This document shows, piece after piece, positions 1 to 64,000 of a stretch of 64,000 nt of DNA. The DNA is from Eublepharis macularius (Eukaryota; Chordata; Lepidosauria; Squamata; Eublepharidae). The number at the start of each line of letters is the position of its first letter. The stretch's first letter is position 1. The notes under the pieces were generated by a model, which did no database searches, was not told where the DNA came from, and was given only the letters and a program-made list of their open reading frames with translations. The stretch spans positions 65,787,028-65,851,027 of the forward strand of contig NC_072793.1 of NCBI RefSeq assembly GCF_028583425.1, given 5' to 3'. The translations under genes were made by a program, and so were the position numbers.

Positions 1-49
1 TTTTAGAATTGGGCAACCTTATGGCAATGTGGGGTGTCAAGCAAGTGGA

Positions 50-290
50 GGCTGGAGATCTCCCAAAATTACAACTGATCTCCATATTACAGAAATCAAT
101 ATCCACTGAGAAATGGGGGTTTTAGAGGGTATATTCTATGACATAATACCCCGCTCTGATCCCTCTCCTCCCCAAACCCCAACCTACATAGACTCCATCG
201 CCAAATCTCCAGGAATTTCCCAATATGGAATTGGCAATCCTACAGCAATGTAACTGGCCCTGTTCTGTGCTGAGACCAGGGTAGTGTTGC
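50..290 (-). repeat. 200-bp inverted-end repeat, copy 1
   Basis: This belongs to a dispersed family whose consensus-like ends read TAGGGTTGCCA and TGGCAACCCTA, with internal CTGGAGATCAGTTGTAATT-like and ATAATGCCATAGAGTCCACC-like blocks. This copy is in minus orientation (GGCTGGAGATCTCCCAAAAT at 50). Further copies are at 640, 3506, 53391 and 56262. Confidence 0.6.
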
Positions 291-639
291 TAGGCTGCAG
301 CTGGCAATCCCCAGGAGAAATTTGAGGGCAGGGCCTACTGTGGTGGCATGCTGATATCACTTCTGGTAAAAAAGTCATTCTAGCATTTACAAAACATCTC
401 TGGTTTTTATTGAAAGTGAGGTTGGCACGTTACTCTGACATTGGAACATGCTCCATTGCCCCACTCCATTTCCTCTTTCTCCAAACAGCAGAAAAGCTAG
501 GTGGTTTCCCACTACAGAGGGAGGTCTGGCATCTCTAGACCTGGGGGGGCATATCTGGACCACAGCTTTTCAATAGCTGATGTTCAGCCAGTGAGAGCAT
601 CCCAACTGGCAATTCATAGTTTCAGCTCCTCTCCTTAGT

Positions 640-838
640 GTCCAGCACATAAGGTTGCCATTTCTGGGTTAGGAAATTCCTGGAGATTTGAGGCGCAGCC
701 TGGGGAGGGAGCAAAGCAAAGTATAACATCGTAAAGTCCACTCTCCACTATTCTCCAGGGATACTGATCTCTGTAGTGTGGAGATCAGGTGTAATTCTAA
801 GAGATCTCAATGCCCCATTTGGAGGTTGGCAATCCTAC
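640..838 (+). repeat. 200-bp inverted-end repeat, copy 2
   Basis: Plus-orientation copy with GGAAATTCCTGGAGATTTGA and TATTCTCCAGGG, ending TTGGAGGTTGGCAATCCTA. Confidence 0.7.
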
Positions 839-1341
839 GTACAACCTAAAGAACTGTGTATTCTGCTTCATAGCAGGTTACGGCTTAAAGGTAAGTGGTC
901 CATCACCCAACAGCTGGTTTTGAAATCATATTTGGTAATCTGACCTATTTTACAGTCATCTCCACCTGTCTATTCATCTAGTCGATTGACCTGATATCCC
1001 TACCATTTCTTACATTACCAATTCAAGCCCCACATTCCCCATTTCCAGCAGAGGTTGTGTTCATGTGGAGGATTTCCCCTGTTTCAGCCACTGAATGTGT
1101 GTCTCTGTGTGTTTTTGTTTCCACAGGACATCCGTTTGCATTCATGCCCCAACTGTAAGCAGCCCAAGTTTTTTTTATCTAAAAGAATCACTTAAAAAAA
1201 ACACAGGCACCTCCCCCACAATCTTTCATGCCATGTCTCTGCTGGGATCATTCTTTAAATGTGTCCAGAAGGGAAGAGATGTCTTCAGTTTCAATGAAAA
1301 AGGAAGGCTCCTTTCATTTCCTCCTCCTTCACATTGTCACA

Positions 1342-1643
1342 AGAGCCCTGTGGCGCAGAGTGGTAAGATGCAGTACTGCAGCCCAAGCTCTGCTCATGAC
1401 GTGAGTTCAATGCTGGCGGAAGCCAGGTTCAGATAGCCAGCTCAAGGTTGACTCAGCCTTCCATCCTTCCGAGGTCGGTAAAATGAGTACCCAGTTTCCT
1501 GGGGGTAAAGTGTAGATGACTGGGGAAGGCAATGGCAAACCACCCCGTAACAAAAAGTCTGCCAAGAAAATGTCGTGATGCGACGTCCCCCATGGGTCAG
1601 TAATGACTTGGTGCTTGCACAGGGGACTACCTTTACCTTTACC
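1342..1643 (+). mobile_element. tRNA-derived SINE, 302 bp, with target duplication
   Basis: The head AGAGCCCTGTGGCGCAGAGT resembles a tRNA A box, and the body contains the well-known squamate stretch GAGGTCGGTAAAATGAGTAC and GGCAATGGCAAACCACCCCG. A 12-bp duplication CACATTGTCACA flanks it at 1330-1341 and 1644-1655. Tail is (CTTTAC)n. Confidence 0.9.
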
Positions 1644-1899
1644 CACATTGTCACATGAACTTCTTTTTTGTTTTGAGGCACTGGGCAAGGTTACAGTGCT
1701 GTTGCTCAACTACTAAAATATAAAGCCACTTGTATGTCTTTCAATGGTCCTCATATATATTTTGCTGTTTTGAGGAGGAACAGATATCACAGATATTTGT
1801 AAGCAATACATAAACCTTACATTCTCGAGACAGAAGGATGGGTGAGTCAGGGACTCTCAGTTTACTGCCATTAACATAACCAACTGCTCACTCTTATCG

Positions 1900-2360
1900 T
1901 GGTCCTTGAACTAACTATCAAGCCTGGAATGCAAAGAGATTCTTTGACACACAGAGAGGGAGAAATTGGCTTGCCCAGAGGAGAGAATTGACCCCATTGC
2001 CTTTTTTGACTTAGCAAGGAACTGAGCCTGTCTGACGGGGAGGGCGGTCTAGAAGTGTAATAAAATAATAATAAATAATAATTCATTGGTGGATGTCTAG
2101 TTGTCTCAAGACTAGAATGCAAAGAGATTCTTTAGCATAGATGGAGAGGGTAAGTTGCTTGGCCAGAGCTGAAATGTAGCTTTAACTTAGTAGAAACTAA
2201 TTCATTGTGTGTGTGTGTGTGTATTTTTTTAACCTATTGCCTTGCCCAACCTAGCTAAGAGCTAATTCATTCATTCATCAGGAAGAGGGGATCATCCCCA
2301 TAGCCTTTCCAAGAGCAGGAATGCAGCCAAATGTAGAGAGAATTAGTTCATTAAAAGGAG
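1900..2360. repeat. Eroded tandem duplication, units of about 185 bp
   Basis: GGAATGCAAAGAGATTCTTT at 1926 recurs as AGAATGCAAAGAGATTCTTT at 2113, each followed by GGAGAG-rich sequence and a TTGCC-TAGC block. A third, weaker unit may follow to about 2360. Confidence 0.55.
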
Positions 2361-3505
2361 GCAAGTGTGGAGAGTGTAGCAGAAGGATTCAAGCATTGCA
2401 CTATTCTTTAGATACGCTGTTCAGACACGGAAGTTTTAAAAAGAATTTCAGCTTTGAGTTCCTGAGCAGTGGCACATAAGCATCCCAAACGAGGCAAACA
2501 ATGATGGGGAAACAGATTATCCCACTGTATCTGGAATCACCATTGCACCAGCAATATCACCACCATGGACTTTTCTTACCTAGCATGGAAGCAGCCGGCA
2601 TCTGTTCTAAACATCCACAGAAGAATTCAGCGTACCATGAAACTAAGTTCTCACAGTATGCTTCTTAGAAATAGTGCTGCTGTTTCTCCCTTCTGCTATA
2701 CAAAGCAATTCTTAGGCCTGCTTTGAAGACACAGGGTTGGTTCACATGTGCAAGACATTCATTTATTTTCCTCACAGTCTCCCCCACCCACCTTCATATA
2801 GAACAGGTTATACTTGGATGAAGACTGCAGCCATTTCCATGATAACAGCTCCTTGACAACAGAAAGCTCTGTGAGGGTTGTCAATTCATGAAGTTTCTCA
2901 ATATGATATTACATGGAAGGGATTGATGGGGGAAAAAAAACACACAGCCAGCTTGCTTCTGCAAAGTGACCTACAGAATTTTCCCAAGGGGGCATGTTTC
3001 CTCTTCCTGTTACCTAGCCTGGATCCTGCAACAAAATCTGTATGTCTGCAACATCGAGATGTTGCATGAAAATTTATGCAAACACAAACATGATTTGATT
3101 ATAGAATTTTGCTTGGCGGCAGAGCAAGCAGTCCTATCCTAAGCAGACCTATTCAGTACAGGATTACTCTTACAAAAGTGTCCTTAAGACTGCAGTCTTA
3201 GAGTACTGAAATCTTGACATATCCAAGAACAGAATTATTTCGACGGCAACCTTATATGATATTCTTTTAACGGTTGTGGCAATGGAAGGATTCACCAATT
3301 CCTTATCACTTTGGTCTGCATCTGTGTGAGAATATATAGGTTACTGATACATGTATTGTATTGCTAGCCACTAATCAATTACACAGCATTTTCTAGTAGC
3401 TTGATTTGTGAACATTCATAATCCTCACAGTATTCTTGCATAATGTGAGGTCATCAGGTCTCTTCCTAAATGGATTGCCTTGCTATACTAACTGAAATGT
3501 ATTCC

Positions 3506-3706
3506 ATTTACTAGGGATGCCAATTCCAAGCTGGGAAATTTCTGGAGATCTAGGCAGTAGACCCTGGGGAAGGCAGTGTTTGGGGAAGGGAGAGATCTCA
3601 GCAGGATATAACACCATAGAATCCACCCTCCAAAGCAGCTATTTTCTCCAGGGGACCTGATCTCTGCAGGACCTTTCCAGGCTTGACCTGGAGGCTAGCA
3701 ACCATA
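3506..3706 (+). repeat. 200-bp inverted-end repeat, copy 3
   Basis: The best-preserved copy: ATTTACTAGGGATGCCAATT at the left, AACACCATAGAATCCACCCT inside, and GACCTGGAGGCTAGCAACCA at the right. Confidence 0.75.
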
Positions 3707-4005
3707 GTTTATACTGAGTGAAATATATACTGTTCTATATTTTCTATCATTCCTGTATGCTTTATGTTCCCATCTTCTTCTAGTCTCTCTCCCACCACCA
3801 TTCCCTTTCTCATTATGGTAGGTTATATTCACAGTTAACTGAATCGTGACATAGGTCTAAGATCATATGCTCTAGTTCCAAAGGACTTCCAGTCTCTTGC
3901 TTCTTTAACTGTTGATCATACTTGGTTATTTTGAAAATTATTTTTTTAAAAGACAGGCTTAACTTTGCTACCTATACATTTTATCACAAGATTGTGCTTA
4001 TCAAT

Positions 4006-4197
4006 GGCCCTTTTCACACTGCTTACCTTGACTCGCAACGACGCGGAACATCACGCTAAAAACACGGAACATTGTATTTTCTCGCACGAGATTTGCACGA
4101 CGTCGCACAAACCTCGTGCGAGAAAACGTGATGTTCCGCATTTTTAGTGCGATGTTCCACATCGTTGCGAGTCAAGGTAAGCAGTGTGAAAAGGGCC
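4006..4197. mobile_element. Palindromic MITE, 192 bp, Harbinger-like
   Basis: The element is almost one large inverted repeat: GGCCCTTTTCACACTGCTTA at the left and its complement ending GTGTGAAAAGGGCC at the right, with the arms continuing nearly to the centre. AAT on both sides (4003-4005 and 4198-4200) fits a 3-bp duplication, as PIF/Harbinger elements make. The family assignment is inference. Confidence 0.8.
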
Positions 4198-5413
4198 AAT
4201 GTCTGTCCTGATGTTGATTAGTGTTTGCTGGGTCATTGATCATGGACCCACCCATCCCATTCAAAGCAGTAGCAAACTTTGCCAGTAGTTAACATGGAGG
4301 CCTTTGGAGAGATCCAAATGAAGAGAGTCCTGTGACCTTTTTTCTTCAGATCCCCAGGTCAAATTTAGCCTTGAAGGACTGAGATGAAAAACAATTCCAT
4401 TTGCACTACTGGCTTGCAAGATGTATTAAATCAAACATATTTGTGGTTTTTTTCAGATCTAGTTAAATCCTGCAACTTTCTCTCAATTTGGGCTCTTTTT
4501 TACCATTTCTATTGCAAGCCGTATCCCTCCCTTCATTGCCAAATGTCACATTGTAATGAATCTTGCAAGCTATGGGTTCTATTGGATATGCCCATACAAA
4601 GAGCTGCTGGTATGAGTAACCTCAAAACTGATTTGAAATAAAGAATCTTATTCTCTAGAATATTCTGTTCTGAATATTAAAATTAAAATTAACCCATAAG
4701 AGATACATTTTGGCATTGTATTTTTTGCCCATTTGTTAGAAGTCCTCCAAAACAACTGTATTCATTTGGGGCTTGTGCCAGAGTGCCATGTGGTAGATTC
4801 CACTCTTCATGAATAAGTAGTACCAGTATTACAGAAAGAATACTGCAGATTTCTTTGCAATGAGATTATGATATGGTTGATGAAACTGGATCCAATGGGT
4901 AGTTTTGGTACTAGGCTGTGGTACATGATCTAGGTTACAGATAAGTTCAAGTGCAACAAGTATGGAGAACAGAGTTCTGTTTGTGTTCACCCATTGTAAT
5001 TTATCCTGATTGAATAGGGTTGGGTGCGCACATCCTGTATACTAACAGCCAAGTGACTCTGATCTGAGGATACTTAAATCTGGAGATTGGGGCCATGAAC
5101 AGACAAGACAGATCTTCCTGCACTCCAGGTTTGCAGAAAAATCTGAAATCTAAAAAACAAGTAAATAATTTTTTTTAAAAAAATTGGCGGGGGGGGGACC
5201 TCAAAATGGTAAAAGGAGCACCTGTAGTTTTAACCAAATGTCCTTAGTGGCTATTGCTAGGCAACCATAATAATTTAATAATATTCCAGGCTTGGTTTCT
5301 GTCAGTAAAAGGAAAAGGGGGAGCAGGTCACTTTCCAGGGTTGTTCTGGTATCTGAGGGAGGACTCATTAGGGTCTGGCTTGACAGAAGTCACTGGAAGA
5401 CTTGATACCACAT

Positions 5414-5600
5414 GACTTGCATAAGGAGGAGACCCAGGTTCTAATTACTACTCTGCTGTGGAAGTGTACTGAGTTACTTTGATCCAGTCACAGACTCTCA
5501 GCCTAACCTGCCCCACCAGGTCGTTGTGGAGGCAAGGAGAACAATGTATGCTGCTTTGAGTCCCCGTTGTGGAGTATAAAAATGAAGTAAATTAAAAATA
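5414..5600 (+). mobile_element. MIR-like SINE
   Basis: The core CTCAGCCTAACCTGCCCCAC, followed by GTCGTTGTGGAGG and ending TATAAAAATGAAGTAAATTA, matches a common tRNA-derived squamate SINE body. The head is diverged. Confidence 0.6.
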
Positions 5601-6285
5601 TACGTGAATATGGTGGACAGAAAAAAAGATAAGTTGTTTACTGGGTTTGAAGAACAGAAGGACGAAGAGAAAAGTGAGCATATGGAGGCTGTTAGGAGGA
5701 GGGAAGGGGATGTAATGTAAAGTGCAAGTCCTTGCAGGTTCCCATCATGTAACTGGACCCAGGTCAGACTAGGGTTGCCAGGTCCTAGCACTTAGCAGGG
5801 GTGACTTCCTCACAAGTGTGCCTAGTGGGTGTGCTCCCGTCAGGCACCATAACATTACTTCTGGGAGTGCCCCCAGTGCGGACTGGCCTAGGTGGTTTTT
5901 TGTCTCTGCCTGGTGGGAGCACCACCACTGCACACTGGCCCAGGAGGTTTTTTTGCCTCCCAGACCCATTCCCCAGGCACTTCTCCTCCCCTGCCAGCCA
6001 GGTGAGTGGCAGCGGTGGGCAAAGACTGTAAGCAGGGGATCCCCCACCCCCACTAGGGGACATGGCAGCCATAGCTCAGCCAGCATCATGCAACTGGGCC
6101 ATAAGGAAAAGGCTACCAGAAGGGGAAAGGAGAAAAAGTAAAGATGTGGGGCAGAGAAAGGTGGGTGGGAAAGGCAGGGGGAAGCAGGAAAAGGGGGAGG
6201 CTGTGGGGGCCGGGGAAAGGCAGGGGAACGAGAACATGGTAGAGAAGGGGGAAATGTGATGCCGCCCACAAGTCCTTGCAGGTCC

Positions 6286-6287
<2 letters not shown>

Positions 6288-6329
<42 letters not shown>
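6288..6329. repeat. (GT)n microsatellite
   Basis: About 21 uninterrupted GT units. Confidence 0.97.
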
Positions 6330-6331
<2 letters not shown>

Positions 6332-6344
6332 AACATACAATTTC

Positions 6345-6525
6345 TCCAATGAGCTCAAGGTAGCATACTTGGATCTTTCATACTGTATCCTCCAACAACC
6401 CTTTGAGGTAGGTTGAGCTCAAAGAGAAAGACTGGCCAACGGTCACCATCATTCATGGAAAGCAGGGCTTTGAACTCAGGTCTCCTGACATTCTACTCTA
6501 ACTACCAGACACACTGCTTCTCCGA
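6345..6525 (-). mobile_element. MIR-like SINE, reverse
   Basis: On the plus strand it shows CAACAACCCTTTGAGGTAGG, then GGGCTTTGAACTCAGGTCTC and a tRNA-like end with CTAACTACCAGACACAC, all in reverse order for this family. A related copy lies at 56465-56650. Confidence 0.65.
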
Positions 6526-7545
6526 GTGGCTACCTTGGTGGAGTAAAATTCAACCTGATACCACAAAGAATGAAAGCTCAGTTGGTTACCTAAACCTACT
6601 CTTACTGAGGGAGTCACATTTTTTTGAAAAAGACCGTTTATGGTTCCTTAAATACAACTCTTTCAAACAGTTGCAACCATCTTGATTGCCCTTAACTGGT
6701 CAATTATTGAGGGGGAAAATAAAGTAATACACTCCCATTTACATATATCACAAAAGGATGAATTTATAGAACTGTAGCAAGCTTCAAAGCACTTCATCAT
6801 GCATGCCTTACAAAAACTGCTAAAGTGCACCTTTGTGCACTTTTGGGGGGGGTTTTTTTGCTGCCCCTGTCTTTGCTCAGCATCCCAGCACACGAAGCTT
6901 GTGCTTTCCCACTGGCATGAAGTCCAACACAGGGAAGAGGATCAGGCTGAACTTTTTGTGAAAGGCACTTGAGAACAGGAGGACCGGAGTGACAGGCAGG
7001 AGGAATCTAGGACACAGTTAACCTACTTTTTACTCATGTTCAGGCCCAGCCACATGTCTTTAGAGGATCAAATAACTTGATTTCAGTCTTATAAGGGACA
7101 ACTTCCCCCTCCCCCCGGCCATGGTACAGTATAAAACATAACTAAAAAAAGTTCTATGGAAATCAAACCTTCCTCAGTGCTTGACAGGTGTGAAAGTAGT
7201 TTTGCTCTCCCACTTGTATAAATTTTCCATTTCCTGATTTAATCTAGGACTGGAAATAGAAGTACTACAATGTCACTTGAAAAGTCTCAGCACAATTTCA
7301 GGCTCAGCTGGAGATGGCAACCCCCTGAAAACTCATGAGCCAGATTCTTAGCTTGAAATTGTTCCAGCTGGAATACGTTCCAGTTTTAAGTGAGTTACTA
7401 CATAAATCCAGTTAAGATTACTGGGCACCTTGGGAAGAAAGCAGCCAGCTCTGTAATTAACTGAATTTGTTAAACTCCTTTAGTTAAAACATGACCTACA
7501 AGTGTCTTGCTATAAAGTTAGTAACACAAAAATTGTATTCCTTAC

Positions 7546-7926
7546 CCCTTCCATAGGGATCCTGGGATGTGAAGTCAGCCTGTATTGACTGAATTGTAAA
7601 CCTCTTGGATCTCCCCTGATTCTCCTGATGGAGCTGGGAGAACAAAGAACCCCAGATCTCTGAAGTGAGCCAAACTTCATTACACTTGGTCCAAATCGGA
7701 TGCCGTCCAGTAAGCGAATTAAAAGGAAGTTGGCTGGAAGTTCTTCTATGCTGCAGAGAACCAAGGTTCGGCATTCAGGACACCTCAACTCCTTGTGCGA
7801 TTTCAAGATTCTCTGAAGGCAAGGCTTGCAGAATGTGTGCTGGCAGGGAAGCACCTTGGCTGAGACATCTAGCTTCTCCAAGCACACCGGACACTCTAAA
7901 AGATCAAATAAAGCCAGATCTCCCAT
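7546..7926 (-). CDS. SH3RF2: SH3RF2, first coding exon (RING finger)
   Basis: This exon encodes the N-terminal 127 residues of a POSH-family RING E3 ubiquitin ligase. The sequence reads [15 protein letters not shown] and continues into a canonical C3HC4 RING with C12, C15, C28, H30, C33, C36, C49 and C52. It closely matches the start of mammalian SH3RF2 as I recall it, including the [13 protein letters not shown] stretch after the RING. The ATG at 7926 is preferred over an in-frame ATG at 7950 because the human protein begins at the equivalent methionine. The exon ends in phase 0 at a good donor (GTAAGG read on the minus strand, from 7545). The SH3 domains of the family lie in later exons beyond the left edge. 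SH3RF2 is known as an anti-apoptotic regulator of JNK-pathway scaffolds and a protein phosphatase 1 binder. SH3RF1 or SH3RF3 is less likely, because synteny with GRXCR2 and PRELID2 fits SH3RF2. Confidence 0.93.
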
Positions 7927-10284
7927 TTTTTTCCCCAGTGAAAAACTCAAGACTCAGCTATAGCCAGACAACTCCACATGATGTTTACCAGAACAAAAGA
8001 GTTTTTCAGGAGCCCCTGAAGGACACTTGTAATTTTCAAATCAGAAAGCCACCATCCTGTGTGGAAAAAAGAACAGAAGGGAGAAATTGCAGAAGCTGAC
8101 TACTTCAGTTTTATAAAATGAATGCCACCTACATTTCAAAATAATCCCTTGCGAGCCAGTTTAGTTTGTAGTCTTTTCCTTTTCACAATCAAAGTTTGGC
8201 ATGAATAGTACGTGGATAAGTTACCAGTAAGCAGAATTATCACCAATGGCCAACTTAAGCCAGGAGAAACCTGAGTTCCATATACACTGTTAAAGATAAA
8301 TAATGAGAAGACCTCATTAATGCCAATCAAAGCAAAGTAATTATACTGGGGCAATACATTCTTTTTTAGATGCTCTGCAGAAAGATTTCTATTGCAACAG
8401 CCCATTTTAATGTAATGTTAATACAAAAGAAGATTGTGTAAGCAGTAAAAGGTTCATAGCAGATAAAGAAGGTGCTCTAGCAAAACACATGGCTGAACAC
8501 CTTCTTATCTCTGCTTCTTTAAATAGGCCAGTACATAAATCTCTCAGAACATATTCATTGCTTCATCTTAAAAGACATTTCTTCATTTTCTATATTTTGC
8601 TTATTTGCAAGCCATTTTATGGCAAAAATTACTTTGGCATACCTGGACACAAGACAGCCTTGCTTGACTTCAGAAGAACAGCAATGTTTGCTTCTTGCCT
8701 CGTCTTAACTGCCTGAATAATGCACAAGAAGCTTGAGAAATCATTACACCTCCCACAGCATCAAACTAACTCAACCTGTTTAGCACCTTTCACAACTGCA
8801 CATCAAGTGGAAGGGAAACAGATACTGAATTCCAAATTCAAGTCATGGCCTGCGAAAACAGGCACCATCCAATATCACACAAAGTGAGTGTGTGTAAAAA
8901 TCCTACCCTACTCTAATATTTAAAATACTGCTAACTTGCAGACCCCTCCCCCAGCCAGTCCTCGAAAATCCATCTTTATATATTTCAAATCATTATCTTC
9001 TGAACATGTTTCACTGGGATGAGGTCAGGTCAGAAGCCTCGGGCAACTAAAGCCTGCTGCTGAGCCCTTTTTGCTCTCGGAAAGGGGTGGGGGTTGGGGG
9101 AGACAATCGGGCACAGGTTATTTGCACGAGTACTACTAACCTTGTGTTTGTAACCCCCTTTAAAACGGGCTTGGTTCATGTAATAACAGCTCCCGATATC
9201 GCTTTTCCCTTTCTCTCGCTCTCCCAATTGCAGCCGCATTGAAAACTTTAACTAGGTGCATTACTCACTTAGCTCAACTTAACTCGAGCAGACTCCTTAA
9301 CTCTTTGGTTGCCAAGCTGCTACTCCTACGCAAGTTTCTGGCAAGGGAAAATGGTTACATCTGATTATCAGTCAGGTTTTTATTTTTATTTTTAAAACTT
9401 GCGCTATTTTGGCTTTGAACTAATGAAAATTAAATTAATAATCTGGCTCAGCTACTGTTTTCTTTCTTTCTGTTATGCAGCAGCTCCTGTTTTTAGGAAC
9501 AGTGGAGGAGGAGGAGGAGTATGAAAGGATTATAGAAAACAAACCCAAAGGAGACTGCGCACAAAGGAATAGAAAACACCAACCGGAATGAGGAATGTGT
9601 TATTTTTGCCACCCCCCCCCCCCCCCCGGATTAAGAAGGAAAATCTTGAGCATGCAGCCTAGTTCTGCAGTAAAGGATGTTTATCTAGAACTGAGTCACT
9701 TAGCTTTAAAAACTGCTCCCTGCAAAGGAAAGAAAATGACAAAGCAATATTAACAATCTAAAAAACAAAGACAACTGACTGTGTCTGATTAGTTTAACCC
9801 TGGTAAAAGAAAGAAGCATGTTGCATCTGAGAGATAATAGCTCTTGTTCCAGTCTTATACAATATCTGCAGCATGGCTAATTTTGGATGCTCTCCTCTAA
9901 GATATTTGTTATATAATAAGAAGTGCTTTTGGAAAAGCTAGACAGTGTGTGAAATCTTGATTATCATTACCTTTTTTGCCAAGAAATGTGTTCATGCTAG
10001 CCCTAAGACTCAGCTGAATTTGAATACCCTAGTGTTTGAGGTAGTACTCTGGTAAGGTTACACCAATCCTAGTTCTAAGCTGTGAACCTGCTTCTTAAGC
10101 AGGAGTGTGACTGTCTCTAGGACAGGCTGCCATCTCCATCCTTAACTGGTTTAGTCACTGACCAACAGTACCTACGTCCTGTTTGGAGGAATGGACAGGA
10201 GTCTCCAGAAGGAGCTTCAGGACAGGCAAAGGAATACTTCTTTACTCAGTCTGGAGAAATGCTCCCACCTAAGAATTCATCTCA
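7927..10284. other. SH3RF2 upstream region; noncoding exon and promoter not resolved
   Basis: SH3RF2 is transcribed leftward, so its noncoding first exon or exons and promoter should lie here or further right. A plausible splice acceptor for the coding exon lies just upstream of the ATG: on the minus strand the sequence GTTGTCTGGCTATAG ends at about 7959. A mildly GC-richer patch at 9000-9250 could hold a 5' exon, but there is no CpG island or convincing TATA box. A run of 17 C occurs at 9612-9628. An 89-codon minus-strand ORF at 8136-8405 is unassigned. Nothing else is recognisable. Confidence 0.4.
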
Positions 10285-10402
10285 GGGCCAAGCTACAAGT
10301 GACGAATGACACTTAAACGGCAAGTGGATTGAGTGGAGCGCAAGTGAACAGGGAGAAATACACTTGCCGTTCAAGTGTCATTCGTCACTTGTAGCTTCGC
10401 CC
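10285..10402. mobile_element. Palindromic MITE, 118 bp, Harbinger-like
   Basis: The left arm GGGCCAAGCTACAAGTGACG pairs with the right arm ending CGTCACTTGTAGCTTCGCCC; the arms extend about 44 bp around a short loop. TCA at 10282-10284 and 10403-10405 fits a 3-bp target duplication. Confidence 0.8.
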
Positions 10403-11339
10403 TCAGTAGTTCAATTATTGTGATTCCTCTTTGTCCATGTGCAAGAGCCCAGCTGCAGGCTAGTAGCTGGCAGAACAGGGGCAGGTGGAGAAAGGAGCCT
10501 CCCAGCTCCCAGCACAGAGCACTCAAGCTATTGGGTGTGCTAATGTGTCTGAGTGAAGCAGAACAACGGCTTACTACCTTATACCAGGTTATGCCCAAGA
10601 GGGACAGAGATTGCTAAGAGCCAAATGGCTAGAAAATAAATTCTTCTTTTGGGGGCAGGGAGATTCCCATGACCCCATATGGGACAGATTCCCCAAGGTA
10701 GATTATACTTTCTCAGGACATGAGGAGGAATCTTTCTTACTCGCTCTTATTCCTAGTTCCAGCTAGGAGTTCTAAGGTAATGATGAACTATAAGCTACTG
10801 CACCTTTAAATAAAGGCAGCCTGTCTTAAATTAAGCATCATTTTGGAAGTACCTAGTATAAGGATAGAGGACATGTGTGTTTTGACATTTTCTTTGTGTC
10901 CTTGGACAGCCTGAAAGCTTAAGCAGGGCATGTGTATTCTTTTGCTCATTTATTAAACTATCATATGTTTTGAATGCTTTAAGTCTAGTCCCTGGAAACG
11001 TACCACACTATTCAGTCTTGCCATCTGAAGTGAGGTAAATGGGAGGGGCAGTGGGTCAACTTGCAATTGCCAGAGCATGGTTGCTTGAATTTGCTGAGTT
11101 GCAGCAAATCCCCCTTCACTAGCTTGTGGAGTGGGCAGGCACAGTAATGGGGCAGAGCCTTTAAATGACAGCACAAATACTGAGTGTTAGAGGTTAAATT
11201 CTGTTTAGCAGGAGAGTCTGTTCCTTACACACAGTATCAACAGTGAGATAAGGACACCCATAGATCACTGAAGAAAAAAAAACTGGTTTGGAATTTGTTA
11301 TGGTAAAGCATGGGCAGAGCAACGGGTTTATTTTTACGC
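10403..11339. other. No gene or clear element
   Basis: Unique-looking noncoding DNA between the MITE at 10285 and the gypsy-like fossil. I see no coding signal, splice-flanked exon or strong repeat. Confidence 0.5.
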
Positions 11340-13600
11340 TATGGCGTAGGGCTAGGTTAGGATAGCCAACAAGGATACAGTGGAGGAGCTAAACTTTATG
11401 ATGAAGAAACAGCCAGAGCTGATCAGGGAGTGCCAGAAGAGACATACAGAAAATGGGGGTCTATTTTTAAACAAGTTAAAGATCATCTTGATAAATTCCT
11501 GTATTCAAAGCTAACATGACCACACAAAGTACACCGGGGTTGGGGACAGCAGGAGCTGCATACCCAGATCAGCAAGGACAGAATCAAGTCAAGGAGCAGG
11601 AGGAAGCCAGAATGTATGCTTGTAAGAAGAAGATAAAGCTTCAGAGACTGCAGATGCAGGAGCTAGAAATGATGGAGAGGCTACAGGAGAAGGAAGTGGA
11701 AGCCAAGAAGTGGTTACTGGAGGATAAGAAAAGGTTACAGGAGGCTGGGGAATAAGTGAGGAAGGCGGAGTTGGAATGACAAAAGAAGCTATGAGAACAA
11801 AAGCAACAGCACAAATCCATTACTAGCTGAAACAAAGGCAAAACGGACCTTCTGGGGAACCTTAAATTATCTTTTCTTGGATGAGTGAACAGAACATGAT
11901 AAAAGTGATGGTTCTCTCCAACACAAATATCCTTCTTTGCAATCTACTAGTGGAGATTTCCAATAAAATGTTAAATGATTGGAAACAATTGTTAATGTCT
12001 TTTTATGGGATTAAAAAAAAAGACTTGTCAGAGAAAAATGTATGATGAAAAGTTAAACAGTGGCTTAGGGATATCCAGTCGTATAGTGTGTTATCAAGCT
12101 GCCAGCCTGATTTTGATGAAAGAATGGATAACAGATCATGAAGCAAAATTTTGTTAAGGTCCTATTGAAACAAAGCAGAAGGCATTATTATAATAATGAG
12201 AATCTGGTGATAAATGCCATGCTTAGCACATGAGACAAAGTAATCTCCCTTTTAGCCTCTTGCAGTTAGAGACATGATAAGTGACCCTGGTTTGGTTTTT
12301 TTTATTAAGTGGGAATTGACTGAAACTAATACATAACAGAGATTTGATAATAAACAACCAGGTAATATTATATAACGTTAGAGATTATGTCAATTATTTG
12401 GGTTTGTGATATATTATGGAAAGATTTTGTGCTATAAACTATGTCAAAATTTGAGAAAATGTTAACTACATGTGAAGAGCACCTCTTTTCAAACTTGTAT
12501 ACCATTTTAGTGGATGCATTACTTAAACCTGGTAACAATTTTCTTATGAGACAGCAAAAAGATATTGGTAGTGATTTAAGTCAAGATATATATTTATATA
12601 TGAAACTACCTTTACAATTTGCCTCTTTTATAGCAAAAGTCTGATGAAAATAATCTATCAATGGCACCTAACCCCTTTCAGGCTAGCAAGTGCAACTGGG
12701 AGTAAAGTGTTTTGAGGTTGAGAAGGCATACTTTTTATACCTGAGGTGGACATACATATTTTTTACACATGTGATGCAGAGCAGACATACAAAAAAGTCA
12801 TGCCTAAAGATTTTGTTTTGTTTCCTATAGGGAGAGGGAAGATGCATCAGTGTATCTCTCTACTTTTGATAGGGCAGCTACACAATGTTGGAGGCTGACC
12901 ACATGTCTTATCTCTATCATATTCATGAGCAAGATAGGTACCATGTACAGTAGTATGTCCCAGGTTTTGGGGGGAATCAAGTTTAAGGATTTCAAAACTG
13001 CTATTTTTAAGAGATTCTGGATGGGACACAATGATTTCAATGAACAATTCAGGTTGGTGTCTCCTCAACAGGGTAGGATATACAATGGTTATGCTGCAAA
13101 AATGATAAATGGGGCGAAAATGGGTGATGGAGGCTAAGGTAGAGGAGTATGAAGCTGGTTGAGCTCAATCAGTTTTACTCCAAGTTACCCAAAGTGTCTG
13201 ATAAAAGACAAAGGGCCAAAGGATGCTCTCAAAGTATTGGAGTTTGTGGATCAACTGATGCTGAATGGGGAGGGGTTAGAAAAAGAGGCCTCCTCAGTTG
13301 AGGAGGGAAAGGAAAGGGTTCCTGAAGGGCAGGAAGTCTCGTTTTCATTCCAAATGGAAAGGAGCTCCTGTGCAAGCAGAGGTTAAGGAAGTCCCTTATT
13401 TGGCTATTTGGACTCATCCCAAAGAGCAAAGAGGTACAGACCACTTAAAGTTATCCTTTCTACAAGTAGAAGCAGAGACCTCTAAACCCACTCCACAACC
13501 TCCATCTATCCAAAAGCTTAAAGAGAAACAAGTGATGCTGGTGGATTGTTAATATCACTTCACTATTTTCATCAAACAAGTGGAAGCATGGGGTAGAGTT
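11340..13600 (+). mobile_element. Fossil Ty3/gypsy-like (possibly Gmr1-type) gag region
   Basis: A decayed stretch contains gag-like pieces: a charged coiled-coil segment (about 11516-11755), then segments resembling the SCAN-like capsid of Gmr1-type gypsy elements (for example KGPKDALKVLEFVDQLML, about 13210-13265). It is clearly broken, with many defects, and no LTRs or polymerase region were identified. The family call rests on weak resemblance from memory. Confidence 0.4.
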
Positions 13601-14340
13601 GGGGTGGGGCCTTACAGGGAGTCCATTTATCTCAATGACCATTTGGTTTGGGGGGGGGGTGCTGTTGAAACAGGAGCCTCTATTTCCCTACTGTGTCTCC
13701 TGACCTCAGCCTCGATTTCTTTTTTGTTAGTCTTCCACAGCAACTGGTTGGCCACTGTGTGAAACACGATGCTGAGCCAGATGGGCCACTGGTCTGCTAC
13801 AGCAGGGCTCTTACATTCTTATGAGGCCCACCTGTGACATCATGTATGGGGCAACTGATTAGTATTATAAAAACTGATCCCATACCCAGCTAAATTACAA
13901 GCCTCTCTATGGAAGTGAAAGATACTCTCATTAAGAACTACTGGAATATTTGGTTGTTCTACAAACAAAATCTTCTGCATGTATAAGAACTAATTCCAAT
14001 CCAAGTGAAATGTGAGAGATATCTGCAACCTGTTTATCCAAGGATAGGGATGGATCCTAAAACACTTCCCCAAATTGTGAGCTTTCTCTGCTTGGAAGTG
14101 CAATTCCATCTAGAACAGGTTGTATATCGATTCCCAAATCAGCTTTTCTCCCAGGTCACAGCTCAAATCATGTATGGATTAAATTTCAAATAGATTGCCA
14201 ACATCTAGCCCTTCAGTGATTCCAGGTACCACCTCCCTGGAGTTATATGGAAAGAAAAATTTTCAGCACACTAGTGAGAGGTCACCCCAAATCTCTGGAT
14301 TGTCTCCTTCAGTGTTTTCATGCAGCTGGTTGGGACCATA
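13601..14340. other. Intergenic, one short dispersed repeat
   Basis: A fragment at about 13745-13812 (CCACTGTGTGAAACACGATG and CCAGATGGGCCACTGGTCTG) is a widespread amniote repeat end, with a second copy at 50870-50945. Otherwise nothing is recognisable. Confidence 0.5.
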
Positions 14341-14600
14341 GAGCCAGTTTGGTGTAGTGGTTAAGAGCACGGGACTCTAATCTGGAGAACTGGGTTTGAT
14401 TTCCCACTCCCCTACTTGAAGCCAGCTGGGTGACCTTGGGTCAGTCACAGCTTCTAGGAGCTCTCTCAGCCCCACCCCACCCCACAGGGTGTTTTGTTGT
14501 GGGGATAATAACATACTCTGAAAACCACTCTGAGTGGGCATTAAGTTGTCCTGAAGGGAGGTATATAAATTGAATGTTGTTATTATGATTTATTGTTATT
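14341..14600 (+). mobile_element. tRNA-derived SINE with ATT-rich tail
   Basis: The head GAGCCAGTTTGGTGTAGTGG followed by TTAAGAGCACGGGACTC is a tRNA-like A box region; the B box-like GGTTTGATT follows. The 3' part contains GGGGATAATAACATACTC and GGGAGGTATATAAATTGAAT, then a TTATT-rich tail. The same family occurs in reverse at 39037-39343 and as diverged copies at 50540 and 62820. Confidence 0.88.
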
Positions 14601-14639
14601 ACTATATTGTTTATTTTATTGCTTGGGATAGGGAGGTGC

Positions 14640-17600
14640 CAGACGGTATCCCTGAAAGCAGTAGTTTTTGGGGGGAGGTTGAAGGTGAGGAGTGGTACTG
14701 CTGAGTGTGTTGGTCCATCTGTCATCCAAGTGGTGAATAGAGTGGAAAGGCATGGCACTAAGAAGAGTATTGTAGTTGGAAGACATGCTGGAGACATAGT
14801 GGTGTTCACTGCATGTCTAATCTCTGGTCGAATCCACATTCACCCATTACCCACATGTTTATCGGATATCTTCCGTTTGCCTCCAATCCGCAATTTTTTC
14901 CTCTTCGTTCACATTCCTGCTTCCAATCCGTCTTTCTTGCGCGTCCCTCCGGTCACACAGCCGCTCGAAAACCGCTTTTTTGGGCGGGACCTTTTTTCCC
15001 TGCCCATTTTTTTTATTTTTTTGAGCGCACTTTTCCGTTATTTCGTTCTTGCCTTATAAAGAAACATCATTGAAGATAATGATGCCTCTCTTTCCCCCAC
15101 TGACAGCAGTGATGGCTCTCTCCCGTTTCTTTTTTGGAAATATGGAAGCATGTGGGAAGCTTTCGTGGGCATTTCCTATGCAGTGCCTGAATTTTACTGA
15201 AGTTTCACTTCCTTGGAGTGTCATTATTTCAATATTTCATAATTTCGATATTACAGTAATATAAAATAAAAAAAATAAAAAACAGTTAAAAAGCAAGTTT
15301 CGCGAGTCCGTTCTGAGGATGGATTCACCCTAAAATGATTTTTCAAACTACCAGATTTGATTCAGAAACAGCATAATCAATAAATCCAATGCTATGAAGT
15401 CAAAAACAGTCTTTTGCAGACTATGGAGCACTTGCAAGTTGAATCAGCCAATAGGAACTCTCGGAACGGCTGGAGAGACAGGAAGGGGGGTGGTTTTTAA
15501 AAAAACCGCATAAATTGCGCATTGGCCCGTTCACGGCCACCGTGAAACTCCCGTTGAAAACCTGTGACCACATATTCGGGAGAAATGCGAATGAAATGCG
15601 TCTGTTTAATGAGGTAATGTGACCGGCACTCGGGATTGCGTGGGGAATGCGGGGAACATGCAACTTAGAATGAGTAATGTGGATTCGACCTCTGTCCCAT
15701 CTAGGAATTGTGGGTGGCGTGAGGCTCTTTCATGTGGCTCCACTTTGACTGAAGTGCTGTGCAGTGCCAGATCTGTGGAAAATAGGGTTTCTATAATATC
15801 TTGCTTGTTGTATGCTGAACAGGTAGATCTGGCTTGCTTGATTAAAACCTGGCTGGATGAATCCAGTGTTTTCAGTTTGGCACAACTGGCATCAGCTGGG
15901 TACAACATCCTTCACCACCTCAAACTGGAAGGTGCAGGGGGACAGGGTAGTGATCCTTTTCTATGAGTCTTTCTCAATAAGTAGATAGTTAATGCAATTT
16001 ACTTTTTCTGGGGAAGGTGATAGAGTGTGTGGTGGCAGAGCTGTTCCAAGGTTCTTGGATGACACATCTGCTCTTAACCCATTTCTGTCTGGCTTCTGGG
16101 TTTGGAACCTAGATGGCATTAGTTGCACTGGTGGACAATCTTTGTTTAAAACTGGGCAGTTATCACTTTTGATATTGTTACATCTATCATGGCCCTTTGA
16201 TGTAGTTAACCACTCCATTCTTAGCTATCAGTTCGAATAAGGAGTTAGTATTAAGAGAGTAAGATCTGGGTCCAATAGCACCTTAAAGATCAACTAAATT
16301 TCCAAGGTATGAGCTTTCAAAAGTCAAAGTTCCCATTGCTGGGATATGAGGAGTGGAAAAAGTATTAAGGGAATAGCTTTTCAGTAGTTTCAGTCTCTTT
16401 TTTTGTCTAATTGGACACAAACAGTTTTCACTAGAGGAGCAGAATCAACTGGGAAGGATTTGTCCAATGGAATGCTAGAAGGATCTTATTTTCTCACACA
16501 TGCTCTTCAGTATCTATGAGGCCACTAGATGAGATTGTCTGGATCTTCAGAGTTAGGTGTCATCAATATGCAAATGACTCTCAGCTCTATATTTCATTAT
16601 TCAAGCCTCCAGATGCATCCATCTTGGCTCAGAACCAATGCTTTGAATTTGTGATTAGGGAGTGAAGGCAGAACAAGCTGAAGCTGAATGCAAACAAGAC
16701 AGAAGTGATGTATGTGAGGAAGGCAGGCTAATGTTTTTGAGGGATTGATCAACTTGTAGATGTAGTGGAGGTGGTATTTGCAGAGCAGGTTAAGAGCTTG
16801 GGGGTGCTCATGGACACAAAATTAAAAAGCAGGTTGGTATAGTGACCAAGAATGCCTTCTATCAAAGGCATTTGACTGCCCACTCTCACCATTCCTAGAC
16901 TCAGCTGATCAGGCTTCTGTAACTTTGCAGTTACAGTGCTATAATGTTCTCAATGATGGGCTGTCCTTGAAGACAACCCAGAAACTTCAGCAGGTTCAGG
17001 AAGTGGCAGCCTGATTATTGTAGCTGGCAGAAGGGAACACCACCCAGCTACTATTAACACTAGTAGAGAAAAGGAGAGTGGCAGCCTCCTGTGTACATGT
17101 AAATGAAGCAGAAATTTAAACTCTCCCCAAACTTCCCCAGCATGACTTTCTGTTGACCTTCATGGGAATTGTAGTTTTCTTGGCTTCCCAGAGTCAATCA
17201 GAAGGCTAAGGCAATTGTACTTGCCATTAACCTTTTCTGGGAAAGTTTAGGAAGAGTAATTTTGTAGGAATACAGACCCCACTAGAGACCTAATCTTCAT
17301 CTAAAGGGCCATCTTCACTGGCAGTAAAGGGGTAGGAACATGGACATACTTACTGTACACTTCCAAATATCCATTGAGCATTTCTTAATGTTCATCAGGG
17401 AAGCCCCCCAAATGTGAGCAGTTTCAGGTTGATCATAGGGATGTTTACCCATCATTATATACTCAACTTGATACAGCCCCAGACACACATACTTATCTTA
17501 GCAAGTATACCTGTATCTGACAAATGTCAGAGGGCTATGATGAGTGTCTTGGTATGCATGGGTTTTTTTAACCTGCTCTCAAATTTTTTATAAGGTGTAT

Positions 17601-17712
17601 TTTATTTATTGTATTACATGTATAACTCTAGTATTTTTTTTACTATGTTAGAGATTGTTTTTATACCACCCCAGGAGCCTTGGCTGGGAGAAGGTATTTA
17701 AATATAATAAAA
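14640..17712 (+). mobile_element. Decayed L2 LINE, interrupted
   Basis: Fragments of an L2 reading frame are visible: a segment before 14825, then the endonuclease region with DLACLIKTWLDES (about 15826-15864), and the reverse transcriptase end near NKLKLNANKTEVMYV-like sequence (about 16670-16715). The 3' end near 17690 has the GGTATTTAAATATAATAAAA tail typical of L2. It is broken by many substitutions and deletions, and the 865-bp element has inserted at 14826-15690. Confidence 0.7.
14826..15690. mobile_element. Non-autonomous inverted-repeat DNA transposon, 865 bp, inside L2
   Basis: The left end GGTCGAATCCACATTCACCC and the right end, whose complement begins GGTCGAATCCACATTACTC, are terminal inverted repeats. 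TCT at 14823-14825 and 15691-15693 could be a 3-bp duplication. It interrupts an L2 sequence that runs on both sides. It is CpG-rich relative to the flanks (several CG-containing words at 14930-15000 and 15520-15650), suggesting a younger insertion. Superfamily uncertain. Confidence 0.75.
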
Positions 17713-18544
17713 CAAACTTTTCTTAGCGGGATGGAGACCTACAAATACAACCTACTAACAATTAAGCCTGTTGGGTGGCTTATCCAACAGTCTTAATACA
17801 TTTAATTTTTCTTTCCTGCTCCTTGGAAAATGCATACATTTATGGTTGCTGGGTGCATTATATGTTTAGATGTGAACCTAAATTGTTCTACATGAATACT
17901 TGAAAAAGGTTTAAGAAAGTTGCTTTAAGCAAGTTGTGCTTGATGGCTGTTGACCTCCCATGGGTCAAGACTCCAGCAACTACAGTAGTGAGCAGTGGCA
18001 GGTCTGGGGGTGGGTGGAGGCATGGGGGAGGCTGGAAGGGGCTACAGGTATGTGGTAACAGCATGAGCATTAGGAGACATGGGGAGGCTGCAAGTGAGCC
18101 ATAGTGGTGGTTGGTTGGTGGGGAGGGAGGAGGAAGCATGAGGGGCTTGTTGACAGCCCCTCTGCATGTAGCATGATACAGCACACCACATATTATACAC
18201 TACACACAAATAGCGTTGGGTCCTCATGGGCAGCTGAACAGCCTGTTAAAAGGTTGACTCCCCGCTTGTCACCAGCAGACAGGGCATGAGCCAAGCTGGT
18301 GGATATTCAAACATCCCTAATGTTAAGTGTAAATGTGACCAACACACAGTATATTCACCAGACAGTCATAGCTGATATGTTCCCTGTTGCCTCTGCATAA
18401 TGCATGAAATGGCCCTTGGCACCCACAAACTTTTTTTTTAGTATATGTATTTGGTACCTGAAAATACTTATCTCTTAGAGACCCATGCTATAAGCCAACT
18501 ATTAGGGATTTTTCTTTTGATTAGCAGCCTCCATATCTCATAAC

Positions 18545-18937
18545 CAGGGCTTTTTTTCAGCTGGAATGCGGTGGAACGGAGTTCCGGAACCTCTTGAAAA
18601 TGGTCACCTGGCCGGTGGCCCCGGCCCCTGATCTCCAGACAGAGGGGAGCTTAGATTGCCAGCAGCGCAGAGGGCAATCTAAACTCCCCTCTGTCTGGAG
18701 ATCAGGGGGTGGGGCCACCGGCCATGTGACCATTTTCTCTGAGGGTGATTTAAACTTTAAAAAACTCCTCCCTTGTTCCAGCTGACCCAAAGTGATGTCA
18801 TTGTGCGGTCCTGGGAGCGTGCACGTACTTTGCACACACGCATGTGGTACCAGGGTCACAACATACCGCCAAGAGTTGCCCCCTCTGCTGGCAACCCACT
18901 GAGTTCCACCACCTCTTTTCCCAGAAAAAAAGCCCTG
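18545..18937. mobile_element. hAT-type MITE, 393 bp
   Basis: The ends CAGGGCTTTTTTTC and GAAAAAAAGCCCTG are terminal inverted repeats. A perfect 8-bp duplication CTCATAAC lies at 18537-18544 and 18938-18945. Inside, a long imperfect inverted repeat (about 18595-18652 against 18682-18735) could fold into a hairpin. It has no coding capacity. Confidence 0.92.
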
Positions 18938-20022
18938 CTCATAACAATGAGACTTCCCCAAGGTTTGAAAAGGAGCTTGTCACATGGTTCAAGGTATTGT
19001 TGTTCAGGAAAAATAACTCCAGAAATGCTGCTAGACATGTGGAACTGGTTACACAATTTTCTTGACTGTGTATGGAGATTCCAAATGTTTTCTAGGGCTT
19101 ACACAGAACTCCAGGGCGAGTTTCCTGTTAGGAACTGAGGTGCAAGGATGGTCAGGTAGTTCCAAGTCAGGACAAAGCACAGGTAGCCACAAGTTGCAAA
19201 CTGTATCCATCACTGAAGTCAGTGAGCAAGCAAAAGATCCAAGGGCATATCAGAACTCCTATATATGTAAGGAGCCTTTACATTAGGCAGGCAGTGTCTT
19301 GAGATATGAATCTTTACTGGCTAGAAGCCAGAGATTATATGACAACCAAATCATTTAGAGTCAGGAGGAGAATTGCAATCAAATGCACTCTGTTCATACT
19401 TGTCTCATTTTTATCTTTAAAGGGTAATTCGTCTACTTAAAAAAAAAAAAGACCTGCACTCCTGTGCACTCCTGTAGTTAAATTATGTAAGTTCTATTGG
19501 GCCCAAGATATGATTGTAGAGTACATGATATATGTCTTGCACAAATTAAGAAGCTATGGGTCTGATTGGTGCTAGATGGAAGATCTCCTGGAAAACCCAT
19601 GTTGACTACCTTGAGCTCCATCATGGAAAAAAGTTGGGGTATAAAAATGCAATATATAAGTAACAGGAGTGAGTTGATGTTATTGTCAATCATTGATGGT
19701 GCTGAAGGTCCATAACTCAGAAATAGAGACTTTGTAGCACATTTGCCAATTCAAAGGAATTCAGAGTTCTGCCAAAGTGTGCTGTTGATTTACTGGCTGG
19801 CCTCTGAATCCTTTTTTTGGGGGGGAGGGGCTATAGTTCCCATGATCCAGTATTCACCTTAGCCACATTGCTAACTGACCTATGCTGAGATACCACATCA
19901 TTACAACAGTATAGGTAGGATTAAGCCTGGCATGTCATTAATCGAACACTATTTCCTCCAGAACAGAAAACTGTGAGAATTCTAGCTCCTGCGTGTGCCA
20001 GGGAAGTCATTCAAACACCTTA

Positions 20023-20256
20023 GAGCAGAACCACAAGTGACAAAAGGCACAGATTGGACACTTGTCTGCTTCCCTCAAGTTTTGATGGGAAATGTAGGCA
20101 TCCTGGTCTCACAGCTTCGCTCTCTGACTGCTGTCCAATGGACTTTTCAACTGTCACTTGTCCAACATTCCGCCAAGCTGCCTACATTTCCCATCAAAAC
20201 TTGAGGGAAGCTGACAAGTGTCCAATCTGTGCCTTTTGTCACTTGTGGTTCTGCTC
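20023..20256. mobile_element. Inverted-repeat MITE, 234 bp, Harbinger-like
   Basis: The arms GAGCAGAACCACAAGTGACA and the matching right end are about 85 bp long, enclosing a central segment. TTA at 20020-20022 and 20257-20259 is the preferred PIF/Harbinger 3-bp target. No coding capacity. Confidence 0.85.
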
Positions 20257-21002
20257 TTAGTGCATTCTGAATGACTTCTCCCACATATTAAAGTAATTGT
20301 AAGAACTGGCCATTATGGAGAGAGGAAGGATGGGATGGGAAGAGAAAAAGCAGTGCTGGGAATATTGTACAAGGGAATTTATATATTTAAAAGGCTTAAT
20401 ATGTAAATGGTTGGCAGTCTTCTATCCAGGGAAATCTTAGCAGCCTTGCTTCTTTTTTTAGATCCCTGAGGACAGGGCGTGGAAGGTGCTAGTTACAAGC
20501 TGCTATAAATTATAGATCTAAAGCTAACTGCTTGTCCTCCCACCCATGTATAAGCACTCCACACAAGTCCTCTATTTTTGTTCCCTTTGAAGCCAGGCAG
20601 GAAACAGAAGACACTTCTTACCTGTGACTTCAAACTTTCTACATAATGCCTGGGAAAAGACGCTTGAATTAGATGGGTCAGCATAAGCATTTGTCACAAA
20701 CTGGCAGATAATAATTTGGGTGTGTTTTAAATGTGCACATGTAAACACACATAAATGCGCCTCCTGCCAGTTTCCTTTTCCCCAAACCATAAACCTCACT
20801 TTCCCAAAGGAGTCAGATCAGATTATACAACTCAGATAGGGTATACCTGTAAATTATTCTTTCCAGTCGTCGCTGCCCGTGACTGATGGCAATTGTAGTT
20901 TTTGTGGCCTCCTGAGTTGAACCAGAAGGCCAACAAAACTACATTTCTCTTCCCATCATCTCAAGAAATTTTAAGTTTCCATCTACTTTAAGGAGCTATG
21001 GG

Positions 21003-21092
21003 TGTAATCCTGAGGATGCTTTTCTGGGAGTAAGCCCCATTGATCTACATGGGGCTTATTTCTGAGTAGACCTGCTTAGGATTGCTCCCTAT
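21003..21092. repeat. 90-bp palindromic dispersed repeat
   Basis: GTGTAATCCTGAGGATGCTT pairs with AGCAATCC-type sequence at the other end, and CTGGGAGTAAGCCCCATTG pairs with its near-complement in the centre. Diverged copies lie at about 3126-3196, 35606-35695, 54091-54164 and 63724-63812. It is common in squamate DNA. Confidence 0.75.
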
Positions 21093-21357
21093 GCATATAC
21101 TAGTTTGCTCTGTGCTTCTTCAAAGCCAAATTACCTCTAGTTAGTGATAACTGGAACACAAGTCCTCATTAAACAGGTACTGTGTCTTTCCCACAGGCTT
21201 CCTAACATTTTAGAATTATTCAAGAGCCTTTTACGAACTGGCCCCAGTCTGCCTCATAGGTGCTTCAGGCTAACACACTAAATAGTCATCTTCCCCTTGA
21301 AGAGATTAGTGATATAGCCAGATCCCTAACCCCTAAGATAACTCTAAACACTTCCTC

Positions 21358-21413
<56 letters not shown>
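21358..21413. repeat. (AAC)n microsatellite
   Basis: About 18 AAC units, probably the remnant of a SINE or LINE tail; a tail-like sequence (CAGCATATAAATG then ATAAAACAAATAAATAAA) lies just right, at 21512-21557. Confidence 0.95.
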
Positions 21414-21414
<1 letters not shown>

Positions 21415-22200
21415 CAATTAAATTCTTGTTTCCCCCATCACTCCCTTCTCCCTGCCTTATTGGTCATTGCTGGCTTTCTCTTCCAGACTGCCAGGAGACC
21501 CAATTTGGGTGGAAAGGCAGCATATAAATGTTTTAAATAAAACAAATAAATAAAATTGGCAGATATGAAAAAGAAGGTGGACTTAGTTCTGTTCATCAAA
21601 AAACTGTTGAGAATTTTCAAACAGATGTTCCTAGCCCTTCTCACAGAATGAGTGTTAAATCAATTTAACCTCAGCATGCTTATAAAAACCATTTTACTAG
21701 CCAGATTTGGTGTAAAAATAGTTTTTACACCATAGTTTTTCATAGTTTTTAACTCTATGGTAATTTTTTTAAAACAAGTTTAAAGGTTGCCATTCAGCAA
21801 ATACTTGAGAATACTAACTTTTGAATAACTAGAAAGTGAGTTCTAATTTTTCAAGTAAAATTTGTTTGGTGTATGCAAGACTATAAAACTTGTGTGGTGC
21901 TACCTTTTGGCTAGATGCCTTATTTCTGACTGCACTGTGATATCTGCTTGTTAGAAGAAGGTTATTGAAACACCTTCTGCTGAAGTGGAATCCATGATCT
22001 TAACATCCAGCCTACATTTTTGACTGCGGCCTACTTGAAGTTACTTTATGTTACTTTAACTTTAGAGCTAAAGTACTTTGTACTTTAGAGTTACACCCAT
22101 GAATCCTGTCCCACTAACAAGTTAAAACAGGAGTAGTTGCAAATTCCTCCTTCTGTCTTAATCTAGTGATGGGGAAGTCTTCCTGAACATTTAGTTTCTT

Positions 22201-22362
22201 TTTCTTTTTCTTTTTTGCATAAAATTTTTATTGAGTGAGTATAAATTGCAATTACACATTTTCCATTAATACCCTTATTTCTAGTACCCCCACCCTTTCC
22301 CTCCCCTGCTTTATCTAGGACTTCCAACAGTTTTCCAACCCTCTGTTGAAATCTATTACCTA
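22201..22362 (-). mobile_element. 5'-truncated L1 3' end
   Basis: This short insertion reads, on the minus strand, as the tail of an L1 3' UTR ending in AATAAAAATTTT and an A-rich tail. It shares GTTGGAAAACTGTTGGAAG-type sequence with the full-length L1 at 28654-28672. It is flanked by a 19-bp target duplication, CCTGAACATTTAGTTTCTT, at 22182-22200 and 22363-22381, so it is a clean 5'-truncated retrotransposition event. Confidence 0.9.
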
Positions 22363-23548
22363 CCTGAACATTTAGTTTCTTAAGGTTTTATTTATTTATT
22401 TTCTATTGAGCACCGCATCTGTGGAAAGTTCTTTGATGAGCCTGAACTTGATGATGGTGTACTTATCAAGTACGCCTGACAAGGTTGCTATCATTTCACA
22501 TTGTCCAAACTCCATTTTTGGGGGGTTGGTAAAGGTTAAACAAGTACGTTAAATTCTTAATTTTCTGTGTCTGAACCCTACTTGTCTCTAGACATGGGCA
22601 CGAACAGCATTACGAACAGAAAAAACTAACGAACGACTTCCGGTTTGGGATTCATGGAGGTCTAACGCAGCTCCATTTGCGAAGCTGACCGGACTGCTGT
22701 TTTAAGCGGCCGGCGAGGTGAAAATAACCCGCGGCCGACTGCTCTCAGGCGGAGAGCAGGCAAAGAACGCTCAAGACCCTAGGGTGAGTTAGATCTCGGA
22801 CGAGGGGGGGCTCTATGCAACGGGCCCCCTCCCGATCCTTGAGGTCCCACCTTGCGACGGGTCGGCTACAATCTCTGCGGCAGTTTTGGGGCCAATTCGG
22901 CTGGCATAAGACCTACATACCCAAGCTTCGATTGGGGGAAGAAGTGGAAAGGAGAATTTGAAATCGAAACAGCGATTACAACCCGTGGAAAGTGAAGGGA
23001 AGGTAAAGATCACTATCTTCCGATACGGGACAGATTGATTGAAACAGAGAGGAAAAAAAAAAGTAGATTTTTAAACTGCAACAGACGGGCGAAAAGGAGG
23101 GGAAGTTCCGGCGGGAGTTGTATTTGAAAAGAGACTAAGTTTAAAGAAGTTATTAAAGAAATTGGACTATTGTTTTGAATACCTGTGGCTTTGGAGCTGT
23201 GAGAAAAAGACACCATCGCGAGATCTGCTGTGGGAAGACGGGAGACAGGAAGTGCGTAACAACAATAGAGCGGCTGGGGAGAAGCGGCCCTTGCTGGAGG
23301 GCAGGAAGAAGGGAACCGCCATCTTTGAGAGGGGAAGGGTCGCGGCCTCAGCGGAAAAGGAAGTAGGCCATATTGGATTATAAAATCATAGAGAGACCAT
23401 AGAGAAAAGACGCCCGACATTTTGGACCCTTTAAAATTAATTTATGCAAAAAGACCGGGACATTTGAAATAAAAAAGGTACCAAATTTAACGCCACGGAG
23501 TTAAGGAAGAGAGCGGACTCGTGGGAGCGAGCCAAAGCAAGCCCCACG

Positions 23549-24343
23549 ATGTCAAAGAAAGAGTGGCAATCGGCAATAGAAAACTTGGATAAAAAACTTT
23601 TGGAGGTGATTAAAGAATTTAAAGACATGAAATTGGAGCTGATCAAAGAGGTTAAACAGACAGTAAAATCGGAGCTGTCTGAAGTAAAATCGGAGCTGTC
23701 AGAAGTAAAGAAAGGTATGGAAACAATACAAAGTGAATTACAAGGGACGCAGCAGAGAGTTAAAACAGTGGAAGGAGCGATGGAGAACTTAGCAGATACG
23801 CAACAAACAGAGATGAGGCTGATGAGGGGAAGGATGGCTGTTGCGGAAAGTAGACATATGGAGAAGCAGCTGAGATTTCGCGGTCTGCCGGAATTGGAAG
23901 GAAAGACAGCGCAAGAACAGATGACGGAGGTGTTAGCTGAATACCTGGGGAAGGAGGAGGAGGATGTTGTGGCTATCCTAGATGTGGCATATCGTGTGAA
24001 TTCGAGAATTGCAACCCAGAGGAAAGTACCAAGGGACGTGATTGTACAATTTACAACAAGAAACATGAAAGAGAAGATTGTGACTAAACAATTTCAAGAT
24101 CCATTGGAGATCGATGGCAAGACAATCATTATAATGAAGGAACTACCCAGATCAGTGTTACTAGATCGGAAAAAATATAAAGCGCTAATCCAGATGTTGA
24201 AGGACATGAAAATCAGGTACAGATGGGAGCTCCCAGAGGGTTTGTCCTTCGAATTTGGAGGTGCCAAAAAGCGTATCAGATCTGAGAGGGAGATGGAGCG
24301 ATTTATAAGGGACAATGAAAAAGACTTACCAACAAGATTATGA
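23549..24343 (+). CDS. L1 ORF1 protein (RNA-binding chaperone)
   Basis: This 264-aa protein is encoded in one open frame. Residues about 5-105 are rich in charged heptads and should form the trimerising coiled coil; they include a short duplication (SELSEVK twice, residues 41-54). Residues about 107-190 begin QLRFRGLPE, the typical start of the L1 ORF1 RRM domain, and about 195-264 form the basic C-terminal domain with RKKYKALIQMLKDMKIRY. Mammalian ORF1p is longer (about 338 aa in human), and the difference lies mainly in a shorter coiled coil. It binds L1 RNA and acts as a nucleic-acid chaperone. The stop codon (24341-24343) overlaps the ORF2 start codon. Confidence 0.9.
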   Translation: MSKKEWQSAIENLDKKLLEVIKEFKDMKLELIKEVKQTVKSELSEVKSELSEVKKGMETIQSELQGTQQRVKTVEGAMENLADTQQTEMRLMRGRMAVAESRHMEKQLRFRGLPELEGKTAQEQMTEVLAEYLGKEEEDVVAILDVAYRVNSRIATQRKVPRDVIVQFTTRNMKEKIVTKQFQDPLEIDGKTIIIMKELPRSVLLDRKKYKALIQMLKDMKIRYRWELPEGLSFEFGGAKKRIRSEREMERFIRDNEKDLPTRL

Positions 24344-27300
24344 ATATGGAGTGTAAAGTATTATCTTGGAATGTAAATGGACTAAACTCACCGAATAAGA
24401 GAAAAAATATTTTTCACTGGCTATTAAAACAAAAATGTGACATTGTTTGTTTGCAAGAGACTCATATTTGAAAACAGGATGTAAAATATTTAAAATTGGG
24501 AAAATTGGGCAAGGACTTTGTAGCGGCCTCAAGTAAGAAAAAAAGAGGAGTGGTGTTGTATGTAAAAGAGGAGCTACAACCAAAATTCATAATGAAAGAT
24601 GTGGAAGCCAGATTTGTAGCAGTGGAATGTACTTGGAACTTAAAGAGAGTGTTGGTAGTCGGAATCTATGCACCTAACGGTGCAAAAGAGAGCTTCTTTG
24701 AAGATTTGAGGAAGCATTTAGACGATCTTTCATATGATCAGATAATTCTTGCTGGAGACTTCAATGGTGTGACAGACTTGGAACTGGATAAAAAGACTAC
24801 AATGGCACAAAAGAAAAGAGGACTATTACCAAAGCTCTTTTTTGAGTTGATTCAACAAGAGACTCTTGAAGATGTATGGAGGAGAGAATATCCTAAAAGT
24901 AGACAGTTTACTTTTTATTCTGCAAGGCACTCCACACTATCAAGAATTGACATGATCTGGGCCTCAAAAGATTTGGCGTTATGGACTAAGGATGTAGAAA
25001 TAATGCCGATGGTAGGCTCAGATCACAACCCAATTATGTGGAAATTAGGGAAAAGGAGAAAAAGGAAAGCATGGAGAATAAATGAGGACCTGCTACAGGA
25101 AAAAGAGAATATGGAAATATTGAGAAGAGAGACAAAGTTTTTCATACAATACAACGTGAATAAAGAAGTACCAACTGATAAAGTTTGGGATGCTTATAAG
25201 GCGGTTATAAGGGGCATACTAATGGACTTAAACGGTAGAGCAAGAAAGAAGAAAGAGGAGAAAAGACAAGAGATTGAGGAGAAAATAAAAGCTAAGGAAA
25301 CACAGTTAAAAAAGAGACCAGGGAAAAAGAAATTATATCAGGAAATTAAAATATTGCAAGAACAGCTAACAGCAATGAGTAACAAAGAATTGGAGTGGAA
25401 TCTCAAAAGGCTGAATCAGAAAGCGTTTGAGGGTGCAAATAAACCTGGGAAATACCTGGCATGGCAACTGAAGAAGAGAAGGGAAAAGAAAACAATAAAC
25501 AGAATTTGTGAAGATGACAAAACGTATCTGGAACAGACTACCATTAGTAGAGCCTTTTATAAATTCTACGCTAAATTGTACAACAAGAGAGAAGTAAATA
25601 AAGACTCAATGGCGTCATATCTGGAGAAAATGACACTTCCAGAAATTTCGGACGCTTGGAGAAGTAAATTGAACAGTGAGGTAACGGATGAGGAAATAAG
25701 TAAGGCAATACAATCTGCAAATCTAGGAAAGGCGCCAGGGCCAGACGGACTTACAGCTAAATTTTATAAGACTATGGCCAATGAGCTGGCACCATTCCTG
25801 AAGGAGGTGATCAATGGAGTTCTAAGGGACCAAAGGATCCCAGACACTTGGTCTGAAGCGAACATATCATTGATCCCAAAAGAGGGCCAAGATTTGACTA
25901 ATGTGAAAAATTACAGACCTATATCGTTACTCAACAATGATTATAAAATTTTTGCGAAGATACTGGCGGAGAGACTGAAGGGGTGGCTTTCGGAAGTTAT
26001 AGAGGAGGAACAAGCAGGCTTTCTGCCAGACAGACAAATAAGAGACAATTTAAGGACAGTGATTGATGCTATTGAATATTATGATAAGCGTTGTGATAAA
26101 GAGGTTGGTTTCTTCTTTGTTGACGCTGAAAAGGCATTTGACAATTTAAACTGGGATTTTATGTTTGCCACTATGGAAAAGCTACAATTAGGAGAAAGAT
26201 TCATCAGAGCAATTAAGGAAATTTACAGAGACCAGACTGCAGCAATTGTGGTGAACGATGAATTGACTAAGAAACTGATTATAAGTAAAGGAACAAGACA
26301 AGGTTGCCCGTTGTCTCCACTGTTGTTCATTTTAGTATTGGAGATCCTGATGATACAAATACGACAAGACGAGGAAATTCGAGGAATAAAAATAAAGGAC
26401 TATTCATACAAGGTCAGAGCATTTGCGGATGACATAATGTTAATCGTAGAGGACCCATTGGAGAACATGCCAAAGGTGATAGACAAGATCAAGGAGTTTG
26501 GAGACTTGGCAGGTTTCTATATTAATAAAAAGAAGTCAAAGATATTATGTAAAAATATGACTAAGCAGAAACAACAATTGTTAATGGAAACAACGGACTG
26601 TGAAGTAACAAGTAAGGTGAAATACTTGGGAATTGAACTGACTGCTAAGAATATTGATTTATTCAAGAATAATTATGAAAAACTATGGACTCAGATAGAG
26701 AGAGACTTGATTAAATGGAATAGGCTCAATCTGTCATGGTTGGGTAGGATTGCAGCAGTTAAAATGAATGTGTTACCAAGAGTGATGTTTTTGTTACAGA
26801 CAATACCAATCATCAGAGACTCTAAACAATTCGAAAAATGGCAGAGGAAAATCTCAGACTTTGTATGGGCAGGCAAGAAGCCTCGAGTGAAAATGAAAGT
26901 TTTACAAGATGCAAAGGAAAGAGGCGGAATGCAACTGCCCAATCTGAGACTTTACCATGATGCAATCTGCCTAGTTTGGTTGAAAGAGTGGATGACACTA
27001 AAGAACAAGAAATTATTAGCCCTAGAGGGATACCAAAAAATATTTGGATGGCACGCATACCTATGGTATGACAAAGTAAAGGTCAACTCGATGTTCCTGC
27101 ACCATTTTGTACGGAGAAGTCTATACATAATCTGGAAGAAGTATAGAAATTATCTACAAGAAGGAACTCCTTGGTGGGTGGTTCCATATGAGGTGATAGA
27201 CCCGAGAGCTGTTGATAACGAACGACAATGTTTAACTTACAAAGAAATAACTAAAACTGAAGCAGCTAAACTTAAAATAAAGACGCAAGAGGAGCTATCA

Positions 27301-28101
27301 CCTAATTACGATTGGTTCCAGTATAGACAGGTTAGAGACTTGTATAACTCGGACTCTGTAAAGGGAGGTATACGAACAGAGAATTCGGAACTAGAGCAGA
27401 CCCTTCTTAAAGAGGACAAGAAAAGAATATCCAAGGTATACCAGATACTGTTGAAATGGTATACCGAGGATGAGGCAGTTAAAACACAAATGGTGAAATG
27501 GGCTATAAATTTTAATAAAGAAATAACAATGGAGGCATGGGAATACTTGTGGAAGACTACAATGAAGACAACGACATGTACAAATATCAAAGAGAACATC
27601 TACAAAATGATCTATCGTTGGTACATGACGCCAAAGAAGATTGTGCTAGGGAATTTGAACACTTCTAATAAATGCTGGAAATGTAGGAAGCATGAGGGTT
27701 CCCTCTACCATATGTGGTGGTCGTGTGAGGTAGCTAGGCAGTACTGGGGGGTAATAATAAGAGAAATGAGTGAAATTTTACAATTTCAAATCAATAAGAA
27801 CCCAGAACTCCTGCTACTGAACTTGGGAATGGAGGGAATTCCAGCTCATCACAGGACACTGATATTTTACATGACGGCAGCAGCTAGACTTTTGTATGCG
27901 CAAAAATGGAAAGTACAAGAAGTGCCAACTATCGAAGATTGGATCTACAAATTGCTGTATATGGCTGAAATGGACAAGATGACAAGAAAACTGAGAAATC
28001 TGGACTCAGGGCAGTTTAACACAGACTGGGAGAAGCTGAAACAATATTTGGAGAAGAAATGGGAGGTGGGAGGAAAACTGTGGCAGTTTGAGAACTACTG
28101 A
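24340..28101 (+). CDS. L1 ORF2 protein (endonuclease and reverse transcriptase), one stop codon
   Basis: The frame from ATG 24340 gives 1253 codons before the final stop, with one internal TGA at 24469-24471 (codon 44); from 24496 it is open for 1201 codons. The start reads MNMECKVLSWNVNGLNSPNK, the usual start of the APE-type endonuclease, followed by QETHI just before the stop, AGDFN, and SDHNP at residues 227-231. The reverse transcriptase has KAPGPDGL, NYRPISLLN, GTRQGCPLSPLLF and the catalytic FADD at 695-698. The C terminus has a CCHC motif at C1112, C1115, H1124 and C1129. The premature TGA removes most of the endonuclease from the full-length product; a downstream ATG at 24496 remains open but would lack the N-terminal catalytic residues. 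Confidence 0.93.
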
Positions 28102-29222
28102 AGTATAATAAAATGTAGAGGGGGGGTGACTTTACCGGGGGGGAGAAGAGATAAATGTGAATTTATAAGCAGTTAGATTAACAGACTGACATATATATAG
28201 ATATATATAGGTTAATTAATAGAATATTGATAGAAAATAATTAACTATAAGGATTAAATATAAGGATTGAGTAACCAATAATATTTTCTTTCTTTGACAA
28301 GATTTGTACAATGCACCAAACTGAATGTCTGAAGGTATAGACGAGTCAAATTGATTGACTATGTGATGAGAGTTACAGAGAATTATTATAAAAAGACAGA
28401 ATGAGTAATATATAGACAATAAGTCAAATTGTTTGATTGAAGTGAATGTAAGATTTATACGGTTTATGATATATAGAAATATTTAAAAAATGGAAATAAG
28501 GATAAATTGTTTATCTAAGATGGAAACAAAGACTTACAGTTTGGGTATATAATATTAAAAATAGTTAAGGATGTACTGCTTAGAATAATGGAGAATATAT
28601 TTCTGTTCTAGATAGAGGAATCTAATAGAAGTAAGGGAAAAGGGACAAAGTGTTGGAAAACTGTTGGAAGTCAAAAAAAGGGGGGGAAAGGGAGGGGGTT
28701 AGAAATTGAAAACTGGGGAAAATTGAATGTATATGTAAAAATAATGGACTCTAACCCAATAAAAAATTTTTCAAAAAAAAAAAAAAAGAAAAAACTAACC
28801 AACAGGCCACTCGGCTGCTCACGAACGGGCCGTTCGTGAGGCGCCATTCCAGCCGAACAGGTGGTCGTCGCAAGCCTTGTTTGTTGCGCTCAGCTGCCGT
28901 TCAGGAAGCTAGACACTCAGGCACCTTCAATCAATTGCCTCGGCAACGGAGGGAGGGACTGCCTGAACTCTGTCTGCATTCCCTCTGTCGCCACGGACAC
29001 CCCAATCAAAGCCCAACATAGCTTGATTGGCAGGTCTTCCTTCCAAGCATGGAGCTGCAAATTGGTTACAATCGGTAATGTGGGAGCAGACACCAGGGGG
29101 GAGGGAGGGAGGAGGGGGGTGTTCTGTGGCCATGGGAACTCCAATCTCATCCCTGCAAACCCTGTTAGGCAGTTCTGACTGCAAACCACAGACCTCCTGC
29201 ATTTCTCAATGAGACCTCTGCT

Positions 29223-29230
29223 TATAAAAG
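29223..29230 (+). promoter_or_regulatory. TATA box of the hAT element
   Basis: TATAAAAG sits about 550 bp upstream of the BED ORF. The surrounding block (29100-29260) is conserved, in inverted orientation, in both 1-kb relatives at 46.6 kb and 48.3 kb, where a TATA-like motif is also kept. A pyrimidine-rich acceptor (TCCTTAATTCTAG, ending 29760) precedes the ORF, so a spliced 5' UTR is plausible. Confidence 0.55.
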
Positions 29231-29379
29231 GGCACTAAGCTCCCAGTTCTGGATTTCACTTTCAGCAAGTAGTGGAGTGGGACAGAGCTGTTGATAGCCT
29301 ATTGGGAGAGAGAGAGGGAGAGTGCATTGGAGTTGGGCTTTTTTCTGTGTGTGGTAGGTGGGATAGGAAACTATCCCCT

Positions 29380-29735
29380 CTGGTTCCAGGGCTGCTGCCA
29401 GGCCCTGGGGACAAACTCAGTGGGCACCTCGGCTGAGGACTCACCATGATTATTACTGCCTAATCTGATCAGGCCTCTGGGAGTGCTGGGCTAGGGCTCT
29501 AGCCCCAGCCTCCAGTTCCAGGGCTGCTGCCAGGCTCTGGGGCCAAGCTCAGTGGGCACCTCGGCTGAGGGCTCACCTTGACTATTATTATTATTAGTAT
29601 CAGTGCCTGATCTGGTGGTCAGGCTTCTGGGTGTGCTGGGATAGGGCTCGAGCTCCAGCCTCTGGTTCCAGGGCTGCTGCCAGGCTCTGGGCCAAGCTGT
29701 GTGGGCACCTCAGCTGAGGGCTCACAGTGTTCTCT
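29380..29735 (+). repeat. Three tandem units of 130-150 bp in the hAT
   Basis: A unit beginning with TTCCAGGGCTGCTGCCAGG recurs at about 29383, 29513 and 29663. Each copy continues through GTGGGCACCTCGGCTGAGG and an ATT-rich spacer. The array lies between the TATA box and the probable splice acceptor at 29760, so it would be in the 5' UTR or its intron. Confidence 0.8.
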
Positions 29736-29772
29736 CCTTTTCTGTCCTCCTTAATTCTAGTTTGGTGGCACA

Positions 29773-30618
29773 ATGAGTTTTCATGTTGTGGTGGTCACCA
29801 CGGGTGGTCGTGGGGGGAAGTGCAAAGGTAGTCCTCCTGGTTTCCTCGTGGCAAGCAGTACTGGGTGTGGCTCGGAGGCAGCAGAGAGTACTCCCGCTCC
29901 CCCAGATTCACCTGTGGGGGCTGTGGAAGAGGCGAAAGAGGTCTTTCCGCTGAGGGGAGAGGATCTCTCTCAACATTTTGAGGAGGAGGTGGGTGATGGA
30001 TCCCTGGAGGAATGGTTTGTGTTTTATGAAGCATCCCTCCTGTCCCCATCCCAAACTCTCGGTGGTGTCCCTGCCTGCAGTCCACCCCTCACTCCGTCAT
30101 CCATGGCCAGCTCCGCAGCGCAGCCTGTAACCATTTGTCCTCCTTCCCCTGGGACAGTTAGTGGTCCATGTTTCAATGCCTCCGTAGGGAGGCACTTTCG
30201 GGCCCTTCCTAATGACCCCCGTGTGGTGCGGTGCCGTGCCTGTGATGTCCTGGTGCGCAGGAGCAAAAACCCGAAGCAGCTGTCATCGACGGCCCTGAGT
30301 AGGCACCTGAAGATGCACCACCCGAGCCTGTGGTCTCCGTCCTTGCCCAGTGAAACATCCATTGGGGGGAGAAAGGGGGTGACCAGTTCTTCTGAGTGGG
30401 GATCAGTGGGAGGGTCACCGGAATCCACCCCAAGCAAGAATCCTTGCCCTGAGGGTCACTGGAATCCACCCCAAGGAAGAATCCTTGCCCTGAGGATGAC
30501 GCTGGTGGGAGCGGAGCACTCAGGCAGGCTGCGCTCGTGGAGCAACAGCTCAGGAGCTGTTGCACGTGTAGTTGAGCCGCACGGTGGCCCTATCCATTGC
30601 AAACGCTGTGCTCTCTGA
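29773..30618 (+). CDS. BED zinc-finger protein of the hAT element
   Basis: This 281-codon open frame starts 13 bp after a strong splice acceptor. Residues about 141-185 form a BED-type zinc finger: HFRALPNDPRVVRCRACDVL with C154 and C157, then ALSRHLKMHHP with H178 and H182/H183. BED fingers are the usual N-terminal DNA-binding domain of hAT transposases. The N-terminal 140 residues are low-complexity (Gly, Ser, Pro, Glu), and the 90 residues after the finger resemble nothing I know. No transposase catalytic core follows; the downstream DNA is tandem repeats. It may be a truncated transposase exon or a stand-alone DNA-binding protein of the element. The assignment as BED is firm; expression is unknown. 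Confidence 0.7.
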   Translation: MSFHVVVVTTGGRGGKCKGSPPGFLVASSTGCGSEAAESTPAPPDSPVGAVEEAKEVFPLRGEDLSQHFEEEVGDGSLEEWFVFYEASLLSPSQTLGGVPACSPPLTPSSMASSAAQPVTICPPSPGTVSGPCFNASVGRHFRALPNDPRVVRCRACDVLVRRSKNPKQLSSTALSRHLKMHHPSLWSPSLPSETSIGGRKGVTSSSEWGSVGGSPESTPSKNPCPEGHWNPPQGRILALRMTLVGAEHSGRLRSWSNSSGAVARVVEPHGGPIHCKRCAL

Positions 30619-31700
30619 GCAGGGGGGAATGGGTCCCTCGACTCATGTCCTTTCTGCAAAGGCAGGAAGGTGGCCGATGTCAGCTGCCGCTGCTGCCCCA
30701 TTTCTTTCTCTCCCTCTCTGGAGCCACTCTGACCTGTCCAAGTAACCTCTCCTGTCCTGTCCATCCCCTCCTTTCTGCAAAGACAGGAAGATGGGTGATG
30801 CTGGCAGCAGTCTCCTTTGGCCAATTGTGCAACACTCAGGAGCTGTTGCACATGTAGTTGAGCCACATGGTGCCCCGATCCGTTGCGACCACTGTGCCAT
30901 CTGAGCAGGGGGGAATGGGTCCCTCGACTACTGTCCTTTCTGCAAAAGCAGTAAAGGCTCTCAGTAGTGAGTAGTGCCTGCTCAGGTTAGGTGTCTGAGT
31001 GGTGGGTAACCGCACTAGCCCCCCTCATTTCTCAGGGCTGCTTCCACTTTAACCTTTCCTAGCGACCTCTCCTGCCCTTTCTCTCCCATCCTTTCCGCAA
31101 AGGCAGGAAGGTGGTTCATGTCTGCACGTTTCATCATCACTCACACGGCCCCCATTTCTCCGTCTACAAACCCTTTGGAGACCTCTGTTGTCCAGTCCAT
31201 CCCATCCTTTCCGCAAAAGCAGGAAGGCAGTTGGTGTCTGGTGGTGCTGTCCAAACTGTTATGAGTAGTGCCCATACTGCCTGCACAGGTGAGGTGTATC
31301 GGAGCGGCGTGGAACTGCTCTGGCCTCCTCATTTCTCGGGGCTGCTGGTCCCTTTTTCTACCTCTCCCTCTGTGGAACCACTCTGACCGTTATGAACGAC
31401 CTCTCCTGTCCTGCCCATCCCCTTCTTTCCACGAAGGCAGGACGGCGGGTCATGTCAGCCGCCGCTTCACAAGAGACTATCATGTTACTGTTGCCTCCTT
31501 GGTCACGAGGGACAGCTCAGCTGCGATTGCTCAGCCGATTGTACCGTATAGGGACACAGCACGGTTGCACAGCATGGTGGCTCCCCTGTCAACCAGACTG
31601 ACTGGAGCCCTTTGAAGCAGGAGGGAATGTGTCCTGCGACTCCTGTCCTTTCTGCAAAGGCAGGAAGGTGGGCGATGGCAGCTGCCGCCGCCGCCCTATT
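30590..31700 (+). repeat. Degenerate tandem repeat block in the hAT
   Basis: Blocks built around a motif like CTTTCTGCAAAGGCAGGAAG recur at about 30650, 30770, 30935, 31090, 31207, 31425 and 31655. Longer units starting AGCAGGGGGGAATG appear at about 30618, 30903 and 31617. The spacing is irregular (roughly 110-290 bp), so this is an eroded array. It directly follows the BED ORF. Confidence 0.65.
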
Positions 31701-31779
31701 TCTTCCTCTCCCTCTCTGGGACCCCTCTGACCCCTCCCATCTTCCTCTCGCTTGGGAGCTTTCCACTTCCCGATCCATA

Positions 31780-32815
31780 CCTCTCCCTCTCAGGTACTGC
31801 CACAAGTCCCTTCCCAACCACTTGCACTGCCCCATCCCCTCCTTTCCGTGATGGCAGGGAGGTACAAGATGCCAGCAGCCACTGATTCGGGGTCTTCCGG
31901 GCCCTTTCACAGGATCTTCCAGGTACATCTCGTCACCTTGGCCGGATCCCCTTATTCCCCCTGTCTTTGACCACTTCGTGTTCCCTCTTTCCTCCTCTCC
32001 CTCTCAGGTACTTCCATGAGTCCCTTCCCAACCACTTGCACCGCTCCGTCCCCTCCTTTCCGTGATGGCAGGGAGGTGGTTGATGCCAGCAGCTGCTGAC
32101 AGATCGGAGTCTTCCAGGCTCTGTCACAGGATCTTCCAGGTACAGCTCATCGCCATGACTGGAACCCCTTGGTCCCCCTCTCCCTGACCTCTTTGTGTCC
32201 CCTCCTTCCCTCTCCCTCTCAGGTACTGCCACGACCCTTTTCCACCACTTCCACTGCCCCGTCCCCTCCTTTCTGTGATGGCAGTGAGGTGGTTGATGCC
32301 AGCAGCTGCTGACGGATTGGGGTTTTCCAGGCCCTCTTGTAGGATCTTCAAGGTACTGCTCGTCACCGTGGCTGGAACCCCTTGGTCCTCCTCTCCCTGA
32401 CCACTTCGTGTTCCCTTTCCTCCTCTCCCTCTCAGGTACTGCCACAAGTCCCTTCCCAACCACTTGCACCACCCCGTCCCCTCCTTTCCGTGATGGCAGG
32501 GAGTGGTTGATGCCAGCAGCTGCTGAGCTTCCTGTTCCTTCTCGCAGGATCTTCCAGGCATGGCTTGTCACTGTGGCCGGAAACCCTTGGTCCCCCTCTC
32601 CCTGACCATTTCGTGTTCCCTCTTTCCTCCTCTCAGGTACTGCCACGACCCTTCCCCACCACTTGCACTGCCCCATCCCCTCCTTTCCATGACGGCAGGG
32701 AGGTGGTTGATGCCAGAAGCCACTGAACCTCCCGTTCCTTCTTGCAGGATCTTCCAGGTATGGCTCGTCGCTGTGGCTGGAACCCCTTGGTCCCCCTCTC
32801 CCTGACCACCTGGCG
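31780..32815 (+). repeat. Five tandem units of about 214 bp in the hAT
   Basis: CAGGTACTGCCAC-type starts occur at 31791, 32005, 32220, 32433 and 32634, giving steps of 214, 215, 213 and 201 bp. Each unit holds CTCCTTTCCGTGATGGCAGG, GATGCCAGCAGC and GATCTTCCAGGTA. The units look like repeated exons: a pyrimidine tract ending CTCAG on one side and CCAGGTA on the other, about 130 bp apart. Confidence 0.85.
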
Positions 32816-33450
32816 GCTGCAGTCATCAACCACCTTGCTGCGTATGCAGATACTTTGTCCACCTCTGACCCGGAGGCCTGGTGGGTGGGCACATGGGGTT
32901 GCCAACAGCGAGGGGCCAGACCCCCCACTCCCAAGAGGGGAGGTGGCCTGCCACTGCCTCCCCGAGCCCGCCAGGCCCAGCGGCTGCAGTCATCAACCAC
33001 CTTGCTGCATGTGGATCATTTATCCGCATCCGATTCGGAGGCCTAGCAGGTGGGCACATGGGGGGTGCTGCCGGCGAGCAGCCAGACCCCCTGCCCCCAA
33101 GAGGGGAGGTGGCCCACCACCGCCTCCCCGAGAATGCCAGGCCCAGCAGCTGCAGTCATCACCCACCTTGCTGTGTAAGCAGATAAGTGTCCGCCTCCGA
33201 CCCAGAGGCCTGGTGGGTGGGCACATGGGGGTCCCTCCGGCAAGTGGCCAGACCCCCCACCCCCAAGAGGTGAGGTGGCCATCCACTGCCTCCCTGAGCC
33301 CACCAGGCCCAGTGGTCACAGTCATCAACCACCTTGCTGTGTGTGCAGATACTTTGCTGTCTCCGACCCGGAGGCCTGGCGGGTGGGCACATGAGGGGTG
33401 CCGCTGGCCAGCAGCCAGACCCCCTGCCCCTGAGAGGGGAGGTGGCCCAC
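32815..33450 (+). repeat. Four tandem units of about 166 bp in the hAT
   Basis: A unit beginning with CTGCAGTCATCAACCACC-like sequence recurs at about 32816, 32982, 33148 and 33313. Each copy includes GAGGCCTGGTGGGTGGGCAC and AAGAGGGGAGGTGGCC. It is highly GC-rich and adjoins the 214-bp array. Confidence 0.85.
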
Positions 33451-33792
33451 CTTCAGGACCACCGCACGGGGCCAAAGTGAACTTTGGAGGGTGGCTCCAT
33501 TTGTGTTGAATTGGAGTTTCCTGGGGGCAGCAAATTTTGGAATGTATAACTCTGAGATCCATATTGCAATCTTGACCAAACTTGGGTGATGGCTGGAGAA
33601 GAGCCTGCTGCACATTCCCTGTGAATATGGGCTCCCTAACTGCTAAGGGGGCCGCTCTGTCACCAACGAACCCCAGACACCAAACACGTTCATTAATGGG
33701 TCATGTTCGGTTCCATTCATCTGTTCGTGTTCATCATCAGGAACGAACAAAGAACAGCCTGTTCATTTTTTTCTTGTTTGTGCCTATGTCTA

Positions 33793-34481
33793 TTCGTGAT
33801 GCCCCATCCTAAACGAACAGGTGGTCGTTGCGAGCCTCATTCGTTGCCTTCAGCAGCCGTTCGTCAAGCTAGACAGTCTGGCACCTGCAATCAATTCCCT
33901 TGGCAACCGGAGGCAGGGACTGAACTCTGTCTGAACTCCTTCTGCCTTTCCTTCTGGCTTTAACCCTTCAAAGTACTTCCAGCAGAAAGTCCCGTTTTTG
34001 CCAATGTGAAGAGAAAATAACAGCCAACAGGGAGACCGTGGATCATGCCTTTCCCGGGGTGCAATCTCTCTGAAACTTGGGGGATCTTCAGAGGACATTG
34101 AGGACTATGTCCCCTGCAAATTTGGTGGGTATTGGACATTGGGATGGTCAGTTGGTAACCCCTCAAAGTAGCTGCCAGCAGACACTGCTGTTTTTGCCAG
34201 GATAGGGCCCTTTAAACTATCGGCTGGCAGGCTGGGGGGAATCCCCCCCTGCTGCCTGCCAGCTGATAGTTTAAAGGGATCTTTAAAGGGCCAGGTAAGT
34301 GGGAGGGGGGCTAAGTGGGGTGGTTGGGGGTGGGGGTGTTTCTGGCCCCCATGAAGAACGAAGAATGAATATGTCCAGGAACAGTTCATGTTCTTCCATG
34401 TTCATTGTTCATTGTTTGTGGTTGGCAAGGAAGGACAAACAAGGTGTTTGGGTTCCCTCCCCCCGTTTGTGCCCATGTCTA
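33793..34481 (+). mobile_element. Outer hAT copy, right-hand part
   Basis: A second hAT 3' end, TTTGTGCCTATGTCTA, finishes at 33792, followed by TTCGTGAT. The sequence from 33793 onward (ACGAACAGGTGGTCGTTGCG...) is homologous to 28833-28990, so DNA of the same family is present twice. This segment is best read as the remainder of an older copy into which the BED-bearing copy inserted. It contains a GC-rich stem-loop at 34208-34278 with 25-bp arms. Confidence 0.7.
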
Positions 34482-34489
34482 CTTGTCTC

Positions 34490-36205
34490 ACATGGGAAGA
34501 CAGTGTATTTGAATCTCTGAGCAGATGGCTGTCCATGGCCATAGCAATCATTGTATTCTGAAAGTGATTTGTGCCTCTCACTCTGATTCCCTCTCCTTCA
34601 AAGGATCCTGTCAACCAAATAGCTGTACTGCTCTGAAGAGAAAGCCATTTTGCTGAGTTGTCTGAACTGCAATCCTCCCCAGCAAGACATAATGAATATT
34701 TCATCGGTTTAGAAGTGAGGGGCAGTTTAGGTTTTTTAAAAAGGTGGAATTCCAGAACGGGATATCATTCTCTCTCTTTCTGTTGAATTTTACCAGATAG
34801 TGCATGAGGAAAATTTTGGGGTCCTGTTTGGAATTATATCCAGGTCAAGTACTTTATTTTTCTCCCTTCATTCAGCATTTTCTATTGTATGCAATGATAC
34901 TTTAAAATTCTTTACAGTAATAATATAATACTTCATTTAATGAGGGTTCTGTACTAGATTGCATCCATGTTTTATAGTTTTTGGAAAGGGATTTCTTCCA
35001 AATCAGCTCCTGAAAGCAAAATACATCTACTTCTGCGTGGTACAATTGTTCCAGGGTCTCAAAAAGATTTTTTTAAAGAAGATTTGTATATCTACAAATG
35101 TCTACATCCCTGATATAATTAAAGATGGATGGGCTGCAGCAAGTTTATTTATTATTTTTGTTATTCAGAGTCCACCTTTATCACTGAAACTCAAGCCGGA
35201 TTAAACAGTATCAATCAATATGATCAATGGCTGGGAAATTCAATATATAATACAATAGGCTATGGTTTGCAGAAATTTGAAAACAAGATACTGAAGGCTT
35301 GAAATTAGCATTTTAATAATATCCATGGATCTAAACCAGAAACCTTAAAGGCAGCAAAAAAGACAATTTCAGGTTCCTTTTTGGTAAGGTATAGTGGAAC
35401 CCTGTTCCCTAACTTAACATTTACTCACCCACTTTCCTTTACAGCAACTGTATCTTTGATTATTATGAGGTGTAAATATAAATTGCCCAATTCTTGCTGG
35501 TGTTGGGAAGTCTCCTCCCACCCCGATGTATTGAGAAGCAAGAATTGGAAGCTTGTTATGAAGCTTCCTGCCTCCCCTTCCCCCAAATTTGACATGGTTC
35601 TACTACCTTCAACCCAATCCTATGCATGTTTATTCAAAAGTATGTTTGGCAGTATAGTACTACTCACTCCCAAGGAAATATCCCTAGGATTACAGCAGCC
35701 TTGGTCTTTTCTTTTGGTATACAGCCTAGAATGTTTTGAGCTTGTTGCTCATCTCTTCTTATTCTTTGGTGGTCTGCTGCTTGCTCTTTTAGAAAATTTG
35801 CCTTTGAGATGACATAGTACACTTTGGCTCCCAAATCATTATTAAGATTGTAGGTACTTCTAGTTTGTAATGAACCCAGTGACTGTGAAAGTCATGTGTG
35901 CACACATCTGAATGTGTATTTCCACTGGTTATAAATTAAGTTTATAAAGGCAACACAATTATGCCTTATATAAATCAATTCATTCATTATTTGCTTGAGA
36001 AATGTCCCTTTTCACCACAGCAATAGTTTTTTCTCATGAGGCTCTATCAATATTTAATATACAGGTATCCTCTTATAGAGTAATGTGAGATGCTCAACTG
36101 AACGTTTGAATTATACATTGAGCAGGTGAATGTGAGCAGTGTTTTTGTAAGTCCAAAGTCATCATTGAGCTAATTTCTGGACAGCATTGTGAACAGCCCA
36201 TACCT
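34490..36205. other. Region upstream of GRXCR2
   Basis: AT-rich DNA with a palindromic-repeat copy at 35606-35695 and a LINE-tail-like stretch near 35140-35220. The GRXCR2 promoter should lie here, but no TATA box, CpG island or conserved block could be singled out. Confidence 0.45.
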
Positions 36206-36547
36206 ATGGATGAGCTTCAGAAGAAACTGAACCAGAGACATGATGCGAGACCCCGCAAAGTGAGATTCAAAATCTCCTCTGCATACAGTGGTCGAGTCTT
36301 AAAGCAGGTATATGAAGATGGACAGGAACTTGAAATCCCACAGGAAGAATATCCTCACAGTCTTCGACATCGGAGCTTTGAACCCAGAGACCATTTGTTT
36401 GGTATCAGAGAAGCCCAAGAACCAAGGCTTTGCCCACCAGCTAAACTGAATGCTCAGAGGATCAGTGTATTCAGAGAAGGGAGCAAGTATACCCTCACAA
36501 GTAGCCCTTCCCTCTTAAATGAGTACCAGGCAAATGAGAACCGTGTG
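36206..36547 (+). CDS. GRXCR2: GRXCR2 coding exon 1
   Basis: This exon encodes residues 1-114 of glutaredoxin and cysteine-rich domain-containing protein 2. The sequence has the family signature KPRKVRFKISS-type block (here RPRKVRFKISSAYSGRVLKQ), then DGQELEIPQEEYPHS and AQRISVFREG, matching the mammalian protein closely. The start codon at 36206 gives MDELQKKLNQ, equivalent to the human MEDPEKKLNQ start. The exon closes in phase 0 at 36547 with a strong GTAAGT donor. In mammals GRXCR2 localises to the base of stereocilia in inner-ear hair cells, where it helps organise taperin and bundle morphology, and mutations cause deafness. No promoter motif could be assigned upstream. Confidence 0.96.
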
Positions 36548-37654
36548 GTAAGTAATGTTTGATCTTAGTTCAATAGATTCAGCTATGATCAGTGTTCAAG
36601 TTTATAATAGGAGAGTTTTAACCAAGTTCAATTCACCATCTGTAATAGCTTCCAAATCTGTAGGTTCAGTTTTTAAGTCATATTTACCAGCTGGCTTCAC
36701 AGCACCTTTCTCAACTGGCATATGTGAACAATATTGAGTCAAATGTAGGTGTAAAAAATGGTAGGCGATACACTGCAGTACTAATTACTTTTTGCAAATA
36801 CATGGGTGCTGAGGACTGAAAATGTTATCAATTCATTGTGGTGGTTAACATCTACATTAGACCTTGCCCAGAACCATTTCATGGAATCAAAATGTTTATG
36901 CGCATTTCAGATTAAATATTTCAATGTACACTATGCTTAAATCAAGTCAAACACAGCCCACCATTTCGTTGCCTATCTGAATCTGCAAAAAAGGAATGAC
37001 CATTAATCTAGAAATCCACAATCCAAAACTGGTGGCTTGCATTCTGCTTACTGGGTTATGAATTGTTTAAGCCTACTGTATACGATCAACCTTACATTCA
37101 AAATGAGAGATATGGTAGGCTGAAACAGCTTAAAGTCTACAAATGTTTCAAAATGTAACATTTTCCATTCTGTGATGTTTAGATAAAGATCTTCTACTTC
37201 GTAATATGAAGCACAAGTTGAATAAAGCTACACAACACCTAGAAAAGAGACAAAGGAAATAGGACAGCTGTGTAAATGTTCTGCAGTAGGGTAATAGGCA
37301 CACCGTTAACTTTAAAATCAGTAGCAAAGAAGAGAATGCCAGGATTTATGAAACAGTTGATCCAGGCATTTTTTATTGTTGAAAGTGAACTCCAGAAAGG
37401 CAGGGACAACCTGAAAAGTTCTGGAGCGTTTTTTCATCAAGGACCTCAAGCATTTTGCAAAACACAAATAAATTAAAAAACAATAATACCATTGCTGTCC
37501 TGTGACCACAGTGGAGCGTGTTTTGATGTTTATTTGCATATATGGAAACTAAGGTATCTTGTAAGTGTCGATACAGTGGTGGGAGAAAAAGGGCTAGGTA
37601 AGGAGAAGGGACTGCAGACATCTGCAGGCTGTTGCCATTTCTGGTTCTTCTTCC

Positions 37655-39067
37655 AGCCAGAGTGATGCTGATGATCATATCAACATCCAGCAAGGAAAAT
37701 ATCTTGCTTTTAAATGCCAGGTCAGTTACAGATCAAACAGTGGCTATCCAGAACTTAATGCTGGATGAGAAGGCTTGACCTGGCATGTATCACTGAGACC
37801 TGGCTGGGGGAGGGGGGTGGAGTTAACATCTCACAATTATGCTACCGGGATACTTGGTGATGCATTGGCGGGCGGGGAGGTGGTGTCGCTGTAGTCTATT
37901 GGGTTACCCCCCTGGCTTGATCCTCTGTCCAGGATTCTGCCAGGTTTGAGAGTATGTATCTAGAGCTGGGAGTGCGAGACAACCATCACCTTCTATGAGC
38001 TGATGCAGGTGGTCTTGGGAGTGTAGTTGAAAACGTCTAGGCTGATTATTCTGAGGGACTTCAATATCCATGCAGAGGCCACCTTGTATGGAGCAGCTCA
38101 GGATTGCATGGCCTCCATAATAACCATGGGCCTGTGTCAGGTAATAACAAGCCCCCCACATAATCAGGTCACACTCTTGAACTAGTGTTCTGGTCTAGCC
38201 TGGAAGAAAGTGATCTGAAGGTGAGGGATTAAAGACGGTCCCTTTTATTGTGGATAGATTACTACTTACTGGAGTTTAGACTTACAGGGGCTCCCCAACT
38301 CTGCAGGGGTTGGGGACCGATCAAGATGGTCAGTTCCCATAGACTGCTGGATCTTACTGGCTTTCAGATGGCATTGGGGGATTTCCCTGTTGATATGATT
38401 GGTGCTCCTGTTAATACCCTGATTGACCTCTAAAATGAACAAATAACCTGAGCAATTGACCTGATTGCTCTCAGGAGCCCTTTCTCCTGTCTAATAGTCT
38501 GGGTAGCACTTTGGTTTATTGAGGGGCTAAGGATGCTCAAAAGACAGGGGAGATGACCAGAGCAATAGTGAACAAGGACTCAGGATGAATTTTACAAGGC
38601 AAAGTCTAGAGCTCATTTTAAAGCCTACTCCATGGCAGTGATGGTGGCAAAAAACCACAATATTTCTCCATCACCATTTCATCCACATAGTGTTGACCTA
38701 AGGAACTATTCCATGTGGTCAGGAGCCTATGGGGTTCTGGCCTACTGGAAGAGGTGGACTGCTAAAATCTCCCAACTTGGACTCTGTATTAGCAGTGACA
38801 GGATTGGATGGTCCCAGGACGCTGATTTGTCCAGTTCTGTGTGATACCTCTGAGCTTTTCCAATCTGAGGATGTAGACAGGATTCTAGGAAGTTTGAGAC
38901 CTATTACATGCTTAATGACTTTTGTCCCTCCTGGCTGCTTAAATCTGCTGGGTGGGGATTGGTGGGCTTGCTCCAGGAGACAGTACATGCCTTCCTGAGA
39001 GAGAGGGTGGTCACCCCTGCCTTGAAGTAGGCAATTCAACAACAACAACAACAACAACAACAACAAG

Positions 39068-39107
<40 letters not shown>

Positions 39108-40835
39108 TCCATTTATATACCTCCCTTCAGGACAACTTAATGCTCACTCAGAGAGGTTTACAAAGTATGTTATTATTATCCCCACAACAATCACTCTGTG
39201 AAATGGGTGGGGCTGAGAGAACTCTGAGAGACCTGTGACTGACCCAAGGTCACCCAAGGCTTCAAATGGAGGACTGGGGAATCAAACCCGGTTCATCAGA
39301 TTAGAGTCCAGCCACTCTTAACCACTACACCATGCTGGCTCTCAGTTGTGTGTCCACTCCTAAAGAAACCTACTCTGGCCCCAGGAGAGTTGAATTAACT
39401 ACAGTCCAGTCTCAAATGTACCATTCCTGAGCAAAGTGATTTTGCTGGGTAACTTCCAGGAATCCTGAATGAAGCGGAATGTTTGGGTCCATTTCAATCT
39501 GGTTCAGGCCTGGTTATTGGACTGAAATGGCCTTGGTCGCCCTGGTGGATGACCTGCACCAGGAGATGGACAGAGGGAGAGCATCCCTGTTAATTCTCCT
39601 GGATCTCTCAGCAGCTTTTAATACCATTGAACATAGTACCCCTCTAGACCGCCTTTTGAGATTGGGACTTGAAGGATTTTGTGGTGGTTTCAGTCTTGCT
39701 TTGAAGATAGAGTATGGTGCTGGGGACTGCTGCTCCATCCCTTGGCCTCTGGCTTAGGAGGTCCTGCAAGATTCTGTCATGTCCCCCATTCTTTTAAACA
39801 TCTACATAAAACCATTGGGAAATGTTATCCAGAGATCTGGGCAGAGTCATCACCAATATGTGGATGCTACTCAGCTCTATCTCACATTTTCAGCAGATCC
39901 GAGAGAGGCTGTGAACAGGTGCCTGGAGGCAGTTTTGGGGTGGATGAGGGCTAACAAGCTGAAACTTAATCCCAACAAAACTGAGATGCTACTGGTAGGG
40001 AAAGGGTTGACTCAGGAATGGGAATATCTCTTGTTCTGTTTTATAGCTTGGGAGTGCTGCTGGACCTGGGATTCCTGATGGATAAACAGGTAGTAGCAAT
40101 GACCAGGGGTACCTTTCACCAGCTCCAGCTGGTAAGCCAGCTGCTGAGCTTCCTGGGTGGGAAAGATCTTGCCACTGTGGTGCATGTCCTGGTAACATCC
40201 ATTCTAGATGATTGCAATGCACTTTATGTGAATGTGAGGTTGCCACTGAAGACTGTGCAGAAGCTTCAGTTGTTACGAATGCTGCAGCCAAAACCCACTC
40301 GAGTGGATTTTAGGAAGAATATAAGTCCAGTCTTGTTCCATCTGCACTTGCTCCCAATTTGCTTCCGGGTTCAATTCAAGGTGCTGGCATTGATCTTTAA
40401 AGTGCTATGCTCTTGGGGCCAGCATACCTTAAGGATCACCTTTTCCCATATGAACCTACTAATCAACTCTGGTCATCTTCAGAGATCTTGCTTTGGGTGC
40501 CCCTGTCATGTGAGGATAGACAGGTGGCAACCTGAGCAAGGGGTTTTCTCAAGTTGCGGTGCCAAAACTTTGGAACTTCCTCCCCAGGGAGATTTGCCTG
40601 TCTCCCTCTGTCATTGCCACTGTCCACCAGTGAGTAAAGACTTTTATGTTTTGTTTGGTATACTGAGATGCTCTCCTCCCTGGCTATGTGTGTGTTTATA
40701 TGTCAATATTCTTTACTGTATTTATTATTGTATTTACTGTATTACTGTATTTATATATCTAATTTCCTGTTTTTCACTGCCTTATTTTGGGGTTGAAAGG
40801 TTTAATATAAATATTTTAGATAAATAAAGTAACTG
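37655..40835 (+). mobile_element. Decayed L2 LINE in GRXCR2 intron 1
   Basis: Recognisable pieces include the endonuclease-like start (LLNARSVTDQ-type, about 37705), ALVALVDDLHQEMDRG followed by LLILLDLSAAFNTIEH (about 39535-39630), and ANKLKLNPNKTEMLLVGKG (about 39950-40005) of the reverse transcriptase, then a 3' end near 40800 with an AAATATTTTAGATAAATAAA tail. Frames are broken repeatedly, so it is inactive. A SINE with an AAC tail is inserted at 39037-39343. Confidence 0.85.
39037..39343 (-). mobile_element. tRNA-derived SINE with (GTT)n tail inserted in L2
   Basis: This is the reverse complement of the SINE at 14341, including GGTATATAAATG and the head ending at about 39343. Its tail appears as an (AAC)n tract at 39037-39107 on the plus strand. 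It splits the L2 in GRXCR2 intron 1. Confidence 0.88.
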
Positions 40836-41006
40836 TGACTATACAAAGCATTTAAAATGGAAAGAAGCTCTATTGAGTTCATTGGCTTTGGCAGAATTCA
40901 GGCTTCTTACCGCTATTGAACATTTATTGACCTCTTGCGCCTTCTAGAGTTTAGCTTTTCGGCTTTTTACAAATTTAGGCTTACATATGCTCTATTTCCA
41001 TTCCAG

Positions 41007-41234
41007 CATCCCCCCGTTTTAGATTTTGGCAAGATTATCATCTACACCAATAATCTGAAAATCATCCGAACATCTATGAATAAGAAAGAACTGGTAAGAA
41101 AACTCATTCAGAATGAAGATGTTGATGACTGGTCCCTCATGCACCGTGAAGGAGGAGGAGAAAACAGTTGCAAGAAAAGTGACGGGGACATGAAGGATAC
41201 TGGACACCAGCTTGCACCCAATCAGCACATGCAA
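41007..41234 (+). CDS. GRXCR2: GRXCR2 coding exon 2
   Basis: This exon encodes residues 115-190. It begins after a polypyrimidine-AG acceptor (TATTTCCATTCCAG, ending 41006) and ends at a GTAAGG donor after 41234; both boundaries are phase 0. The opening residues PPVLDFGKIIIYTNNLKII are almost identical to the mammalian glutaredoxin-like segment. The later half (residues about 150-190) is acidic, polar and poorly conserved, as in mammals. No CPYC-type redox motif is present, which fits a structural rather than an enzymatic glutaredoxin-like domain. Intron 1 (36548-41006) holds a decayed L2 LINE. Confidence 0.96.
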
Positions 41235-41920
41235 GTAAGGCACATACTTCCAGCTCTGTTTTCCCTTATGTGATGAGAACCTGAATTATTGCATCATCAA
41301 CAGTTCCACCATTGACAGGTCCACCTTTTCCACAAAGCCATCAATCCCTTCCATAACTGAAATGTATTAAGGAAAGCTTCCTAAATTATTCATTACACCC
41401 TGTGGAACTGTGATATTCCAATCCAGAAGCAGTAGGGAGGTTTTTTCCTAGACAGGGAAATCCAGAAAGTGAATGATTACTATAGAACAATATCCAGTGG
41501 CATGTGGACCCAGCCCATGATCAAGGGTGGACTGATCATTTAGTTTACTGGGAAAATTTCTGCCCTCCCCTGGAGGGCTAAAGGTCATCAGGAAAAAGTA
41601 GGGCCATGCCCCAGGAGCTTCACCAGCACTGCAGGAGTTTCTTGGTTCAGGTCCCTCACCAGCAACCATTGTCAGCTCAGCCAGTGCCAGCTCAGTGTTG
41701 CTTCCTCCTGCACCATCACCGTATCAGAGGCAATGGGTGGGCCAGTCCCCTTTGTCAGTGCTGCTTCCTTGTTCTGAGCTTAGTGAACCCTTCAGGGTTG
41801 GCTCACTGTACCATACAGGAGCATCTCAGCGTTGCTAGTTCCTAGACCACTTAAACTTCCTTTTCACCCCCTGGTCATAGATCCAGAGGAGTTAGCTGTG
41901 TTAGTCTGTAGTAGTAAAAT

Positions 41921-42090
41921 AGTAAGGAGTCCAGTAGCACCTTAAAGACTAACCAACTTTACTGTAGCATAAGCTTTCGAGAATCACAGTTCTCTTCGTC
42001 AGATGCCTCTAACAAAGAGAACTGTGATTCTCGAAAGCGTATGCTACAATAAAGTTGGTTAGTCTTTAAGGTGCTACTGGACTCCTTACT
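41921..42090. repeat. 170-bp near-perfect palindrome (GRXCR2 intron 2)
   Basis: Two arms of about 76 bp, beginning AGTAAGGAGTCCAGTAGCAC and ending with its complement, enclose a short loop (about CGTCAGATGCCTCTAACA). The sequence is a widespread squamate repeat; single-arm relatives occur near 16260 and 63850. It may be a MITE or two inverted copies of a LINE tail. Confidence 0.8.
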
Positions 42091-42504
42091 TTTTTCATCC
42101 CCTGTGACCCTGTTATCAGGGATGTACCTTTCTTTGCATTTATTACAATCTAAAGGAGGATTGGATCCAACTGAATGGATTCAGAGCAGATTGGATCCTT
42201 AAGTCATCCTCTCTATTGATGATATCTCTCTATTGATGATATCTTTGCCATGTGTCAGGGCACACATGAGGCCCAAACTAGATGTTATGTTTGTCATGAG
42301 TCAGGTCTGATCAGTTCCTCTGACCCTACTCTGAGTTTTGCACAGACAAATATGGCATTGAGGAACCAAAGACCTCAAGTGTTCTGGGGTCATGGGGGGA
42401 GGAGGGGCTTCATCGTCCCTCCCTGTACCATTTAATCAAGCCCAGAACACCATGGAGAATCACTGTTTGCCCAAAGTACACTGACTTAGTCCTGCTGTGG
42501 CATT

Positions 42505-43260
42505 TCCTGGAATTCTGCTAGCTGCTCTCTTGCCCTTTTGGTTGATGATTGAAACAGGGAAATTGAAAATCTGGAACAATTTCAATTTCCTCATTGTTCA
42601 CTTTAAAATTGTGTAATTCCTCAGTAGTCATTACTTTTGTCTTCTTGATGTTCAGCTGTAATCCTGCTTTGGCTCTTTCTCCTTTAACCTTCATCAGGAT
42701 TTGTCTCAAGTCTTCACTATTTTCTGCCAGTAATGTGGTATCATCTGCATAGCTCAAATTGTTAATGTTCCTTCTACCGATTTTTTACTCCACCTTCTTC
42801 TAGATCTAATCCAGCTTTCTTTATGATATGCCCTGCATAGAGGTTGTGCAGACAGGGAGATAAGATGCATCTTTGTCTGTCACCTTTGCCAACTGCAACC
42901 ATTCGGTTTCCCTATATTCTGTCCCAACAATAGTCTTTTGCCCAGGTTGCACATCAAAACCATCAGATGTTGTGGCATCCCCATTTCTTCTAACCCTCTC
43001 CATAGCTTTTCATGATCTACATATTTAAAACCTTTGTGGTAATCTATAAAGCATAGGTGGATTTTCTTCTGAAATTTCCTGGTAAATTCCATTAGTCATC
43101 GTACATTTGCAATGTGATCTCTAGTGCCTCTGCCTTTTCTGAATCCAGCTTGAATCTCTGGCATTTCTCATTCCATATATGGTAAGAGTCTTTGCTGTAG
43201 AATTCTGAGCATTCTGCTATTCTCCTTGAATCCAGAAATCTGAAATGGATCTGTGGGCTT
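42505..43260 (-). mobile_element. RTE/BovB-type LINE fragment
   Basis: On the minus strand the reverse transcriptase signatures read CFIDYHKGFKYVDHEKLWRG and then YADDTTLLAENSEDLRQILM followed by GLQLNIKKTKVMTT. This pattern is typical of RTE-clade LINEs such as BovB, which are abundant in squamates. The fragment lacks both ends and is decayed. It lies in GRXCR2 intron 2, antisense to the gene. Confidence 0.8.
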
Positions 43261-44968
43261 AATTACCTAAACTCCAATCAAATGTAGGCCAGAGATATCT
43301 TGGACCACTTGAAATTAACCAATACTGATGCCTAATTATTCTTAGCCATATTTTTGTGATGCAGACTTAGCAATTGGGTAGTCCCTTTTGATGACTTTGT
43401 TAGCCATGAATCCTGTTCCACATTTGCTAAGGTAGAGCCTTAACATATGTAAAAAGTTTATCAAAATGAAGCAGAATGCAGAAATCTCCAGGCAGAAAAA
43501 CATCAGTTCCCTCAATCTGAGCTGGTTCTCTTCACTGTCTAGTAAAACCAATGGATTTTTTTCTTTCTTTCTGGGCAAGGGCATAACACAGGTCCAACCT
43601 ATGGGGAAGTATGCTGTTGCAAACCCTTTGCTTGCTCTAGCTGGTATTATCCTTCCTTTTTTACTCTGAGGTAAAATTTTCCTCCCAAAGTGTATGAAGC
43701 TGTTTACTGGGCTGGGAAGCCTTCAGTAGCATGGTTGTGTTAGTAGAAGTTTAACTTTCTTTATTGTCCCACCCTTAAGGAACATACATGTTGAGATGTT
43801 ACCCAGCTGAGGATAAGTAGAGGGAAGAACAGGAATTTACGTTTCCTTTAAAAATGAAACTGGCACACTAGGCTTATTGAAGTTTAAAAGATAACATGTG
43901 GTTTATTTACAGGTAGGATGGATAGTTACATAAGTAGGCAGATACTGAAAAGCTGAAGCAAGTTGGAGGTTTTTGCCGAGATTACTTCACTGGTGTGAAG
44001 CACAAACCACTTGGCATGGTTTTATTAGTTTGCTGGCTTAGATGAGAGAGGTTAGTGTTATCAGACTTCATCTGTTTGAAATATTGTTCCTCCTTTTTCA
44101 CTCCTTCACAGATTAGGTGCTCCAATTTATGCATACACATAATACACCTTCCTTTTTACTGCAGACCCCATGGTACTTCTCTGAGTTAAAAACTCTTTTC
44201 CTTTGGCCTAAGGGGATATTCCTTTCTACCTATTTCCTTGGCCCACTATAAGTTCCCAGATCTCTTGTGTCTCAGTAAAATTTAGTGCTGTCTGTCCCAC
44301 TTTAGTACAAGGACTAAAAGTGCTCCATAAACTTTAGGTTTTATTGTAAGAGTACACTTTCCCCTTCCTTCCTCACACAGAGGACTCTCTGGCTGACTCT
44401 CTCTGGTCAGAAGCCAGGCTCCAACTCTCTAACTCTTACTGGATGCAGCATTTGGCAATCCTGACATCTTCATGCCAAGTCTGTCACATGTGGTTTCTAC
44501 ACTCTTGGCAATCTTTTCCCATCATTCCTTTCCCATCATCCCACTTTTCCCATCATTCCTTTCTTCAGTTTTCAGGGACTAATCAATACATGTAGGGGAC
44601 AAGATTCTGCTGAGGGAAGCTGTCACAACTATATTGTGAGAACAGCATCACATAAATGAGAATCCCTGGGTTTTATCAGAGACTATTTATTTTTTTTAAT
44701 CTGGAAGTCCTAAGGGAAAATGGAGAGTGAACAAAGAAAGAACAGAACACTTATCTGTTTCCATCTTGTCCTTTTTATGCTTAGCTCCTCCTTTGTCCCT
44801 TACATAAAATATCAGCAGGTTACTGACTGAAAAGCCCTGTATCCTACTGAATCACTGTGCTGCACAAATATTGTAAAGTTGCCCTTAAAGCAGACTGTAG
44901 GAAAAATTCTGAAGACAAAATAGCTACTGTTTTCCTTTTGGATGTATGTATATAGGTGTGTGTGTTTA

Positions 44969-45004
<36 letters not shown>

Positions 45005-45736
45005 ACTGTTCAGATGGTGACAGGCAATTGCTTTTAGACAAAAGGAGTTTGTACATTGTGGGTGCATGATTAACAGACATAGACAAATACTGTTAGGTAT
45101 TGTATTTTTCATAGATAAAACAAATCACTACTTTATAGAACCTGAACAATTTTCCCTCTGTTTTCCAGCTTATGATAAGCCAGCCCTCCCACCTTTCTCA
45201 GGTAGGTGGGGGAAATTACAGGCTATTAAGCTTGAGGTATCTGCCGATTACAGTCCCAGATCAAAGTGAAAAACATTTATCATTTTGCCTGTTTACTTAA
45301 TGTGAAGTTGTCTCCTGTTTGCATCCTAATCAAGGCTGCTATGAAACTATTCTACCAAAGTGGCACCCTGGACAATTTCCTAGGTGTGCCTACTGGTAAA
45401 GCTGTCCCTACCAGACAAGTGTCCCACATTTTCCAGGTTGTTTTTGAACATGTTGAGGAGATAAGTTTGCTTTTAATAAAGTTCATGCCAAAGAGTTCCA
45501 GATTCTTTTTGAGACTGCCAAATTCTGTGTGAGACACCATATTTTCCATTCCAAAGCAACTGGTTCATTCTTATTCTCAGATTTTTTGGATACCAAAAAT
45601 ACATGGAGAGATCCCAAAATTGTACTAGTTCTAACCTGCTCAGTTTCCAGTCTAAACCCACATATCACTTGAGAAAGAACTTCAAATCTTGAACATACTC
45701 TTCTTCCTACAAAATGCTGCGATGTCACAAGGTTCT
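43261..45736. other. GRXCR2 intron 2, middle part
   Basis: No gene or element ends could be recognised apart from the GA microsatellite. The stretch 45280-45730 has fairly open minus-strand frames and may be an old unidentified repeat. Confidence 0.4.
44973..45001. repeat. (GA)n microsatellite
   Basis: About 14 AG units in GRXCR2 intron 2. Confidence 0.95.
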
Positions 45737-47180
45737 GATGGCGCCTTGCTAGCACTTGAGTTTGTTGGTGGGACTTCGGCACAGGGACTTTGTATCAGAT
45801 GTCTGATGGGAGTTTTGTACCTCCCAGATGCACACTGGCCCTACTCTGCTTGGGATCATTGAGCATGGGAAGAAGCTGCATCATTCTTTTCCCTTGCATT
45901 GTTTACACATCTTCAAAACATCCTGTGAGCATCCTGTGAGCTCTGTTATGAAAATTACGTATGGCCTTGTAAGTTATGTGATTCTGCAACAGCACCAATA
46001 GCAGCTCCAAGGGACAGTTTGAGGATGAGAAAAAGGCCTATGGGGGCGCTAAAGCTGCATCTTCCTGTGTGCCCTAGTAGCAAGTAGAGATGAGCATGAA
46101 ATGGGAAAAACCAAAACGAGCATTTCATGTTTCGTCACATTCCATGAATCATGAACTTTCACGAATTTGTCCCATTTTGTGAAATTATTCATTAGTTTCA
46201 TGATTCGTCAGGGCACTTCTATGGCCCCCTTCATACTCAAAGATACCAAACTCATAGGGAGACTTCAGCAAGCTCTCCTCCACCCACCTCACTCAACAAG
46301 CCAGCAAAAACAAATGCTCTAAATAAGAATATAAGCAAAGAAAATTAAAGGAAAAAAAAGGTAGGCCCCAGTCAAGCTAGGCCCCAGAGCCAGGCAATGC
46401 CCGGAGACTGGGTTTGGGTGGGGTGGAGGAAAGAAGGCACCCAATGACCTTCCCAGCAAGGACAAGAGCTGAAATAAGAAAGAGGCTTTTCAGTCTCTTT
46501 TAAAGCAGCAGCAAATCCAGCCAAAAGCTCCCAATTCCACTCTCCCACTCCAAATCCCAGCAACAGGTCCTCCCTCTCCCTCTGTCTACTGGAACTGAAA
46601 AACATGAGGCAGAGAGCTGTGCCTTATATAAGAAATGCTCACATAGAGCAGAACAAGAGGTCTCTGGTTGGCAGACAGACCTGCCTAACAGGGTTTGGAG
46701 GGATGAGATTGGTGTTCCCATTGCTAGAGAAGGCCCATCTCCTCAGTTGCCTAGGGAATTAACCCCCATGCTCCTTGCTGTATAGGGCAGAATGGAAGCT
46801 CTCCAGTTGGCAGAAAGAGCTGCCTATCAAGGTTATGTAGGCTAAGATTGGGGTTTCCAATGGCAACAAAAGGTCTGCAGACGTTCCAGGCCTATGTTGC
46901 ATAGGGAATCAATGGATCGGCGCCAGCCTGTCTGGCATCATGAATCATTCACGAATCGAACTAATCAGTCCCAAAAGTTGTGAATTTCATGAAAATCGCT
47001 GCCCCACGAAACATGTTTTGTGAAACACGAATTGGCCCAATTCGTCACAAAATTTGATTCGTATTTTGATTCGTGCCCATGTCTAGTAGCAAGCAGAAAA
47101 GGGCTGGCATGCATCTGGGAGGCACAAATTTCCCATCACATGAATTCAGAAAGGCCTTGCATTGTCCACCAACAAGCAAG
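45737..47180. repeat. Inverted-repeat element split by a hAT insertion
   Basis: The left arm (about 45757-45853, with TACCTCCCAGATGCACACTG) and the right arm (about 47094-47180, with CATGCATCTGGGAGGCAC) are reverse complements at roughly 75-80%. The 1-kb hAT at 46085-47085 lies between them. The exact ends and superfamily are unclear. Confidence 0.5.
46085..47085 (-). mobile_element. hAT non-autonomous copy, 1.0 kb (GRXCR2 intron 2)
   Basis: The ends TAGAGATGAGCATGAA and TTCGTGCCCATGTCTA are inverted repeats related to the 22.6-34.5 kb element. A perfect 8-bp duplication GTAGCAAG flanks it at 46077-46084 and 47086-47093. Relative to the large element it is inverted and keeps mainly the promoter-proximal region (TATA-like motif at about 46624-46631 read on the minus strand). 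No coding capacity remains. Confidence 0.92.
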
Positions 47181-47490
47181 AGGCCTTTATAATGTGTAGT
47201 AAGTCCTAAAACAGTCAAAGATGGGGGTATGAAAAATCAGAGAGTGATTTATTGTATGTAATGCTGAAACCACAGAACAAGGTCAGTTGCAAGCTGCTTC
47301 CATATAGCCAGCTGTGGGAATGGAAACCATGCATCCCTGTTGAAAATATCTTATTAAAGCTGGGCCCCATACTTCTAGTGTGGGTTTCTGTTGCGTATAC
47401 TTCTGGTGTTATTATTTATTGTTTTTAAATATATGCTGAGGCCATTTTGAGAGCATTATTCTGGGAATTTAGGGCACAAAGATTTTAAGT

Positions 47491-47491
47491 A

Positions 47492-47546
<55 letters not shown>
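47491..47546. repeat. (GAT)n microsatellite
   Basis: About 18 GAT units between the two 1-kb hAT copies. Confidence 0.95.
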
Positions 47547-47730
47547 CAAGTAAAATAGTGTGATCCAATCACTGACTGTGGATGTTAAAGAGTCGCTAAA
47601 TATTCCATGAGTTTGGCATGTGAGTCATACCCATCTTGCTTGCCCAAACAGAGTCTTGAATGTGTTTTCAAGAAGAGCTAAAGAGGAACACTTTTGAGGT
47701 GGCTACCAGAAGTTCATTTGGACTGTGAGC

Positions 47731-48722
47731 TAGACATGGGCATGAAACGGAAAAAGCCCCAAACGAGAGTTTCATGTTTCATCATGACTCATGAATTGCG
47801 AATCACGAAACTTCACGAAATTGACACGTTTGCTGAAATGATTCGTTAGTTTTGTGATTCATCAGAATCCAGGGCATTTCAATGGCCCCCTTCATACCCA
47901 GAGATGCCAAACTTGCAGGAAGACTTCACCAGGGAGAGGCCCTAAACCAAAACCAAAGGAAGCAGCAAGAGTGTGAACCCTCAAAAGAGCAGAGAAAGAA
48001 TTGAGAAGAAACAAAGACAAGCAAATAAAAAAAGGAGAGGCCTAGGCCCCAGAGCCAGGATAAGGCCTGAGACTAGGGAGGGTGGGGTGGAGGAAAAAAG
48101 GCACCCTCACCCATAGACCTTCCCACAGAAAGGCCAAGAGCTGGAAATAAGAGACTTCTTTCAGTCTCTTTAAAGCAGCAGCAGTAGCCAAAAGCACAAT
48201 CCCAAATCCTTCCATACGCTCTCCCACTCCAATCCCAGCAATAGGTCCTCCTCCCTCTCCCTCTGTCTACTGGGACTGAAACACGAGGTAGAGAGAGGTG
48301 CCTTTTATAAAAAACACTGACATAGAGCAGAACAGGAGGTCTGTGGTCAGCTGACAGACCTGCCTAACAGGGTTTGGCGGGATGAGATTGGTGTGCTCAT
48401 GGCTACAGAAGGCCCACCTCCTTGGTTGCCTAGGGAATTGACCCCCAGCTCCTGGCTGTATAGGGCAGAATGGAAGCTCTCTAGATGGCTAGGAGAGCTG
48501 CCAATCAAGGGTAAGTGGGCTATGACTGGGGTTTCCAATGGCAACAAAAGGTCTGGGCCCATTGCTGCCTAGGGAATCAATGGATCGGTGCCAGCCTGTC
48601 TGCAATTACAAATCGTTCACAAAGCTAATGAAACAGGCCAAAAAGTCGTGTGTTTTGTGACACATGAAACTGCATGTTTCATGATAAAATTTGCTTCGTA
48701 TTTTGATTTGTGTCCATGTCTA
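47731..48722 (-). mobile_element. hAT non-autonomous copy, 1.0 kb (GRXCR2 intron 2)
   Basis: The ends TAGACATGGGCATGAA and TTTGTGTCCATGTCTA mark this copy, flanked by 8-bp duplications CTGTGAGC (47723-47730) and CTGTGAGG (48723-48730), which differ by one base. It is the same orientation and structure as the copy at 46085, with a TATAAAAGG-type motif in reverse at about 48302-48310. The more diverged terminal repeats suggest that it is older than the neighbour. Confidence 0.9.
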
Positions 48723-49799
48723 CTGTGAGGGAAAGATGACATTGGATTTTGTCCCATTCTGTACCTGGCAGGCCAAGCAGAAGGTCACAAGGGTCTTAGG
48801 CAGGTAACCAAGAACAAGCAGAGCAGAACTGACCATCAGTGCAGGGCAGGAGTCAGAACCTCAGGTGTAGTGAGGACCATGAAGAGCTCCTCTTCCTTTT
48901 TCCAGCAGTCTTCCTCTCATACAAAGGGCATGTCTTGGCACATTGAGACTGGCAATTCTGCATGGGTCCTTATTTCTGCATGCAGAAAGCACTTGCTTGA
49001 TGTGTATGTTGTAAATAAATACTCTATTGTAATGGCAAAGTAAATGTATACATCCTGGTTTACAAAGGAAACATACCCTTTAAAGGCCTTTCTGAGCTTC
49101 TCATTAAGAGATAGTACTCAAGTAGATATCCTGCTGAACTCAGCTTCAAGTCAGATCCAGTGACAATGGATCTGGAGGATTCTTCAGTACAGTAGATCTT
49201 ACTATGTTTGTACAAAGACTTCCTCTACCAGTACGGCACTTCCTCACACTGAGGAAGGTTTGCTGAGTTTTAAGAATTTCTGAGCCTGTTGGATTCTGGG
49301 AAATTTTCTGAATTCTCAAAGAGGAGCTCATGGAACTTTGTCAAGAAATTCAAGTCTGTTGATAATTTCTAGAGTGGGCCAGAGCCAACTTAGCCCAGAA
49401 TTGCTTTGCTTTTCTTTGCAGAATTTCTAGAGCAGACTGGGCAGTATTGCTACACTCAACAGTCCATCTTTTAAAAACAATCAAGTATGTGTGAACATAT
49501 TTAACATTCTTTGCCTAAGAAATTCCCTTTATGTAATAAAAATGCTGTTAATTAAGGACCTGAACATTCACTTATGTGGCCTTTTAGGGGGCATGAGATT
49601 GGATGTGGTGCAAAGTTGGCAAGGAAGTGGGAGGCATTGATGTAAGCAGAATATTCGAGCAAGCAAAAACCTAAAGTTCAAATTACAAGAAATTATACAC
49701 TATGGATTTTACCTTGCACATGGATTTGGTTTGGATTAAAGATTGTGGGAACTGATTGTAAGCAAGGTTGTTTTGACTGACTGGTCCTTTCCATCACAG

Positions 49800-49979
49800 G
49801 AAGGAGAAGATGAGAACAGCTGTTCCCAGTGTAAAGGATCCGGCTCTGCACCCTGCTCTGTGTGCCACGGAAGCAAGTTTTCAATGCTGGCAAACCGATT
49901 TAAAGAATCCTACAGAGCTCTACGATGTCCTGCTTGTAATGAAAATGGCTTACAACCCTGCCAGACCTGTGCTCCATGA
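49800..49979 (+). CDS. GRXCR2: GRXCR2 coding exon 3 (Cys-rich C terminus and stop)
   Basis: The final coding exon encodes residues 191-249 and ends at TGA 49977-49979. It begins after the acceptor CTTTCCATCACAG in phase 0. The whole exon is the cysteine-rich domain: four CxxC pairs at C198/C201, C209/C212, C233/C236 and C244/C247. The [20 protein letters not shown] block is identical, or nearly so, to the mammalian sequence. Such pairs normally bind zinc. The three exons give 249 aa against 248 in human, with no frameshift or stop, so the gene looks functional. Intron 2 (41235-49799) is repeat-rich. Confidence 0.97.
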
Positions 49980-51467
49980 CTGTACTGCTGATTTGGCTTC
50001 TTTGGGCTTCCATCATTTGTTGTCTATTTTGAGTAGAAAAAACAAAACACTTTTGGTCTTCATATGTCTATATAGCTTCTTAAGTGCGCTGCCTACACAA
50101 GGCAATATGGGTTGTTTAAAAACTGGGTAAGATGTGCTGTGAAGAGGTAGCCTTTTGAAATAGCACTACTGAAAATGCTGTTGCACTGTATAAATTTGTT
50201 AATATATCTGGCCATGGTCCAGCCAAAATTAAGAGTCTTGATGTCTCATTGATTTCAATGGATGAGATTTAAATTTAGCTCTCCAAGAGAAATCACTTAA
50301 ACCTGGCAAATTTAAATCTTGTGTTATAAATCATAACTGTTATATAGCAGAATCAGTGCTCAATACTACCAACAGCACTGGTGCTTTATAAAGAAGCAAT
50401 GAGTGACAGAAGGTTTCATTGTTGCAGAACTGGGATTATTTGGAACAAAATCCACCCCCACACACACCAAAGCCCCCCCTTTCTGGAGATACTTTTTTAT
50501 GTACATACAGTTGGACAGCTAGCTTGTATTGCTTTCAATGCTGGGCTCCAAGCCAGCATTCGGCTGGTTCGATGCCCACTACTGCCATGAATTCATCAGG
50601 TGGCCTTGGGTAAGTCACTCCTCTCAGCCCCAGCTCCCCAGCTGTATTGTGGGCATAATAACAACACTGACTTTGTTAACCACTCTAAGTGTGGCACTAA
50701 TCTGTCCAGAAGCACACAGTTATCATCATGGAGGACTGGTCTATTAGTAGTTACTAGCTATGTGACTAAAGGGAACCTCCACATTCAGAGGCGGGAAACT
50801 TTGGAATACCAGGGCTAGTAGGCAAGTTCAGGGGAAGGCCTGGACCTCTCTGCCCTGTTGTTAGCCCTCCTGAGTTACTGGTCAGCCACTGTGTGAGACA
50901 GGATGCTAGACTAGATAGTCCATTGGTCTGACCCAGCAGGGCCCTTCTTTTGTTCTTAACACTTGGGCGTAAGTTCACCCTAACTTTCTGTATATTCAGG
51001 CTAATAGTATTCCTCATGTGCCCGTTCTTTCTCGTATCTCCTGGTTTTGGATAATGAGTATTGTAGGCTAGGAATTGTCCTTGTGCAGCTTGTTAGAACT
51101 GTGGAGTGCCAATCTTAAGCTAACATCTAGGCACAACTGATACTAGATGCAACTGCACCTCAACCAGTGAAATGAACTATAAGATGCTGCGTGATTACAA
51201 CTGTGGTTGCTTAGCAAAATATCATTTTCTGTTTAAGGTTCATTAACATATTTAATTTGTAAACCATTTTGCAATTAGCTGGACATTTATTCCCCTGATG
51301 GGCAGGCATTTTTCTACAGATATAGTTCATTTCAAATTTACCATTCTGAAAAAAACATTGCCCCCCCCCTCCCCACCATTTGATTTAGGCAGCATTTCTA
51401 AATTCTAAAGACTAGGGCATAGGGGAGTGGGTATACCATTGCAACTGTACAAAAGAGATGGAATAAA
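49980..51467 (+). other. GRXCR2: Probable GRXCR2 3' UTR
   Basis: Noncoding sequence follows the GRXCR2 stop. The first clear AATAAA hexamer on the plus strand lies at 51462-51467, which makes it a candidate poly(A) signal, but transcript data would be needed to place the end. Fragments of a tRNA-type SINE (about 50540-50715) and a short dispersed repeat (about 50870-50945) lie within it, so the true 3' UTR may be shorter. Confidence 0.4.
50540..50715 (+). mobile_element. tRNA-derived SINE fragment
   Basis: A partial copy of the same subfamily as 62820, sharing GATGCCCACTACTGCCATGA and GGCATAATAACAACACTGAC. The head and tail are missing. It lies downstream of the GRXCR2 stop codon. Confidence 0.65.
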
Positions 51468-53390
51468 AATATGTTTTATGGCCTTATTTACAGATGTGCA
51501 ACCACTGATATTAATGGAGAAGTTCAGCAGCTCCCTCTGGATGCAGTTGTTAACAACTGAAAGTTTTGTTCTTTAAAATTAATCCCTGTTGTAATTTTTA
51601 AGCCTCTGAACTCTAATTAGTTCAGACGAAGGAGCAGGACTGAATACTTAGCATGCTGCCACTCACTACACCAGAATTCTTAAAAATAAGGAGGCAAGTG
51701 AGAGCCTTCTTTCAAAGCCTTTTGTTTATTGTAACTCAGTTAGTGTCAGTGCTGCCTTTCCTTGCATACAAGATCCAAGTGCCTTGATGAGCTATGAGAT
51801 TTCTCACACTCTTTATGTTGCTGAGGCTGCAAACCTAGGCAGACTAATTTATGGCAAAGTTTGTACTCTAGGATGTGTATGTTAGAATATTTCTTGGAAA
51901 CAGTTGTGTTATTAGCCCTAACGCTATCATATGTCTAAGAACTGCCTGGATTCTTTAAAAGTGAAATTCATTGGTGTATGTCCCATTCATACAAATACTG
52001 CTTTCAAGACTATCTAGTAAATGCACAACTACTCTAAGGTGTTTTCTTAAAAATTTAAATGCACAGTTCAGAATTTTGGAAGTGATCTTTTCATCCATAT
52101 GACTTTGGAAGTTATCTTTTCATCCATATGAAACTTAAGATAAATTTTTCTATGTCAATCTCACATCACTACTCAGACCCAGGCAGAGTATAGGATAAAT
52201 GCAGGAAGTAGGGGCTCAGCAGCACCCCCTTGTATCTGAAATCATGCCCCACTTCTCCACTGAGTCTCAGATGTTAAAACCGAACTGCAATTGGCAGTAT
52301 TATAACCTTTCGAAAGAACTCCAAAGGTGGAATACACATTAATCAACAAGGCTAAGATGTAGGACACCATGAACACCCTTATGAGTAAATCCCAGAGAAA
52401 TTAGAAACGCATAGGCATGCACATTAGGATCAGGATGACTGTAATACTGAAGCGCTATTGGAACTCTGGCATATACATGGGCTTCCATTCCTATAAATAT
52501 CAGACACAAGGTATGGACATACATACAAAAAGCTCCACATGGGAATGCTATTTGTTATGTAGGAGCACTGTTTGTCCACATGACAGTGCATCCTATGTGC
52601 CCAAATAATTTCTGATCACGGTTGCCTCTTTAATTGTAGTTTATTGGAGTTCTTTCCTCAAACTGTTGTTTAGTTTGCATTCTCTCACTTGTTCCTACAC
52701 ACATTCTAACCAAACAGTTTTGAAGGGCACTTAAGCTTTTTTAAAGTGGGAGTGGTGGTGACTTTTGCCGATCCAGCCACCTCAGTCCACTAAGCCCCCT
52801 CCCAAATTTTGTTCATGGGAATCAGCACAGCAGAGAGAGCAAACTGGGGATTTGCAGGAGGAGGGCGGATTTCTCTAAAGAAAACATAATGCCCTTAAGT
52901 CTTTGGAACAGGTGGATGAATGCAGGCCATTTTTTGGAAATGATAAAAAAATGATACTAACTACCCAGTAAAGTGCCTAGGATTGGCATGTTAGTGATTC
53001 TGTGAATGTGGTTCAATCCAGGAATTCAAATGTAAGTTTTTGCTTGGATGTGCTCATTAAAATATATCTTAAATTAGTTTGTAAAATACATTATTCTCCC
53101 TTTTTTTTGTTCAATGGAATACTATTTATGTTTTTTGTGGGAACTATTTTGACGTCTCCACATGTTGCATTTCCTTTGAGAGAAATATTAAGGGCATTTG
53201 AGCAAAGGACAATATTTTAACACATCCATCTATAAAATGACAGTTCTTGGCTTTAATTATCAGAGACACAGGAGGAACTGTGGTTCTGGGTTTGAGGTAC
53301 ACAGAAATGCTTATACCTTGGGAGCCTCTGACATCAGGGGATGAGGCAACATGAGAGACAGCCTCACACCCCACAGGTCTCACTGTTCAT

Positions 53391-53560
53391 TGTCCTTGAT
53401 CTTCAGACCGAAGAGATTGATTCTCCTGGAGAAAATGGCAACTTCAGAGTGTGGACTCTGTCATCGCTTCTCCACAGAGCTCTCTTCCCTCCCAAATTCC
53501 ACCATCTCCAGGAACTGCTCCCAAACCTCCAGGAATTTCCCAGAGTTGGCAACTGTATGC
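53391..53560 (-). repeat. 200-bp inverted-end repeat, copy 4
   Basis: Minus-orientation, eroded copy with TTCTCCTGGAGAAAATGGCA and CCAGGAATTTCCCAGAGTTG. Confidence 0.6.
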
Positions 53561-54090
53561 CTGTGGGACATTGTTGCAGCAAGGTTAAACCTGCCCCCCC
53601 TCACCACTGACGCTGGCTCTCACTAATAGTTAGGGAGTCCCACACAAGGGTGTAATATACTATTAATGAACCCCCACCCAGGGGCTTAGCCATTATACAA
53701 GCCTTACCACCACACACCTAGCAGCCGCTTGTTAGACAATTTTGTGATGTAAATCGTTATTAACAGCGTTCGGTGTGTTACAAATAGCAGTGTCTGGTCT
53801 GATATGGATGAGGCACTGAGTGATGTTTATATAGATTCTGATCTCAGTGCTATGACAAAGTTATTGTATTGCACGCCAAAGTGCTGCCAGGTTTGAGCAA
53901 GAACAGGAATTACCACACCCTTTCCATAAACCTTTCACAAACCACCTTAGCCCATATCCTTTCTCTCTCAGACAAAGAAGCAGTGAGGGGGCAAAGGTGA
54001 TTTTGAAAGGGAAGTGGCCAAATAATGGATTTGAGTAATCCCTTTAGGCTTGCAATGGGGGGGGGGGGGCAGGGACAAAACTCTAGGGGC

Positions 54091-54164
54091 CTACGGCTGC
54101 AATCCTAAGCATATTTTCCTGGGAGTAAGCCCCAATGACTAAAATGTGACTGAGTAGACCTGCT
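54091..54164. repeat. 90-bp palindromic dispersed repeat, copy
   Basis: GGCTGCAATCCTAAGCATAT followed by CTGGGAGTAAGCCCCAATGA; a partial copy of the family at 21003. A 13-base G run precedes it at about 54058-54070. Confidence 0.7.
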
Positions 54165-56261
54165 CTGTATGTCATGTAGGTTGCTCAGGACAGGAGCCAG
54201 GAAGCTTTGCTATCTGTTTTAATCTTTGTTTCTGTTTTAATCAAACATATTGAGTGTATTCTTCTGAACTGAGGGGGACCCGGCTGTTGTGAAAAGATAG
54301 ATGAAAAAATCTTTGTCTTGGTGTTCATGGCGGCCTTTCATATGCCTGGCTCCTCCTCCTCACCACCAAGTTTACTGTTATTGCTGCAGCCTTTTGAGAC
54401 TGCCTTGTTTTTTCTTTTTTGGAACTGAAGAGGGAGATGCACACTTATCTATGGGTCACCTGTAGCTTCAGTCTGAGCGCTTAGCCCGCTCAATGTGTAT
54501 TTCTAGAAATGGGCAATGAGGTCTGAACTGGGAGGGTTCTTTTCATTACAAAATTAATGTCGTTTAAAGCTTGTTAAAGCCTGATTGACAGAATTAGTTG
54601 CACAGTGGCAGGCGTGGCTGTTTTCACAGCATTTGGCTTAAGGAAACAAAACTGAGGCCAGGACAATAGTAAAAGAGAAAGCATACTTTACTGAATAATA
54701 TTCCACTTCCACCAGGAAGAAATCTATCTACAAACTATTATCTACAAATGGCCCTTGAAGCTGGCCGTACGTGTGTGAGTCTGCTTGCAGACATTTTGGA
54801 GCTTGTGTGTAAGGAGGATCATGGAAGAGAAAAGAAAAACAGTTAAGAAGAAGGTTAGAGGCGGGAAAGTATTTGTTCACCTGTAAGAGAAGCATGAAGA
54901 AAAAGCACATCACCCCTTATTCTGTTGCCAAGATAAACATGCGTATCACCCCTGCCCCAGTCTTCCAAGCATGTGGAGCTGCCTTTTCCCAGTGAGGCTG
55001 AAGTTGATTCCCAGTTACCAGTATTTTGTTTGCAATTCCTCATTCCTTATCCAATCATAAATATAGAAGATAAAAGCTGTGTACCTCAAAATAAGGCTTA
55101 GATCACCACATAACATTTTTCTACTGAGACTAAACTAATAGTAAGGCTATGTCTGAGCCCCAAGAGAGTACTTCACTTCTATTTTGACATTTGATTAACT
55201 ATTGGTTGTTAATATTTTCAGCTGGATAGCTACCATTTTTGCTTGGTGTTTCCAGCATGCCAAAGGTGCAACCTGATATTAGCCACACTTTGTTTCTATT
55301 GAATTCAGCAAAGCATTTTGCTTAACATTCTGAAGAAAAGGCCTTAAGAGCATGACCTGAAAGATCTTTAATTCTCCCATCTTTTCAAATCCAGCCTGAG
55401 GAATAGAAATAAAAAATGTACACATTGTATTGTTATTTTGACTGGTATTAATAAAAGCTATTGCATGGCTTCTGTGAGGAAGCCATGCAATATGGCTAGG
55501 ATTTCCAAAATTAAAAACAGCACAAAAAAGCATTAGACATGGTATGTCAAACAATGCAGAAAGTGGAATTAGAAAGTAGAGAACAATAGATATAGTGAAT
55601 CAAGCCTGACCACCAAATGTGTACGTAGCTTCAGAAAGACAGTCACATGGGTATTGCAAGAGCAAGATCTGGGTCCAAAAGCCCTTCATGGTGGGCATTG
55701 CAGTATAAGATAGGGCTTCGAGTCCTTTTTCAGACTGTTGGGTACAACAACAGAAAGAACTCAGCTGAACGCATAGCCTGATATGGCAGCGCCAGTCCTA
55801 GCTGCTGACAGGGCTACCCTTTCCTTCCCAGCTCATGGGTGGCTACCTACTTGTGTGTTCTTCCTTTCTGTCCTAGTGATATGGAAGCAGAAAGATCATG
55901 AGGGCTGGTGACGCAACAAGGGAGGTAATTCAACCCCTTCTAATGACTGAGAGAGGCTGGCAGGGCCACCACTAGAGAATTACACTGTGGAAATGCAGTG
56001 AAGTGCTGAGGCAGCAACTCTGGCTGGCTCTTTCTGCACTGTCTAACTGGAAAATGTGGAAGGCCACCGGACTCTAACTTGCTCAGCAGAGCTACGTGAA
56101 TCAGTATAGCTTTAGTTGGAGAGATACAGGGTGGAAGGGGAGAAGAGGAGCAGAGCTTTTGTAAGGAAGTTAGAATCGCTCAATAATATACAAAAAATCA
56201 CCACTGAATTTGTTTTTCTGATCTATATGCTTTTCTCATTTTATTTACTTCTTAACTCGTC

Positions 56262-56452
56262 TAGGGTTGCCAGTCTCCAGGTGGTGGCTGGAGATCTCTT
56301 AGAATGACAACTGATTTCCAGACCATAGAGATTAGAAAACAGCTGCTTTGGAGGTTGGAATCTATGGCACTATACCCCGCTGAGGTCCCTCCCCAAACTA
56401 TGTCCTCTCCAGGCTCCACCTCCCAAATCTCCAGGAAGTCCCTACCGTTCTC
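56262..56452 (-). repeat. 200-bp inverted-end repeat, copy 5
   Basis: Minus-orientation copy opening CTAGGGTTGCCAGTCTCCAG and containing GGCACTATACCCCGCTGAGG. It is truncated where it meets the SINE at 56465. Confidence 0.7.
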
Positions 56453-56464
56453 CTCAATGGGGAT

Positions 56465-56650
56465 CCAAAGCAATTTACATTGTTCTCACCTCCATTTTAT
56501 CCTCACAACAGCTGTGTGAGGTAGGTTAAGCTGGGAGCATGCTCCCCTACTCAAGCTCACCCAACAAGGTTCTCATAACAGAGCGGGGATTTGAATGTCG
56601 TCTCTCAGATCCTAGTCAGACACTCTAACCACTGTGCTCACACAGGGCCT
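56465..56650 (-). mobile_element. MIR-like SINE, reverse
   Basis: It contains CACAACAGCTGTGTGAGGTA, GGGGATTTGAATGTCGTCTC and CACTCTAACCACTGTGC, the reverse complement of a tRNA-headed SINE. It abuts a copy of the 200-bp inverted-end repeat. Confidence 0.7.
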
Positions 56651-57189
56651 CATTACACAGGGCACAAAATAAATGAATGTTGAACAAGCTTAAAAAGTAC
56701 ATGTTTTCCCCCAGAAAGTGGATAACAACAAACTAAGTAAATAAAGAGACAAAACAGTAATAGCATAAAACAAGATAAAACCCTCAAAAATGTGTTAACT
56801 GTTTGTTAACTGGAGTATGAGATGGGATTTTTCAAAGAGAGAATATGGAGGGGTGCTCTGGGTCAGTGGTCATCAGAGTGTGCAAAAGTGAGCAAGTGAG
56901 CAAGGAACTTAGGCAGGGTGTGACACATTAGGGGACCATGGAAGTCTGGAAGGCTGCTGAATGGGAGAGGGGAACAAGAAGGGGGACAAAGCGAGGATTT
57001 ATGCTTGAAAATAGAGGGGATGGCTGATATTAACCACATGAAAGTGAAAGTAAACCAAGGAGCTGACAGGAAGGATAAATACACAGATGGAACTGGTGAT
57101 ACCTACACATTGTCCAGAAATATCAACTAAAATGTATTTTTCCTTGTCTATCGTTTGAGACTCTGGTTGCAAACGAGTATTTCTACTCC

Positions 57190-58757
57190 TAGGGGTTGTT
57201 GTTCCACTCAGGGGGCTGTCATTCAGGTAACAGAGCCCTTCTTCTACACCCAGGGGGTTTCAATCCCGTCAAAGAAGGCTTCTGCTACACCCAGAGGCTG
57301 TCATTCCACTCAGGGGCATGCCATTTCAGTCACAGAATGCTTCTGCTAGATCCAGGGGTGTCATTCCACTCTGTAGCCTGTCATTCCAGTCCCAGAGCAC
57401 TTCTGATACACACAGGAGCTGTCATTCCAGTTAGAGGCTTGTCATTCCAGTCCGAGAGCCCATCTGATACATCCAGAGGCTGTCATTCCACTCAGGGGCC
57501 TGTCATTCTAGTCCCAGAACCCTCCTAATACACCCAGCAGCCATCATTCTACTCAGGGGCCTTTCATTCCAGTCCCAGAGCTGTTCTGTCACACCCAGGG
57601 GCCATCATTCCCCTGAGGGGCCTGTCATTCCAGTCCAAGACCGCTTCTTATATACCGAGGGCCGTTATTCCACTCATGGCCTGTCATTCCAGTTACACAG
57701 CCCTTCTGATACACCAGGAGCTGTCATTTTCTCAGGGGCTTGTCATTCCAGTTCCAGAGTCCCTCAGTCACACCCAGCGGCCGTCAATCCACTCAGGGGC
57801 CTGTCATTCCAGTCCCAGATCCTGCCTTCTACACCCAGGGTCTGTTATTCCACTCAGGGGCATGTCATTCCTGTCCTAGAGCCCTTCTGATACAGCCAAG
57901 GTCCCTCATTCCAATTCGGGGCCTGTCATTCTAGTTTCAGAGCCCTTCACTCACACTCAGGGTCTGTCATTCTACTTAGGGGCCTATCATTCCAGTCCCA
58001 GAGCACTTCTGATAGAACCAGGGGCCGTTATTCCACTCTGAGGCCTGTCATTCTAGTCCCATAGCCCTTCTAATACACCCACGGGGCATCATTCCTCTCA
58101 GAGGCTTGTCATTCCAGAGCGCTTCTGCTACATTCAGGGTCTATCATTCCACTCAAGGGGCTGTCATTCTTGTCCCAGAACACTTATGTCACACCCAGGG
58201 GCCTTCATTCCACTCAGGGGCCTGTCATTCCAGTCCCAGAGCGCTTCTGCTACAGCCAGGGTCTGTCATTCCAGTCAGGGGGCTGTTATTCCCATCCCAG
58301 ACCCCATCTGTTATACCCAGGGGCCATCATTCCTCTCCAGGGCCTGTCATTCTAGTCCCAGAGCCCTTCAGTCACACCCAGGGGGCATCAATCTACTCAG
58401 GGGCCTGTCATTCCAGTCCCAGAGCACTTCTGATAGAACCAGGGGCCGTTATTTCACTCTGGGGCCTGTAATTCCAGTCCCCGAGCCCTCCTAATACACC
58501 CAGGGGCAGCGCTTCTGCTACACCCAGGATTTGTCATTCCACTCAGGGGGCTGTCATTCTTGTCCCAGAGCACTTATGTCACACCCAAGGTCTGTGATTC
58601 CACTCAAGGGCCTGTCATTCCAGTCCCAGAGCGCTTCTGCTACACCCAGGGTCTGTCATTCCAGTCAGGGCACTGTCATTCCTATCCCAGACCCCTTCTG
58701 TTACACCCAGGGGCTATCATTCCACTCAGGGGCCTGTCATTTCAGTCTCTGAATAGT
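57190..58757 (+). repeat. Minisatellite, about 26 units of 60 bp
   Basis: A tandem array of units of the form CTGTCATTCCACTCAGGGGC, then CTGTCATTCCAGTCCCAGAG, then GCTTCTGATACACCCAGG-like sequence. Units vary by substitutions and small length changes, so reading frames shift between units and no protein is encoded. It ends about 650 bp before the PRELID2 start codon and 330 bp before its CpG island. Confidence 0.92.
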
Positions 58758-59089
58758 CTATCTGGGCCCAGGCACCTTCCTTCAAAATACACTCCACATT
58801 TTCTTTGCAACTTTTTTTTTTTTGCTATAATGTGTTTCAGTGGAGCCCATGAAAGTAAATGGGCATTCTTGGTTCCCATTATTTCCAATGGGCATTCAAG
58901 CCTCTCCCATTATTTTCAATGGACAACCTGTCATTCCTTTTAGTACCTCCCCTCTGAAAGGGTTCTTACTGTTCAAACGCTATTAGTTTCCTAACAGGAA
59001 AATGCTTCCCTATTAATTTCTCATGCAAACGTGTGATAATCATACTCATGTCCTTTATGTTTGGCTTGGATGTAATATAAAGCCAAGGA

Positions 59090-64000
<4,911 letters not shown>

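Follow-up and report, generated by a model that had tools for sequence, protein, structure and literature searches.

A probable compound, non-autonomous hAT transposon with a BED-finger reading frame, internal repeat arrays and a later L1 insertion

A block of about 11.9 kb in the genome of Eublepharis macularius, lying within the 64-kb stretch of DNA that was analysed as a whole (the window), raises the question of whether it is one hAT transposon with an unusual cargo or the remains of more than one. The preliminary description had treated it as a single 11.9-kb element with a nested young L1, carrying a promoter, a BED-finger ORF and four kinds of tandem array, and had suggested a mobile family moved with the help of another transposase. 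We consider it likely that the block is a compound, non-autonomous hAT structure, in which one element (A), having lost its catalytic core, became nested in a related element (B) and later received an L1 insertion. The features on which this reading draws are collected in Table 1.

Table 1. Positions of the hAT, L1 and repeat features within the window
Feature	Position	Strand	Remarks
Outer 8-bp duplication	22581-22588 and 34482-34489		CTTGTCTC
Element A	22589-33792	+	hAT DNA 5035 bp, interrupted by the L1; probably a separate unit
Left terminal inverted repeat of A	22589-22605	+	outer left end, TAGACATGGGCACGAAC
L1 target-site duplication	22618-22630 and 28787-28799		AGAAAAAACTAAC, 13 bp
L1	22631-28786	+	about full length, 6.16 kb
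Promoter and leader stretch	29060-29420	+	can be aligned to C1 and C2; TTATAAAAGGGCAC, near 29225, holds a TATA-like box
Leader unit	29377-29725	+	three copies, 132- and ~150-bp spacing
BED-finger ORF	29773-30618	+	281 aa from the first ATG; stop-to-stop frame from 29761
41-bp repeat	30410-30495	+	2.1 copies, within the BED ORF; TRF
Degenerate repeats	30620-31779	+	26-bp motif in + orientation, 6 sites
213-bp array	31780-32809	+	4.9 copies; motif in + orientation, 5 sites; TRF
166-bp array	32813-33451	+	3.8 copies; motif in - orientation, 4 sites; TRF
Internal right terminal repeat	33776-33792	-	GTTTGTGCCTATGTCTA, right end of A; 1 mismatch in 17
Putative inner target-site duplication	33793-33800		TTCGTGAT, surviving copy, directly behind the internal end
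Element B, right 689 bp	33793-34481	+	about the first 75 bp probably missing, judged from the left end of A
Right terminal repeat of B	34465-34481	-	outer right end, TAGACATGGGCACAAAC
C1, 1.0-kb family copy	46085-47085	-	duplication GTAGCAAG on both sides, perfect
C2, 1.0-kb family copy	47731-48722	-	duplication CTGTGAGC/CTGTGAGG, 7/8

Outer ends, internal end and the case for two elements

The outer boundaries had been placed correctly. The 8-bp duplication is perfect at both outer flanks, and the outer terminal repeats are 17 bp each and alike at 16 of the 17 positions. Such features are those of hAT elements, which duplicate 8 bp of target (a duplication is also seen, perfect, around the shorter copy C1 and, at 7 of 8 positions, around C2) and carry short terminal inverted repeats, given as 5-27 bp in the available part of PMC3517528. 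The outer ends and their duplications are those of a completed insertion. Between them lie 5724 bp of hAT DNA (5035 bp in A and 689 bp in B), in agreement with the earlier figure of about 5.7 kb.

Even perfect duplications at the outer flanks are no proof that a block is one element, which is a caution for annotation in general. The internal right-hand terminal repeat speaks against a single 11.9-kb element and marks the block as probably compound. This internal end has 1 mismatch in 17, whereas in 100 resampled versions of the region the best match always had 3 to 6 mismatches. Scanning the 64-kb window with the first 13 bases of the terminal repeat, allowing up to 2 mismatches, returned 8 sites, six of which are hAT ends (22589, 34469, the internal end at 33780, 47073, 47731 and 48710). 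The other two, at 48393 and 54504, have 2 mismatches each and were taken as chance. The outer left end of C1 (46085), which by eye differs from the left repeat of A at 4 of 17 positions, was missed by the 13-base scan.

Similarity to the left end of A starts at the first base after the internal end. Here 33793-33944 is 80% identical (156 columns) to the left-end segment of A at 28833-28987 on the + strand, and the repeated segment corresponds to the left end of A from about position 75 onward. A right end followed at once by related left-end sequence is the pattern expected if A had inserted into B and the left tip of B had later been lost. Since the inner duplication has no left copy, the nesting is read from one side only. 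The 11.9-kb block is best read as element A with the right 689 bp of the related element B fused on.

In the history that we propose, A would be an internally deleted hAT element that kept its ends, promoter, leader and BED-finger part and lost its catalytic core, with repeat arrays of about 2.8 kb occupying the lost interior. A would then have landed in B, a short relative, and duplicated TTCGTGAT on insertion. Either of two routes could have removed the left tip of B: a transposase may have paired the left end of A with the right end of B and moved the pair (macrotransposition), or the two left ends, adjacent and alike, may have recombined. The outcome would be one block bounded by CTTGTCTC, into which the L1 of about full length would have inserted later, 42 bp inside the left end. 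Movement would have depended on a hAT transposase encoded elsewhere in the genome. The nesting, the loss of the tip of B, the helper transposase and the origin of the BED ORF as a transposase remnant are the parts of this history that we infer.

It is unlikely that the block is instead one true hAT family of 11.9 kb (5.7 kb without the L1), in which the internal end and the repeated left segment are standard and which amplifies whole. The perfect outer duplication and the matching outer ends would suit such a family, and a compound, once sound at both of its outer ends, might in principle be mobile as a unit. However, an internal end with a single mismatch, followed directly by left-end sequence, is a signature of fusion, and neither the arrays nor the part of B that is unlike A have a match in C1 or C2. 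We give slightly less weight still to the idea that the internal end and the repeated segment stem from faulty gap repair or template switching after an excision rather than from an insertion. Repair of hAT excision gaps scrambles element interiors, and the survival of the inner duplication on one side only would fit with it; but the repeated segment, being only 80% identical to that of A itself, was probably not copied from A, and B runs on for 537 bp with no match in A (E up to 0.01). If the nesting of A in B is right, the block is a legible record of two fused hAT elements, with the ends of different elements bounding one unit. Units bounded in this way are best known from maize Ac/Ds.

Coding capacity, promoter and repeat arrays of element A

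The BED-finger ORF of the preliminary description is present. With this ORF (29761-30618) as query, Pfam places zf-BED at residues 144-188 of the stop-to-stop frame with 22.9 bits (E 8.5e-5), above its threshold of 20.6 bits; with the whole hAT-region frame as query, the finger reaches 18.6 bits and falls short of that threshold. As had been noted, there is no recognisable hAT core: Pfam returned no RNase H-like core with hAT dimerisation domain in the six frames of 28789-34481 at E up to 10. Of what marks an autonomous hAT element, then, the BED finger is seen (with the ORF as query) and the catalytic core is not.

Searches for relatives of the BED protein covered collections none of which are animal genomes. 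The ORF had no match among solved structures or in NCBIfam (E up to 1 in both), and the finger alone matched a serine acetyltransferase structure at E 1.7, which was taken as chance. For the BED region, viral_contigs gave 23 pattern matches and no confirmed relative. Within the window, tblastn with the ORF returned the ORF itself and 24 residues in the neighbouring repeat at 30830-30901 (E 3.4e-5). Neither C1 nor C2 holds a match to the ORF beyond a 17-residue one in C1 (46435-46485, E 0.58), which lies outside the finger and was taken as chance. Apart from zf-BED, the six-frame Pfam search gave a single match, to CXCL16 in another frame near 30.5-30.7 kb (E 0.00042, 21.0 versus 27 bits), which is below the cut-off and was taken as composition-driven.

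Stop-free runs of 285 codons in 28801-30640 and of 360 codons in 30641-33460 were reached in 11 and 12 of 1000 resampled sequences, respectively. Long open stretches being only modestly unusual here, an open frame by itself says little, and what speaks for the BED ORF is its Pfam match together with its position behind the promoter. By eye, a polypyrimidine tract and a TAG before 29761 suggest a putative intron in the leader.

Transposases of the hAT superfamily usually carry a BED finger at their N-terminus. Most simply, this finger would be the N-terminal end of the family's own transposase, the rest of which has been lost. With regard to the origin of the ORF only, and compatibly with the nesting, A may instead have captured an exon of a host BED gene together with GC-rich repeats. 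No transposase family was matched after the BED finger, as capture would have it; against this, the ORF follows the family's shared promoter and leader, at the place where a transposase is expected to start, and a BED finger is usual there, so that we regard capture as improbable. It is very improbable that A is a self-contained regulatory parasite whose BED-only protein, expressed from the promoter of A itself, competes with the full transposase of the family, the 15-site array serving as a landing or titration site for that protein or for a host factor, although if this were true, a catalytically dead element would control the movement of its relatives.

The promoter had been counted as cargo. 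A TATA-bearing leader is indeed present, but it is family sequence, common to C1 and C2. The promoter region of A is 80% identical to that of C1 over 123 columns and 84% identical to that of C2 over 90, and the TATA-like box of A, TTATAAAAGGGCAC, corresponds to TTATATAAGGCAC and TTATAAAAGGCAC in the family copies. The leader unit matches a stretch of C1 with a score of 38, which none of 1000 resampled sequences attains; its match in C2 is weaker (score 29, attained by 1 of 1000). The leader array may be an expansion in place.

Against the four kinds of tandem array reported before, TRF found three arrays in the hAT DNA, and the leader holds a triplicated unit; however, much of 30.6-33.5 kb looks like a single motif lineage in two orientations. 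A 26-bp motif (8 or fewer mismatches) occurs 11 times in forward orientation at 30661-32694 and 4 times in reverse at 32817-33316, and is absent elsewhere in the 64 kb; the motif was picked post hoc from the repeats, and the count is descriptive. A single old array lineage, inverted in its final stretch, probably makes up much of 30.6-33.5 kb; the 41-bp repeat and the array in the leader do not belong to it. The 213-bp units are 81-87% identical to each other and the 166-bp units 78-87%; therefore the arrays are not recent. In C1, C2 and B the best matches to the motif have 11, 12 and 11 mismatches of 26, respectively.

Two further ideas about the arrays were rejected. They are not coding sequence, despite a 360-codon stop-free stretch on the minus strand, since the copy spacings (214, 213, 215 and 199, and 166/167) are not all multiples of three and break any frame. 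The motif was also not taken to be copied from the BED ORF or the sequence before it, for which the best match has 9 mismatches of 26, matched or bettered in 42 of 200 resampled sequences. A dead hAT element can keep its promoter and a DNA-binding exon while arrays fill the place of the catalytic core, as known from this one locus.

Family copies, grouping and known systems

C1 and C2 are 73% identical, have the same orientation and lie 645 bp apart. Their right-hand terminal repeats are TAGACATGGGCACGAAT and TAGACATGGACACAAAT, respectively, and they share their ends with A, in reverse orientation. With their own 8-bp duplications, they bear out the earlier suggestion of a mobile family, but not that of an array-bearing form that amplifies, as none of C1, C2 and B was seen to carry the motif. 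Judged on these 2 other copies in the window, the evidence leans toward the array-bearing form being a one-off rearranged copy, the outcome that the preliminary description had named as refuting its proposal. The larger element, though unusual-looking, is probably an ordinary relic. A non-autonomous hAT element moved by a transposase made elsewhere, on the other hand, is supported by the ends, the duplications, the lack of a recognisable core and the shorter copies C1 and C2.

The target-site duplications of the Ac group follow the consensus nTnnnnAn. By eye, T is at position 2 in 4/4 of the duplications here and A at position 7 in 2/4. The Buster consensus is nnnTAnnn (PMC3517528, in the part available), and Buster membership was rejected, this pattern being found at 0/4 sites (CTTGTCTC, GTAGCAAG, CTGTGAGC/G and the putative TTCGTGAT). 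As to length, A without the L1 (5035 bp) exceeds the 4 kb below which hAT elements typically, though not by definition, fall according to the same source, and B, C1 and C2 are 0.7-1.0 kb.

Two subterminal motifs, both chosen after looking, are unevenly distributed among the ends. GAACA was seen 6 times in the right 200 bp of A (0.73 expected), 4 times at the right end of B (0.53) and once in the left 200 bp of A (0.48), with no site at any of the four ends of C1 and C2. ACGAA was seen 6 times at the right end of C1 (0.46 expected) and once at that of C2 (0.18); both ends of C1 show enrichment for it, which is weaker or lacking at the right ends of C2 and B.

The 17-base left terminal repeat had 3 exact matches in viral_contigs, which were taken as chance in so large a collection. 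In the literature, the terminal repeat sequence led to no hAT description, judged by titles and abstract openings, and there was no description of this hAT family among the matches listed (titles and abstracts, mostly of non-subscription papers). The family may well have been catalogued already.

Closest in kind are the maize Ds2 and Ds-l3 elements and the macrotransposons. Ds2 is a non-autonomous hAT element in which the Ac end regions are kept and filler has replaced the deleted interior, and Ds-l3 carries fragments of the transposase gene (PMC3260210, in the part available). In contrast to these, the filler here consists of repeat arrays built on one motif, and the DNA-binding part and the promoter are kept. 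According to the same part of that source, none of the Ds-l elements tested responded to Ac, and nesting of DNA transposons inside Ds is rarer than nesting of LTR retrotransposons, with one Ds-l4 found within a Ds-l3. Given this precedent, the present structure holds some interest without being a novel type. In maize Ac macrotransposons, different hAT elements contribute the ends that work as a pair, an 8-bp duplication flanks the entire unit, and such structures excise and re-insert (PMC9910405, in the part available), whereas here the second element is nested, only its right part is left, and the two would have moved jointly.

C1, C2 and B resemble the Drosophila hAT MITE Mar, which is about 0.6 kb long and has short terminal repeats and 8-bp duplications. 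However, the duplications of Mar, as far as the available text of PMC3517528 goes, are of the Buster type nnnTAnnn, which is found here in 0/4, and C1 and C2 are 1.0 kb long and have kept a promoter. Tetris of Drosophila virilis, a non-autonomous foldback element, has internal tandem repeats of about 220 bp, like the array-bearing A, but its repeats lie within the terminal inverted repeats (PMC4079207, in the part available), whereas here they lie in the interior of a short-ended hAT element.

The L1 insertion and other features of the window

The L1 lies between two copies of AGAAAAAACTAAC inside hAT DNA, and must therefore have inserted after the hAT DNA was in place; its insertion point is 42 bp inside the left tip of A. 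The ORF1 frame is open to 24343, and its domain match, Transposase_22, is just below the cut-off (21.2 versus 22.4 bits). The ORF2 frame is open over 24472-28101 (1209 codons) and has a Pfam reverse transcriptase match at E 7.9e-39. The observed/expected CpG ratio is 0.61 in the L1, far higher than in the flanks (0.12 and 0.15) and also higher than in the hAT parts (0.25-0.43), which is in keeping with a young insertion. The nested young L1 of the preliminary description thus stands as an insertion with a 13-bp duplication and a young look, but ORF2 is interrupted: a stop codon at 24469-24471 cuts off an upstream part that, by eye, is the start of ORF2, and this L1 copy is therefore probably not competent. 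To the left of the hAT DNA, 22191-22346 is about 72% identical, reversed, to the 3' end of the L1 (28645-28798), and is perhaps an old, truncated L1 tail.

Within B, 34208-34278 is an inverted repeat with 32-nt arms 7 nt apart that are 88% complementary, and 34180-34300 as single-stranded DNA is predicted to fold far better than its shuffles (z -6.6; 0/200).

Elsewhere in the window, a 1.5-kb tandem array at 57279-58747 has a 61-bp unit (20.3 copies with 74% matches for 57279-58507), with TRF periods of 20 as well; four ORFs in or after it had no Pfam match (E up to 0.01). To the right of the hAT DNA, a 146-codon open frame at 36122-36562 has nothing above the Pfam cut-off and matches Toll-like receptor 7 chains weakly (E 0.0085). 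Among several dispersed repeats in the window is one of about 245 bp, found at 14340-14584 and 39098-39342, its two copies being 84% identical and in opposite orientations.
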